A stretch of DNA of 47,709 nucleotides from Bryobacteraceae bacterium (GCA_030041035.1 JASHOO010000026.1:1-47709), one strand, 5' to 3'; positions 1 to 47,709 are shown, counted from the stretch's first letter. The notes: a model not told the origin generated them from the letters alone. A program made the numbers and translations.

Positions 1-901
1 CGGCGGCGCCGGGCGCATAGGACCCGCCCGAAGCCAGCAGGCCCAGGTCGCCTCCCGAGGTCGGTACCACCGCGTCCGATCCCGCCACGTAATCCGGCAC
101 ATAAAGCTGCGCGCCCGCCGGGAAATTCGAGTAACTCACCATGAAGCGCGTCCCCGTGTCCGAAAAGGCATCCTTCACCTGAAACGCCGAGGCAAAACCC
201 TCGGTTAGCCGCGTCGAAAAGAAACTCGTCTCCACTGCAAACAGATTGCTGATGTTCAGCAGCCCGGGTAAAGGCGAGCCCGTACACGTCACGCCGCCCG
301 AAGCAACCGTGGCCAGCAGCCCGATCTGCGTGATCCCCACGACCACCTCGGAATTGTTGCTGATCGCCAGCCCCGGAGTGCCGCTGAACGCCACAGTCGC
401 CATGATGGATTGCTCCGGCGTGGTTCCGAACTGCGTGGCATCGGCGCGCAGGTTGCTCAGCTCGATGTTCACGTTGCCCGACGCCGGCACCGTGAAACTG
501 ACGCCGTTGAAGGCCACCGCATTGTTTCCGAACGGCAGCGCCGGAACCGTCACCGGCGTAGGGCCGGAGCCCGTATCAATGGTCAGCAGCACGTCGGTCA
601 GCGAGTTATTCGCCGCCAGCTTGTTGGTGACATTCACATTGAGGAAGAAAGTCAGATTCCCCGTGACGACAAAGCTGGGGATGCCGCCAGTGCAGGTCAA
701 CAGAATGCTGCCGACTTCCTCGGTGATGCCCTCATAGCGCACCTGCGCGGGCGTGGCCGAGGGAGTACACAGCAGACCCTCTTGGCCGTATGCTAACTGG
801 CCGCCTGCCGTCAGAAAAACCAAACTAAATGCCAGAAAAAATAGAGCCTGCTTCCGGTCAACTCCCGCCGGACGCGAGCGGAACAGGGTTGTAGCCGACA
901 T
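1..901 (-). CDS. Secreted protein of unknown function (partial, C-terminus outside window)
   Basis: An open frame of 300 codons starts at ATG 901 and runs off the left edge, so the C-terminus is missing and the full length is unknown. An AGAGG ribosome site lies just upstream of the ATG. Residues ~1-40 form a long signal peptide with basic residues followed by a hydrophobic core (FFLAFSLVFLTAGG) and a likely cut near QLAYGQ. The rest is rich in Thr, Val, Gly and Asn with few charges, as in secreted beta-sandwich proteins, and has two early Cys residues about 25 apart. I do not recognise the family and see no catalytic motif. It lies downstream of the pseudopilin genes on the same strand, but a 162-bp gap with a sigma54-like promoter separates them, so it is probably transcribed on its own. 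An exosortase sorting signal could sit in the missing C-terminus; this cannot be judged here. Confidence 0.75.
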   Translation of the reverse strand, partial: MSATTLFRSRPAGVDRKQALFFLAFSLVFLTAGGQLAYGQEGLLCTPSATPAQVRYEGITEEVGSILLTCTGGIPSFVVTGNLTFFLNVNVTNKLAANNSLTDVLLTIDTGSGPTPVTVPALPFGNNAVAFNGVSFTVPASGNVNIELSNLRADATQFGTTPEQSIMATVAFSGTPGLAISNNSEVVVGITQIGLLATVASGGVTCTGSPLPGLLNISNLFAVETSFFSTRLTEGFASAFQVKDAFSDTGTRFMVSYSNFPAGAQLYVPDYVAGSDAVVPTSGGDLGLLASGGSYAPGAA

Positions 902-929
902 GATGAGACCTCTTGAACCTCACGTGCAC

Positions 930-945
930 GGCAATTATCTCACCA
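930..945 (-). promoter_or_regulatory. Candidate sigma54 (-24/-12) promoter for the left-edge secreted protein
   Basis: On the minus strand the sequence TGGTGAGATAATTGCC has GG and GC separated by exactly 10 bases, with T before GG and TT before GC, as in the sigma54 consensus TGGCACG-N4-TTGCW. The predicted start of transcription is near 918-920, about 18 nt before the ATG at 901, leaving room for the AGAGG ribosome site. The CACG block after TGG is poorly matched. Confidence 0.45.
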
Positions 946-999
946 ATAGCCGAGTGATTGAAGCGTCGGCAGGGAGACTCGGGCTGCACAGCCCGGCGC

Positions 1000-1039
1000 T
1001 GAGTCATTTTGACTCACACTGCCCGTTTGACTTGAGTCA
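1000..1039. promoter_or_regulatory. Cluster of TGASTCA palindromes, possible activator sites
   Basis: Two short palindromes lie together: TGAGTCATTTTGACTCA (1000-1016, 7-bp arms) and TGACTTGAGTCA (1028-1039, 5-bp arms), built from the same TGA(C/G)TCA word. A GC-rich hairpin, CGGGCTGCACAGCCCG, lies at 980-995. The palindromes are ~80-120 bp upstream of the start predicted from the sigma54-like motif, the usual place for an enhancer-binding protein. They could instead be part of the 3' end of the pseudopilin transcript. Confidence 0.4.
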
Positions 1040-1063
1040 GCCACAGAAACAGATGTAAAAGTT

Positions 1064-1474
1064 TTACCAGTCCGCGTACGCCGTGCCGTCCAGCGCGTTC
1101 TTGTCGGAACCGCTGTGCACGTCGAAGATGCCCGGCTCGGTCTGGTCCACGCTTTGCATCGCGTCTTCCATCACGATGCGCCACGTCGTGTTTGAGTCCG
1201 TCATGGGATCTATGGGGACCTCTCGCAAGTACCCTTCCTGTACCAGATCTTGCAGACTCTGCGGAGCTTTCTGCTTGTCGTAAGTGTATTCGTCGATCAC
1301 CTGCCGGATGGTGAAGAGGTTGTTGTGGAGCACCGCCTCTTTGGCGCGCATGATCGACCTTTGATAGATCGGGATCGCCAGTGACAGCAGAATCGTCACG
1401 ATCGACATGACGATCAGCAGCTCGATGAGCGTGAAGCCGCAGCGGCGTTTACCACTCCGAGTACGAGGTTCCAT
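1064..1474 (-). CDS. GspG-like type II secretion/type IV pilus pseudopilin
   Basis: A 136-residue prepilin. The N-terminus has a short basic leader ending KRRCG, then FTLIELLIVMSIVTILLSLA: a prepilin-peptidase site (cut between Gly13 and Phe14), Glu at +5 and a hydrophobic helix of ~20 residues. The C-terminus ends DGTAYADW, the ending typical of GspG major pseudopilins, and the 136-residue length fits the family. ATG 1474 is preferred over the frame's first ATG (1516) because it gives a normal 13-residue leader and follows AAGG. It overlaps the end of the upstream pseudopilin by 26 bp, so the two are probably translationally coupled. It would be an inner-membrane pseudopilus subunit used with the secretin encoded upstream. 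No ATPase (GspE/PilB) or GspF is in the window, so the rest of the machine must be encoded elsewhere. Confidence 0.88.
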   Translation of the reverse strand: MEPRTRSGKRRCGFTLIELLIVMSIVTILLSLAIPIYQRSIMRAKEAVLHNNLFTIRQVIDEYTYDKQKAPQSLQDLVQEGYLREVPIDPMTDSNTTWRIVMEDAMQSVDQTEPGIFDVHSGSDKNALDGTAYADW

Positions 1475-1916
1475 CTGCCGCCTTATCCATGCTCTTGGTG
1501 TAAACATCGAAGACATTCTGGCCGCCCCAGCTCTGTGAGTCCGGGTCGTCCTGCATGCTGCGCTTCCCCCAGTCGGTCGAGTTCGTCATGGGATCCTTGG
1601 GAATGCGCCGCAGAAACCGGATCTTCTTATCCACCTGCCCGGTGAGCTTCACGCCTTCCACCAGTTGATCGAGACTTTCGGGGTAACCGTCCGTATCCAT
1701 CTTGGGCGGTCCCAGCAGACCTTGATCGGAGGCGTCTTTGTATTTATCGATGGCGGTGCGGATCTCGCGCAGAGACCAGCGCAGGTCCCGCTCCTTTTCC
1801 GAGCGCACCTTCACCCGGGCCAGCGGCACGGCCATGGACGTCAGAATCATCAGGATCGTGAAAGCCACGATCAACTCGATCAGCGTCAGGCCCCGTTGAT
1901 TGCGCCGCCCTTGCAT
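1449..1916 (-). CDS. GspG-like pseudopilin, second copy
   Basis: A 155-residue pseudopilin with leader MQGRRNQRG and mature start LTLIELIVAFTILMILTSMA, again with Glu at +5. The body carries RIPKDPMTNS, the calcium-loop neighbourhood of GspG, and ends DGTSYSEW. It resembles the next gene in plan but is clearly diverged, so the pair is not a recent duplication. It starts 10 bp after the secretin stop and overlaps the next pseudopilin, giving a secretin-pseudopilin-pseudopilin operon. Two major-pseudopilin-like genes behind a secretin, without minor pseudopilins GspH-K, is a reduced arrangement also known from acidobacteria and some deltaproteobacteria; what it moves is not known from this sequence. 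Confidence 0.88.
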   Translation of the reverse strand: MQGRRNQRGLTLIELIVAFTILMILTSMAVPLARVKVRSEKERDLRWSLREIRTAIDKYKDASDQGLLGPPKMDTDGYPESLDQLVEGVKLTGQVDKKIRFLRRIPKDPMTNSTDWGKRSMQDDPDSQSWGGQNVFDVYTKSMDKAADGTSYSEW

Positions 1917-1926
1917 GGTCTATTTT

Positions 1927-4515
1927 TTACTTTACACTCACCGCCAGCACCGGCGTGGCCGTCAGAATGGCCTGCGACTGCGAATTGCGCAGTGTCAGAT
2001 TCGGCACCGTCACCACCGTATCGCCGCGCGCCACCGCCTGAAATACCAGGGTCACGATCGAGCCCGAACCTGTGACGCCGCCGGTGGCCGGGAAGCGGCT
2101 GACGTTCACCGTGGCTTCGCCGGTATCGTTCAGGATGTTCTTGGAGAATGTGACCTGCTTGCCGTCGCCCGCCAGTAGATCGCCGCGCGTCACGTCATTG
2201 AGCCGCAGAATCTTCGGATCAAAACGAATCTGCATGGGCGTGGACGCCAGGTCGGAGGCGTTATCCACCATCAGGTTGACAGTGACCGTGCCGTTCACTT
2301 GCGCGGTCGCCTCCGCCGGCGCGAATTTTACGCTGGTTTTGCCCGCGGCCTGCTGGATCGGCTGCGCCGCAGACTTCGGCGGCGGAGCGGGCGGCGCCAT
2401 CATCGGCGGCGCCGTGGCCGGTGGCGCCGTGATACCCGGAATGCGCGGAATCACCATCGATCCAGGTGACACCCCTCCAGGCAGCGGACTGGCTGCGGCT
2501 GGCGCAGCTTGCGGCGGCGCCGCCACGTTCTGCACCGCCGCGGGCGCTACCTGCTGCACCACCGTTACATTCGGCGCCGGAGCGGCCGCTGCGGCTGGCT
2601 GCGCCCCCGGCCCTGATCCGTTCTGCGCTTGCCCCTGCGGCTGCGCAACCGGCGGCGGCGGTGTTGGCGGTGCGTAATTCACCTTCACATACGCCGAAGT
2701 CCCTGCCCCGATCGGTTTCAGATTGACATCGTTAATGTCCACCGCTCGGATGATGTGCGGAATCAGAACAATCACCAGCTCGCTTTCGGTGGTCGTGTTC
2801 GTCTGGCTCTGGAACAGATGGCCGACCAGCGGAAGGCTCATCAGGCCCGGCACCCCGCTCACGTTCTTGTCGTATTCCACCTGCATCAGCCCGCCCATCA
2901 GATTCACTTCCCCCTGCCTCAGCCGTACATCGTTGGTGATCTTGGTCTGCGCCACCTCCGGTTCGTTGATGCCGCCTAGCGGAACGCTGCCGGTCACGTT
3001 CGAAATATCGACTTCCACGTGCAGCGAGACTTCTTCGGCGTTGTGGATGAAAGGAACGATGCTGATATTGACGCCCGTATCCAGAAACGTGAACTGCGTG
3101 TTCACCAGCGGGTTGATGCCCACGCCGCCGATGCCCGGCTGAAAGCTGCCCGTGGCGTAAGGCACCTTTTCTCCGATCTTCATTTCCACCTTCTGCCGGT
3201 CGACCGCGCGAACCTGCGGCCGTTGCAACACCCTCGTGGTGGCGTCCGTCAGCAGTGCGTTGAGCAGGCCTCCCGGCAGCGTCAGCGAGAAATCGCGCGT
3301 GCTGATCACCCCGATATTGGAGAGCGGAATCGTGGTGTTGGTGCTGGTGGTGCCGGTCGTAGTGGTGGTGCCGGTGGTGCTCGTGGTGGAGGTGCTGGTT
3401 CCCGCGTTGTTCGGCACGCTGATATTCGCTCGCGGGGTGAAGTTGATGGCCGAATTGATGCCGTTCGGGGCCACCGCCGCCGCCAGATCCAGCTCTTTGT
3501 TCCGTGAGGTCGTCATCACCAGAACGTCTACCAGGACTTCGGATCTGGGCTTATCCAGATCGGCAATGATCTTTTCCGCCAGCGCCACTTTGTCCGCTTC
3601 CCCGTGGATCACGATGGCGTTTTGCGCAGGGTACTGGAACGCCTTCTGCAAATCGACCACGCTGCGCACCACCTGGATCATTTCCTGCAGCTCCTGCGTG
3701 GTCTGGACGTTGTTCAGATAGACCACCTTCACCACCCAGTCTTCAAAGTTGCGGCGCGCGGTCGGGTTGTCCTGCGTCACGAAAATCGTGTTCGCGCTGA
3801 TGGGCTTCCAGAACGATTTCGTAATCAGCGCCAGTGAATCCAGCGCGTCGTTCAGCGTAGTGTTGTTCAGCTCGATGGATTGCGGCTTCTGCGTCCCTCC
3901 GCTGGTGTAGTCCGGATCGAACAACACGTTGATGCCCGCGTATTTGCCCACGGTCTCAAACAGAACCTTGGGGGGCTGGTTGTTCATCTTCAGGTAAATT
4001 GGTTCCGGATTCAGCGGCTTGAGCTCGGGCAGCGGCTGCATCGCCTCGAACTGCTTCTCTTCCCGCTGCTTTTCCTGCTCCCCCGGCGTCAACGGGCGCT
4101 CTCCGGGTTTCAGCGGCGGCTTCTGCTTCGCCTCCTCGATCATGCGCTTGGTGCGCTCGATCTCGTCTTGCGCCATGGTCGAAGCCGGGTTGATGCCGTA
4201 GGCTTTTTGAAACTCCACAATCGCCTCATCCGGCTTGCCCTGATCGCGCAGCTTGAGTCCCTGTTCCAGGTGATATTGCGCGGCGTAAAATCGCAGCCGC
4301 GACGCCGTGAGCTGATAGGCAATCTCGGCGGGGTCCTCGCTCAACGCCTGCTCGGCGAAGGAAATGGCCTTATCCCAATCCTTCCGCAGTTCCGCCTCCC
4401 GGCTCTCCGCCAGCAGCTTGTCGCCCTTGCGGGTGCGCGCCCCCAGCGTCCCGGCGAGCGCCGTGGCCAGCAGCGCCAGACCGGCCCCTCTGGCTAACCG
4501 ATGTGAAGTCAGCAT
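1927..4515 (-). CDS. Secretin (GspD/PilQ type) with TPR region and C-terminal cohesin-like domain
   Basis: An 862-residue outer-membrane channel protein. In order: signal peptide (~1-26); TPR-like helices (~35-125); charged linker; STN-like domain (~170-250); secretin N-domain (~258-325) ending in the parallel-strand repeat before DKPRSEVLVDVLV; a Thr/Ser-rich linker (372-397); the beta-barrel secretin domain (~400-592) with VPGLMSLPLVGHLF and ESELVIVLIPHIIR; a Pro/Ala-rich stretch (~615-727); and a cohesin-like beta domain (728-862), with VNLMVDNASDLASTPMQIRF and VTLVFQAVA. Secretins normally end soon after the barrel, so the last ~250 residues are an addition. The pseudopilins follow directly. 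The ATG at 4515 has no clear ribosome site. Whether the cohesin-like part binds a dockerin-type partner or simply packs on the pore is unknown. Confidence 0.92.
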   Translation of the reverse strand: MLTSHRLARGAGLALLATALAGTLGARTRKGDKLLAESREAELRKDWDKAISFAEQALSEDPAEIAYQLTASRLRFYAAQYHLEQGLKLRDQGKPDEAIVEFQKAYGINPASTMAQDEIERTKRMIEEAKQKPPLKPGERPLTPGEQEKQREEKQFEAMQPLPELKPLNPEPIYLKMNNQPPKVLFETVGKYAGINVLFDPDYTSGGTQKPQSIELNNTTLNDALDSLALITKSFWKPISANTIFVTQDNPTARRNFEDWVVKVVYLNNVQTTQELQEMIQVVRSVVDLQKAFQYPAQNAIVIHGEADKVALAEKIIADLDKPRSEVLVDVLVMTTSRNKELDLAAAVAPNGINSAINFTPRANISVPNNAGTSTSTTSTTGTTTTTGTTSTNTTIPLSNIGVISTRDFSLTLPGGLLNALLTDATTRVLQRPQVRAVDRQKVEMKIGEKVPYATGSFQPGIGGVGINPLVNTQFTFLDTGVNISIVPFIHNAEEVSLHVEVDISNVTGSVPLGGINEPEVAQTKITNDVRLRQGEVNLMGGLMQVEYDKNVSGVPGLMSLPLVGHLFQSQTNTTTESELVIVLIPHIIRAVDINDVNLKPIGAGTSAYVKVNYAPPTPPPPVAQPQGQAQNGSGPGAQPAAAAAPAPNVTVVQQVAPAAVQNVAAPPQAAPAAASPLPGGVSPGSMVIPRIPGITAPPATAPPMMAPPAPPPKSAAQPIQQAAGKTSVKFAPAEATAQVNGTVTVNLMVDNASDLASTPMQIRFDPKILRLNDVTRGDLLAGDGKQVTFSKNILNDTGEATVNVSRFPATGGVTGSGSIVTLVFQAVARGDTVVTVPNLTLRNSQSQAILTATPVLAVSVK

Positions 4516-4659
4516 GTTATGTCTGGCATGAAGATCATCGATGATATCGTTGCGGGATGCGACACCGCCAGCCGGTGCTTTATCATCAAATTATCTGACG
4601 CGTAACGGGTTTCAGGCGTTGACTGCAATTTCGAATCGTGAACCTCTCGGAACGTAACT

Positions 4660-5142
4660 TTGGCGGCAAAAGAACCTGAATTCAAGATTTTAAGCGACAA
4701 CCGCCAGGCCGGTCACCATTATTTTCTGATGGACCGCGTCGAGGCCGGCATCGTGTTGACCGGCACCGAGGTCAAGTCCGCCAAATCCGGCCGCATCCAG
4801 CTCCGCGACAGCTACGCTACCATCGAAAAGAACGAAGCCTGGCTGGTCAACGCCCACATCAGCGAGTATTCCCACGGCAACCGTGAGAACCATTCGCCGG
4901 TGCGCAGCCGCAAGCTGCTGCTGCACCGCCGGGAGATTGATAAATTGTTGGGCAAGACCCGCGAGAAGGGCCTGGCCCTGATCCCGACCCGGATGTATCT
5001 GAAGGGCGGGCGGATCAAATGCGAGCTGGCGCTGGCTCGCGGCAAGAAAATGCACGACAAGCGCGAAGCCGAGCGGGCGCGCACCGCCGAGAACGAGGCG
5101 CGCGACGCCGTCCGCCGCAGCAAAGCCAAATATGGAGAGTAA
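4660..5142 (+). CDS. smpB: SsrA-binding protein SmpB
   Basis: A 160-residue protein matching SmpB along its whole length. It binds tmRNA and brings it to stalled ribosomes for trans-translation. Signature stretches are LTGTEVKS near residue 32, [10 protein letters not shown] near 64, and [29 protein letters not shown]; the Lys/Arg-rich tail ([15 protein letters not shown]) is the part that enters the decoding centre. The start is TTG at 4660: an in-frame stop lies 21 bp upstream and no ATG or GTG fits between. No ssrA (tmRNA) gene is visible in the window. The stop codon directly abuts the ATG of pepA, so the two form an operon. The divergent secretin gene shares the 144-bp upstream region. 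Confidence 0.96.
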
Positions 5143-6603
5143 ATGGAAATTCACTTAGAACGAAAGCCGGCTGAATCGGTGGAATGCGATGCGCTTGTGG
5201 CGCTGGCGTTCGAGGACCAAACCGACGGCCGTTTCCAGCATTTGTTAAGCGACGTCTATGGCTCCGGCGAGATCACCGGCAAGACGTTCGAGATGACCCT
5301 GGTCCACAACCCCGCCGGCTTCAAAGCCCGCCGGCTGCTCCTGGCGGGCGCCGGCAAGAAGGAGAAATTTACCTCCGCCGAGCTGCGGCACCTGAGCGGC
5401 GCGGCGCTGCGCCATTTGAAATCCCGCTCGCTCAAGTCGATTGCCCTGCTGCTCGATTCCGAATATTCCCAGGCGGATCATGTCGAAGCCGCCGTCGAAG
5501 GAGCGCTCATCGGCGACTTCGAGCCGGACCGCTACAAAAGCGACAAGAAAGACGTGAAGGTGGTGGACCGCTTTACCGTGGCCGTGCCCGGCGGAGGCGC
5601 GGGATTGGACACCGCTCTGGAACGCGGCCGCATCACCGCGGATGCGCAGAATCTGACCCGGGAGCTGGCCAGCGAGCCGGCCAATCTCCTCACGCCTTCA
5701 GGGATGGCGGAAGCCGCCCGCCAGGCCGCCGCTGCGTACGGCCTTGAATGCGACGTGCTCGATCAGGATCGCATGAAGCAGCTCGGCATGGGATCGCTTC
5801 TCGGCGTGGCGCAGGGCAGCGCCGAGCCGCCCGCGCTCATCGTGGTGAGTTACCGGCCCGCGGGCGCCGCCGCAAGCGGAGCGCACCTGGGGCTGGTCGG
5901 CAAGGGCGTCACCTTCGATACCGGCGGCATTTCCATCAAACCGGCCGACGGCATGGAGAAGATGAAGTACGACATGTCGGGCGGCGCCGCGGTGATCGGC
6001 GCCATCCGCGCGCTGGCGCAATTGAAGCCGCCGATTCCGGTGACCGCTTTGATCCCGGCGGTCGAAAACATGCCGGGAAGCCGCGCGCAGCGGCCCGGCG
6101 ACATCGTCACGTCCCTTTCCGGCAAGACCATCGAGGTGATCAACACCGACGCCGAGGGCCGGCTGATTCTGGCCGATGCGCTGACCTACGCCAAACGCCT
6201 GGGCTGCACGCATCTGGTGGACGCCGCCACGCTGACCGGCGCCGTAGTGGTGGCGCTGGGACACGTCAATATCGGCGCCTTCAGCAACAACGACCGGCTG
6301 GCGGAGCGCGTGCTCGATGCGGCGCGCGAAGCAGGGGAAAAAATGTGGCGCCTGCCGCTCGACGACGAATACCGGGAGCTGTTGAAAAGCCCGTTCGCCG
6401 ATATCGCCAACGTCGGCGGACGGCCCGGCGGCGCCATCACCGCCGCCTGGTTTTTGCGCGAGTTCGCCGATGAAACGCCCTGGGTGCACCTGGACATCGC
6501 CGGCACAGCCTGGCTGGATGACGCTAAGCCCTACGCCTCGAAAGGGCCGTCAGGGGTGGGCGTGCGGACGTTTGTGAATCTGGCGATGGATTGGAAGGAT
6601 TGA
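5143..6603 (+). CDS. pepA: Leucyl aminopeptidase (peptidase family M17, PepA)
   Basis: A 486-residue cytosolic aminopeptidase that removes N-terminal residues from peptides, using two metal ions in a hexamer. The N-terminal half is the variable macro-like domain; the catalytic half starts near residue 165. The M17 signature NTDAEGRL is present, as are the metal and catalytic Lys region GKGVTFDTGGISIK and the DMSGGAAV stretch. Length is normal for the family (~480-500). The start is secure: ATG directly follows the smpB stop and GGAGAG sits at the end of smpB as ribosome site. In some bacteria PepA also binds DNA, but nothing here argues for that. The product may recycle peptides released by trans-translation, a fitting but unproven link to smpB. 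Confidence 0.96.
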   Translation: MEIHLERKPAESVECDALVALAFEDQTDGRFQHLLSDVYGSGEITGKTFEMTLVHNPAGFKARRLLLAGAGKKEKFTSAELRHLSGAALRHLKSRSLKSIALLLDSEYSQADHVEAAVEGALIGDFEPDRYKSDKKDVKVVDRFTVAVPGGGAGLDTALERGRITADAQNLTRELASEPANLLTPSGMAEAARQAAAAYGLECDVLDQDRMKQLGMGSLLGVAQGSAEPPALIVVSYRPAGAAASGAHLGLVGKGVTFDTGGISIKPADGMEKMKYDMSGGAAVIGAIRALAQLKPPIPVTALIPAVENMPGSRAQRPGDIVTSLSGKTIEVINTDAEGRLILADALTYAKRLGCTHLVDAATLTGAVVVALGHVNIGAFSNNDRLAERVLDAAREAGEKMWRLPLDDEYRELLKSPFADIANVGGRPGGAITAAWFLREFADETPWVHLDIAGTAWLDDAKPYASKGPSGVGVRTFVNLAMDWKD

Positions 6604-6622
6604 GAGCCGGGATTCGGGTCCG

Positions 6623-6704
6623 CCGCTCAACTTAAGCGGCCAAGGCTCACGCCGGTCTTTGCGTTTCAGGCACTTGCATTTTCCCGGCCGCTCAAGTTAA
6701 GCGG
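6623..6704. repeat. Two near-identical 17-bp palindromes between convergent genes
   Basis: CCGCTCAACTTAAGCGG (6623-6639) and CCGCTCAAGTTAAGCGG (6688-6704) differ only at the middle base and are 48 bp apart. Each can fold into a CCGCT/AGCGG hairpin. The second is followed by TTTT on the plus strand, so it can end pepA transcription, and it overlaps the stop codon of the convergent dehydrogenase gene. The recurrence suggests a genome-wide intergenic repeat. Confidence 0.55.
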
Positions 6705-7662
6705 TTTTCGCTTCGCGCTTCTGGCGGCGGCCGCGCAGCACCTCGATGACGAAGCGGTCGCGCTGCGCTTTGACTTCATCGATCGATTTCTTCGACCAGT
6801 CGTAGAATCCCTTGCCGGTTTTGGCGCCTAACTCTCCCGCGGCCACTTTGGCGCGATAAAGGTTGGGCGCTTTCGGCAGGTTGTACAAATCCTGCGCGAC
6901 GTAATCGACAACGCTGAGACCCATGTCGAGGCCAACGGCGTCCTGGTGCTCCAGAATTCCATAGGCCGGCATGCGGAGGCCGAAACCGTTTTTCGCCACC
7001 AAATCGACATCTTCCGCGTCGGCGATTCCCTCTTCGATGATGTAAGCGGCTTCGCGCACCAGCGCCATTTGCAGGCGGTTGCCGAGCTGACCGGGACGGT
7101 CGCGTTTCACGAGGACCGGAACCTTGCCGCACGCTGCCAGCAAGTCGCGCACGTTTTTTGCGGCCTGCGGCGACGTCTTCTCGCCTTGCACGATCTCGAC
7201 GAGCGGCATCAGGTGCGGCGGGTTCCAGAAGTGCGCGGTCAACACGCGCTCCGGCCGGCGGCAGCGCGAGGCGATCGCGGTAATGCTCAACCCGCTGGTA
7301 TTGCTCGCCAGCACTGCGGATTTATCGGCCAGCGAGTCCATGCGCGCGAACAATCTCTGTTTCAGTTCCATGTTCTCGGGAACGGACTCGATGACCAGGT
7401 CGGCGTTGGCGATGGTGCGGTCGAACGTGGCCGAGGCTTCCAGCCGCTCGTAGGCCTCGCGCACCTGGATCATCTCGGCCAGGCGGTTTTCCGCCAGAAC
7501 GCGAAGCTGCCCGCGCGCGGTTTCCAGGCCCTGGGCGGCAGTTTCTTCGTGGCGGCTGAGGATGGTGGTCCGCACCCCGCCCAGGGCCAAAGAGCCGGCG
7601 ATGCCCGGCCCCATCATGCCTGTGCCGATGACCGCCGCAGTCCGAAAATGGGAGTTCGACAT
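6697..7662 (-). CDS. 3-hydroxyacyl-CoA dehydrogenase family protein
   Basis: A 321-residue NAD-dependent dehydrogenase that would oxidise the 3-hydroxyl of an acyl-CoA. The N-terminal Rossmann motif is VIGTGMMGPGIA (12-23); the catalytic His lies in TAHFWNPPHLMPLVEIV with the following SNTSGLSITAIA-type region, and the C-terminal helical domain ends GAKTGKGFYDW, all typical of the FadB/HBDH family. It has no crotonase domain, so it is the single-function form (usually ~280-320 residues). The substrate could be 3-hydroxybutyryl-CoA or another acid; some relatives act on L-gulonate or hydroxy acids. It stands alone on the minus strand, convergent with pepA. The ATG at 7662 fits the family start. 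Confidence 0.9.
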   Translation of the reverse strand: MSNSHFRTAAVIGTGMMGPGIAGSLALGGVRTTILSRHEETAAQGLETARGQLRVLAENRLAEMIQVREAYERLEASATFDRTIANADLVIESVPENMELKQRLFARMDSLADKSAVLASNTSGLSITAIASRCRRPERVLTAHFWNPPHLMPLVEIVQGEKTSPQAAKNVRDLLAACGKVPVLVKRDRPGQLGNRLQMALVREAAYIIEEGIADAEDVDLVAKNGFGLRMPAYGILEHQDAVGLDMGLSVVDYVAQDLYNLPKAPNLYRAKVAAGELGAKTGKGFYDWSKKSIDEVKAQRDRFVIEVLRGRRQKREAKTA

Positions 7663-7730
7663 GCAGTGATTGTAGCGGAGTTGAATCGAGGTCGAGCGTC
7701 AGCTACAATTCATACTTCCCGTTCCCACTC

Positions 7731-7746
7731 TGGTAACTGGGTTGCT
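7731..7746 (+). promoter_or_regulatory. Candidate sigma54 promoter before the SBBP-repeat gene
   Basis: TGGTAACTGGGTTGCT has GG-N10-GC spacing with TGG and TTGC intact. Predicted transcription start is near 7757, only ~10 nt before the GTG at 7767, leaving no ribosome site for that codon; a downstream start (TTG 7803 or ATG 7824) would fit better. Treated as a candidate because the same pattern recurs before other envelope genes in the window. Confidence 0.35.
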
Positions 7747-7766
7747 ATAGGTCACGTCTGAAATCA

Positions 7767-10694
7767 GTGCTCATCTTCAGGGTATTCTTATCATCACGAT
7801 ATTTGCGTCGCTGGGCCGGGCCTATGTGGCTGCTCGGGGTGTTGCCGGTGCTGGCCGCGCCGGCCACCGTCAAGGCGCCGCTCCGGCCTGTGGCGTTTGA
7901 GCCCAACGTGGGCCAAACCGACACATCTGTGAAGTACCTGGCACACTCGGCGCATTCGACGCTATGGCTTACCGAGAGAGGCGCCGTGCTCGAGACCGCC
8001 CGGGGCCGGGGACGGGAATCGGGGAACGTGGTTCTGAACCTGCGCTTTGCCGGTGCGAATCCCGCTCCGCAGTTGGAAGCCGAGGAGCCGCGAACGGGCG
8101 TGAGCAACTACTTCATCGGGCGCGACCCGCAACAGTGGCACACCGGTGTGCCGCAATTCGCAAAGGTCCGCTACCGCAACCTCTACCCGGGGATTGACGC
8201 AGTCTTCTACGGAAACGCCGGTGAGGTGGAATACGATTTCGTGGTGCAGCCGGGCGCTGATCCCGGGAAGATCCGGCTGGCTTTTGACGGAGCCGAGCGT
8301 ATCCGCGCGGATGCAGCCGGAGACCTGGTGGTGCGCATCGGCGGCGTAGAGATTCGCAGCCGCAAGCCGCGCATTTACCAACAAGCCAAAAGCGGCGCCG
8401 AGGAGGTGAGCGGCCACTACACGGTGCTGGGAAAGCGGCGCGCGGGTTTCGTGATTGACGGCTACGACCCGGCCCGGCCGCTGGTGGTGGATCCGGTTCT
8501 CAGTTATGCCAGCTTTCTCGGCGGGAACGGCAGCGACGCGGTCAACGCCATGACCATGGACCCGCAGGGCTTCGTCTATCTGGCGGGCAGCACCAACTCG
8601 GGCAATTTTCCCCGCAAGAAGGCCATCTACTCCGGCGTCTCTAATGCTGCGGATGTCGCCTTCATCTCGAAATTCAATCTGTCGGCGACCGGCGCGGACT
8701 CGCTGGTTTATTCCACCTTTCTAGGCGGCAACATCAGCGACGAAGCCTTCGGCATCGCGCTCGATCCGAGCGACAACGTGTATGTCACGGGCCGCACGCT
8801 TTCGACCGACTTTCCGTTGAAGAACGCGTTTCAAAGCTCTTTCGTCACGGCCACCAACTGCACCAACTCCGCCGGGACCGCGACCGCCTGCGAGCACGCG
8901 TTCGTCACGGAAATTGCGGCAGCGGAAAATGCACTGGTCTATTCCTCGTACCTGGGGGGAAGCTACGAGGATGAGGCATTGGCCATCGGCGTAGATTCCC
9001 ACGGCAATGCTTATGTTACGGGACGGACCACTTCCACCGACTTCCCCATGGATGGAACGCCGTTCCAGGACACCCTGAAGGGGACGGAGAGTGCTTTCCT
9101 GTGCAAGGTGACGCCCCAAGGAACGAGTCTGGCGTATTCGACTTATCTCGGCGGAACGGCCAGCGACGAAGCCTTGACCATCGCGGTCACACCGGCCGGG
9201 ATGGTCTACATTGCGGGCATCGCCGGATCCACCAATTTTCCGACGACTTCAAATGCCTACCAGCCAAATCAGAGCGGCGGGCCCGGTGATTCGTTTTTTT
9301 CTGTGTTTAACCTGAACCAAACCGGTACGTCGTCGCTCACATACTCCAGTTATCTGGGAGCCGTAGACGGCACAACCGAGATCAACGACATCGTTGTGGA
9401 TTCATCGGGGTTGGTCTATCTGACCGGGGCCACCAATGCCGATGATTTCCCCGTGACACCCAGCGCCTTCCGCAAGCACTATGCGGGCTCTTATTCGCCG
9501 GATAGCGACGGAGTTGCGGGTCCGGGAGACGCCTTCATCTCCAAGTTCAACATTTCGGCGTCCGGTACGTCGCAACTGGTGTACTCGACTTATCTCGGTG
9601 GCGCGTTTGATGACCAGGGCTTTGGAATCGCGGTGGACAACCTGGGACACATTACGGTAGCCGGGCAAACCGATTCCTCGGGATTCCCGGTGACCGGCGA
9701 CGCCATTCAAGGGTTCGATGCCGGGCCATCGCCCACCAACCAGGGTTTCATCGCGCGCTTTGATCCTTCCCAATCGGGGGACGCTTCGCTTCTCTATTCG
9801 ACCTTTCTGGGCGGTGACAACGACGATGGGCTGTTTGCCGTGGCGGTCAATCCGGCCGGAACCCTGGTGATAGCAGCCGGTGCATATTCTTCCCCCAATC
9901 CGCCGATCACGCCGACGGGGTATCAGACCACCTATGGCGGCGGCTCGAGCAACGCCTACATTGCGGAAATCAACTTTACGGAAAGCGGACCCCAGCCAAG
10001 ATCGGTGGTGAACGGCGCGAGCCTGGTGAACACGGGCTTGTCACCGGGGCTGATCTTCACGATCACCGGTTCGGGTTTTGGGCCCTCGGCGCCGGAAACG
10101 GGGGGAGTGGATGACCACGGGCGCATTCCCACCACGCTGGATGGAGTCGAGGTAATGGTAGATAACACGCCGGCTCCGCTGCTGTACGTCTCGGGAGATC
10201 AGATCAACGCGGTGGCGCCGTACGAGCTGGCCAACCGGCTGGGAGACACCGTGGCCATCCAGGTCTATTACAACGGCATTGGCGGCTACCTGATCTCGAA
10301 CATGGTGGTGATTGCGGCGCCGGCCATCTTTACGTCGGGCGACGGCCAGGGAATCATCCTGAACCAGAACGGCAGCCTCAACGGTCCGGGGGATCCGGCG
10401 CCGGTCGGGTCCACGGTGCGGATTTTCGGCACCGGCGAAGGGCTGCTTCAGCCGGCGGGAGTCGACGGCGAATTTGTGGGCTATCAAGACTTGCCGCAAC
10501 CCATCTTGCCGGTGACCGTGACCATCGGCGGTGTCAACGCGCACATCACGTATAGGGGCACGGTGCCGGGCTTGTTTGAAGGGTTCTTCGAGGCAGATGC
10601 CGTCATCCCGGCCGGTACGCCGGCAGGGGCCAATCCGGTGGTGCTGGCGGTGGGCGGAGTCCAGAGCACGCCGGTGAACGTCGTGGTGCAGTAG
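7767..10694 (+). CDS. Secreted SBBP beta-propeller repeat protein with Solibacter-type C-terminal domain
   Basis: A 975-residue exported protein of unknown function. After a signal peptide (hydrophobic WLLGVLPVLAAPA) comes an N-terminal domain (~35-240) with FEPNVGQTD and YRNLYPGIDAVFYG, usual in SBBP proteins. Then follow about nine blade repeats of ~55-75 residues, each with a version of LVYSTYLGG, D.A.GIA.D..GN.YVTG.T.S.DFP (~245-740). The last ~230 residues (RSVVNGASLV...TPVNVVVQ) match the C-terminal domain first described in many Solibacter proteins (TIGR03437), good evidence for the lineage. The start is uncertain: GTG 7767 is the longest, TTG 7803 or ATG 7824 would give more usual signal peptides. 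It is monocistronic and convergent with the cupin gene, 4 bp apart. No PEP-CTERM tail is present. Confidence 0.9.
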   Translation: MLIFRVFLSSRYLRRWAGPMWLLGVLPVLAAPATVKAPLRPVAFEPNVGQTDTSVKYLAHSAHSTLWLTERGAVLETARGRGRESGNVVLNLRFAGANPAPQLEAEEPRTGVSNYFIGRDPQQWHTGVPQFAKVRYRNLYPGIDAVFYGNAGEVEYDFVVQPGADPGKIRLAFDGAERIRADAAGDLVVRIGGVEIRSRKPRIYQQAKSGAEEVSGHYTVLGKRRAGFVIDGYDPARPLVVDPVLSYASFLGGNGSDAVNAMTMDPQGFVYLAGSTNSGNFPRKKAIYSGVSNAADVAFISKFNLSATGADSLVYSTFLGGNISDEAFGIALDPSDNVYVTGRTLSTDFPLKNAFQSSFVTATNCTNSAGTATACEHAFVTEIAAAENALVYSSYLGGSYEDEALAIGVDSHGNAYVTGRTTSTDFPMDGTPFQDTLKGTESAFLCKVTPQGTSLAYSTYLGGTASDEALTIAVTPAGMVYIAGIAGSTNFPTTSNAYQPNQSGGPGDSFFSVFNLNQTGTSSLTYSSYLGAVDGTTEINDIVVDSSGLVYLTGATNADDFPVTPSAFRKHYAGSYSPDSDGVAGPGDAFISKFNISASGTSQLVYSTYLGGAFDDQGFGIAVDNLGHITVAGQTDSSGFPVTGDAIQGFDAGPSPTNQGFIARFDPSQSGDASLLYSTFLGGDNDDGLFAVAVNPAGTLVIAAGAYSSPNPPITPTGYQTTYGGGSSNAYIAEINFTESGPQPRSVVNGASLVNTGLSPGLIFTITGSGFGPSAPETGGVDDHGRIPTTLDGVEVMVDNTPAPLLYVSGDQINAVAPYELANRLGDTVAIQVYYNGIGGYLISNMVVIAAPAIFTSGDGQGIILNQNGSLNGPGDPAPVGSTVRIFGTGEGLLQPAGVDGEFVGYQDLPQPILPVTVTIGGVNAHITYRGTVPGLFEGFFEADAVIPAGTPAGANPVVLAVGGVQSTPVNVVVQ

Positions 10695-10698
10695 GCCA

Positions 10699-11058
10699 CT
10701 ACTTGAGCTCGATGACGAGCGTGCGATAAGGTTTCGATCCCAGATTGATGAGCTGGGGCGCGTCCTCACCCTGATTGTGCCAGATGACGTCGCCGGCCTT
10801 GTGTTCGTGCACGGTCTTTTCATGGGTGGCGGAATCGGTGCGCTCATAGCGGCAATCGTCCAGAAACACGATGATCTGGTTGGTGGGGCGGATGGAGGGC
10901 TCGCGCGGGACGCCCGGGTCATAGGTGACCTGGCGCACGCGCACGTGCTCATTTTCGAGCACTACCTTCGAGGGCAATGGCGCCCAGCCGAGGCTCCAGA
11001 CTGCGGCCAAGGTCAGAACCGAGGAAATGGTGGCGCTCAGTACAATCGCTTTTCGCAT
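10699..11058 (-). CDS. Exported or membrane-anchored cupin-domain protein
   Basis: A 119-residue small cupin. Residues ~4-25 are a hydrophobic N-terminal segment that is either a signal peptide or an anchor. The rest is one cupin barrel: VVLENEHVRVRQVTYDPG, a central HEHKAGDVIWHN with possible metal-binding His residues, and a closing strand RTLVIELK. Proteins of this size are common in acidobacteria and have no assigned reaction. It is divergent from glgC (77 bp between starts), so the two may share a control region, and converges with the SBBP gene. I cannot name a substrate. Confidence 0.8.
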   Translation of the reverse strand: MRKAIVLSATISSVLTLAAVWSLGWAPLPSKVVLENEHVRVRQVTYDPGVPREPSIRPTNQIIVFLDDCRYERTDSATHEKTVHEHKAGDVIWHNQGEDAPQLINLGSKPYRTLVIELK

Positions 11059-11135
11059 GGGGTGTTGTCGCTTACCGGATCAAGATAACACGGAGTTGCA
11101 AGCGGCCGGTCTCTAAGGCCACAATATCGTGCAAT

Positions 11136-12392
11136 ATGCAACTGCGCGTGCTGGGCGTTGTGCTGGCCGGTGGGAAGGGCACCCGGCTCTATCCGCTGAC
11201 CAAGGAGCGCGCCAAACCGGCGGTTCCTTTCGGGGGCAAGTACCGCATCATCGATTTCGTGCTCAGCAACTTCATCAACTCGGGCATCTACTCGATTTAT
11301 GTGCTGACGCAGTTCCGCAGCCAGTCGCTGCTGCAGCACCTGAACGAGGGATGGCAGTTCGGCAGCCTGCTGAAGAACCAGTTCATCATCCCGGTGCCGG
11401 CGCAGATGCGGTCAGCCGACGAAACGTGGTACCAGGGGACGGCCGACGCGATCTTTCAGAACATCAACCTGATCGAGCAGGCGGAACCGGACGTGGTGGC
11501 GATCTTCGGCGCGGATCACATCTACCGCATGAACATCGCCACCATGGTGGAGTACCACGAGCAGAAGAACGCGGCGGTCACGGTGGCGGCGATTCCGACC
11601 GAGAGGCGGATGGCCGAGCAATTCGGTGTGATCGAATGCCGGCCGGACGGGCGCATCGTGCGCTTTCACGAGAAGAGACCCGACGCGCCGACGATTCCCG
11701 GCGATCCGGAGCGCGTGTTCGCGTCGATGGGAAACTACGTGTTCAACACGCGTGTACTGCTGCGCGAGCTGCAAGACGACGCGGCCAACCCAAAGAGCTC
11801 GCACGATTTCGGGAAGGACATTTTGCCATCGCTGATGCAGCGGGCCGAGGTGTACGCGTACAACTTTCAAGCCAACCGGATTGCCGGTGAGCCGGAAGGC
11901 GCCATGGCTTACTGGCGCGATGTGGGGACGATCGATGCTTACTACGAAGCCAACATGGATCTGCGCAGCGTGTGGCCCGCGCTGAACCTGTATAACCGCC
12001 AGTGGCCGCTGCGGACCTCGAGCTTCCCCGATCCGCCGGCGAAGTTCACCTTTGACGAGGCAAACCGGCGCGGGCAGGCGATCGACTCCATCATCTCGGG
12101 CGGCTCGATTCTTTCGGGCGGGGTGGTGCGCAATTCGGTGCTGGGCCGGTGGGTGCGGGTGCACGCGGGCGCGCTGGTGGAGGACTCGATCATTCTGGAT
12201 AATTGCGACATCGGGCGGCGCTCCAAGGTGCGCCGCGCCATTCTGGATAAAAACGTACACGTCCCGGCGGATTCGACGATCGGCTACGATCTGGAATTCG
12301 ACCGCCGTTCGCACCACGTGACGGACAGCGGCATCGTGGTGGTGGAAGGGAACCGGTCACCGGTGGAAGTCGGCACGGTGGTGGTGGTCTAG
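11136..12392 (+). CDS. glgC: Glucose-1-phosphate adenylyltransferase (ADP-glucose pyrophosphorylase)
   Basis: A 418-residue enzyme making ADP-glucose from ATP and glucose-1-phosphate, the committed step of glycogen synthesis. The N-terminal nucleotidyltransferase motif VVLAGGKGTRLYPLTKERAK (7-26) is followed by KPAVPFGGKYRIIDF and, mid-protein, FGADHIYRMN with the catalytic Asp. The C-terminal third is the left-handed beta-helix (SGGSILSGGVVRNSVLGRWVRVHAGALV) that holds the allosteric site. The frame is open further upstream, but ATG 11136 gives the family start and length. The ribosome site is weak. No other glg gene is nearby, so it is likely transcribed alone or with the next gene (87-bp gap). 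Confidence 0.95.
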   Translation: MQLRVLGVVLAGGKGTRLYPLTKERAKPAVPFGGKYRIIDFVLSNFINSGIYSIYVLTQFRSQSLLQHLNEGWQFGSLLKNQFIIPVPAQMRSADETWYQGTADAIFQNINLIEQAEPDVVAIFGADHIYRMNIATMVEYHEQKNAAVTVAAIPTERRMAEQFGVIECRPDGRIVRFHEKRPDAPTIPGDPERVFASMGNYVFNTRVLLRELQDDAANPKSSHDFGKDILPSLMQRAEVYAYNFQANRIAGEPEGAMAYWRDVGTIDAYYEANMDLRSVWPALNLYNRQWPLRTSSFPDPPAKFTFDEANRRGQAIDSIISGGSILSGGVVRNSVLGRWVRVHAGALVEDSIILDNCDIGRRSKVRRAILDKNVHVPADSTIGYDLEFDRRSHHVTDSGIVVVEGNRSPVEVGTVVVV

Positions 12393-12479
12393 GCGCGGGG
12401 AAACCGCTTCCGGCTGACCTACACTACTAACCTTTGAAGACTGTCGGGGCACGGGGGAAGGCCCGTAGAATCGGAGGGA

Positions 12480-13457
12480 ATGCGTCCGTTTCGCATGGTT
12501 GCCGCCCTGATGCTGGCGCTTCTGGCGCCGCTCGACGGCCAGACCTCAGAGGCTCCGCGGGACCCGCTGGTGGTGACGCTGCCGGCGCCGCCGGTTACCG
12601 ACGCGACGCCCGCCGATCAGCCCGCCCTGCCGGAAGCGACGGCGAGGCAGGGGCTGATGTGGAAGATTTCCTCGGCGCGCAATACGGTGTATTTGCTCGG
12701 TTCGATTCATCTGGGGTCGGGCGACTTCTATCCGCTGCCGGAGCACATCGAGGAGGCGTTCGAGAAATCGAATGTGCTGGTGGTGGAAGTGGATCTGAGG
12801 CGGCTCGACCAGACGAAGCTCCTAGGCCTGCTGTCGGCCAATGGACTCTATCCGCTGGACGACTCGTTGTGGAACCACGTGAGCGCGGACACGCATCAGC
12901 GGGTGGTGGAATTCTGCCAGCAGCACGGAGTGGATGCCGAAGCATTCGCGCGGATGAAGCCGTGGCTGGCGGCATTCGCTACATCGTTCCCGTCCGCCGC
13001 CACGATGCAGCAGAACCCGGCACCGGGGATCGACAAGTACTTTTTGGATAAAGCGGGAGACGGTATGCGCGTGGAATCGCTGGAAACGGCCGAGTATCAA
13101 GTGCGGGTGATCTCCGGGCTGCCGGAGGCCCAGCAGGAGCGAAGTCTGCGCAACGCGGTCGAGAACGTCGGCCAGAGCGTAGAGGAACTCGCGCAATTGC
13201 AAACCCTGTGGCTGGAGGGAGACGCGCAGAAGCTGGAAGCCTACCTGGCGGCCGCCATGCACGATGAGCCGGAATATGAAAAGCGCGTATTCGCCGACCG
13301 CAATCCGCACATGGCCGAGCGCGCCGAGCAGTGCCTGAAGAGCCGAGACCGCTGTTTCATCGTGGTGGGTGCGGGCCACATGGTGGGAAAAGACGGCGTG
13401 GTGCACCTGTTGCGCGAGCGCGGATACAAAGTGGAGCGGGTCTTCGCGCCGCAGTAG
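12480..13457 (+). CDS. TraB/GumN family protein
   Basis: A 325-residue exported protein of the TraB/GumN (PrgY-like) family. A signal peptide (MVAALMLALLAPLDGQ) is followed by the hallmark TVYLLGSIHLG (~69-79), an acidic stretch (VLVVEVDLRR) and the C-terminal FIVVGAGHMVGKDGVVHLLRERGY. Conserved Glu and His residues in these motifs suggest a metallohydrolase, and relatives have been linked to peptide processing, but no reaction is established. A GGAGGG ribosome site lies directly before ATG 12480, at rather short spacing. It is downstream of glgC on the same strand and ends at a strong palindrome shared with the convergent symporter gene. Confidence 0.88.
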   Translation: MRPFRMVAALMLALLAPLDGQTSEAPRDPLVVTLPAPPVTDATPADQPALPEATARQGLMWKISSARNTVYLLGSIHLGSGDFYPLPEHIEEAFEKSNVLVVEVDLRRLDQTKLLGLLSANGLYPLDDSLWNHVSADTHQRVVEFCQQHGVDAEAFARMKPWLAAFATSFPSAATMQQNPAPGIDKYFLDKAGDGMRVESLETAEYQVRVISGLPEAQQERSLRNAVENVGQSVEELAQLQTLWLEGDAQKLEAYLAAAMHDEPEYEKRVFADRNPHMAERAEQCLKSRDRCFIVVGAGHMVGKDGVVHLLRERGYKVERVFAPQ

Positions 13458-13469
13458 GCTGGTGGGCGA

Positions 13470-13489
13470 GGGCGAGGCGTGCCTCGCCC
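13470..13489. terminator. Strong 9-bp hairpin between convergent genes, REP-like
   Basis: GGGCGAGGCGTGCCTCGCCC is a perfect inverted repeat with 9-bp arms around GT, placed between two convergent stop codons (13457 and 13490). It can fold on both transcripts and so act as a two-way terminator, though no T-run follows. The sequence looks like a dispersed intergenic palindrome. Confidence 0.6.
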
Positions 13490-15175
13490 CTACGGGGTGG
13501 GGCGCAGCCAGGACACGGCCAAGCCGGTCGCGATCACCACCACGCAGCCGATCACGTTGTACCAGAGAAACGAAATACCGGTGAACCAGAATGCCGCGAA
13601 GATGGCGGCCTCGCCCAGGAGCATGCCGAGAAAGGCGCCGGTCCCGGTGACGCGCCGGAACCAGAACGCCAGCACGAACACACCCAGCAAAGATCCGTAA
13701 AACAGAGACCCCAGCAGGTTGACGGCGACGATGAGCGAGCCTAATTTCTTGGCGTACTGCGCGAAGAAAACCGCATAGGACGCCCAGAAGGCGGTGGCGA
13801 GCCGTGAAACCCACAGGTAGTGGCGGTCGGTGGCCACCGGCCGGATGTGTTTGCGATAGACATCGATCACGGTCACGGTGGCGAGGGAGTTGACCTCGCC
13901 TGAACTCGACGACATAGCGGCGGCGAAAATCACGGCGATGAGCAAGCCCACCACGCCGGCCGGCAGGTAACGCGTGACGAACGAGAGGAAGATGTAATTG
14001 GTGTCGTTGAAACCTTTCTCACCGCTGGAGCGCTCGTAGAGCTTCGTGCCGGAGGTGCGGAGCCTGTCGATCTCGGCCTGCGCGGAACGGTATTGCGCGA
14101 GGGACTGGGCGCGCCTGCTCTCGTCATGCGCGTGGCGGGCTTCGGCCATCCCTATGGCGGCCTGTTTGCGCTGTTCGAACGCCTGCTCGAACTGCGAGCG
14201 GATGGGAGCAAACTGCTCGCTCACCGCGGGCGATTCCAGGCGTTGCATGGCCACGCTTTGAAACAAAAACGGCGGCCGTTCGAACAGAAAGAAGACGAAG
14301 ACCATGGCGCCCACGAACAAAATTCCAAACTGCATGGGGATCTTGGCCGTGGCGGTGAACAGCAGGCTCAGCTTGCTTTGCGCGATGGACTTGCCGGTGA
14401 GATAGCGCTGCACCTGGGATTGATCACAACCGAAGTAGGAAAGCGCGAGGAAGCAGCCGCCGATCAAGCCGCTCCACAGGTTGAATTGATTGTTGAAATC
14501 GAACTTCAAATCCACGGCGTTGAGCTTGCCCGTGGCGCCGGCCAGATAGAGAGCATCGAGGAAAGAGACTCCGCCGGGCAGCATGTGCACGATCATGAAA
14601 AACGCCACGACCAGCCCGCAGAGAATGATGATCATCTGCTGCACGTCGGTCCAGGTGACGGCTTTGATGCCGCCGGCCACGGTGTAGATGGTGATCAAGC
14701 CGCCCATCACGAGGGTAGTGAGGCGGTCGGGCCAGCCGAAGATAACGGCGAGCACGATGGCCGGGGCGTAGAGCGAGAGGCCCACGGCCAGGCCGCGCTG
14801 GATGAGAAATATGACGCTGGCGAGCGTGCGTGTTTTGGTGTCGAAGCGCTTTTCGAGAAATTCGTAAGCGGTGTAGACGTTGGCCCGGTGGAACAGAGGG
14901 ACGGCGGTAGCGGAAAGGATGACCATGGCGATGGGCAGGCCGAAGTAAAACTGCACGAAGCGCATGCCATCGACGTAGGCCTGGCCGGTAGTGGAGATGA
15001 AGGTGATGGCGCTGGCCTGGGTGGCCATGATGGAAAGCGCCATGGCGTACCAGGGCATGGTGCGGTCGGCGAGCAGGTACTTGTGCATGGTGTCGCTGCC
15101 GCGCCCTTTGTAGAGGCCGTAGAGAACGATGGTGGCCAGCGTGCCGCCCAGCACCACCCAGTCGAGCGGCCTCAT
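13490..15175 (-). CDS. Sodium:solute symporter (SSS family)
   Basis: A 561-residue inner-membrane transporter that would use the sodium gradient to import a solute. About 13-14 membrane helices can be counted, with the SSS features ADRTMPWYAMALSIMATQASAITF near residue 36 and GGIKAVTWTDVQQ near 170. The substrate cannot be told from sequence; sugars, sialic acids, vitamins and amino acids are all carried by relatives. An unusual ~85-residue hydrophilic, helix-forming insert (about residues 310-395, rich in Gln, Glu, Arg, Ala) interrupts the helices before the NYIFLSFVTRYLPAG stretch. Its ATG overlaps the stop of a 46-codon membrane-peptide gene (ATGA), so the two are coupled. Confidence 0.93.
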   Translation of the reverse strand: MRPLDWVVLGGTLATIVLYGLYKGRGSDTMHKYLLADRTMPWYAMALSIMATQASAITFISTTGQAYVDGMRFVQFYFGLPIAMVILSATAVPLFHRANVYTAYEFLEKRFDTKTRTLASVIFLIQRGLAVGLSLYAPAIVLAVIFGWPDRLTTLVMGGLITIYTVAGGIKAVTWTDVQQMIIILCGLVVAFFMIVHMLPGGVSFLDALYLAGATGKLNAVDLKFDFNNQFNLWSGLIGGCFLALSYFGCDQSQVQRYLTGKSIAQSKLSLLFTATAKIPMQFGILFVGAMVFVFFLFERPPFLFQSVAMQRLESPAVSEQFAPIRSQFEQAFEQRKQAAIGMAEARHAHDESRRAQSLAQYRSAQAEIDRLRTSGTKLYERSSGEKGFNDTNYIFLSFVTRYLPAGVVGLLIAVIFAAAMSSSSGEVNSLATVTVIDVYRKHIRPVATDRHYLWVSRLATAFWASYAVFFAQYAKKLGSLIVAVNLLGSLFYGSLLGVFVLAFWFRRVTGTGAFLGMLLGEAAIFAAFWFTGISFLWYNVIGCVVVIATGLAVSWLRPTP

Positions 15176-15312
15176 GAAAACATGCGCGTGAAGAAGTAGA
15201 ACAGCGCGATGAGCGAGGCGAGATAGATCAGGATCGCGACGTAGACGTGCGGCCAGGTGCCCAGGAATGGCGGGGGCTCATCGGGCAACTGCTCGCGGCC
15301 GGTGGGCATCAT
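15172..15312 (-). CDS. Small single-helix membrane protein coupled to the symporter
   Basis: A 46-residue frame, too short for most gene calls. It starts ATG ATG at 15312 and stops at TGA that overlaps the symporter ATG (ATGA). It has a Pro-rich N-terminus (DEPPPFLG) and one membrane helix (VYVAILIYLASLIALFYFF) ending FTRMFS. The four-base overlap, strand and membrane nature argue that it is real. Small membrane partners upstream of SSS transporters are known (for example YhdT beside the pantothenate symporter), though I see no clear similarity. No good ribosome site is visible. Confidence 0.6.
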   Translation of the reverse strand: MMPTGREQLPDEPPPFLGTWPHVYVAILIYLASLIALFYFFTRMFS

Positions 15313-15458
15313 CGAGGAGTGTAGCACGGCGCCGCGACAGCACGTTGCGGTGTTCCACGGCGGTCAGGGGTAGCTCGCCGGTGTGCAGGGTGAATTCGCC
15401 GATTCCGGGTGGGAGGGAGCTCGGCGCACCGTTACTCTCAGGGTGACGGAGCAATTCT

Positions 15459-16139
15459 ATGACTCATTCGATTTCTGAAAAGCCATACAAGGGATTAGGA
15501 ATGGAGGGCGCGGTGGCCCGCTGGTACGCTTCTCTGACGTACAAATCGTTAGACGAATTCCGGGCGCTAGCGAGGCGGGTGGCGGAACAGGTCCCGCCGG
15601 GGAGCCAGATTCTGGAAGTGGCGCCAGGGCCGGGTTACTTCGCGATTGAGCTGGCGAAACTGGGCGATTACCAGGTGACGGGCCTGGACATCAGCCACAC
15701 CTTTGTCGAGATCGCGCGCGGCAAGGCCGGGCAAGCCGGCGTCAAAGTTGATTTCCGGCACGGCGACGCGGCCCATATGCCTTTTGCGGACGGGAGCTTC
15801 GATTTCCTGTTTTGCCGCGCCGCCTTCAAGAACTTCAGCGAGCCGGTTCGTGCGCTCGAAGAGATGTACCGGGTTCTCAAGCCCGGCGGCTGCGCTCAGG
15901 TGATCGACTTGCGGAGGGACGCGCCCATGCAGTCGATCAGCCAGGCCGTTGAAGGCATGCGGCTGGGCCGGATGGACGCACTGCTCACCAAGCTGACCTT
16001 CCGTTTTATGCTGCTCAGGCGCGCGTATACGCGGCAAGATTTCGAGCAGTTCTTATCTCAAACCAAGTTCGGCCCCAATGACATCAACGAAAGCTCGCTG
16101 GGCCTGGAACTTTCACTTTACCGGACCCAGGCCACGTAG
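15459..16139 (+). CDS. Class I SAM-dependent methyltransferase
   Basis: A 226-residue methyltransferase. Motif I is ILEVAPGPGYFAIELA (~50-65), the acidic residue after strand 2 is in VTGLDIS, and motif III is GDAAHMPFADGSFDFLFCRAAFKNF, all as in the UbiE/type-11 family. The C-terminal part (~150-226) is a helical cap that probably selects the substrate, which I cannot name. It is a single gene with its own upstream region (15313-15458) and converges with the beta-barrel gene 27 bp away. The start at ATG 15459 has GGAG-like sequence upstream. Confidence 0.88.
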   Translation: MTHSISEKPYKGLGMEGAVARWYASLTYKSLDEFRALARRVAEQVPPGSQILEVAPGPGYFAIELAKLGDYQVTGLDISHTFVEIARGKAGQAGVKVDFRHGDAAHMPFADGSFDFLFCRAAFKNFSEPVRALEEMYRVLKPGGCAQVIDLRRDAPMQSISQAVEGMRLGRMDALLTKLTFRFMLLRRAYTRQDFEQFLSQTKFGPNDINESSLGLELSLYRTQAT

Positions 16140-16166
16140 GCGAATGGGCGCAAAGGCGAACCGGTC

Positions 16167-16844
16167 TTACTGGTTATGGCCGAAGTTGTACCCGATCCAG
16201 ACCAGACCTTCCGGCACTACGTTGCTGTTGAACTGTTGTGTGAGATTCGGCACATAGTGCAGGTCGAATTCCGGGCGGATGAAGATGTGCTCGGTCACGT
16301 AGATTTGCACGCCGGCGGTAAAGTGCACCTGGAAATGGTTCGTCGTGCCGACGGGCGTGGTTTCAGTGCTACACGTTACTGTACCCACGCATTCGCTCTC
16401 GTTAATCGCGAACCCAGTTCGGGCAAATCCAATTCCCCCTCCCAACCGGACCGAAGCGCGCTTGGTACTGATAGGCTGGTAAAGCCCGTCGATATCAAAG
16501 AAGGTTTCGCGGTAGAGCAAGGGGCCATAATTCTGCCGCGCCGGCTGGAAGCTGGCATCGAAGCCTGCGCCGAACTTCTGCTTAAACATGATGTCGCCGC
16601 CAATGCCCATAAAGAAGCCGCTGAGTGCCTGCGCCGATTGGCAATAGGTATCTCCGCTCCCCGGCGTGCAGGCGCCGAGCGGGTTGGTGGGTGAATTGAT
16701 ATTGTCAATGCCGATTGAGCTGTTCGCACCGTCGCGGGCGGAACCGAATCCAAGGTTGAAATCAACTCCAGCCTGCCCGAAGGCAATTGGCGCGCTGCCA
16801 ATCAGTAGAGCGAGGACGGGCAAGTACCGGCAGGTTCGTCTCAT
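16167..16844 (-). CDS. Outer-membrane beta-barrel protein
   Basis: A 225-residue exported protein. A signal peptide (LPVLALLIGSAPIAFGQA) is followed by alternating beta strands with aromatic residues at strand ends (ASVRLGGGIGFARTGF, FQVHFTAGVQIYV, LVWIGYNFGHNQ), the pattern of a small OmpA/OmpW-like barrel of about 8-10 strands. Two Cys pairs lie in loops (GACTPGSGDTYC and ESECVGTVTC). The AGAGGAGA ribosome site before ATG 16844 is the best in this part of the window. The gene stands alone, with a 420-bp upstream region. Function unknown; pore, adhesin or structural role are all possible. Confidence 0.82.
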   Translation of the reverse strand: MRRTCRYLPVLALLIGSAPIAFGQAGVDFNLGFGSARDGANSSIGIDNINSPTNPLGACTPGSGDTYCQSAQALSGFFMGIGGDIMFKQKFGAGFDASFQPARQNYGPLLYRETFFDIDGLYQPISTKRASVRLGGGIGFARTGFAINESECVGTVTCSTETTPVGTTNHFQVHFTAGVQIYVTEHIFIRPEFDLHYVPNLTQQFNSNVVPEGLVWIGYNFGHNQ

Positions 16845-17264
16845 GTCAGAAATCTCCTCTAGTTTGCAGAATACCGTAGGTGGGCGCCCACTCGCGGATT
16901 GCCGCTTCTCCGACCGAGAACGGCCCCGATAATGTTCTTCGGCGCATCTTTCTCACTTAACGACGTGATTTCCCCCCAAGAGGTTTCAGCCGGAAGCGAA
17001 GGCGGGCGAAATGTCACAAAAGTCCAAATCCGGGGTGGCAGGGACGACGATTGTTAAATTTCCGGTTCTGTCTTGTGTCACACAAATTCGTCCGGCAGGT
17101 TTAGACGAAGCCGGCTGTGTCAGGCGACGGCTGTGGCGGCGAGAGCGGCACGGGAAGAGCGGGTTTCAGGCTGCGACGGCCGAGATGCGGTAACCGTTTG
17201 CGAGCGGCGGTGCTAGTGACGGCGCGGGCCGGATGCCGCCGCGGAGGAAGCAGGGTTTGAGACC
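16845..17264. other. 420-bp intergenic region upstream of the beta-barrel gene
   Basis: It contains no convincing gene. The perfect palindrome TTGTGTCACACAA lies at 17073-17085, and its core TGTCACA recurs at 17012-17018, 64 bp away. This resembles the half-sites of CRP/FNR-type regulators (TGTGA/TCACA) and may control the beta-barrel gene on the minus strand, whose ribosome site is at the right end of its leader. I found no clear terminator for the histidine kinase gene that ends at 17265. Confidence 0.4.
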
Positions 17265-18749
17265 TCAATTGCTGATTTTCGTGACCTGAGCCGCGGCCAT
17301 GGCATCCTGGATGGCGGCAAACAGACGCCCGGGATCGAAGGGCTTGATCACGTAGCCGTCCATGTCCGCCGCGCGGCACCTTTCGGCGTAACCGGTTTCG
17401 GCGTGGGCCGTCATGGCGATGATGGGAGTGCGGCGGCCGTTGCGGTATTCGCGCTCGCGAATGGCCGCGGTAGCTTCGAAGCCGTCCATGCCGGGCATTT
17501 GTATATCCATGAGGATCAGGTCGAAAGCGCCGGCGTCGTAAAGTTCAAGGGCGTGCAGACCGTCGGCCGCCACCGCGACGCGATGGCCGCGCTTTTCGAG
17601 CAGGCGGCTGGCCAGCTTCTGGTTGACGGCATTGTCTTCGGCCACCAGGACGGCCAGCGCGCGTGTATCCGGAACAGGCCGGGCGACGGGCTCGGGGAGT
17701 TGGAGTGCGGCGGCGCTGCCGAAGTAGGCGGTAAAGGAGAAGGTGCTGCCCGCGCCCGGACGGCTGTCGACCCAGATCTTACCGCCCATGAGCTTCACGA
17801 TGCGCGCAGAGATGGTGAGTCCCAGGCCGGTTCCCCCGTATTTGCGGGCGGTCGAGCCGTCGCCCTGGCGGAAGGCTTCAAAGATGAGCGGTTGCTGGTC
17901 CGGCGCGATGCCCGGCCCGGTGTCGCGAACCGAAAACTCGATTAAAGGCAAAGGCCCGATATCGGACGCCAGCCGTGCGCCAAACGTTACCGAGCCGGAT
18001 TCGGTGAACTTGATGGCGTTGCCGATCAGGTTGAGAATCACCTGGCGCAAACGGCTCTCATCACCGACCAATACGGCGGGAATTTCCGGGGCGACGTGCC
18101 AGTTCATCCTGAGGCCCTTTTTTTCTGCGGCGGCGCACATGGTGCTCACTGCATCCTGCATACAGGAGGGCAAGGAGAAAGGCGACGGATCGAGTTCCAG
18201 CCTGCCGGCTTCGATCTTGGAAAAATCCAAAATGTCGTTCAGCAGCGAAAGCAGCGATTTGGCGGAAGCGTGGACGACCTCGAAGCACTCCCTTTGCTCG
18301 GCCGGCGTAGCGGCTTCCAAACCCAGCGCGCACATTCCCAAGATGCCGTTCATGGGAGTGCGGATCTCATGGCTCATATTGGCCAGGAACTCGCTTTTCA
18401 AACGGTTGGCTTCCTGGGCCTGTTCGAACAGCCGTTCGATGCGGCGATTCTGCTGTTCGCCCCGGGCCTTTTCTTCGAGCACGCGCGCCTTTTCGAGCGA
18501 AAGCTGGCGCGTCCTGTCGGCCAGCATGCGTTCCAGGCGGCTGCGTTGGTGGAGGACGCGGCGCACCTGGCGGCGCAGGAAACAGGTGATGACGAGAACG
18601 GCCAGCAAGAGCAGCCCGGAGGCCGCCCAAGGATTATTCACCCAGAGCTGCGGGCGGTCCGGATGTTCCGCGGCCAAGGGCTGCGCAGAGGCCGCGATGG
18701 GCAACAGCCGCAGGCAGACGAGCCACACCAAGCGCGTGGGGAACGCCAT
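17265..18749 (-). CDS. Hybrid sensor histidine kinase with receiver domain, minimal sensor
   Basis: A 494-residue membrane kinase. A signal-like N-terminus (~1-22) is followed by a periplasmic stretch of only ~20 residues, one membrane helix ([15 protein letters not shown], ~44-58), a coiled coil (~60-120), the HisKA domain with [10 protein letters not shown] (phospho-His ~127), the ATPase domain ([27 protein letters not shown]) and a C-terminal receiver with [13 protein letters not shown] (phospho-Asp ~415). In Solibacter-type genomes this kinase core usually follows a large two-component propeller/Y_Y_Y sensor; here that part is absent. No output regulator is adjacent. ATG 18749 is chosen over the TTG one codon upstream. 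The phosphate target (a HPt protein or the kinase itself) is not in the window. Confidence 0.93.
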
Positions 18750-18928
18750 CAATCGTGAAATCGACCGATGCCGCGGGGAACTTTAGAACGATCCAACTGT
18801 GGCGGGCGAATCGAGGCGGAAGCGCGGGCCCGCTCGAGGTGAACGGGCCCGGTATGGGTGAGAATGCCCGCTCAAAGTGGAGGGCGCCGAAGGCAAAGTT
18901 TACATTTCCGTGCATTTCGTCTGGTGCG

Positions 18929-20071
18929 CTACAGCACGGTGACGAGTTTCGCGAGCAGCGCGGTGCGGTCGGCGATGCGGTTGACGAGGATGCTTTCGTT
19001 GGGGGCGTGGGCGCCTTCGCCCACACCGCCGAGGCCATCGAGTGTGGGGATGCCGAGCGCCGCGGTCAGGTTACCGTCGGAGCCGCCGCCGGTCATGGAT
19101 TCTTCGAGCGCCACGCCCATCTCGCGCGCCAGTTGCTGCGCCGTGCGGAAAAGCTGCACGATGCCGACCGAACGCTCCATGGGCGGACGGTTCAGGCCGC
19201 CTGTAATTTCGAGATTGCAGCGTTTATCGAAGGGCTTCAAGGAATGAAATTTGCGGTCGAGCGATTCGGCGTCGCGCAATCGCGGCGCGCGGATATCGAT
19301 GACCGCGCTGGCTTGGGCTGCCACCACATTCGAGCGGGAACCGCCGGTGATTAAGCCGGGATTCACGGTGACGCCCTGCTTGAGATTGGTGAAGGCGGCG
19401 ACACGCTCGATCTGGCGCGCGAGCTCGAGGATGGCGCTGGCGCCGGCAGCGAAATCGACGCCGGCATGCGAAGCGCGGCCGTGCACGGTGATGGTGTAAT
19501 CGCCCACGCCTTTGCGGGCGGTTTTGAGCTTGCCTTCGAGACCCGTGCCCGGTTCGAGCACCAGCACGGCTTTGGCGCGGCGCGCGGTTTCCTGGGTGAG
19601 GGTGCGCGAGGAATCGCTGCCCACTTCTTCATCAGAATTGACCAGCAGCTTGACGCGGTGGCGCACGGGGATGTCCAGCTCGCGCAGGGCGCGCATGGCG
19701 AACAGAAAAAACGCAAGGCCCGATTTCATGTCGAACACGCCGGGCCCCCAGAGGCGGCCGTCGGATTCGCGGAAGGGCATGCGCGCGAGCGTGCCTACGG
19801 GCCAGACGGTATCGGAATGGCCCAGCGCGAGGATCTCGCCTTTCCTCCGCGCCGGACCGGCGAGCGCGAACTCGCACAGAAGATGCCTGCCGAACCTGCC
19901 GCCGGGAAAGGTTTCGACGGCGCCCGAGGGAGCGCATTCGGCGGCGAGGAGATCGACAAAGCGATCGACCGCGCGCGGATCATCGGAGGGGGATTCACAC
20001 TCGACCAGGAGGCGGATGAGGGCGATGATGGCGGGCTGCTGTGCTTGAACGTGCGAGAGGATGGGATCCAC
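18929..20071 (-). CDS. M20 family metallopeptidase (CPG2/ArgE-like)
   Basis: A 380-residue zinc peptidase/deacylase from GTG 20071. Zinc and catalytic motifs are ILALGHSDTVWP, WGPGVFDMKSG and VNSDEEVGS, and the dimerisation domain carries GRASHAGVDFAAGASAI. The closing MTGGGSDGNLTAALGIPTLDGLGGVGEGAHAPNE has the last zinc His, as in carboxypeptidase G2-like enzymes. The substrate (glutamyl conjugate, peptide or acyl-amino acid) is not evident, and there is no clear signal peptide. A longer start at 20143 is open but would read through the hairpin at 20099-20116 into the preceding gene, so GTG 20071 is preferred. A ~180-bp gap separates it from the kinase gene. Confidence 0.9.
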   Translation of the reverse strand: MDPILSHVQAQQPAIIALIRLLVECESPSDDPRAVDRFVDLLAAECAPSGAVETFPGGRFGRHLLCEFALAGPARRKGEILALGHSDTVWPVGTLARMPFRESDGRLWGPGVFDMKSGLAFFLFAMRALRELDIPVRHRVKLLVNSDEEVGSDSSRTLTQETARRAKAVLVLEPGTGLEGKLKTARKGVGDYTITVHGRASHAGVDFAAGASAILELARQIERVAAFTNLKQGVTVNPGLITGGSRSNVVAAQASAVIDIRAPRLRDAESLDRKFHSLKPFDKRCNLEITGGLNRPPMERSVGIVQLFRTAQQLAREMGVALEESMTGGGSDGNLTAALGIPTLDGLGGVGEGAHAPNESILVNRIADRTALLAKLVTVL

Positions 20072-20098
20072 GGGGCTATGATAGCGGACGGTGACCAG

Positions 20099-20116
20099 GG
20101 CCGGGTGTGCCCGGCC
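20099..20116. terminator. Hairpin just after the zinc-ribbon gene
   Basis: GGCCGGGTGTGCCCGGCC has 7-bp perfect arms and a 4-base loop, directly after the stop codon (20118-20120) of the minus-strand zinc-ribbon gene. No T-run follows, so it may be a weak terminator, an mRNA-stabilising hairpin or a dispersed palindromic repeat. Confidence 0.5.
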
Positions 20117-20117
20117 A

Positions 20118-20474
20118 CTACATGAACTGCTCCAGAAGAGCACGGGCCTCGGCTTCGCGATCGCTTCCCACCAGCACGCGACGCGGATCTAACGCGAAGT
20201 GTCCGGCGTAATGGGGGGAGACCTCATCTCCAGCGACGTAGAACGGGATTCCGGCTTCCTGCAGCACGCTCTTGGCAGCCCCGAGCAGCACAGGATCGCT
20301 GGTTTCGAGAACCGTGACGAATTCGGGATCGGGTTGGCCCTGTGCGGGGGAAATGGGCTTGAATCGCGAGTCAGGCTCCGGCTGGGGCGGTTGCTCCCAG
20401 ACCAGCGGGACATGGCAATCGGAACACTCGGTGAATCCTTCGCGAAATTCCGCGCCACATTGAGGGCAAAACAT
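20118..20474 (-). CDS. Zinc-ribbon protein with DUF2007-like domain
   Basis: A 118-residue protein starting at ATG 20474, preceded by GAGG. Residues 2-20 form a zinc ribbon, CPQC-(13)-CSDC, followed by a Pro-rich linker. Residues ~52-118 resemble DUF2007 (putative signal-transducing domain): EFVTVLETSDPVLLGAAKSVLQEAGIPFYV then RVLVGSDREAEARALLEQF. Such proteins are widespread and have no established role. The frame is open to 20501, but the longer N-terminus adds only nine residues before the zinc ribbon. It is divergent from fabZ, with starts 35 bp apart. Confidence 0.85.
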   Translation of the reverse strand: MFCPQCGAEFREGFTECSDCHVPLVWEQPPQPEPDSRFKPISPAQGQPDPEFVTVLETSDPVLLGAAKSVLQEAGIPFYVAGDEVSPHYAGHFALDPRRVLVGSDREAEARALLEQFM

Positions 20475-20509
20475 CGAGGCCTCGGCCGGCGAGCGCTTCA
20501 CAGGCTATA

Positions 20510-20974
20510 ATGCCAGTTTCCATGTTGGATATCAACGAGATCCGCCGAATTTTGCCTCACCGCTACCCGATGCTGCTGGTGGACCGCATCCTGGAACTCG
20601 AAGCCGAGCGGATTGTGGGCATCAAGAACGTCACCGCGGACGAGCCGTTTTTCAGCGGCCACTTTCCGGATTTTCCAGTGATGCCGGGCGTGCTGATCGT
20701 GGAAGCGATGGCGCAGACCGCAGGTGTGCTGGTGCTGAAGAGCATCCCGGAGCGCGATTCGAAGCTGGTGCTGCTGGTGGCGATCGAGTACGCCAAGTTC
20801 CGGCGGCCGGTGGTGCCGGGCGATCAGCTTCGCATCGAAATGACGGTTCTCAAGCGCAAGGCCAGCGTGGCGAAAATGGCGGGAACCGCGACCGTGGATG
20901 GCGTGGTGGTGGCCGAGGCGCAGGTGATGTGCAAGCTGGAAGACAAAGACCAGGCGCAGATTTCGCCCGAGTAG
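20510..20974 (+). CDS. fabZ: 3-hydroxyacyl-[acyl-carrier-protein] dehydratase FabZ
   Basis: A 154-residue hot-dog-fold enzyme that removes water from 3-hydroxyacyl-ACP in fatty acid synthesis; it competes with the lipid A pathway for 3-hydroxyacyl-ACP. The active-site signature GHFPDFPVMPGVLIVEAMAQ contains His51 and Glu65. LPHRYPMLLVDRI near the N-terminus is typical. ATG 20522 would give a family-like start (MLDINEI), but ATG 20510 has AGG at better spacing; both are possible. lpxA starts 3 bp after the stop, matching the common fabZ-lpxA pairing. Confidence 0.96.
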   Translation: MPVSMLDINEIRRILPHRYPMLLVDRILELEAERIVGIKNVTADEPFFSGHFPDFPVMPGVLIVEAMAQTAGVLVLKSIPERDSKLVLLVAIEYAKFRRPVVPGDQLRIEMTVLKRKASVAKMAGTATVDGVVVAEAQVMCKLEDKDQAQISPE

Positions 20975-20977
20975 CGC

Positions 20978-21754
20978 ATGCCTGTTCACCCGACAGCGAT
21001 TGTCGATCCCCAGGCGTGCATCGCGGAAACGGCAGTGATCGGGCCGTACTCGATCGTGGGAGCGGAGGTGGAGATTGGCGCGGGCACGCGCTTGATGGCC
21101 CACGTTTACGTGGACGGGCCCACGCGGATCGGGGAGGAGAACACTTTTTATCCGTACTCGACGGTGGGCGTGGCGCCGCAGGATTTGAAATACAAGGGTG
21201 AGCGCAGCGAAACGCGCATCGGCAACCGGAACCGCATCCGCGAGTTCGTCACGATACATCGCGGCACCGAAGGCGGCGGCAGGGTGACGCGCATCGGAGA
21301 CGGGAATTTGCTGATGGCGTATGTGCACGTGGCGCACGATGTGCAGGTGGCGGATCACGTGGTGCTGGCGAATGCGGTGACGCTGGGGGGACACGTTCTG
21401 GTGGGCGAGTGGGCGGTAGTGGGAGCTTCGACGGGGGTGCACCAGTTCTGCCGCATCGGGCGGCACGCGATTGTGGGCGGATACAGCGTGATCACGCAGG
21501 ATGTGCTGCCGTTCTCCACCACGGTGAGCGAGCGGGCGAACAAGGTTTTCGGCGCCAACCGCACCGGGCTCGAACGGCGCGGCTTCTCCGCCGAGCGCAT
21601 CGAAGAGCTGCAAAAAGCGCTGCGGCTGCTTACGCACGCGGGGCTGAACACTTCGCAGGCGGTGGAGCGGATTCGCGCGGAGGTGGTTTCCTCGCCGGAG
21701 CTCGAAGAACTGCTGGGGTTCATCGCGCAATCCGAGCGCGGCTTCGTGAAGTAA
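20978..21754 (+). CDS. lpxA: UDP-N-acetylglucosamine acyltransferase LpxA
   Basis: A 258-residue acyltransferase that moves a 3-hydroxyacyl chain from ACP to the 3-position of UDP-GlcNAc, the first step of lipid A synthesis. The left-handed beta-helix of hexapeptide repeats runs ~1-190 and the C-terminal helices follow. The catalytic His (His125 in E. coli) is His120 in AYVHVAHDVQVADHVVLAN. The length is normal. The next gene overlaps by one base (TAATG), so the operon is tightly coupled. If the neighbouring oxidoreductase makes a 3-amino sugar, LpxA could acylate that instead; that cannot be read from the sequence. Confidence 0.96.
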   Translation: MPVHPTAIVDPQACIAETAVIGPYSIVGAEVEIGAGTRLMAHVYVDGPTRIGEENTFYPYSTVGVAPQDLKYKGERSETRIGNRNRIREFVTIHRGTEGGGRVTRIGDGNLLMAYVHVAHDVQVADHVVLANAVTLGGHVLVGEWAVVGASTGVHQFCRIGRHAIVGGYSVITQDVLPFSTTVSERANKVFGANRTGLERRGFSAERIEELQKALRLLTHAGLNTSQAVERIRAEVVSSPELEELLGFIAQSERGFVK

Positions 21755-22566
21755 TGCGTTACGGTCTGATCGCGGGCAATGGCCGGTTTCCGTTATTGGC
21801 GCTTGAAAACGCGCGCAAACTGGGGCATGAAGTGGTGGCCATTGGGATTGAGGAGGAAGCCTCGCGCGAGATCGAGCCGCTGGCTGCGCGCTGCTACTGG
21901 ATCTCGCTGGGCGAGCTGAGCCGGCTGATCGAGATTCTGAAGAGCGAAGGCGTTACGGAAGTGATGATGACCGGCCAGGTGAAGCATGCCAAGATTTTTT
22001 CGGCGATACGGCCGGACTGGCGGCTGGTCAAGCTGCTGGCCGCGCTACCGCGCAAGAATACGGACTCGCTCATCGGCGGTGTGGCCAAGATTCTGGAAGA
22101 TGAAGGCATCCGGCTGGTGGATTCGACGGCGCTGCTCAAACCGCTGTTGGCCGATGCCGGCGTCATGACGCGGCGCAAGCCCACCAAAGACGAAGAAGCG
22201 GATTTCGCATATGGGCGCGCCATCGCGCAGGCGCTCGCGGGTTGGGACATCGGGCAAAGCGTGGCCATTGCAGCGCGCGCCTGCGTGGCGGTGGAGGCGA
22301 TGGAAGGCACCGACGCCATGCTGCGAAGAGCGGCATCGCTTGTGAACGGCAAGCCGCTCACGCTGGTGAAGGCCGCGACGCGGCGCCGGCATCTGCTGTT
22401 CGATGTACCGGTGGTAGGTGTAGACACGATCGCCGTGATGCGCGAAACGGGCACCACCGCGATGGCGCTGGACGCCGGGAGAACGCTGATGCTCGACCGG
22501 GAGGAGATGATTCAGCGAGCGGATGAGGCCGAAATCAGCATTGTGGGTTATGAGGCGAAAGACTAA
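21754..22566 (+). CDS. lpxI: UDP-2,3-diacylglucosamine pyrophosphatase LpxI
   Basis: A 270-residue cytosolic enzyme (formerly DUF1009) that cleaves UDP-2,3-diacylglucosamine to lipid X and UMP, replacing LpxH. The N-terminal YGLIAGNGRFPLLALENARKLG, the middle EVMMTGQVKH and the C-terminal catalytic-domain stretch LFDVPVVGVDTIAVMRETG are typical. ATG 21754 overlaps the lpxA stop by one base; the frame is open much further upstream inside lpxA, but only this start gives the family N-terminus. Presence of LpxI implies that LpxH is not required in this organism. Confidence 0.94.
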   Translation: MRYGLIAGNGRFPLLALENARKLGHEVVAIGIEEEASREIEPLAARCYWISLGELSRLIEILKSEGVTEVMMTGQVKHAKIFSAIRPDWRLVKLLAALPRKNTDSLIGGVAKILEDEGIRLVDSTALLKPLLADAGVMTRRKPTKDEEADFAYGRAIAQALAGWDIGQSVAIAARACVAVEAMEGTDAMLRRAASLVNGKPLTLVKAATRRRHLLFDVPVVGVDTIAVMRETGTTAMALDAGRTLMLDREEMIQRADEAEISIVGYEAKD

Positions 22567-22590
22567 ACGCCGAGACGCCGAGACGCCGAG
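22567..22590 (+). repeat. Three tandem copies of ACGCCGAG
   Basis: ACGCCGAG occurs three times in a row directly after the lpxI stop and is followed by GACTTGAATC before the next ATG. The last unit supplies GAGG as a possible ribosome site at 22588-22591. It is a short slippage-type repeat; changes in copy number would alter the spacing between the two genes. Confidence 0.7.
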
Positions 22591-22600
22591 GACTTGAATC

Positions 22601-23563
22601 ATGGCTGCTATCCGTGTGGCTGTTGCCGGCGTGGGCGAGTTTGGGCGGAATCATGTCCGCGTGGTGAAGCAATCGCCGCGGGCGGAACTGGTGGCTGTGG
22701 TGGATTCGAACGGCGCGCGCGCCTCCGAAGTCGCGGCGGCCAACGGCTGTCTCGCGTTCACTGACGCTCGGGAACTCGCGGGCATAGCTGACGCGGCGAT
22801 TGTCGCGGTGCCGACTTCGGCGCATGCCGATGCCGGGTGTGCGCTCGTCGAAGCCGGTCTTGACGTACTGATCGAGAAGCCGATCGCCGCGGACCTGGAT
22901 TCGGCGGACCGGCTCATCCAGGCGTCTGAAGCGCGCCATCGCATTTTGCAGGTCGGCCACCTGGAGCGCTTCAACCCGGCGGTGATGGCGCTCGAAAAAA
23001 TCGCGCGGCTGCCGCTGTTTTTCGAAATTCACCGCATGAGCGTGTTCAGTCCACGCAGCCTGGATACTGACGTGGTGCTGGATCTGATGATTCACGATAT
23101 CGACATCCTGCTCAGCCTAGTGGATCGGCAAATCGAAGAGATCCGCGCGGCGGGCATCTCGATCCTCACCGGAAAGGTGGATATCGCCAATGTCCGGTTG
23201 CAGTTTGCAGGCGGATGCATCGCCAATGTGACGGCCAGCCGGGTTTCCACCGAGAAAGTCCGCAAGCTGCGGTTGTTCCAGCCAAGCCAGTACATATCAA
23301 TCGATTACAGCCGGCAGGACGCCGCGGTCTTCAGCGTGGGAGCGGACCGCCGGATTTCGTTCCAGCAGCTCCCGGTGACTCAGGGCGAGCCGCTCGCCTT
23401 GCAATTTGAGGCCTTTCTGGATGCGGTGGAAACCCGGCAAACGCCGAAACTTAACGGGCATGCCGGACGCCTAAATCTGAGGGTCGCTTTGGACATTCTT
23501 GCTAAGATTGAAGAGCACTCGCGAGTCGTCGCGCAATCGCTGGTGTCCTCATGGAAGCCGTAG
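22601..23563 (+). CDS. Gfo/Idh/MocA family oxidoreductase in the lipid A operon
   Basis: A 320-residue NAD(P)-dependent sugar dehydrogenase. The N-terminal nucleotide-binding motif is VAVAGVGEFGRNHVR (6-20), the catalytic EKP motif is at 92-94, and the second catalytic region is DLMIHDIDILLSL near 165. In lipid A operons such enzymes can be GnnA, which oxidises UDP-GlcNAc at C3 before amination by GnnB. No GnnB-type aminotransferase is beside it (the DegT enzyme at 34608 is in another locus), so the GnnA role is only a possibility. It ends with a 13-bp overlap into the TonB gene. Confidence 0.85.
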   Translation: MAAIRVAVAGVGEFGRNHVRVVKQSPRAELVAVVDSNGARASEVAAANGCLAFTDARELAGIADAAIVAVPTSAHADAGCALVEAGLDVLIEKPIAADLDSADRLIQASEARHRILQVGHLERFNPAVMALEKIARLPLFFEIHRMSVFSPRSLDTDVVLDLMIHDIDILLSLVDRQIEEIRAAGISILTGKVDIANVRLQFAGGCIANVTASRVSTEKVRKLRLFQPSQYISIDYSRQDAAVFSVGADRRISFQQLPVTQGEPLALQFEAFLDAVETRQTPKLNGHAGRLNLRVALDILAKIEEHSRVVAQSLVSSWKP

Positions 23564-24582
23564 AAGTCGAACAAAAGACTGAAGATCTCCACCTGCTTCT
23601 GGCCTGGGACACGGCCGGCGATCAGGCGCGATCGCGGCGGGCGGGTACGCTTTCGGTGGCGGTCCACATAGCCGTCACCATCATTCTGTTTTCTCTTCCG
23701 ACCGCGGTGTTCCGGCCGCTGGAAACACACACGGTTGTGACGCCTCTGATATTCCCGTTGAAAGAGCCCACGCAGAAAGCGCCGAACACGGGAAAGATCA
23801 GCAAATCGTTCAACGTGGAGTCTCTGTTGCCGGAGCCGAAGGTACATCTGCCGCCGTCGCGGCCTTCGACGACGCAGCCACGCGCGCTTCTGCCGCCGCC
23901 CGTTCCGGTGGCGAAGCCGGTTACGCCCGCACCGATGATTGAGCCGCCGAAGATCGAAGCAGCGGTAAAGGATGCCGGCCCGAATCTGCCTCCAGGGCTG
24001 ACGGCGGCCCCACCACCGCCGCCGCAGATTCAGAGCGAAGAAAAACCCAAGCTGGCGTTCGAGACGCCGGGTTCGTATTCGAACGGACCGGGGGTGATGA
24101 GGGAAGCTCCGCCTTCGACCTCGGTCGCGGACGCCATGCGCGCGCTGGCTCACCAAAGCGGAGGTGGTGTCGTGGTGGGCGATCTGGGCGCGGGTGACCT
24201 GGGGGGTCTGGGCCCCGGCATCAACCAGCCGCCCTCAGCCGGCAGGGCACAGAGCAAACTTCAGCTTTTGAGCGATCCCATGGGAGCGGATTTCCGGCCC
24301 TACCTGCTGGAGGTTCTGCAAACTGTGCGGCGCAATTGGTGGGCGGTGATGCCGGAAAGCGCCCGACTGGGGCGCCGGGGAACGGTAGCGCTGCAGTTTG
24401 CCATCGCCAAGGACGGCACCGTCACCAAGGTGGTGTTCGCCAGCAACTCGGGCGTCGACGCACTCGACCGCGCTGCGGTGTCGAGCATCAGCATGTCGAA
24501 CCCCTTCCCTCCCCTGCCGACTGATTATCGCGGCAACGTCATCCGGTTGCAGCTTACCTACGCCTACAACAACGCGCGGTGA
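23551..24582 (+). CDS. TonB family protein
   Basis: A 343-residue protein with one membrane helix (~33-52, LSVAVHIAVTIILFSLPTAVF), a long Pro-rich periplasmic spacer (~95-220) and a C-terminal TonB-like domain (~255-343) with RRNWWAVMPESARLGRRGTVALQFAIAKDGTVTKVVF. Such proteins pass proton-motive energy from ExbBD to outer-membrane receptors; ExbB/ExbD are not in the window. The N-terminus has ~30 cytosolic residues, longer than usual. It overlaps the oxidoreductase by 13 bp, closing the fabZ-lpxA-lpxI operon, and converges with the NRPS-like gene. Confidence 0.88.
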   Translation: MEAVEVEQKTEDLHLLLAWDTAGDQARSRRAGTLSVAVHIAVTIILFSLPTAVFRPLETHTVVTPLIFPLKEPTQKAPNTGKISKSFNVESLLPEPKVHLPPSRPSTTQPRALLPPPVPVAKPVTPAPMIEPPKIEAAVKDAGPNLPPGLTAAPPPPPQIQSEEKPKLAFETPGSYSNGPGVMREAPPSTSVADAMRALAHQSGGGVVVGDLGAGDLGGLGPGINQPPSAGRAQSKLQLLSDPMGADFRPYLLEVLQTVRRNWWAVMPESARLGRRGTVALQFAIAKDGTVTKVVFASNSGVDALDRAAVSSISMSNPFPPLPTDYRGNVIRLQLTYAYNNAR

Positions 24583-24604
24583 GCGGGCCGCTCCGCGTGA
24601 CTGG

Positions 24605-27214
24605 TCATGAGCCGGCTTCCGCATCCAGACACCGCTCCAGCGCCAGGCACGCGCGCATATGAGCGGCGAACAAGTGGACGTTCGGCTCCTGGAACATGCT
24701 GTCGTGTCCGCCGGGAATGTCATAGACGTCGAACCGGCCTTTCACCACGTCACGCCACCCGGCCTGTAAGTCCCAGTGGCGGCCATCCGGCCTTTCCATT
24801 GACTGGAAAATGGCGACGCGCCCCGTATATGGCGCCGGATCATAGCGCGCCGATGCCGTGCTCAGAATATGCTCCAGCTCATCCACGCTATGGCCCCCAC
24901 GCCCGAAACAGTGATTGACCCGCGCCTGAATGCCATGCATCCGGTACCGCAACACTCTGATGCGGTCACGGACATAGCGCGGAATTTCGCTGGTGCTCGA
25001 ACGCAGCAGGTGCACCATGTGATACTCCAGCCGTTGCATTCTCATGGCGGCTCTGGCCGTGGCTGGAAGGTTCCGGCAATACCACGGATTTTCGCTGTCA
25101 ACCAGAGTGAGGAGAGCAATCTCATCGCCTCGCGCCGTTAACTGCCGCGCTGTCTCATAGGCCAGCGGCCCATAGCGGCACCATCCGCCGAGATAATACG
25201 GACCCTGCGGCTCCAGTTCACTGATTCGCTGTGCGACCTGCGCCGCGATATCTTCCAGCCGGTAGGGGCGCGGAAGCTGTGTGGGATCGAGGAGTCCCAG
25301 GTCCAAGCCCAGAAACCGCAGACCGGTGCTGACCAGCCGGACGAGTGGAAGAAATGAGGGCCCCGCACCGAGACAAAGGAATGGCGGGCCGGAACCTCCT
25401 GCCTGAATGGGAACGACTCCCGGCGCCGGAGGCATGGCAGGCTGATCCCGCAGAACACGCGCCAACTGCTCGATGGTCAACGTTTGAAACACGGTCGACA
25501 TGGGAAGGCGTGTGCCGGCCGTATCTTCAATGCGGCGGAGCAATCGTGCTACTAGCAACGAATCTCCCCCCAGGTCAAGGAAGCTTTTTTGCGTGTTCAC
25601 CGGACCTCTTCCCAGCAGCTCTTCAAAAATGCCGGCCACAGTCCGTTCCATGGCGTCCCGCGGAGCGGGCAGATCGCCGGTGGTTGCGGAGAGCTCCAGT
25701 TCAGACAGCCCGCGATAATCCACTTTCCCGTTGGGAAGCCGCGGGAGCGCCTCCAGAAAAGTGAGTCGCGTCGGCACCATGTAATCCGGCAGGGTGGCGC
25801 GGAGAAAGGCGCGCAACGCCTCCGGTTGGGCGGGGTTCTCGGGCGTGGTGACGACATAAGCCGCCAGATGCTTGTAACCCCCATGCTGCTCGTTCAGCAT
25901 GGTGACCGCTTCTTTGACTCCCGGATGCCGTTGGAGCACGGCGCTGATCTCATCCAGCTCGATGCGAAAACCGCGCAGCTTGACCTGATGATCCAGCCGT
26001 CCCAGAAATTCGAAATTGCCGTCGGGACGATGGCGCGCGCGGTCGCCAGTGCGATAGAGGCGCCGGCCGTGGGTGCGATCGAAAGGATGAGGGATAAATT
26101 TTTGCGTGGTCAGCCCGGGCAGGTTGAGGTAACCGAGCGCCAGCCCTTCTCCTCCGATGTACAGCTCTCCGGCCACGCCCGCGGGCGCCGGGCGCCACTG
26201 CTCATCGAGCACGTGGAATTGCGTGTTGGCGAGCGGACGCCCGATGGGCACGATGTCTTCCCTGCCCATGACCCGATAGGCGGACGACCAGACCGTGGTC
26301 TCGGTCGGGCCGTAGGCGTTCCACACTGCTTTGACTTTTTCTCCCAGCCGGGCGGCGAGCCCGCTGGCGAGCGTTTCGCCGCCGCACACCGCCGTAAGCC
26401 GGCGGCTCCCCGGCCATCCGGAGTCGAGCAGAAGCTGCCAGGCGGAAGGCGTGGCTTGCATGACGGTGGCGCCGGCACGCGCAATTTCATTCGCCATCGC
26501 GACGCCATCACGGCATGCGAAGGCCGGCGCCACCACCACCGAGGCGCCACATGCCAGCGGCATCCAAACATCCAGCACGTGGACATCGAACGAAAGGCTG
26601 CTGACCGAAAGCACCACATCGCTCGCGTCCAGGCCGATCTTGGCGCTCATGGCGTGAGCGGCATTCACCACGCTGCCGTGCGCAATCTCGACACCCTTGG
26701 GCCAACCCGCCGACCCCGACGTGTACATGACGTAGGCGCGATCGCGGCTGCGCGCGCGGCCGGTCAAATCGGCTGTCTCCTCGCGGCGGATCGCCGGCCA
26801 TTCGCGATCCAGCAGAAGCGTGAGGCCGCCATAACCGGCGAAGCGGTCAAGGAGCGGCGATGCCGTTAGCAGCAGGGGCGCTCCGCAGTCCGCCAGCATC
26901 CACGCCAGCCGGTCGCGGGGATAGCCGGGATCGAGCGGCACGTAAGCCGCCCCGGCTTTGAGGATGCCCAGGATCCCCACGATCATTTCCAATGACCGCT
27001 CGACTGCGATGCCCACCAGACTCCCCGGCAAGACGCCGCGAGCGCGCAGATACCGCGCCACCTGATTGGCGTGCCGATTCAATTCGCGATACGGCAACTT
27101 TTGCGCAACGAACGAGACCGCGATGGCGCGCGGCGTTTTCGAAGCCTGTCGTTCAAATAGTTGTGGGAGGGTCCGGTCCTCTAAGTTTGCGTAGCTGGAT
27201 GGATTGCACGGCAC
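24605..27214 (-). CDS. Stand-alone NRPS-like enzyme: adenylation, carrier and thioesterase (Cys nucleophile)
   Basis: An 869-residue A-T-TE protein without condensation domain. The adenylation domain (~10-500) has YTSGSAGWPKG (164-174), FDVHVLDVW (209-217), NAYGPTETT (299-307), YRTGD (387-391) and the catalytic Lys in PNGKVDY (~497). Asp210, which binds the amino group of the substrate, is kept. The carrier site is DLGGDSLL with Ser552. The thioesterase (~600-869) has GGWCRYG with Cys679 where Ser is usual, plus Asp706 (LVDSENP) and His837 (GGHDSM). The specificity positions I read by alignment to PheA (D-V-L-Q-V-G-A-V-W-K) match no code I know. It starts at GTG 27214. Without a partner module it could release a modified amino acid, a dimer or a cyclic product, or hand an aminoacyl group to another molecule. 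Confidence 0.9.
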   Translation of the reverse strand: MPCNPSSYANLEDRTLPQLFERQASKTPRAIAVSFVAQKLPYRELNRHANQVARYLRARGVLPGSLVGIAVERSLEMIVGILGILKAGAAYVPLDPGYPRDRLAWMLADCGAPLLLTASPLLDRFAGYGGLTLLLDREWPAIRREETADLTGRARSRDRAYVMYTSGSAGWPKGVEIAHGSVVNAAHAMSAKIGLDASDVVLSVSSLSFDVHVLDVWMPLACGASVVVAPAFACRDGVAMANEIARAGATVMQATPSAWQLLLDSGWPGSRRLTAVCGGETLASGLAARLGEKVKAVWNAYGPTETTVWSSAYRVMGREDIVPIGRPLANTQFHVLDEQWRPAPAGVAGELYIGGEGLALGYLNLPGLTTQKFIPHPFDRTHGRRLYRTGDRARHRPDGNFEFLGRLDHQVKLRGFRIELDEISAVLQRHPGVKEAVTMLNEQHGGYKHLAAYVVTTPENPAQPEALRAFLRATLPDYMVPTRLTFLEALPRLPNGKVDYRGLSELELSATTGDLPAPRDAMERTVAGIFEELLGRGPVNTQKSFLDLGGDSLLVARLLRRIEDTAGTRLPMSTVFQTLTIEQLARVLRDQPAMPPAPGVVPIQAGGSGPPFLCLGAGPSFLPLVRLVSTGLRFLGLDLGLLDPTQLPRPYRLEDIAAQVAQRISELEPQGPYYLGGWCRYGPLAYETARQLTARGDEIALLTLVDSENPWYCRNLPATARAAMRMQRLEYHMVHLLRSSTSEIPRYVRDRIRVLRYRMHGIQARVNHCFGRGGHSVDELEHILSTASARYDPAPYTGRVAIFQSMERPDGRHWDLQAGWRDVVKGRFDVYDIPGGHDSMFQEPNVHLFAAHMRACLALERCLDAEAGS

Positions 27215-27349
27215 CCGGATTTGACAGACGGCTGGAATTCACTGCCGGGCAGACTCCCGCGGCAGCCAGACCGCAATTTTCTGAAGATTCACTCAGATAG
27301 TGCCGAGGGCGAGGGAGATTCTCATCGCGATCGCGCCCCGGCGATGCCT

Positions 27350-28489
27350 CTAAGCCTTCAGCCAACGGTCAAACCAGGCGAATGCTTCCTTTTGCATCTC
27401 CAGGTCGAACTTGTGCGGGCCGTCGTAGAAGCTGGCGCGGTAACGTTCCGGGGCACCAGCTTTTTTGTAAACCGCGGTGAGAATCCGGTCGGCACGCTCC
27501 ATTTCCGGCATGGTGAATAGATCGTCCTGACGGTTGTTCAGCACCAGCACCGGATTCGGCGCGCCTAATCCGAGAATTTCCGGATAATCCAAATCCCGCG
27601 GCAGTCCGGGCACATAGCACATCCAGGTGTGGGTGAAACTTTTGTTGAGCAGATAATCGCGCCAGGTGGTCATCATGCCGACGCAGCAGGAACAGCGAAT
27701 TCGCTCATCGGCGCCGGTGAGCATCACCGTGCGCAGGCCGCCGCCGGAAAGCCCGGCGCAGCCGAGCCGGTTCGCGTCCACATCCGGCCGCGAGGCGAGG
27801 TAATCGAGCGCGCGCTGGTCGTCGAAAATAAACACGCCGGGCCAGGTCATGCCGGCGCTGAAGAGGCTCTTGGCGATGATGTGCTCGTGATTGGCGGCGA
27901 AGTGATTGTAGTGCTCGATCTCGTCTTCCGATTCCGGGTTCACTTCCGCGAGGCCATTGCGAATGCTTTCCGGCAGATCCGCGACACGCATGCGGCGGCT
28001 TCCGAAGGTGAAAGTATCGTGAACCAGCACGACATAGCCGCGGCGTGCCAGTTCGTTGGCCCACGCTGCGCCGCCATAGTATTGCTGCTGGTGTCGCACT
28101 ACAGCCGGATGCAGATCCTTCGATATGCGCGTGATCTTGCGCAGGCCGAGGTACTTGTTTCCGCCGTGGTCGTGGAGTCCAACCACACCCGGCAACTTCC
28201 CCCGCGCCGCGGCGGGCTTGAGCACCACCGCCTCAGTGGGAGGCCCGTAGGGCAGTTGCCACTGCAAATGTTCGATGGCGAGGCCGTCGAACTCGAGTTG
28301 GTGCTGCAAAACGGCAACCGGTGTGGCGGCGCCGCCCGGACCCAGCAGCAACTCACGGAAGCGCGCGCGCGCCACCGCGCGCCAGGCGTCGACGCCGCTG
28401 AACATGAACTGGCGGAAAGATAATCGCGGCGGGTCGGCGAGCGACTGCGCGGCCCACTCGCCGTACGCGCCCAGCATGTTCGGAGGCAT
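27350..28489 (-). CDS. Alpha/beta hydrolase (acetyl xylan esterase/dienelactone hydrolase-like)
   Basis: A 379-residue hydrolase. The nucleophile elbow is GCAGLSGGG (Ser about residue 246), the acid lies in NNRQDDLF, and the His in DGPHKFD. The N-terminal ~100 residues precede the alpha/beta core, which begins at GVVGLHDHGGNKYLG. No clear signal peptide is seen. It resembles large family-7 esterases common in acidobacteria. It lies between the exosortase/EpsI pair and the NRPS-like gene on the same strand, 50 bp from epsI and 135 bp from the next gene, so it may share a transcript with them. It could deacylate a sugar or a small ester; the substrate cannot be inferred. Confidence 0.85.
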   Translation of the reverse strand: MPPNMLGAYGEWAAQSLADPPRLSFRQFMFSGVDAWRAVARARFRELLLGPGGAATPVAVLQHQLEFDGLAIEHLQWQLPYGPPTEAVVLKPAAARGKLPGVVGLHDHGGNKYLGLRKITRISKDLHPAVVRHQQQYYGGAAWANELARRGYVVLVHDTFTFGSRRMRVADLPESIRNGLAEVNPESEDEIEHYNHFAANHEHIIAKSLFSAGMTWPGVFIFDDQRALDYLASRPDVDANRLGCAGLSGGGLRTVMLTGADERIRCSCCVGMMTTWRDYLLNKSFTHTWMCYVPGLPRDLDYPEILGLGAPNPVLVLNNRQDDLFTMPEMERADRILTAVYKKAGAPERYRASFYDGPHKFDLEMQKEAFAWFDRWLKA

Positions 28490-28539
28490 GGTTCACATCA
28501 TTACCGAGCCACGCCAGGTTTGCAACCGGAGGAAGGAAT

Positions 28540-29178
28540 CTAGCCGCCGAAACACTTCCGGACTTCGGGAATGAGGTGGGCAGCGAGTCCGACGGCATCG
28601 GGGATCGCGCCCGGACGATCTGCAAAAGTCAGCCGCACGATGGAGCCGGCCGTAGCGCCATCTAAGATGGTATTCCGAATGAGCAGCACTTTGCCGAGGT
28701 ACTCATTGGCCACGATGCCGGAACGGGACTGGTACCAGTAAAGCACCGTCAAGCGCTCGAGATCTTTTTGCACCACGTAGCGATTGATGGTGTAGCGCTG
28801 GTCACCAACGGTTACCAGTTCGCTCGAGCGGGGACCCATCTCCCATCCGTTCCCCGGCAGGCAATTGCGCGGCGAATGCATGTTCTCGCCGGCGTGCTGC
28901 TCGGCATAAAAGGCAATAAACAGATCAATGGCGTTGCCGCCCCGCTGATAAACACGCGAAAGAAAGCTCGTGGCCTTCAGCACGCCTTGCACTTCGTCGG
29001 AGAGATCCGCCCCCTGTGTGCCGGACCAGCCGTCGATCACGGTCGGGATAGTGTCCAAGGATTGTGCCAGCGGCTGAGGCTTGCGCCGGGCCGCCAGGTT
29101 GGTAGCGGTCAAAGTGCCGGCGAGCATGGACACCGTCAGGACCAGACACCACGCACTGGTTCGGGATACTTGAGGCAT
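28540..29178 (-). CDS. EpsI family exosortase-associated protein
   Basis: A 212-residue protein starting at ATG 29178, two bases after the exosortase stop; a longer open frame upstream overlaps the exosortase gene and is not used. It has an N-terminal signal or anchor helix (AWCLVLTVSMLAGTLTATNL) and the EpsI/DUF3485 body: IPTVIDGWSG, AFYAEQHAGENMHSPRNCLPGNGWEM, YTINRYVV, VLYWYQSRSG and a C-terminal LAAHLIPEVRKCF. EpsI domains occur fused to or next to exosortases in exopolysaccharide loci; their role is not established. The tight spacing indicates co-translation. Confidence 0.92.
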   Translation of the reverse strand: MPQVSRTSAWCLVLTVSMLAGTLTATNLAARRKPQPLAQSLDTIPTVIDGWSGTQGADLSDEVQGVLKATSFLSRVYQRGGNAIDLFIAFYAEQHAGENMHSPRNCLPGNGWEMGPRSSELVTVGDQRYTINRYVVQKDLERLTVLYWYQSRSGIVANEYLGKVLLIRNTILDGATAGSIVRLTFADRPGAIPDAVGLAAHLIPEVRKCFGG

Positions 29179-29180
29179 AA

Positions 29181-30059
29181 CTAATCCATCCACCTGTGGA
29201 GCAACTTGGCGAGCAAGACTACGATACCGAATCCAGCCAGAAAAACCAGCCAGCCGGAGAACGAATGATAGTAACCGAGAGCGTAATGCTGGTTGTACTC
29301 CGCGATGAGCGCGGTTCCGGTGACGCGCAGCACGTTCATGCCGATGGCCACCGGGACCGACAACAACACCAGCAGCACGCGGGTCCGTACGCGCTTGTCT
29401 ATCAGGAACCCGACCAGCAGTGCCGCGGTCACAAGAGAAGTCAGCGAGCGCAAACCGCTGCATGCTTCTGCCACGCCGAGCGAGATGCCCGCGAGATGGA
29501 TCACATTGCCATCCTGATAAACAGCTATACCCAGCGCCTGCACCAGGCTGCCGGATACCGAGGAAGCCAGCAGTTGCAGGGGGGCGGCGAGCGCGTTATA
29601 CACCAACTGGGGCAGCGGAACCATGGTCAGCAGCAGCACCAGCGGGAACAGCAGCGTGCGAAACCGACGGGAACCCCAAAAGGTCCAGATCAAGCCGGCC
29701 ACCAGCAGCACGAATGAAGCGCGCGACAGGAAGAACTCGGCGCCCAGGGTGCCCACCAACAACATCACACAGGCAGAGAAGATAAGCCAAAGGCCGCGAA
29801 AGTCTGGAAATGCAGGCTGGGCGAGTGTCAAATCACGTTGCAGCCAGGCAATATACAAAGCGACCGGAGGAATGAGCATGCCGTACGAGAAGGCCGGATC
29901 GTCCCACCAGTCCTTAGCCATCTCGGGCAGGACACGGAAATACATCAAAACCATCAGCCCGGCGACCAGTACGGCGCTGATCCAAAACCACCGGCTGCCC
30001 CCTGACGGCGGCGCGAGCTGATGGTTTCCGCGGGCGTCAGCGATTATTGCGGTATCCAT
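29181..30059 (-). CDS. Exosortase (PEP-CTERM-type transpeptidase)
   Basis: A 292-residue inner-membrane protein with about eight helices. The exosortase catalytic residues are all present: Cys200 in GVAEACSGLRSL, Arg245 in VLRVTGTAL and His265 in GYYHSFSGW. Exosortases cleave proteins that carry a C-terminal PEP-CTERM-like sorting signal and probably attach them to surface material. The separate EpsI gene follows directly. A sigma54-like promoter lies ~17 nt before the predicted 5' end. No protein that ends inside this window carries a recognisable PEP-CTERM tail, so substrates are elsewhere or in the truncated left-edge gene. I do not assign an exosortase subtype. Confidence 0.94.
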   Translation of the reverse strand: MDTAIIADARGNHQLAPPSGGSRWFWISAVLVAGLMVLMYFRVLPEMAKDWWDDPAFSYGMLIPPVALYIAWLQRDLTLAQPAFPDFRGLWLIFSACVMLLVGTLGAEFFLSRASFVLLVAGLIWTFWGSRRFRTLLFPLVLLLTMVPLPQLVYNALAAPLQLLASSVSGSLVQALGIAVYQDGNVIHLAGISLGVAEACSGLRSLTSLVTAALLVGFLIDKRVRTRVLLVLLSVPVAIGMNVLRVTGTALIAEYNQHYALGYYHSFSGWLVFLAGFGIVVLLAKLLHRWMD

Positions 30060-30085
30060 TCATCAAAGTGACAAAACCCACACAA

Positions 30086-30102
30086 TGGCAATTCGGTTGC
30101 CA
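30086..30102. promoter_or_regulatory. Strong sigma54-like promoter before exosortase, palindromic
   Basis: On the minus strand TGGCAACCGAATTGCC keeps TGGCA and TTGC with GG-N10-GC spacing, the best sigma54 match in the window; the start of transcription falls near 30076, ~17 nt before the exosortase ATG. Because the site is an inverted repeat (GGCAA/TTGCC), the plus strand reads TGGCAATTCGGTTGCC, also a full match pointing toward the chain-length gene. Confidence 0.55.
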
Positions 30103-30156
30103 ACACGAGCCTATCAACCGGCTCACCAACCAAACGGCGGTTCTTTCTACTATAAG

Positions 30157-30199
30157 AAAAATCGGACGGGTTGCGAAGAGAAAAAAAATCGGACAAGTT
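30157..30199 (+). repeat. Direct repeat AAAAATCGGAC(R)(R)GTT
   Basis: AAAAATCGGACGGGTT (30157-30172) and AAAAATCGGACAAGTT (30184-30199) match at 14 of 16 bases and start 27 bp apart, between the divergent exosortase and chain-length genes. The spacing, between two and three helical turns, is compatible with a regulator binding site, but it could be chance or an old duplication. Confidence 0.5.
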
Positions 30200-30470
30200 C
30201 CCAAAGAACCGATCGGTGGGAGGCTAGACCTAATGAATTGAATGAGCTACACTTGGTGCCCGAATTGCGAAGCTTTAGTGGTGACGGCTGGGGTTCTGTG
30301 ACTTATTCAAATTGCGGCAGTTAAGTGGATTTGAGACGGATTCACCATGAACCAAGTGCGTCGCGTGGCGTCCCAGAGTCTGGGACAGGAATCCGACAGA
30401 TTTGGACCGCGGCGTGGCACCGGCCCCCTTGGCCGCAGCTAACTAATAGAAAAACAAGGGAAACGTCATT

Positions 30471-30486
30471 TGGACTCTGGGTTGCG
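30471..30486 (+). promoter_or_regulatory. Candidate sigma54 promoter near the chain-length gene
   Basis: TGGACTCTGGGTTGCG has GG-N10-GC spacing with TGG and TTGC. The predicted start (~30497) would be 10 nt before ATG 30507 and downstream of the GGAGGA ribosome site (30490-30495). The motif is therefore useful only if translation begins at a later codon (ATG 30600), or it is not a promoter. Confidence 0.3.
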
Positions 30487-30506
30487 TACGGAGGAACTGC
30501 AACAAA

Positions 30507-32246
30507 ATGTTGACAAGCAGACAAAACTCTCCCCAACGATTCTCAGGCACAGGTACATCGACTGGTCAGCCGCAGATTCACCCTCTGTCGATCGCCCGGA
30601 TGATGTCGAAGCATAAGTTGCAGATCGTGCTGGTCTGGCTGGTCTTGAGCGGTATTGGAGTCGGCATCGTTTACCGTTTGCCACCGGTTTACCGAGCAGA
30701 AGCGATCGTTCTGGTGGATTCACAAAAGATACCGGAAAAGTATGTCATGCCCACGGTGAGCGCGGCGATTGAAGACCGTGTCATGACCCTAACGAAGGAA
30801 ATCCTGGCGTATGACTCCCTGCAAACGATCATAGACAAATTCGGCCTTTACAGTGAACAGCGCAAGAGCCTTTCGCAAGAGGAAGTTTTCGACTTGATGT
30901 TGAAGGACACGCAGGTAGAACTGGAAAAGGGCTGGACGCGGGACCGGCCGGGGGCGTTCCGGATCAGTTATGAGGGATCAAATCCACAGGTGGTGGCGGA
31001 CGTAGCGAACGAAATCGCCTCGACGTTCATCCGGAAGAATACGTTGCAACGTGAGGAACACGCCAAAATGACGGCGGAGTTCCTGACGGGGCAGCTGAAC
31101 GACGCCAAGACCGCCCTGGACCAGCAGGAGAAGCTAGTCAGCGAGTACAAGCTCAAGCACAACGGAGAGTTGCCTGAACAGGAAGGCTCTCTGGGCGGCC
31201 TGCTGAGCCGATTACAGTTACAAATGCAAGGAAACCAGGATGCCATCGACCGGGCGCAACAGCAAAAGATCATGCTGGAAAACTCGATCAACAGCGCTGA
31301 ATCTTCACTGGCGAGCCTGACGTTGGTGGCAGAGCAGTCGGCTGCCGCGGCCCGGCAGCCCCGAAGCGATCCCGCGACCGTACCCCAAAAGGAATCGGAA
31401 GCGTTACAGGCGCGGCTGGATGTTTTGCGCGTGCGGTATAGTGACGACTATCCGGAGGTCAAGCGGCTGCGCGCGGAAATTGCGGAACTGCGGGCATCAG
31501 AAAGCCGGGCGGATGCGGCGAAGGATTCGAAGCCGGCAGCGCAACCGGGCGGAGCAGAGCCGGCTGCTGCCAAGTCCGAGGCACCCGCAGCCGCAAAACT
31601 ATCGGAAGAAGACGCCGACCGAGTCCTTAAAGAGAAGGAACGGCTGGCGAACCTGAAGTCTTCCCTGGCAGTGACCAACCGGGAACTGGAGTTTCGCAAT
31701 GCGGAACACCAGAAAATCCTGGATAATATTCGCGTTTACGAAGCGAGGCTGGAGCAGCTTCCTGTGCGCGAACAAGAGATGGCCAAAATCACGCGCGATT
31801 ACGAGATCTCCAAGGAGAACTACAAGTCATTACTCGACAAGAAGATTTCCGCAGACATGGCGGAGAGCATGGAGGATCAACAGCAGGCGGAGAAGTTCAC
31901 GCTGGTGCAGGCAGCGCTGGCGCCGCAAGTTCCGTCCAAGCCGGTTCGCCCCCTTTGGATCAGCGTGGGGTGCGTGGTTGGTCTCATCGTGAGCCTGATC
32001 ATCGCCGCCTTTAGAGAAATCCGCCGGGGAGCATTCCTTGGCGAATGGGAACTTCCAGCGGGAGCGGTTGTGCTGGGGCGCGTGCCATGGATCGCCATCG
32101 AGGAGGGTGCATTCGATACCGGATCCGATGGAGGAACCGGAGGCTGGCTGCACCGGAACCGGCGTCTGGCGCTGGTGTTTTCCCTGGTGATCACGCTGGC
32201 ATGCGGGATCGCGGCCGTTTTCTATCAAGGCTGGATGAAATTCTGA
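30507..32246 (+). CDS. Wzz-type polysaccharide chain-length determinant (PEP-CTERM-locus type)
   Basis: A 579-residue inner-membrane protein that sets polymer length and works with a tyrosine kinase and outer-membrane channel. The Wzz N-domain begins near residue 27 with a membrane helix at ~39-57, then YRAEAIVLVDSQKIPEKYV. A long periplasmic coiled-coil part (~165-460) includes an Ala/Glu-rich linker and YEISKENYKSLLDKKISADM, the GNVR-like end. A second helix (~483-503) follows PSKPVRPLWISVG, and a third (~555-573) closes the protein, one more than the standard two. The ribosome site GGAGGA precedes ATG 30507. The ATPase gene starts one base after the stop. Confidence 0.92.
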   Translation: MLTSRQNSPQRFSGTGTSTGQPQIHPLSIARMMSKHKLQIVLVWLVLSGIGVGIVYRLPPVYRAEAIVLVDSQKIPEKYVMPTVSAAIEDRVMTLTKEILAYDSLQTIIDKFGLYSEQRKSLSQEEVFDLMLKDTQVELEKGWTRDRPGAFRISYEGSNPQVVADVANEIASTFIRKNTLQREEHAKMTAEFLTGQLNDAKTALDQQEKLVSEYKLKHNGELPEQEGSLGGLLSRLQLQMQGNQDAIDRAQQQKIMLENSINSAESSLASLTLVAEQSAAAARQPRSDPATVPQKESEALQARLDVLRVRYSDDYPEVKRLRAEIAELRASESRADAAKDSKPAAQPGGAEPAAAKSEAPAAAKLSEEDADRVLKEKERLANLKSSLAVTNRELEFRNAEHQKILDNIRVYEARLEQLPVREQEMAKITRDYEISKENYKSLLDKKISADMAESMEDQQQAEKFTLVQAALAPQVPSKPVRPLWISVGCVVGLIVSLIIAAFREIRRGAFLGEWELPAGAVVLGRVPWIAIEEGAFDTGSDGGTGGWLHRNRRLALVFSLVITLACGIAAVFYQGWMKF

Positions 32247-32247
32247 C

Positions 32248-33249
32248 ATGTATCAACGTTTCTTTGGGTTGACAAAAGAACCGTTCGCGATGACGCCGGA
32301 TCCGGCGTTTTTGTTTCTGACCGGCGCCCATCGCGAGGCGCTCGCGGGTCTGTCCTACGCCATTATGGGCGGCAAGGGATTTGTAGTGCTGACCGGGGAC
32401 GCCGGAACCGGCAAGACTACGCTGCTGACCAAGATGCTGCGGTCGATTCCGCCCAGCCGGGCGAGCTTCAGCGTGGTTCTGAACCCCATGTTGAATCCCG
32501 ACGAATTCCTGGAAATGGCGCTGCTGGATTTCGGCATTCCGCATGTACCTGCCAGCAAGACGCAGCGCCTGATCCTGCTGCGGGAATTTCTGAGCGAGTC
32601 ACGCAAGCAGGGTAAGATTTCGGTGCTGATTGTAGACGAGGCGCACAAACTGGCGCCATCGGTACTCGAAGAAATCCGGCTGCTGAGCAACTTCGAGCTG
32701 GCGGACACCAAGCTGCTGCAGATCGTAATGGCAGGGCAAAACGAGCTGGCCGCCATTCTGAACCGCGAAGATCTCCGCCAGCTCAAACAACGAATTTCCG
32801 TGCGGCTGACGCTGGCGGCGTTATCGCGAACCGATGTCGAGCATTACATCCGGCACCGCTGGACAAAGGCCGGCGGCGAGACGCATCCTTTCAGCCCGGA
32901 GGCGGTGGGGCAGATCGCGCGCTGGTCAACGGGAATCCCGCGGCTGGTCAACGTGCTCTGCGATAACGCACTGGTGCTGGCTTTCGGAGAAGGAGCCGCG
33001 GTAGTGACGGCCAAGCACGTGGCCGAAGTGGCCTCCGATCTGGAACTGAGGGAGCACCACCCGGGCCCAAGAGCCGGCTCACCGGTGAACGGGGCGAAGG
33101 CGCCCAAGGGCGCAGACGGAATGGCGAACGTACACGCGGCCGTCGGGACCTTTCCCAGCATCGAGCGGCGCATGCCCGAACCAGCCGCACCTTCGCGGCT
33201 GGCACGATTAGCAACAAAACTCCGCTTAGGGGAGGCCAGGCAAAGCTGA
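32248..33249 (+). CDS. AAA secretion ATPase of exosortase/EPS loci (ExeA-like)
   Basis: A 333-residue AAA ATPase. The start MYQRFFGLTKEPFAMTPDP is a hallmark of the ExeA/PEP-CTERM-locus ATPase group. Walker A is GDAGTGKT (50-57), Walker B is LIVDEAH (~128-134), and the small AAA domain carries GIPRLVNVLCDNALVLAF. The last ~60 residues are low-complexity. In other loci this ATPase sits with the chain-length protein and kinase and is thought to help export or assembly; direct evidence is thin. One-base gaps to both neighbours show a compact operon. Confidence 0.93.
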   Translation: MYQRFFGLTKEPFAMTPDPAFLFLTGAHREALAGLSYAIMGGKGFVVLTGDAGTGKTTLLTKMLRSIPPSRASFSVVLNPMLNPDEFLEMALLDFGIPHVPASKTQRLILLREFLSESRKQGKISVLIVDEAHKLAPSVLEEIRLLSNFELADTKLLQIVMAGQNELAAILNREDLRQLKQRISVRLTLAALSRTDVEHYIRHRWTKAGGETHPFSPEAVGQIARWSTGIPRLVNVLCDNALVLAFGEGAAVVTAKHVAEVASDLELREHHPGPRAGSPVNGAKAPKGADGMANVHAAVGTFPSIERRMPEPAAPSRLARLATKLRLGEARQS

Positions 33250-33250
33250 C

Positions 33251-34180
33251 ATGAGCAAAATCTTTGAAGCTCTGCGCAAGTCGCAAGGGGAAATGGCGGA
33301 TCTGGCTCTGACGATGGTGACACCGGAAGGCGGCAGTGCCGAGCCCGCCGCTGTCGAATCGCAAGAGGAGGCCGGGACGCTAGACGAACTGGCGCTGCCG
33401 GATGACGCGACCGGCGAGGAGCCGGGAGTCAGCCAGGAGGCGCGGCAGGCAACCTTGGGCGGCCAGGCTGCGCCGGCGGGTGAATGGCGCACACTACCCG
33501 TGCGCATCCGGGCAGACGCGCCCATCCTCCCGTTCCAGGCAGGCCACTCGCGCGAGGGCGAGCAATACAGGATCGCACGCACGAAAATTATTCAACATCC
33601 GAATCAACCGCGATTAATCGTGGTGTCGAGCGCCGGGCCCGGGGACGGAAAAACCGTGAACGCGATCAACCTCGCCGGCGCATTGGCGTTGAAGAGTGAC
33701 TCGCAAGTGATGCTGGTGGAGGCGGACCTGCGGCGCCCGTGCATGGCGTCGCTATTCGGCCTGCCGGCACAACCGGGACTATCGGAATACCTGGCCGGCA
33801 AGTGCGCTTTCGACGACATGATTATCCGCGTCGAGCAGTTTCCGAATCTGTCGATCGTGCCGGCCGGCAAAGTCGGCGCCAACCCGACCGAACTTCTGGA
33901 TTCGCCGCGGTGGTCGGCAGCATGCCAGGAGTTCCGTGGGCGAAACCGGTTCGTGATTTTTGACGCCCCTCCCATTGGGGCGCTTGCCGATTACGATCTG
34001 ATCGAGGCGAATTGTGATGGTGTGGTTTTCGTGGTACGGCCCGACTGCACGAATCGCCAGGCGTGCCTGGAGAGCCTGGCGAATATTCCCAAAGACAAGT
34101 TGATCGGTGTGCTCATAAACTGCGTACAAGACTGGCTCCTGTGGAAGACCCGGGACGGCTACTACCACGCGACGAACTAG
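33251..34180 (+). CDS. BY-type tyrosine autokinase (CpsD/CapB-like)
   Basis: A 309-residue cytosolic kinase. After an N-terminal MSKIFEALRKSQ and a ~90-residue acidic linker, the P-loop domain has Walker A GPGDGKT (129-135), Walker A' LVEADLRRP (~156-164) and Walker B FVIFDAPP (~232-239). The EGEQYRIARTKI stretch before the P-loop is the interaction motif. BY kinases end in a Tyr cluster that is phosphorylated in trans; here the tail is short, with only two tyrosines (DGYYHATN). It would control the chain-length protein encoded two genes upstream, which as a separate polypeptide must supply the membrane part. Confidence 0.93.
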   Translation: MSKIFEALRKSQGEMADLALTMVTPEGGSAEPAAVESQEEAGTLDELALPDDATGEEPGVSQEARQATLGGQAAPAGEWRTLPVRIRADAPILPFQAGHSREGEQYRIARTKIIQHPNQPRLIVVSSAGPGDGKTVNAINLAGALALKSDSQVMLVEADLRRPCMASLFGLPAQPGLSEYLAGKCAFDDMIIRVEQFPNLSIVPAGKVGANPTELLDSPRWSAACQEFRGRNRFVIFDAPPIGALADYDLIEANCDGVVFVVRPDCTNRQACLESLANIPKDKLIGVLINCVQDWLLWKTRDGYYHATN

Positions 34181-34252
34181 CGGCAGATTTTTTGGTTGTA
34201 TTTCCGGGACCGCACACCCCGTGCGATCGGCGGAAGATGCTTTCTCAAGAAC

Positions 34253-34276
34253 CACTTACGAGGGTTTCTGTAAGTG
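34253..34276. promoter_or_regulatory. Inverted repeat upstream of the XRE regulator
   Basis: CACTTAC-N10-GTAAGTG is a perfect 7-bp inverted repeat in the 165-bp gap between the kinase and the XRE gene. It may be an operator, possibly self-regulated by the regulator that follows 70 bp downstream, or a hairpin after the kinase gene. No T-run follows. Confidence 0.4.
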
Positions 34277-34345
34277 AAAGGGCGGAGCGTTGTCGGAAAT
34301 CACAGTTTGGAGCAGTACCCTCCATGGAACTGACGCGGGTGCCGT

Positions 34346-34588
34346 ATGTATCCTAACCTGAAACTGCAATTATGGAAGACCGGCATCCGCCAGAACCGTC
34401 TGGCACAGAGCCTCGGACTGGATCAGACCATGCTGAGCAAGATCATCAACGGCTTCCGTGAGCCGAGCCCGCAATTGCGCGAAAGAATCGCCGAGTTGTT
34501 GCAGAGCGACGTGAACTGGCTGTTCGAACGGGCAGACTCTCCGCGCGGTCTGGCGGGCGCATCGGGTCCTTCGAACGGGCAGCATTGA
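34346..34588 (+). CDS. Small XRE-family DNA-binding protein
   Basis: An 80-residue protein made almost entirely of one helix-turn-helix domain: LKLQLWKTGIRQNRLAQSLG, LDQTMLSKIINGFREPSPQLRERIAELL, then a short tail starting DVNWLFE. The second helix (LDQTMLSKIIN) is the recognition helix. With no ligand domain it would act as a simple repressor. Its place at the end of the chain-length/ATPase/kinase operon suggests local control of polysaccharide genes, perhaps through the inverted repeat upstream. No good ribosome site precedes ATG 34346. It converges with the aminotransferase gene, 19 bp away. Confidence 0.88.
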   Translation: MYPNLKLQLWKTGIRQNRLAQSLGLDQTMLSKIINGFREPSPQLRERIAELLQSDVNWLFERADSPRGLAGASGPSNGQH

Positions 34589-34607
34589 GAGCACCCGCGC
34601 AGAAAGA

Positions 34608-35741
34608 TTACGCGTAGAACGACCGGATGGTCTCGGAGACGTACTCGACATCGTCGGCGGACACCTCCGGGTTGACCGGCAGCGCCAGCACCTCACTCGA
34701 CGCGCGTTCGCTTGCCGGGAAGTCTCCCGGCTGATACCCCAGAGCGGCAAAACACTTCTGCAAATGCAGCGGCAACGGGTAGTATATTTCCGTGCCGATG
34801 CCGTGCTCCCTCAGATACGCCTGTAACTTGTCGCGTTGGGGGCAGCGGATGACGAACTGGTTGTAGATATGCCGCGTCTGATAGGACGCCGCAGCCGGAG
34901 GCGTAACTGGAGTTCCGGCCGCCGATAGCAGCTTGCGGTACAAGTCCGCATTCTGCTGGCGGCGGGCGGTCCAGCGGTCGAGATAGCGGAATTTCACTCG
35001 CAACACGGCGGCTTGCAGAGCGTCCAGACGGGAATTGATACCGGCCCACTTGTGGATGTACTTGCCGGTTCGGCCATCGATGCGAAGCGCCTGCAACCGC
35101 TGGGCACGTTTCGGGTCACTGGTGGTGAGCATGCCGCCATCGCCATATGCGCCCAGGTTCTTGCTGGGATAAAAACTGAAGCAGCCTACGCCGGCGATGC
35201 TGCCGGCGCGACGGCGCTTGTATTCCGATCCGATGGATTGCGCCGCGTCCTCGATCACCTGAAGGCCATACCGCGCCGACAGTTCCATCAGCGGATCCAT
35301 ATCCGCACACCCTCCGAAAAGATGCACCGGAATCACGGCGCGGGCCCGGGGGTGGGACCGGAGCACGTCTTCCACCCGGTTCATGTCCATGTTGAAGGTC
35401 GCAGGCTCGATATCCACAAACACGGGTTTGGCGCCTTGCCGTGCAATAGCGCCGGCCGTCGCAAAAAAGGTGAAAGGTACCGTGATCACTTCATCTCCCG
35501 GCTGAATTTCCAGCGCCATCAGCGCTAAAGCCAGAGCGTCAGAGCCGGAAGCGCAGCCGACTGCGTATTTCGCCCCGCAGTACGGCGCCAGCTCCTCCTC
35601 GAGTTTCTGTACCTCCTCGCCCAGGATAAATTTCTGGGAATCGACCACGCGCATCATCGCGCCCACCACTTCATCACGGATTTTGGCGTGCTGCGCCCTG
35701 AGGTCGAGTAGCGGGATCTGCCGTTGGCTGATCGTGATCAT
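34608..35741 (-). CDS. DegT/DnrJ/EryC1/StrS family sugar aminotransferase
   Basis: A 377-residue PLP enzyme that would aminate a nucleotide-linked keto sugar. The PLP Lys is Lys194 in CFSFYPSKNLGAYGDGG; the Asp/His region is VIPVHLFGGCADMD and VIEDAAQSIG. The C-terminus has HIYNQFVIR and IGTEIYYPLPLHLQ, typical of the family. It most likely supplies an amino sugar for the surface polysaccharide. It is alone on the minus strand between two plus-strand groups and diverges from the deacetylase gene by 176 bp, a gap with no clear motif. The product (for example 3- or 4-amino sugar) cannot be decided. Confidence 0.93.
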   Translation of the reverse strand: MITISQRQIPLLDLRAQHAKIRDEVVGAMMRVVDSQKFILGEEVQKLEEELAPYCGAKYAVGCASGSDALALALMALEIQPGDEVITVPFTFFATAGAIARQGAKPVFVDIEPATFNMDMNRVEDVLRSHPRARAVIPVHLFGGCADMDPLMELSARYGLQVIEDAAQSIGSEYKRRRAGSIAGVGCFSFYPSKNLGAYGDGGMLTTSDPKRAQRLQALRIDGRTGKYIHKWAGINSRLDALQAAVLRVKFRYLDRWTARRQQNADLYRKLLSAAGTPVTPPAAASYQTRHIYNQFVIRCPQRDKLQAYLREHGIGTEIYYPLPLHLQKCFAALGYQPGDFPASERASSEVLALPVNPEVSADDVEYVSETIRSFYA

Positions 35742-35917
35742 CTGTTGGAGGCCTCTATCAGCTCCATACCGCGCGCTGTCCTCTCACTCTGTTTTACAAA
35801 CTGGATGGCCACGCCGCAAGCGCATACCGGTCTGGTTGAGACGTCCACGCGGAAGGCAGGGCGTTTGCCGCGATTTTAGCCACTGTGCAACAATGTCGAT
35901 CATGACGGCTCTCCACC

Positions 35918-36688
35918 ATGTTGATGCTTAGTTATCACGAGATCACGGCAACCCAAACCCCGTATCGTTATAGTGTTAGCGAGGATCGCTTTGCCGGCCA
36001 GGTTCGTCTCGCGGCACAGCACGGAGGCGTACGCTTCACCTTCGATGACGGCCATATTTCTCAGTTCCAGTATGGCCTGCCGGCACTCGAAGCATACGGC
36101 GCCAAGGGTACGTTTTTCGTCACCGCTGGTTGGACGGGAACGCCGCGCATGATGGATTGGCCGGAATTGCGGGAATTGACCAAGCTAGGCCACGAGGTCC
36201 AGGCGCACGGATGGCAGCACAGGTTCATGACGGAGTGCTCTCCAGCCGAACTCGACCAGGAGCTGCGACAACCCCGCGAGACGCTCGAGGACCGGCTGGG
36301 AGTTCCGGTTGACGCCCTTTCCCTGCCCCATGGCCGCTGGAATCCTCGCGTGTTAAGTCGTTGTCAGGAATTGGGTTACAAGCGGGTCTTCGGGTCCTAT
36401 CCATGGTTTGGGAGACGGGAACGGTCACGCTACCCCGGCCTGGAGCTGATCGGCCGGTGCAACATTGTACGCGATACCAGCGACGAGGCCTTCGCCCGCA
36501 TGCTCCAGCAGGGTATAGACCGCCAGTGGCTCCCGCGCATACGGGGCACCATCTCCGCCGCATTGCGCAACAGCTTGGGTGACCGCACGTACCACCGGCT
36601 TTGGTGCCTGTTTGCCCGGCGGGATGCGGCCGATCTGCCGCGTGAGTATGAAACGGCTACGGAACCGAAAGGCGGCACGCGGCTGTGA
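35918..36688 (+). CDS. Polysaccharide deacetylase (CE4/NodB type)
   Basis: A 256-residue CE4 enzyme that removes N- or O-acetyl groups from a sugar chain. Catalytic motifs are TFDDG (41-45), the zinc His pair in HEVQAHGWQHRFM (~97 and 101) and the LPHGRWNP stretch. The N-terminus is short and without signal peptide, so it may act in the cytosol, on a lipid-linked precursor, or lack a full export signal. A start two codons downstream (MLSYHEI) is equally likely. Its TGA overlaps the GTG of the next gene (GTGA), so it is coupled to a glycosyltransferase. Confidence 0.9.
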   Translation: MLMLSYHEITATQTPYRYSVSEDRFAGQVRLAAQHGGVRFTFDDGHISQFQYGLPALEAYGAKGTFFVTAGWTGTPRMMDWPELRELTKLGHEVQAHGWQHRFMTECSPAELDQELRQPRETLEDRLGVPVDALSLPHGRWNPRVLSRCQELGYKRVFGSYPWFGRRERSRYPGLELIGRCNIVRDTSDEAFARMLQQGIDRQWLPRIRGTISAALRNSLGDRTYHRLWCLFARRDAADLPREYETATEPKGGTRL

Positions 36689-37848
36689 TCCCGATCCTAC
36701 TGGCCTTCGTGTTCTGGTTCTCGATCGCGCTAATCCTTTACACCTATGTGGGGTATCCACTCATCATAGGATTGATTTCCCGATTTTTCCCCATACCAAA
36801 GCGGGACTTATTCTACGAGCCGACAGTCTCGATGCTGATCGCCGCATACAACGAAGAACAGGAGATTGAGCGCAAGATTCGCGACACTTTGGCTCTGGAC
36901 TACCCGCCCGATAAGTTGGAGATCGTGATCGTCTCCGACGGCTCGACGGATCGCACCGATGAGATCGTTCAATCGCTGGCCCCGATTGCGGGACCGCGGC
37001 TCCAGTTTTACAGGAAGCCGCGGGGCGGCAAGACGGCGGCGCTCAATTTGGGAATCCCCAAGTGTAAGGGCGAGATCATCGTCTTCTCCGACGTGACCTC
37101 GCACTATGAAGCTGGGGCCATCCGCGAATTGGTTTCGTACCACATCACACCGGGCGTTGCCGGAGTCACGGGGATTTGCCGATTTCACGATGCGAGCAAA
37201 GAACCGGTCGGCCCCGGCCTAGGGCAAAGAATGTACGGCGGATATGAGCAGTCGATCCGGGTGTTCCAAAGCCGTATCCGGACAACCACGGCTTCTGCCG
37301 GACCGATTCATTCGGTTCGGCGCAGCCTGTACGCTCCACTTCCGGACGATGCCTGTATGGACATGATGCTGCCCATCGCGTTGGTTCGACGAGGATACCG
37401 TGTGCTCTGTGCGCCCGGGGCAAACGCGCACGAGTATGCCACCAGATCGGTCCGCCAGGAGTATCGGATGCGGGTACGGGTGGCGTCGCACGGGGTGAAA
37501 GGATTGCTGGATGCGGTGGACTTACTGGGATGCAGCCGGGGCCCCTGGATTGCGCTCCAGCTCTTCTCGCATAAGCTTTTGAGATACCTTCTTCCCTTGT
37601 TTCTGTTGGCATTGTTGGTCAGCAACGCGTGCATGATTCCATTCTTTTGGTGGGCGCGGTATGCGTTTCTGGCCCAGGCGGCATTCTATGGAACAGCCCT
37701 GATTGCGCTCTACCTGCCGGAGCATCGGGTACACAAGGTGCTGACGCTGCCTTTGTATTTCTGCATCGGCAACAGCGCTCTGCTGGTGAGTGTTCTGGAC
37801 TTTTGCCGCGGCAACAAATACGTTCTGTGGAACACGGAACGAGCCTGA
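36685..37848 (+). CDS. GT2 membrane glycosyltransferase
   Basis: A 387-residue processive-type GT2 enzyme. An N-terminal helix (~3-30) is followed by the GT-A domain: VSMLIAAYNEEQEIERKI, the UDP-sugar Asp in VIVSDGSTDRTDE, the metal-binding DxD-like VFSDVTSHY, and a catalytic acidic region PDDACMDMML. At the C-terminus there are about three helices (~295-370). These features match EPS/cellulose-synthase-like glycosyltransferases that elongate polymers at the membrane. The start is GTG 36685, overlapping the deacetylase stop. It converges with the GT4 gene of the big minus-strand operon. Confidence 0.92.
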   Translation: MIPILLAFVFWFSIALILYTYVGYPLIIGLISRFFPIPKRDLFYEPTVSMLIAAYNEEQEIERKIRDTLALDYPPDKLEIVIVSDGSTDRTDEIVQSLAPIAGPRLQFYRKPRGGKTAALNLGIPKCKGEIIVFSDVTSHYEAGAIRELVSYHITPGVAGVTGICRFHDASKEPVGPGLGQRMYGGYEQSIRVFQSRIRTTTASAGPIHSVRRSLYAPLPDDACMDMMLPIALVRRGYRVLCAPGANAHEYATRSVRQEYRMRVRVASHGVKGLLDAVDLLGCSRGPWIALQLFSHKLLRYLLPLFLLALLVSNACMIPFFWWARYAFLAQAAFYGTALIALYLPEHRVHKVLTLPLYFCIGNSALLVSVLDFCRGNKYVLWNTERA

Positions 37849-37893
37849 CGGCACCGGTTTCCGATACGGGCCGGGGGCGCTATCTGGATCTGG

Positions 37894-39015
37894 TCAGCAG
37901 GCGCCGCATACTCCGCGAAACAGGTCCAGATATTCCCGTGTCATTCTATCCGCCGAGTACCTGGCCTTAACCAGGTCCTGCCCACTGCCGGCCAGCCGCG
38001 CGGCTCGAGCCGGATCCTGCAACAACTCGACGATGGCCTGAGCCAAGCCCTGCGGATCGGCGCTCTTGAGCAGAATGCCGGTTTCGTTATGACGGACCAC
38101 CGCAGGAACTCCTCCCACGTCGGTAGCCACCACCGGCCGCTTCATCGCCATGGCTTCGATCAGGGTCATGGGAAGTCCTTCGTTCAACGATGGCAGGACG
38201 ACCACATCGAGCGAGCGATACACTCCCGCCATGTCCGTACGGAAGCCTGGGAAACGCACGCTTTTATCGATCCCCAGCGTCCGCACGAGGTCGTCCAGTT
38301 CCCGGCGTTGCGGGCCATCGCCCACAATCACAAAGATCACGTCGGGAAGTTGGTTTAGAACTTTCTGAGCGGCGGCCAGCAACTGCTGTGGCCCCTTTTC
38401 CGGGTGCAGCCGTCCAACCATGCCGACGGTTCGGGCATTTCCTAAAGACAGGTCGCGCCGCAGCGTGGCTTCGGCGTTTTCCGGGAAATCCCCCAAATCG
38501 ATGCCGTTCAGAATGACCGAGACCTTCCGTTGCGGAACGCCGGCCTGTGCGAGGAAGGCTCTGATGGGATCCGATACCGCCACCACGCGGTCGAAGGTTC
38601 GCAAAACCTGGTAATCGAGCTTGTCGTAGAGCTTCAGGGTCCATTCCTGGTTGGGCTCGGCGGTGCCGTGGTGATAGGTGGCGACGAGCGGGATGCCCAA
38701 ACCCCAACAGGCCAAACGAGCGTAAAGGTCGGTTTTGTAGCCGTGGGTGTGGACCACGCTCGCTCGCATCTCCCGGATGCGTCTCCGGAGAGTGCGCACG
38801 GCGCCCAGGTCCACTCTGCCCGCGCACGGCACCTCGAATACGGCTACGCCAGCCTCGCCGGCCCTTTCGGCCACCTCGTGGGCCGCGCCGTGCGTTGCGG
38901 AAAAGATTCCGGTCGATACGTCGACCCCGGCCTTTTGCAGGTATTTGGCCAGCGTCACCAGAACGCGCTCCGCCCCGTAGTAACCGGTGGGGCTGATCAG
39001 TTCGAGGACTCTCAT
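37894..39015 (-). CDS. GT4 family glycosyltransferase
   Basis: A 373-residue GT-B enzyme. The N-lobe starts MRVLELISPTGYYGAERVL with the donor-lobe motifs GMVGRLHPEKGPQ, FVIVGDGPQR and the EX7E signature in LPSLNEGLPMTLIEAMAMKRPVVATDVGG. It would add a sugar from a nucleotide donor to a growing lipid-linked or polymer chain. It is the last gene of the nine-gene minus-strand operon, 52 bp after the PIG-L gene. The length and start fit the family. The sugar cannot be predicted. Confidence 0.94.
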   Translation of the reverse strand: MRVLELISPTGYYGAERVLVTLAKYLQKAGVDVSTGIFSATHGAAHEVAERAGEAGVAVFEVPCAGRVDLGAVRTLRRRIREMRASVVHTHGYKTDLYARLACWGLGIPLVATYHHGTAEPNQEWTLKLYDKLDYQVLRTFDRVVAVSDPIRAFLAQAGVPQRKVSVILNGIDLGDFPENAEATLRRDLSLGNARTVGMVGRLHPEKGPQQLLAAAQKVLNQLPDVIFVIVGDGPQRRELDDLVRTLGIDKSVRFPGFRTDMAGVYRSLDVVVLPSLNEGLPMTLIEAMAMKRPVVATDVGGVPAVVRHNETGILLKSADPQGLAQAIVELLQDPARAARLAGSGQDLVKARYSADRMTREYLDLFRGVCGAC

Positions 39016-39067
39016 GGGCGCAGGTTTGAGGGCAAGCCCGCCGGCGGCACATGGATGAATTGTCGGG

Positions 39068-40612
39068 TCAGGAAAACCGTTCCTTGGCAGCGCATTGCAG
39101 GGCCAGAATGAAATCGTTCATGGTGGGCGCGACCACCGGGTCCGAGAGCAGGCCTAAGCGGGCCAACCACCGGCCATGCTTCTCCTTCTTTCGTCCGGGA
39201 ATGATCACCAGCGGCAGCCGCCGCGCGAGGATTGCCGTGAGCGCGCCGCCAACCCAACGCCAGCGACTTTCCGCCACCCGGACCGAGACCCGGGGCGAGA
39301 TGAGGGTCTCGGCTTGCCCTGCAAATGGGGCCCGCATGTGCACCTCGAACTGCGCACCGGGGAAGAAGTCGAGCAGGAACTGCATGTCCTGGGCCCAGTG
39401 GCCCATGGGCACCGCCAGCAGAATACCGATAGCCGGGGCGGACCGGTTGCGCCGCAACCAGGGTGCGACGTCTCGCGCGACGCGGTAAACGGACTCTTTC
39501 ACCGCGGAGGTGGCGAGCATGTCGATGCTTTCTGTGGGGGCGGCCGCCAGTCGATACCATAACTCGCTATAACTCTCGGGCGGCCCGCCCAGGGCCTTCG
39601 CACAGGCCTCTACTCTCCGCTGAATAATCTCTGTCTTCCACTGGGATGCATAGATGGAAAGCAGGTGCCGTTTCTCCGGCATGACGGCCGTGATGTCCAT
39701 GCGTTCCTCCTCCAGCGTGGCCCCAATGCCCCGGAGCGCTTGCACCAAAGCGGGTGTGTGCGCCCGATGGTCTCCCGCGTAGGGCACGTCCTGAAAGAAC
39801 CGGCAGACGCATTGCTCGACAATCTTGGGATTGGCCCGCAGAACGTTGAGGCAGGCATGGCGGGTCAACTGATGGTCGACGTGCATGCCGACGCCCAAGG
39901 GCATCCAGATCTCCTGCGGCTCGAAATCGGCGATTGCCTTGGCTAAGGTAGAGGTCCACCGCTCCAACTCGTCGCGCCCGGCAGAATGTTCCAAGTACAT
40001 GTAGATGGCATCCTTGTGCCGCCGGAACCAGTCGAGGGTCCAATTCTGAGGGTGGTAACGCAAAGAGGCCTCGGTTAGCCCGAGGGGAATGTGGCGTCCC
40101 CACAGCAACCGCGCTACGAGCTGGGACTCGGCCTTGCGAAGATCCGAGACGGTTTGGATATCGAAGAAGTCACGGTCGATTCCCCGATAGGAAGTGGCGA
40201 TGCTCCGGGTGGCGATCGTGACGATGAGGAATTCGCATTCGGCCCGCCGCTGCAACATCACACCGCCAACGCTCAAGGCAGCGTCGTCCATATGCGGTTC
40301 GATAACCATGACGCGCCGCCGTTTCCCAGGCGGGACCGGCAGCACCATTTCGGCCACCTCAAGCGTCAGGAGGCGGCGTATGCCTTCATCCGCCGACTCT
40401 CCCAGGCGCGCCTGGAGCACCCCGACAGACTCCTCTTTCTCCAATGCGTTCCACAAGAGCTGTTCAGCCTGGCTCAAAACCGCAAAGGGCCGCTGGGAGA
40501 TCAGGAAAAACAACGCGTCTCCCCGCAACACAAAGTGGGGGCGGCGGATGACCACAGCATCGCTGGGGAGCGCAGGTGTTGCGGGTGTTGGTTTGGCGTC
40601 TGTGGTGCTCAT
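39068..40612 (-). CDS. PIG-L family deacetylase with PqqD-like N-terminal and extra C-terminal domain
   Basis: A 514-residue protein with three parts. Residues ~18-92 (RRPHFVLRGDALFFL, FAVLSQAEQLLWNALEKEESV, then helices) look like a PqqD-like/winged-helix peptide-binding domain; this part is inference. Residues ~99-330 are a PIG-L (GlcNAc-PI de-N-acetylase) domain with the metal motif EPHMDD (His107, Asp110) and HVDH (244-247). Residues ~400-514 are a separate domain that may be GT-B- or SAM-like (GILLAVPMGHWAQDMQFLLDFFPGAQFE), not identified. It would remove an acetyl group from a GlcNAc-like sugar. ATG 40612 is chosen; the longer frame upstream runs into the deacetylase gene. It lies 49 bp after that gene. 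Confidence 0.85.
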   Translation of the reverse strand: MSTTDAKPTPATPALPSDAVVIRRPHFVLRGDALFFLISQRPFAVLSQAEQLLWNALEKEESVGVLQARLGESADEGIRRLLTLEVAEMVLPVPPGKRRRVMVIEPHMDDAALSVGGVMLQRRAECEFLIVTIATRSIATSYRGIDRDFFDIQTVSDLRKAESQLVARLLWGRHIPLGLTEASLRYHPQNWTLDWFRRHKDAIYMYLEHSAGRDELERWTSTLAKAIADFEPQEIWMPLGVGMHVDHQLTRHACLNVLRANPKIVEQCVCRFFQDVPYAGDHRAHTPALVQALRGIGATLEEERMDITAVMPEKRHLLSIYASQWKTEIIQRRVEACAKALGGPPESYSELWYRLAAAPTESIDMLATSAVKESVYRVARDVAPWLRRNRSAPAIGILLAVPMGHWAQDMQFLLDFFPGAQFEVHMRAPFAGQAETLISPRVSVRVAESRWRWVGGALTAILARRLPLVIIPGRKKEKHGRWLARLGLLSDPVVAPTMNDFILALQCAAKERFS

Positions 40613-40661
40613 CGTCTTCTCGCGCAGTTTGCGGTTCCAGTATGCATCTGGTTGCCCGGTT

Positions 40662-41603
40662 TTAGCCGCCTGGACGCTGCATGCGCCAAGCCAGGTCGCG
40701 CAAGCTGGCACCATCAGCGGGAATCCTCGGCAGCTCGAAAAGTGCAGGCGCATCCGGCACCCAACCCACGCGCGTTGTGACGGCCGACGCGAAATGCTTT
40801 CCCACGCAGTCACGGACGTCGACACTATAGGCGCCATCCGGGTAACAAAAATGCTTCACAGGACGGCCCAGTTCGCGTTCCAACCAGGTACGACAGCCGC
40901 CGACTTCATTCTCCAGAACTTCGGCGGGGAGCCCGGTCAGAATCTCATGGTTGGTCGAGTGAGCGCCAACGGCGATGAGCCGGGGATCGAGAGACTTAAG
41001 CTCTTCCCAACTCATGACGTCGTACTTCAGTTGATCCACCGCAGTGGGCTGAAAGGCGGGTGTCAGATCCCGGATGCGCTGAGCAGCATTGAGGCGCGCG
41101 GCGTATGGCAAATACTTGAGATGCCGGATGGTGGCTTCCACGGCGCCATCTGTTGCACCAATTTCCTCACCGAACTGATGGCGTGTTCCCTCATCGAGGA
41201 TCTTGAGGCGAGCACGGCATTCGTGATTCCAGAGCCAGCGCCCGGAATCGATCAATCCCGGGCACACAAAAAATGTAGCAGGCGCCTGAAATTCCTTTAA
41301 CAGGGGATAGGCGACGGTCAAGTTATTTCTGAGGCCGTCATCAAAGGTCAATGCAACCTTGGGCCTGCGATCGCTACGTTTCGTTTCTGCGCTCCAGATT
41401 TCCTCCAAAGGCACGATCCTGAAGTGGCGCGAAAGGAAATCTAGATTCGCCCGAAGCAGGCGAATGCCCTGTGGATCGCCGTCGACCCCATGCAGCATCA
41501 GAATTCGAGGTTGGCGGAGCACGTTGGACAACAGTTTCGTGGCGATGTTGGAACCGACCACTTGTCTGGCAAGATGCGAAAACACGAGGCGAACGGGCTT
41601 CAT
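40662..41603 (-). CDS. Polysaccharide deacetylase, second CE4 enzyme
   Basis: A 313-residue CE4 protein with TFDDG (86-90), the zinc His region GAHSTNHEIL and CYPDGAYS later on. A long N-terminal part (~1-80) contains RILMLHGVD, seen in deacetylases of exopolysaccharide loci. It is not closely related to the CE4 enzyme at 35918. It follows the VOC gene by 3 bp and precedes the PIG-L gene, giving two deacetylases of different fold in a row. Together with the GT4 enzyme they form the polymer-editing end of the operon. Confidence 0.92.
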   Translation of the reverse strand: MKPVRLVFSHLARQVVGSNIATKLLSNVLRQPRILMLHGVDGDPQGIRLLRANLDFLSRHFRIVPLEEIWSAETKRSDRRPKVALTFDDGLRNNLTVAYPLLKEFQAPATFFVCPGLIDSGRWLWNHECRARLKILDEGTRHQFGEEIGATDGAVEATIRHLKYLPYAARLNAAQRIRDLTPAFQPTAVDQLKYDVMSWEELKSLDPRLIAVGAHSTNHEILTGLPAEVLENEVGGCRTWLERELGRPVKHFCYPDGAYSVDVRDCVGKHFASAVTTRVGWVPDAPALFELPRIPADGASLRDLAWRMQRPGG

Positions 41604-41606
41604 CCG

Positions 41607-42014
41607 CTAAGTTGAGGCTTCGACGAACTCAACCAGACCCAATTCGCGAAAGTACAAGAAAGCGACACGCCGCCCCTCGAATGCGACTGCGGGTGCAACC
41701 GGGGCTGTGAGAATGGCGCCATGGTTGACGGCATCCTGAACTGCCGCGTCAATATCGTCGAGTTGGTAGCAAAGGTGATTCAGGCCTCCCCCTTTTCGGA
41801 GAGCGCCCGCGATGGGGGAATCCTCACAAGCGGCCTCGATCAATTCCAGGCGGCTACCGTGCCCGTCGCGCCAGAATTGGATACGAACTTTCTGGATGGG
41901 ATCGTAGAAAACGGGTGAATCCACGGTCAGTCCCAGATGGGTAGCGTAGGCCGCCCCGCCTGCGGCGAGGTCTTTTACCACGATGCCGACGTGGTCGAGT
42001 TTCACAGGCGGCAT
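41607..42014 (-). CDS. VOC (glyoxalase/methylmalonyl-CoA epimerase-like) protein
   Basis: A 135-residue protein with two beta-alpha-beta-beta-beta modules. Likely metal ligands are His8 (KLDHVGIVV), Glu in RLELIEA, His in LNHLCYQLDD and Glu in GLVEFVE, the positions used by methylmalonyl-CoA epimerase and glyoxalase I. It is encoded between the acyl carrier protein (8 bp upstream) and the deacetylase. This place hints at a role on a carrier-bound or CoA-bound small acid, such as epimerisation of a 2-substituted acyl group, but the family covers many reactions and this is a guess. Confidence 0.88.
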   Translation of the reverse strand: MPPVKLDHVGIVVKDLAAGGAAYATHLGLTVDSPVFYDPIQKVRIQFWRDGHGSRLELIEAACEDSPIAGALRKGGGLNHLCYQLDDIDAAVQDAVNHGAILTAPVAPAVAFEGRRVAFLYFRELGLVEFVEAST

Positions 42015-42022
42015 AGTAAGCT

Positions 42023-42280
42023 TCAGACCGTAACACCCATGGCCTGTAGCTCTTTTTGTAAATGATTGACAGACTTGAGGTTAGGAATCACCTCCGGACG
42101 GAATTGAACGCCGAATTCAACTTCCACCGCCAGCACCGCCTGCAGGTGGCCGTAAGAATCCCAGGCCTCGATGCTGCCCTGGGCAAGATCGGGCGTTACC
42201 TGTTCCAGAGGGATGTCGAAGACGTCAGCCAGCACTGAGCGCAGCCGTTCGGGGGTGGTTGGGGACTCTGGGGGGTGCAT
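42023..42280 (-). CDS. Acyl carrier protein
   Basis: An 85-residue carrier protein starting at ATG 42280; the longer frame upstream enters the FkbH gene and is not used. The phosphopantetheine site is IEAWDSYGHLQAVL with Ser42; most housekeeping ACPs have DSL, so this is a specialised type (DSYG also occurs in FkbH-linked ACPs). Helix 3 region VIPNLKSVNHLQKELQ is normal. It lies 49 bp after the FkbH-like gene and 8 bp before the VOC gene. Its likely loader is the neighbouring FkbH protein, which in other systems puts a glyceryl group from 1,3-bisphosphoglycerate on an ACP. Confidence 0.88.
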   Translation of the reverse strand: MHPPESPTTPERLRSVLADVFDIPLEQVTPDLAQGSIEAWDSYGHLQAVLAVEVEFGVQFRPEVIPNLKSVNHLQKELQAMGVTV

Positions 42281-42329
42281 GCAATCCAAACTGAATATTA
42301 TACCTTGAGTCAGCTGCCGCCCCGCTAAT

Positions 42330-44231
42330 TCACTGCCCGGAACCGGCAATGGCAATCCAATGCGGCTTCGCAGGCAGGTTCCTGGATAGATCCATGGCAA
42401 ACAGTTCGCGCGAGCCAGCATCTGGAGTTTCTACGCGTTCGAAGCCGTGTGATCGGTAGAAATTGGCGCAAGGGGCGTTTTTCGCGGTTGGAATGAACTC
42501 CCCGCGCAAAACGGGAGCGCCATGCGCTCTCGCCGCTTCCGCAACATGCCAGAGCAGAGCGGTTTCCACGCCGCGCCCGATCACGCGGCAGGACAGCACG
42601 AACGTATCGATGCGGCACTGGCCCGGTTCCATCACACCGAGCGCCACCCCGACCACGCCGCCATCTCCAAACCGGTCGCGGTATCGCAGAGCAACCGCGA
42701 TATTACCCGGCTGGCGGGCAATCCCCTCGATTTCGGCTGCCGAGTGACGTCTGGTTGTCAGGTTGAATTGATTGGTCTTCGCCAACAATTGCACGGTCCG
42801 GCTGAGCGGCGCGTCTAACGCGCTGATGGGAGTGCAATGAATCTCCAAAGAACTCAGAAACTCCTCGCGTGACCCTGCGTCGCTCTCCAACTGTGCCCGT
42901 TTTGCCTGAGCGCGATAGTCGGCAGCCCTCTCCCGATCCTCATGGGTGATCTGGAGGGCATCGAAGGCGCCGGAAGATTCCAGAGCCTCGATGGTGCGCC
43001 ACGGCTCGCCTTTGGGCGCCTCGATGACCAACACCTCCGGAAGTTGTTGCCGGACCGCAGCGCATTCCACCGGGTTGTCGTCCACGAAAACAAATGAATC
43101 CAACCCTAGCGAAAGGCGGCCGGCCAGTTCGCGGAGGGCCGTGGACTTTTCCTCCCAGCCGATCTTTACCGCGGCAAAGTCCGCCATAGAGATACCCAGA
43201 TCGGGCGCCCGTTTCTGAAAAGCCTCCTCAACGTCGGCCGGATTGTTTTTCGAGGCAATAGTCACGAGTACGCCCCGCCCGGTCATCCGCCTCAGATATT
43301 TTTGGTATTCCAGGTAGCCGTTGCCCGGGGAGGTCGCACCGGTCTGAATGCCCTCGGGTCCATCTTCGCCGAGTATGGCTCCCCACAAGGTGTCATCCAG
43401 ATCGGTGCATACGACCTTGCGGGGAGGGAAATAAAGGGCTCGAATGGCACGGACCAGTCCTCGCGTGTAGTGTTCGAAGAACTCGGGCGCGACAGCCAGC
43501 CGCGACAAATAGAACATACGCTGGTCACGCCAGCGCGATCGGCCATAGCGCGCAGCCAGGCGATCCACGTCGAAATAGACAGCGTCGCCAATCTGGCGGC
43601 AGGCTTCCCGCAGAGCCTGGTTGAGAGCCTCCACCGAGCGCGATTCCCCGCACGGCAAGTTGGCGTCGGCGATATCGCCGCCGGCCGGCGGATCGGGTAT
43701 GCACATTCCCTGCACCACAATGCGGGCCTTCGAGTTCCTTCGAAAACTCTGCAGCAGGCCGGTGGCAAAGCGGGCAGCCGTGGCACCGTCAACGGCGTCG
43801 CTGCCCGCGTTCGGTGCGGTGTTAGCCAAGTCACTCAGATCGCCGAGGAAAAGCACCAAATCCGGATTGAACCGGCACAGCGCGCCATCCGGATTGGTGA
43901 GGTCGTCAATAAAACTGCCGTAACCGCCCATTGAGACGTCCAGCCATAATCCGCCAAGGGCTGCCTGCACAACAAGATAGGGCTGGAACGTTTCAATCGT
44001 TACGGAGCGCGCTAGATAGGTCCTGAGGTGCTTCAGTCCAGCGTGTCCTGCCTTCTCCGCACTCAAACCACGCAAACGCGCTGCGGCAAAGGCATAGTCG
44101 GCCGGGCGATTGGAAATCTCCAACAGGCTCCGCAGGCAGCCAATCAACCGCAGCGCATCGCCTTGAGCGGCGCTTTCCTTCGCCACTCCCCGTAGTTGTG
44201 CGGGTTCGGCTCTTCCGGTGCTAGGTTGCAT
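42330..44231 (-). CDS. FkbH-like HAD phosphatase/acyl-transfer protein 1
   Basis: A 633-residue protein from ATG 44231 (ribosome site AAAGGGAG). N-terminal ~270 residues form the SGNH-like or regulatory part (PDLVLFLGDLSD). The HAD (IIIC) domain begins with CTDLDDTLWGAILGEDG (Asp277 region), then TIASKNNP and FVFVDDNPVEC. The last ~150 residues are GNAT-like, with KTNQFNLTTRR and FVLSCRVIGRGVE (Cys ~548). FkbH proteins take 1,3-bisphosphoglycerate, dephosphorylate it and load the glyceryl unit on ACP. The ACP two genes' worth of sequence downstream supports that role here. It overlaps the acyltransferase gene upstream by 11 bp. All motifs are intact. Confidence 0.9.
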   Translation of the reverse strand: MQPSTGRAEPAQLRGVAKESAAQGDALRLIGCLRSLLEISNRPADYAFAAARLRGLSAEKAGHAGLKHLRTYLARSVTIETFQPYLVVQAALGGLWLDVSMGGYGSFIDDLTNPDGALCRFNPDLVLFLGDLSDLANTAPNAGSDAVDGATAARFATGLLQSFRRNSKARIVVQGMCIPDPPAGGDIADANLPCGESRSVEALNQALREACRQIGDAVYFDVDRLAARYGRSRWRDQRMFYLSRLAVAPEFFEHYTRGLVRAIRALYFPPRKVVCTDLDDTLWGAILGEDGPEGIQTGATSPGNGYLEYQKYLRRMTGRGVLVTIASKNNPADVEEAFQKRAPDLGISMADFAAVKIGWEEKSTALRELAGRLSLGLDSFVFVDDNPVECAAVRQQLPEVLVIEAPKGEPWRTIEALESSGAFDALQITHEDRERAADYRAQAKRAQLESDAGSREEFLSSLEIHCTPISALDAPLSRTVQLLAKTNQFNLTTRRHSAAEIEGIARQPGNIAVALRYRDRFGDGGVVGVALGVMEPGQCRIDTFVLSCRVIGRGVETALLWHVAEAARAHGAPVLRGEFIPTAKNAPCANFYRSHGFERVETPDAGSRELFAMDLSRNLPAKPHWIAIAGSGQ

Positions 44232-44802
44232 CCGCTCCCTTTGCGGCCCCGTCAGCACCTTGCGGGGCCATGACGATGCGTCCCGGAACGCCCATCACCG
44301 TAGCGCCCGGCGGCACGGAGGTCATGACCAGGGTGTTGGCGGCGATCTTAGCTCCGTCTCCAATGGTGATTTTGCCGATCAGCGTTGCACCCGTGCCGAT
44401 GAAGACGCGGTTGCCGATCCGTGGTACCCCTTTCCTGCCGCCGGCGGAAGCTCCGATGGTCACGTGATGCGCGATATCGCACTGCTCGCCGATAACGACA
44501 TCGGGATGCAAATGAACGCCACCGCTATGACCGATGTGCAACCCCGAGCCGATGTCCGCGGAGGGATCGAGGCGCATCTGTAAGAACGCTTCGAAAAAAG
44601 TGTACACCAGCAGATAGGGCGGGCGCAAAATTACGAAAACCTTTATTTTGTTCTTCTTATAGAGCCAGTGCCCGAAGCGGTACCAGAAGATTGCCCAAAG
44701 CGGGGGCGCAAACATGAGGCGGTACCAGGGGCCCTGGTATCGTTCAAGATCGAGCCTGAACTCATGCCACATGAATCGCGTACCCGTTCGACATCCAACC
44801 AT
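44221..44802 (-). CDS. Left-handed beta-helix acyltransferase (serine O-acetyltransferase-like)
   Basis: A 193-residue hexapeptide-repeat transferase. Residues ~80-180 hold the repeats (DIGSGLHIGHSGGVHLHPDVVIGE, VTIGASAGGRKGVPRIGN, GVPGRIV), most like CysE, including the active-site-type His in GLHIGHSGG. The N-terminal ~70 residues (GPWYRLMFAPPLWAIFWYRFGHWLY) are unusually hydrophobic and may anchor it to the membrane. In sugar loci such enzymes O- or N-acylate sugars. If the FkbH/ACP pair makes a carrier-bound acid, this enzyme is the best candidate to move it to the sugar; plain acetyl-CoA use is as likely. An alternative start is ATG 44772. Confidence 0.9.
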   Translation of the reverse strand: MVGCRTGTRFMWHEFRLDLERYQGPWYRLMFAPPLWAIFWYRFGHWLYKKNKIKVFVILRPPYLLVYTFFEAFLQMRLDPSADIGSGLHIGHSGGVHLHPDVVIGEQCDIAHHVTIGASAGGRKGVPRIGNRVFIGTGATLIGKITIGDGAKIAANTLVMTSVPPGATVMGVPGRIVMAPQGADGAAKGADAT

Positions 44803-44874
44803 TTTAGATGGACCCGCGGCGCTTTTCAGGGGGCTTGCTTCAACAATCCCCAGTTCTGAGATGGGGATTCTGAC

Positions 44875-45501
44875 TCAAAGCCATCCGCGGAAGAAATAAT
44901 AGAGGATCTTGACTGTTTCGACTGACTCGTCCAGGAACACCCACCAGCGGTACGACCAGCGACTCGCGCGTTTCTCGGCATCCGGAATCGGCAAGGTCCG
45001 GACGGTTAGACCGGCACGCCGGAATGCGCGCAATGCCCGGAACATATGGTAATCACTGGTGAGCAGGATTTTGGTCCGCCGATCTTCGGCGAGAAGACGG
45101 TAAACTTCCAGGGCGTTTTCACGGGTCGTCCGGGAATGCGTCTCCAATTTCATGAGGTTTTGGGGAACGCCCTGAAACGTTAGAAAATCGGCCATGCTTT
45201 CAGAAACCCCGGCTCCACTCAGGACGATCTCGCGGATACCTCCTTCCCTATACGCTCGCAGAGCATAAACGGCCCGCCAGTAGGAATCCTCTCCAATGAT
45301 GTCTTTCTCCAACTGGGAGCCTCCCAGCACAATGAGGATCTCGCCATTTGAGTTATACTCCCGACCGGCCAGCAAGCGGCCGTACCAGGGGACCAGTGGC
45401 GTGGCGGTGACCAACAGGACCACGAGGCCGAGCGCCGAAAGCAGACGGGAGAGTGTCGTCAGCAGGAAGCGACCGAGTACCTGATTGGGCGTAGAACCCA
45501 T
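44875..45501 (-). CDS. YdcF/SanA-like membrane protein (DUF218)
   Basis: A 208-residue protein with one or two N-terminal helices (LLSALGLVVLLVTATPLVPWYGRLL) and a DUF218 domain: ILIVLGGS, REIVLSGAG, THSRTTRENALEVYRLL and ILLTSDYHMFRALRAFRRAG. The family (ElyC, SanA, YdcF) acts at the cell envelope, in some cases on undecaprenyl-carrier metabolism; its exact reaction is not established. It follows the second FkbH gene by 7 bp. A role in recycling or sensing the lipid carrier during polysaccharide export would suit the operon. Confidence 0.88.
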   Translation of the reverse strand: MGSTPNQVLGRFLLTTLSRLLSALGLVVLLVTATPLVPWYGRLLAGREYNSNGEILIVLGGSQLEKDIIGEDSYWRAVYALRAYREGGIREIVLSGAGVSESMADFLTFQGVPQNLMKLETHSRTTRENALEVYRLLAEDRRTKILLTSDYHMFRALRAFRRAGLTVRTLPIPDAEKRASRWSYRWWVFLDESVETVKILYYFFRGWL

Positions 45502-45508
45502 CTGCCGG

Positions 45509-47269
45509 TCAGGAAGTTGGTGAGGGCGGCGTCACAGTGGCTAGAGTGGAGGGTTCGGCCGGATGCAGCGCAGGTGAGTTTTTCTCGAACTCTTGGCGGG
45601 AAATCAGGCAAGGGGATTCGAGTGGACGTCCCAGAAGCGATGCCACAAATCCGGCGAACGGCGCATTCCGCGAGTTGGCTTGGAAGTTCAGCAGAACCTC
45701 CTGCACGCCACACTTGTCGAAGACTTCCTGGAGAGTGCGATGTTCAATTCGCCTGGAAAAAGCCCGGCAACTCATGACCCAAACGTCCATGCAAAACCGT
45801 GCGCCTTGCTGGCGCCCTGCCAAGGCCGCGATTTTGCCGAGTGGTCCGTATTTGTCCTGGTACTGCACCAACAAAATCCGTGTGTCGCCCTGTGCAGCGT
45901 AGGCCAGCCATTCCGCTTCTGCGAACCGCCGCCCGTTCAGGTTGAATTGATTGGTCTTGTTGATCAACTCGAGCGCTCGCGGATCCGGGGGATCCTTCTG
46001 CCAGGAAAATGTGACCCTTCCGCCGGCCCTTTCGAGAAATTCGTCCACAGGGGCGCCGGACTGGCCGCTGTCCTGCCGGATGCGCGCAGCCGCTCGCAGA
46101 CTCACGCTGCGAATGCGATCCTCTTCATTGATGGAAACCTTGCCAAAGAGATCGCGCAGGCGGCTCAAAAGACGGTAGACCTCGTCTGGATCGTTCTTGG
46201 GAAATAGAATGCATTCGATATCCGGATGTGCGAGATGCACTTCGTCCAGCTCCATAGGGCTGTCATCAATGAAGACCACACTGTCCGGTGTAACATTCCA
46301 GCTCCTGAGAACGCGGGAGACCGATGCTGACTTGGGGCCCCAGTTCACTTCAACAGGGAAAAAGTCCCCGCTCTTCGCAATAATGTCAGGCCGCTCGAAC
46401 ACCCGCTCGACGACACCCGGATCGTTCTTTGACGCGATTCCCAGCAATACGCCCGATTGACCCAAAGACCGGAGGAGTTGCTGGTACAGGCCATGAACTT
46501 GGGCGTGATGATCCAAGTCCCACGCCACGTTCTCGGCTCCCTCGTCGCCGGCAATGCCGCGCCACAGTGTGTCATCGAGATCGGTAATCAAGCCTTTCTT
46601 AGGCGTCCGCGGGACCACCAACCGGGTGAGTAGCGATGCCAGTGCGTCAGCGTGGGAAATGCGGTAGGGAAAACCCGTACTCAGTTCGCTTTTCAAATCG
46701 TGCCGCGAAGCCATGGGTGACACGCGGTCGAGCGCGCCCAGGTTGACGACGCCCACGCCTCGAGTGGCTGACAGTCCGGCGGCCAACCGCGCCAGGGTCT
46801 CGGCTATCTGAGTCTCGAAATGGCCGGCTTGCCAGGTGGGCTCGAATGATACGGGAGGAACTGGCAGGGTCGGCAGGCTGACTGCCACAGGCATGCTAGC
46901 GGTTAAGGGCTCGATGAATCGGGGCCATCGGTCCGCATTGGCCGCGACGTCGGCGAGGATCTCAGGCAGGATCTCCGGGTCCCAGCCGGCCAACCTGCGT
47001 GTTCCCAGGCGAGCGTCAAAATCCGACCACTCCAGGGCAAGAATGCAAGCGTCGAGTTCCTGCCAGGACGCCCCTCGAAGCGTGCCTTCCACATCGTCAT
47101 AGAGCCCGGTAGTGACCACCACGGTCCGGTCTGGCATTGCGGTAGCAATATGTGCCCTCAGAAAATCGGCGAGATGCAGCGGGGTAAACCCACAGCAGAG
47201 TGACACCCGAAAAGGTTTGGCCGACGAGGGAATTCGCTGGCAAATCCGCAAAGCCTCCATCAGCTTCAT
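45509..47269 (-). CDS. FkbH-like HAD phosphatase/acyl-transfer protein 2
   Basis: A 586-residue FkbH-type protein and the first gene of the nine-gene operon. The HAD domain starts LITDLDDTLWRGIAGDEG (Asp ~230), then GIASKNDP and VVFIDDSPMELDEV. The GNAT-like C-terminus has KTNQFNLNGRR and WVMSCRAFSRRIEHRTL, with the conserved SCR and the NSRNAPFAGF stretch, then a low-complexity Pro/Ser tail. It is much diverged from the copy at 42330, so the two probably load different acids or carriers. The frame stays open to 47464, but that would overlap the divergent GNAT gene; the start near ATG 47269 (or 47260) gives an FkbH-like N-terminus (FRVSLCCGFTPLHLADFL). Confidence 0.88.
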   Translation of the reverse strand: MKLMEALRICQRIPSSAKPFRVSLCCGFTPLHLADFLRAHIATAMPDRTVVVTTGLYDDVEGTLRGASWQELDACILALEWSDFDARLGTRRLAGWDPEILPEILADVAANADRWPRFIEPLTASMPVAVSLPTLPVPPVSFEPTWQAGHFETQIAETLARLAAGLSATRGVGVVNLGALDRVSPMASRHDLKSELSTGFPYRISHADALASLLTRLVVPRTPKKGLITDLDDTLWRGIAGDEGAENVAWDLDHHAQVHGLYQQLLRSLGQSGVLLGIASKNDPGVVERVFERPDIIAKSGDFFPVEVNWGPKSASVSRVLRSWNVTPDSVVFIDDSPMELDEVHLAHPDIECILFPKNDPDEVYRLLSRLRDLFGKVSINEEDRIRSVSLRAAARIRQDSGQSGAPVDEFLERAGGRVTFSWQKDPPDPRALELINKTNQFNLNGRRFAEAEWLAYAAQGDTRILLVQYQDKYGPLGKIAALAGRQQGARFCMDVWVMSCRAFSRRIEHRTLQEVFDKCGVQEVLLNFQANSRNAPFAGFVASLLGRPLESPCLISRQEFEKNSPALHPAEPSTLATVTPPSPTS

Positions 47270-47417
47270 AGCTTCGGATATCCGGCCACCACCGGCGCAT
47301 AAAGGCTCTTCGAGGCCATCGGTGTGCCGCACCACTGGCGCACGCCGTGTTCGTGTGGGGGTTTGGCGCTTTGAGTCATAATGGTGGCTGCGTCTGCCAG
47401 CAAACGACCACGATACC

Positions 47418-47709
47418 ATGGTGAAACCAACGATCCGGGTTCGCCCGGTTCGCGACGATGACATCGAATTCCTCTGCCAGTTCTTGCATCAATACATGGA
47501 CCCGAGCCTCAGCGCGCAGCGGTTCCACCGGCTGTTTACCTACACTTGGATGGCCGAGAAACCGGACCGAGGCTTCGTTCTGAGCGACGGCGACCGCATC
47601 GTTGGGTTCCTCGGCACGGTATATGCCGACCGGACCGTGCAAGACCAGCCCGTACGCTTCTGCAATCTATCGAGCTGGTACGTTTTGCCGGAGTACCGAA
47701 ACCACAGCC
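47418..47709 (+). CDS. GNAT-type N-acetyltransferase (partial, C-terminus outside window)
   Basis: 97 codons from ATG 47418 to the right edge. The start MVKPTIRVRPVRDDDIEFLCQF is the usual first strand and helix of a GNAT domain; GFVLSDGDRIVGFLGTVYADR and NLSSWYVLPEYRNH (start of the acetyl-CoA-binding motif A) follow. It would transfer an acyl group to an amine. It is divergent from the FkbH operon with ~150 bp between starts, so it may belong to a neighbouring transcript of the same polysaccharide locus. No ribosome site is obvious. Confidence 0.8.
   Translation, partial: MVKPTIRVRPVRDDDIEFLCQFLHQYMDPSLSAQRFHRLFTYTWMAEKPDRGFVLSDGDRIVGFLGTVYADRTVQDQPVRFCNLSSWYVLPEYRNHS

Follow-up and report, generated by a model that had tools for sequence, protein, structure and literature searches.

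Two FkbH–acyl carrier protein–VOC sets in an exosortase-associated polysaccharide locus of a soil acidobacterium: a probable route to three-carbon acid decoration

It appears probable that a Wzx/Wzy-type, exosortase-associated polysaccharide locus in a soil member of the Acidobacteriota uses two FkbH–ACP–VOC sets to make a three-carbon 2-hydroxyacyl thioester that decorates the polymer. Kits of this type, which load a three-carbon acid on a carrier, are usually met in the assembly lines of antibiotics. Since the FkbH/ACP kits here lie in a polysaccharide locus with no assembly line, their most likely role is to attach a small hydroxy acid to the polymer. An earlier note on this DNA had proposed a carrier-based supply of a three-carbon acid without a ketosynthase, and this is still the best explanation in view of the intact motifs, the pairing with ACPs and the glycosyltransferase surroundings.

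The window (the whole stretch of DNA that was analysed, 47,709 bases) corresponds to one entire contig of an assembly that is broken into 780 contigs, and the locus is therefore truncated at position 47709. An ORF check of positions 37,894–47,269 found nine operon genes, all on the minus strand, with intergenic gaps of 3–72 bp and several overlaps (Table 1). The earlier note had described nine one-strand genes in this order and with tight spacing; the ORF positions and the Pfam and NCBIfam assignments agree with it and uphold its family names (FkbH, YdcF, beta-helix, VOC, CE4, PIG-L and GT4). Its PIG-L gene is present and intact, but the start is probably near 40612 and not at 40837. The catalytic motifs of the operon's CE4 and PIG-L enzymes are intact; as a point against the scheme proposed below, genes of both families vary as partners among related FkbH loci.

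Table 1. Features of the polysaccharide locus in the window
Feature	Position	Strand	Families, motifs and remarks
Stand-alone A-PCP-TE (NRPS-like), without condensation domain	24605–27214	-	Same strand as hydrolase, EpsI and exosortase
Exosortase and EpsI	28540–30059	-	PF09721, PF11984; TIGR02602 and TIGR02914 over cut-off
Chain-length (Wzz-like), XrtA-type AAA ATPase and tyrosine autokinase genes	30507–34180	+	Best matches TIGR03007, TIGR03015, TIGR03018, below cut-offs
DegT-type sugar aminotransferase	34608–35741	-	PF01041
Second CE4 deacetylase	35918–36688	+	PF01522
GT2 glycosyltransferase, convergent with operon	36685–37848	+	PF00535
GT4 glycosyltransferase	37897–39015	-	PF13692, PF13439; TIGR03088 is the closest NCBIfam model, under its cut-off
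PIG-L-type N-deacetylase, extra N- and C-terminal regions	39071–40612	-	PF02585; motifs PHMDD, HVDH
CE4 polysaccharide deacetylase	40665–41603	-	PF01522; motifs TFDDG, HSTNH
VOC-1, methylmalonyl-CoA-epimerase/glyoxalase-like	41610–42014	-	PF13669; TIGR03081 below cut-off
ACP-1, acyl carrier protein, FkbH-1 type	42026–42280	-	W-D-S site; ACP profiles
FkbH-1, HAD-IIIC/FkbH, different clade from FkbH-2	42333–44258	-	TIGR01686, 254 bits; tree
Left-handed beta-helix (hexapeptide) acyltransferase, CysE/WcaB-like	44224–44802	-	PF00132; TIGR01172 below cut-off
YdcF/DUF218 membrane protein	44878–45501	-	PF02698
FkbH-2, HAD-IIIC/FkbH glyceryl-transferase-type	45512–47269	-	SGNH-like N-domain, HAD, GNAT-like C-domain; TIGR01686, 214 bits
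Tandem-GNAT acyltransferase, N-terminal 97 residues	47418–47709	+	Cut by contig end; remainder on C773 (L193:3-560)

Judged by gene content, the operon belongs to a larger exosortase-associated polysaccharide locus, with the Wzy and Wzx genes on a second contig, C773. The DegT aminotransferase could supply the amino group that would be acylated. An alpha/beta hydrolase gene lies to the left of the exosortase and EpsI genes, near the A-PCP-TE gene. The exosortase passes the general model TIGR02602 and reaches 184 bits with the XrtA-specific model TIGR03109, under the cut-off of 208. Elsewhere in the window, at 1927–4515 on the minus strand, a large secretin-like protein with a C-terminal cohesin-like part is encoded.

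Both FkbH proteins pass the curated TIGR01686 cut-off (146.65 bits), and all of the DLDDT, SKN, DDxPxE and SCR motifs are retained in each. The SCR cysteine is conserved in all 60 aligned FkbH sequences and the HAD residues in all or nearly all of them; the cysteine would be the carrier of the glyceryl group. FkbH-1 and FkbH-2 are 32% identical and fall into separate clades on the tree. The clade of FkbH-2 is supported and extends across Acidobacteriota, Planctomycetota, Gemmatimonadota, Myxococcota, Actinomycetota and others; orthologues are 38–50% identical, and a comparison of FkbH-2 places the genome closest to Bryobacterales and other Acidobacteriota. Its occurrence is patchy, with strong matches, as judged from bit scores, in 22 of 299 genomes of the class. 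A structure model of FkbH-2 (mean pLDDT 86.5) has the Bacteroides protein BF1531 (3slr) as its best PDB match and also resembles HAD phosphatases, SGNH enzymes and GNAT folds. The locus of Singulisphaera acidiphila DSM 18658 (L122) resembles the window in having an exosortase, a Wzc-like gene, glycosyltransferases, a beta-helix enzyme, FkbH-2, ACP, VOC, GT4, AsnB and CE4. Four additional FkbH genes of the genome studied here (L008, L009, L010 and L011) stand beside genes for a flippase, glycosyltransferases, an ABC-2 permease, CE4 or MBOAT, and the order at L010 is FkbH-ACP-MaoC-SDR-MBOAT.

The GNAT gene that is cut at position 47709 links the window to C773. A full-length relative from a related genome (L194) matches just two sites in the entire genome of the window, with complementary coverage: its residues 35–125 correspond to the window end and residues about 129–316 to the first bases of C773, in the same orientation. 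Because a single GNAT gene is split across both contig ends and these are the genome's only two pieces, we infer that C773 continues the window. The join consists of one split gene, and against it count the zero sequence overlap, about three missing residues and the lower G+C content of C773 (0.53 versus 0.60 for the window). Besides the rest of the GNAT gene, C773 carries genes for a Wzy-type polymerase, a GT2 glycosyltransferase, a Wzx-type flippase, an ACP (ACP-2), a VOC protein (VOC-2) and a secreted TIG-domain protein. The two VOC proteins are 37% identical. ACP-1 has no Pfam match; it contains the W-D-S site common to FkbH-linked ACPs and can be aligned with the ACPs encoded behind FkbH elsewhere. 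With profiles built for the two types, ACP-1 scores 78.7 bits as an FkbH-1-type ACP and 30.5 bits as an FkbH-2-type ACP, whereas ACP-2 scores 20.6 and 91.3 bits, respectively. Since each ACP scores as the type of one FkbH protein, the FkbH proteins and ACPs are of two matched types, and the gene content points to two sets: FkbH-1, ACP-1 and VOC-1 all lie in the window, and the second set combines the window's FkbH-2 with ACP-2 and VOC-2 of C773. The single-ACP anatomy of the earlier note thus gives way to two FkbH–ACP–VOC sets; sharing of one ACP by both FkbH proteins had been considered and was dropped once an ACP of FkbH-2 type turned up on C773. The same GNAT-VOC-ACP group is present in a related genome (G007), but on another contig than its FkbH-2, and in locus L104 FkbH-2, GNAT, VOC and ACP lie together in about 4 kb. 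Two similar secreted proteins, probably beta-helical, adjoin two separate FkbH contigs (L193:5702-7669 and L011:13172-14410).

Against TIGR03081 the VOC proteins score 67 (VOC-1) and 65 bits and do not reach the curated methylmalonyl-CoA epimerase cut-off of 114.95, so that any reaction assigned to them is a guess. Residues H8, Q41, E57, H80 and E129 of VOC-1 are at positions conserved among the aligned VOC proteins. Near FkbH-ACP, VOC occurs in 15 and a MaoC-SDR pair in 37 of 82 loci, and both together in none. Within the FkbH-2 clade the counts are 13 and 11 of 42, again with no locus carrying both (p = 0.008); a further 40 FkbH loci gave 2 with VOC, 26 with MaoC/SDR and 0 with both. The pooled p-value for this exclusion is 3.5e-5, with related loci counted as independent, and independent pairs on the tree were too few to decide. 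The tree requires at least six switches between VOC and MaoC-SDR, including those among the close sisters L099/L105 (VOC) and L107/L110 (MaoC-SDR). In related loci the MaoC motif SGDxNPLH and the SDR motif YxxxK are retained. MaoC could dehydrate glyceryl-ACP to an enolpyruvyl/pyruvyl form and SDR could reduce this to lactyl-ACP, which is in line with FkbH loading modules listed as giving D-lactyl-ACP (PMC7901079). Those modules resemble the FkbH-ACP-MaoC-SDR order of the related loci in combining FkbH and ACP with a dehydratase and a ketoreductase, but the related loci encode discrete proteins without a polyketide synthase, and the window has VOC and not MaoC-SDR. VOC, being related to methylmalonyl-CoA epimerase and glyoxalase, would act at C2 instead. 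Separate genes for FkbH, ACP, MaoC and SDR were also seen in gut Firmicutes (Gemmiger, Fournierella, Pygmaiobacter and related Clostridia; L135, L141, L143, L145-L148, L151, L152, L157-L159, L162 and L165), with the Pfam check of SDR covering L165 and a large GNAT-like gene next in all but L159.

For transfer of the acid to the sugar, the earlier note had named the beta-helix enzyme. This protein is still a candidate, and 13 of 42 loci have such an enzyme no more than 4 kb from FkbH, but it is nearest to serine and sugar acetyltransferases, with serine acetyltransferases as its closest PDB matches, while a GNAT recurs beside FkbH and stands at the window edge. Of the loci searched, 32 have a large GNAT gene no more than 5 kb from FkbH; in L081 it stands directly behind the ACP. 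The window GNAT and the GNATs beside other FkbH-2 genes were linked by an iterated profile search; BLAST gave no link and direct profile comparison a weak one. The full-length L194 protein, in a model of moderate confidence (mean pLDDT 70), has a fold like that of tandem-GNAT acyltransferases such as Eis and N-myristoyltransferase. As a candidate transferase, the large GNAT is no weaker than the beta-helix enzyme. Two further FkbH-ACP loci of this genome carry MBOAT and SGNH-like genes, and a locus of the marine cyanobacterium Prochlorococcus (L136:6382-13732) has PIG-L, GNAT-like, ACP, MaoC-SDR, FkbH, DltD-like and MBOAT genes in a row. Given the varied GNAT, beta-helix and MBOAT neighbours, the transferase may differ between loci.

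A PF00109 search found no ketosynthase on the window contig, and a Pfam scan of C773 genes gave no ketosynthase family. When four ketosynthases of the same genome served as tblastn queries, none was detected in the window, L008-L011 and L072-L125 (59 loci) or in L126-L165 (40 loci); the 99 loci include a few duplicates of one place, and highly divergent or distant FabH-type ketosynthases may escape these searches. The genome does have ketosynthases on other contigs, among them C650, where the open frame spans 946 aa. Of the 42 FkbH-2-clade loci, 38 have an ACP within 4 kb, and 36 of the 40 further loci have one within 4.5 kb. Among 103 neighbouring proteins from 12 sampled loci, glycosyltransferases were commonest, followed by SDR/MaoC, hexapeptide proteins, Asn synthase, Wzy and deacetylase. 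FkbH-ACP recurs in other genomes without a detected ketosynthase and with polysaccharide genes around the loci examined. The earlier note's statement that a ketosynthase is absent holds for the contig, although the NRPS-like A-PCP-TE gene (24605–27214) is present there.

That gene is one reason to ask whether the FkbH/ACP sets feed a small-molecule line, either the A-PCP-TE protein itself or a polyketide synthase encoded on another contig, where ketosynthases do occur; moreover, the characterised FkbH systems that we found in the literature all belong to polyketide or peptide pathways. The A-PCP-TE protein, however, has its own carrier domain and lacks a condensation domain, and its gene is oriented with those of the exosortase group; ketosynthases were not found on the contig, among the scanned C773 genes or in the related FkbH loci checked, so that we consider this explanation improbable. 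It is also unlikely, if slightly less so, that FkbH and ACP act on the polymer but that an MBOAT/SGNH pair moves the acid across the membrane, in place of a cytoplasmic transfer. Such an arrangement would be Dlt-like: in Dlt D-alanylation an adenylating ligase loads a carrier protein and export proceeds through an MBOAT protein. The locus proposed here would share with Dlt a carrier protein delivering a small acid for a polymer of the cell surface, and would differ from it in ligase loading and in the MBOAT, which the window locus does not show. The MBOAT genes at the two other FkbH-ACP loci of this genome and the DltD-like and MBOAT genes at the Prochlorococcus locus speak for this variant; no MBOAT was found among the window-locus or C773 genes examined, and the GNAT and beta-helix enzymes are soluble types.

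Least probable of the three, in our estimate, is that the FkbH proteins are phosphatases of sugar synthesis and that the ACPs serve another acyl group, such as a fatty acid. The HAD domain does resemble simple phosphatases, and N-acyl amino acid synthases that use acyl-ACP have been reported beside exosortase systems (Craig et al. 2011, as cited in PMC7293339). Against this, all 60 sequences retain the C-terminal domain of FkbH with its SCR cysteine, each of the two FkbH clades has an ACP class of its own, and VOC or MaoC-SDR recurs beside FkbH/ACP.

We therefore favor decoration of the polymer with an FkbH-derived acid. Each FkbH protein, from its family and intact motifs, would take 1,3-bisphosphoglycerate, remove the phosphates and form glyceryl-S-ACP on its own ACP. 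VOC would then alter glyceryl-ACP, most simply by acting as an epimerase on the carbon beside the thioester; in related loci, MaoC-SDR in the place of VOC could give pyruvyl- and then lactyl-ACP. The tandem GNAT beside FkbH-2, the beta-helix enzyme, or both may put the acid on a sugar amino or hydroxyl group, the acceptor amine being provided by DegT or exposed by PIG-L/CE4, and Wzx, Wzy and the chain-length system would export and polymerise the product.

Individual parts of this scheme have precedents. Formation of glyceryl-ACP by FkbH and a stand-alone ACP is established for polyketides, and the tetromadurin cluster has two FkbH/ACP pairs (PMC7489565). The polyketide sets for glycerate utilisation (tetronates) and methoxymalonyl-ACP (FK520) are similar to those described here in having FkbH with a stand-alone ACP, even as two pairs per cluster, but they need a FabH-like ketosynthase, or two dehydrogenases and a methyltransferase, plus a polyketide synthase, none of which is among the genes examined here. 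Specifically, the dehydrogenases and O-methyltransferase of the methoxymalonyl-ACP (fkbG-K) type are absent from the nine genes and the scanned C773 genes, and the FabH-like ketosynthase of the tetronate glycerate-utilisation operon was not found on the contig or among the scanned C773 genes, although a distant FabH-type could escape. In Flavobacterium psychrophilum, acylation of the O-polysaccharide by wfpC-G involves a dedicated ACP, and an acyltransferase has been proposed for the amino sugar (PMC6519341). The dedicated ACP within a polysaccharide locus has its counterpart here in ACP-1 in the window and ACP-2 on C773; there, the acid is proposed to come from ketosynthases (PMC6519341), whereas here FkbH would be the source and no ketosynthase was found. 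Exosortase XrtA/PEP-CTERM loci (PMC1569441) likewise have exosortase, EpsI, chain-length, ATPase, kinase, deacetylase and glycosyltransferase genes, but XrtA-specific models stay below cut-off here, and FkbH-ACP-VOC was not found in the described system. The literature searched, with subscription papers outside its scope, gave no described FkbH glycan system. The Vibrio cholerae O1 tetronate was also considered, and coverage of it with an ACP was not found in the same literature. ACP-based polysaccharide acylation (PMC6519341) and FkbH-ACP loading for polyketides (PMC7489565) are known; a description of their combination, with exchangeable tailoring parts, was not found in the literature searched.

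More tentatively, FkbH-ACP sets without a ketosynthase, with an exchangeable VOC or MaoC-SDR part and a GNAT, MBOAT or beta-helix transferase, may represent a widespread, unnamed system of many phyla that modifies surface glycans with glyceryl, lactyl or similar acids, the choice of acid depending on the tailoring part. If so, an enzyme family known as a supplier of polyketide synthases would be widely employed in building surface sugars, and FkbH alone would not reliably mark an antibiotic cluster. In that case, one could predict from the gene beside FkbH-ACP which small acid the glycan carries, and cultured relatives exist in Singulisphaera acidiphila, Gemmiger and Magnetospirillum.
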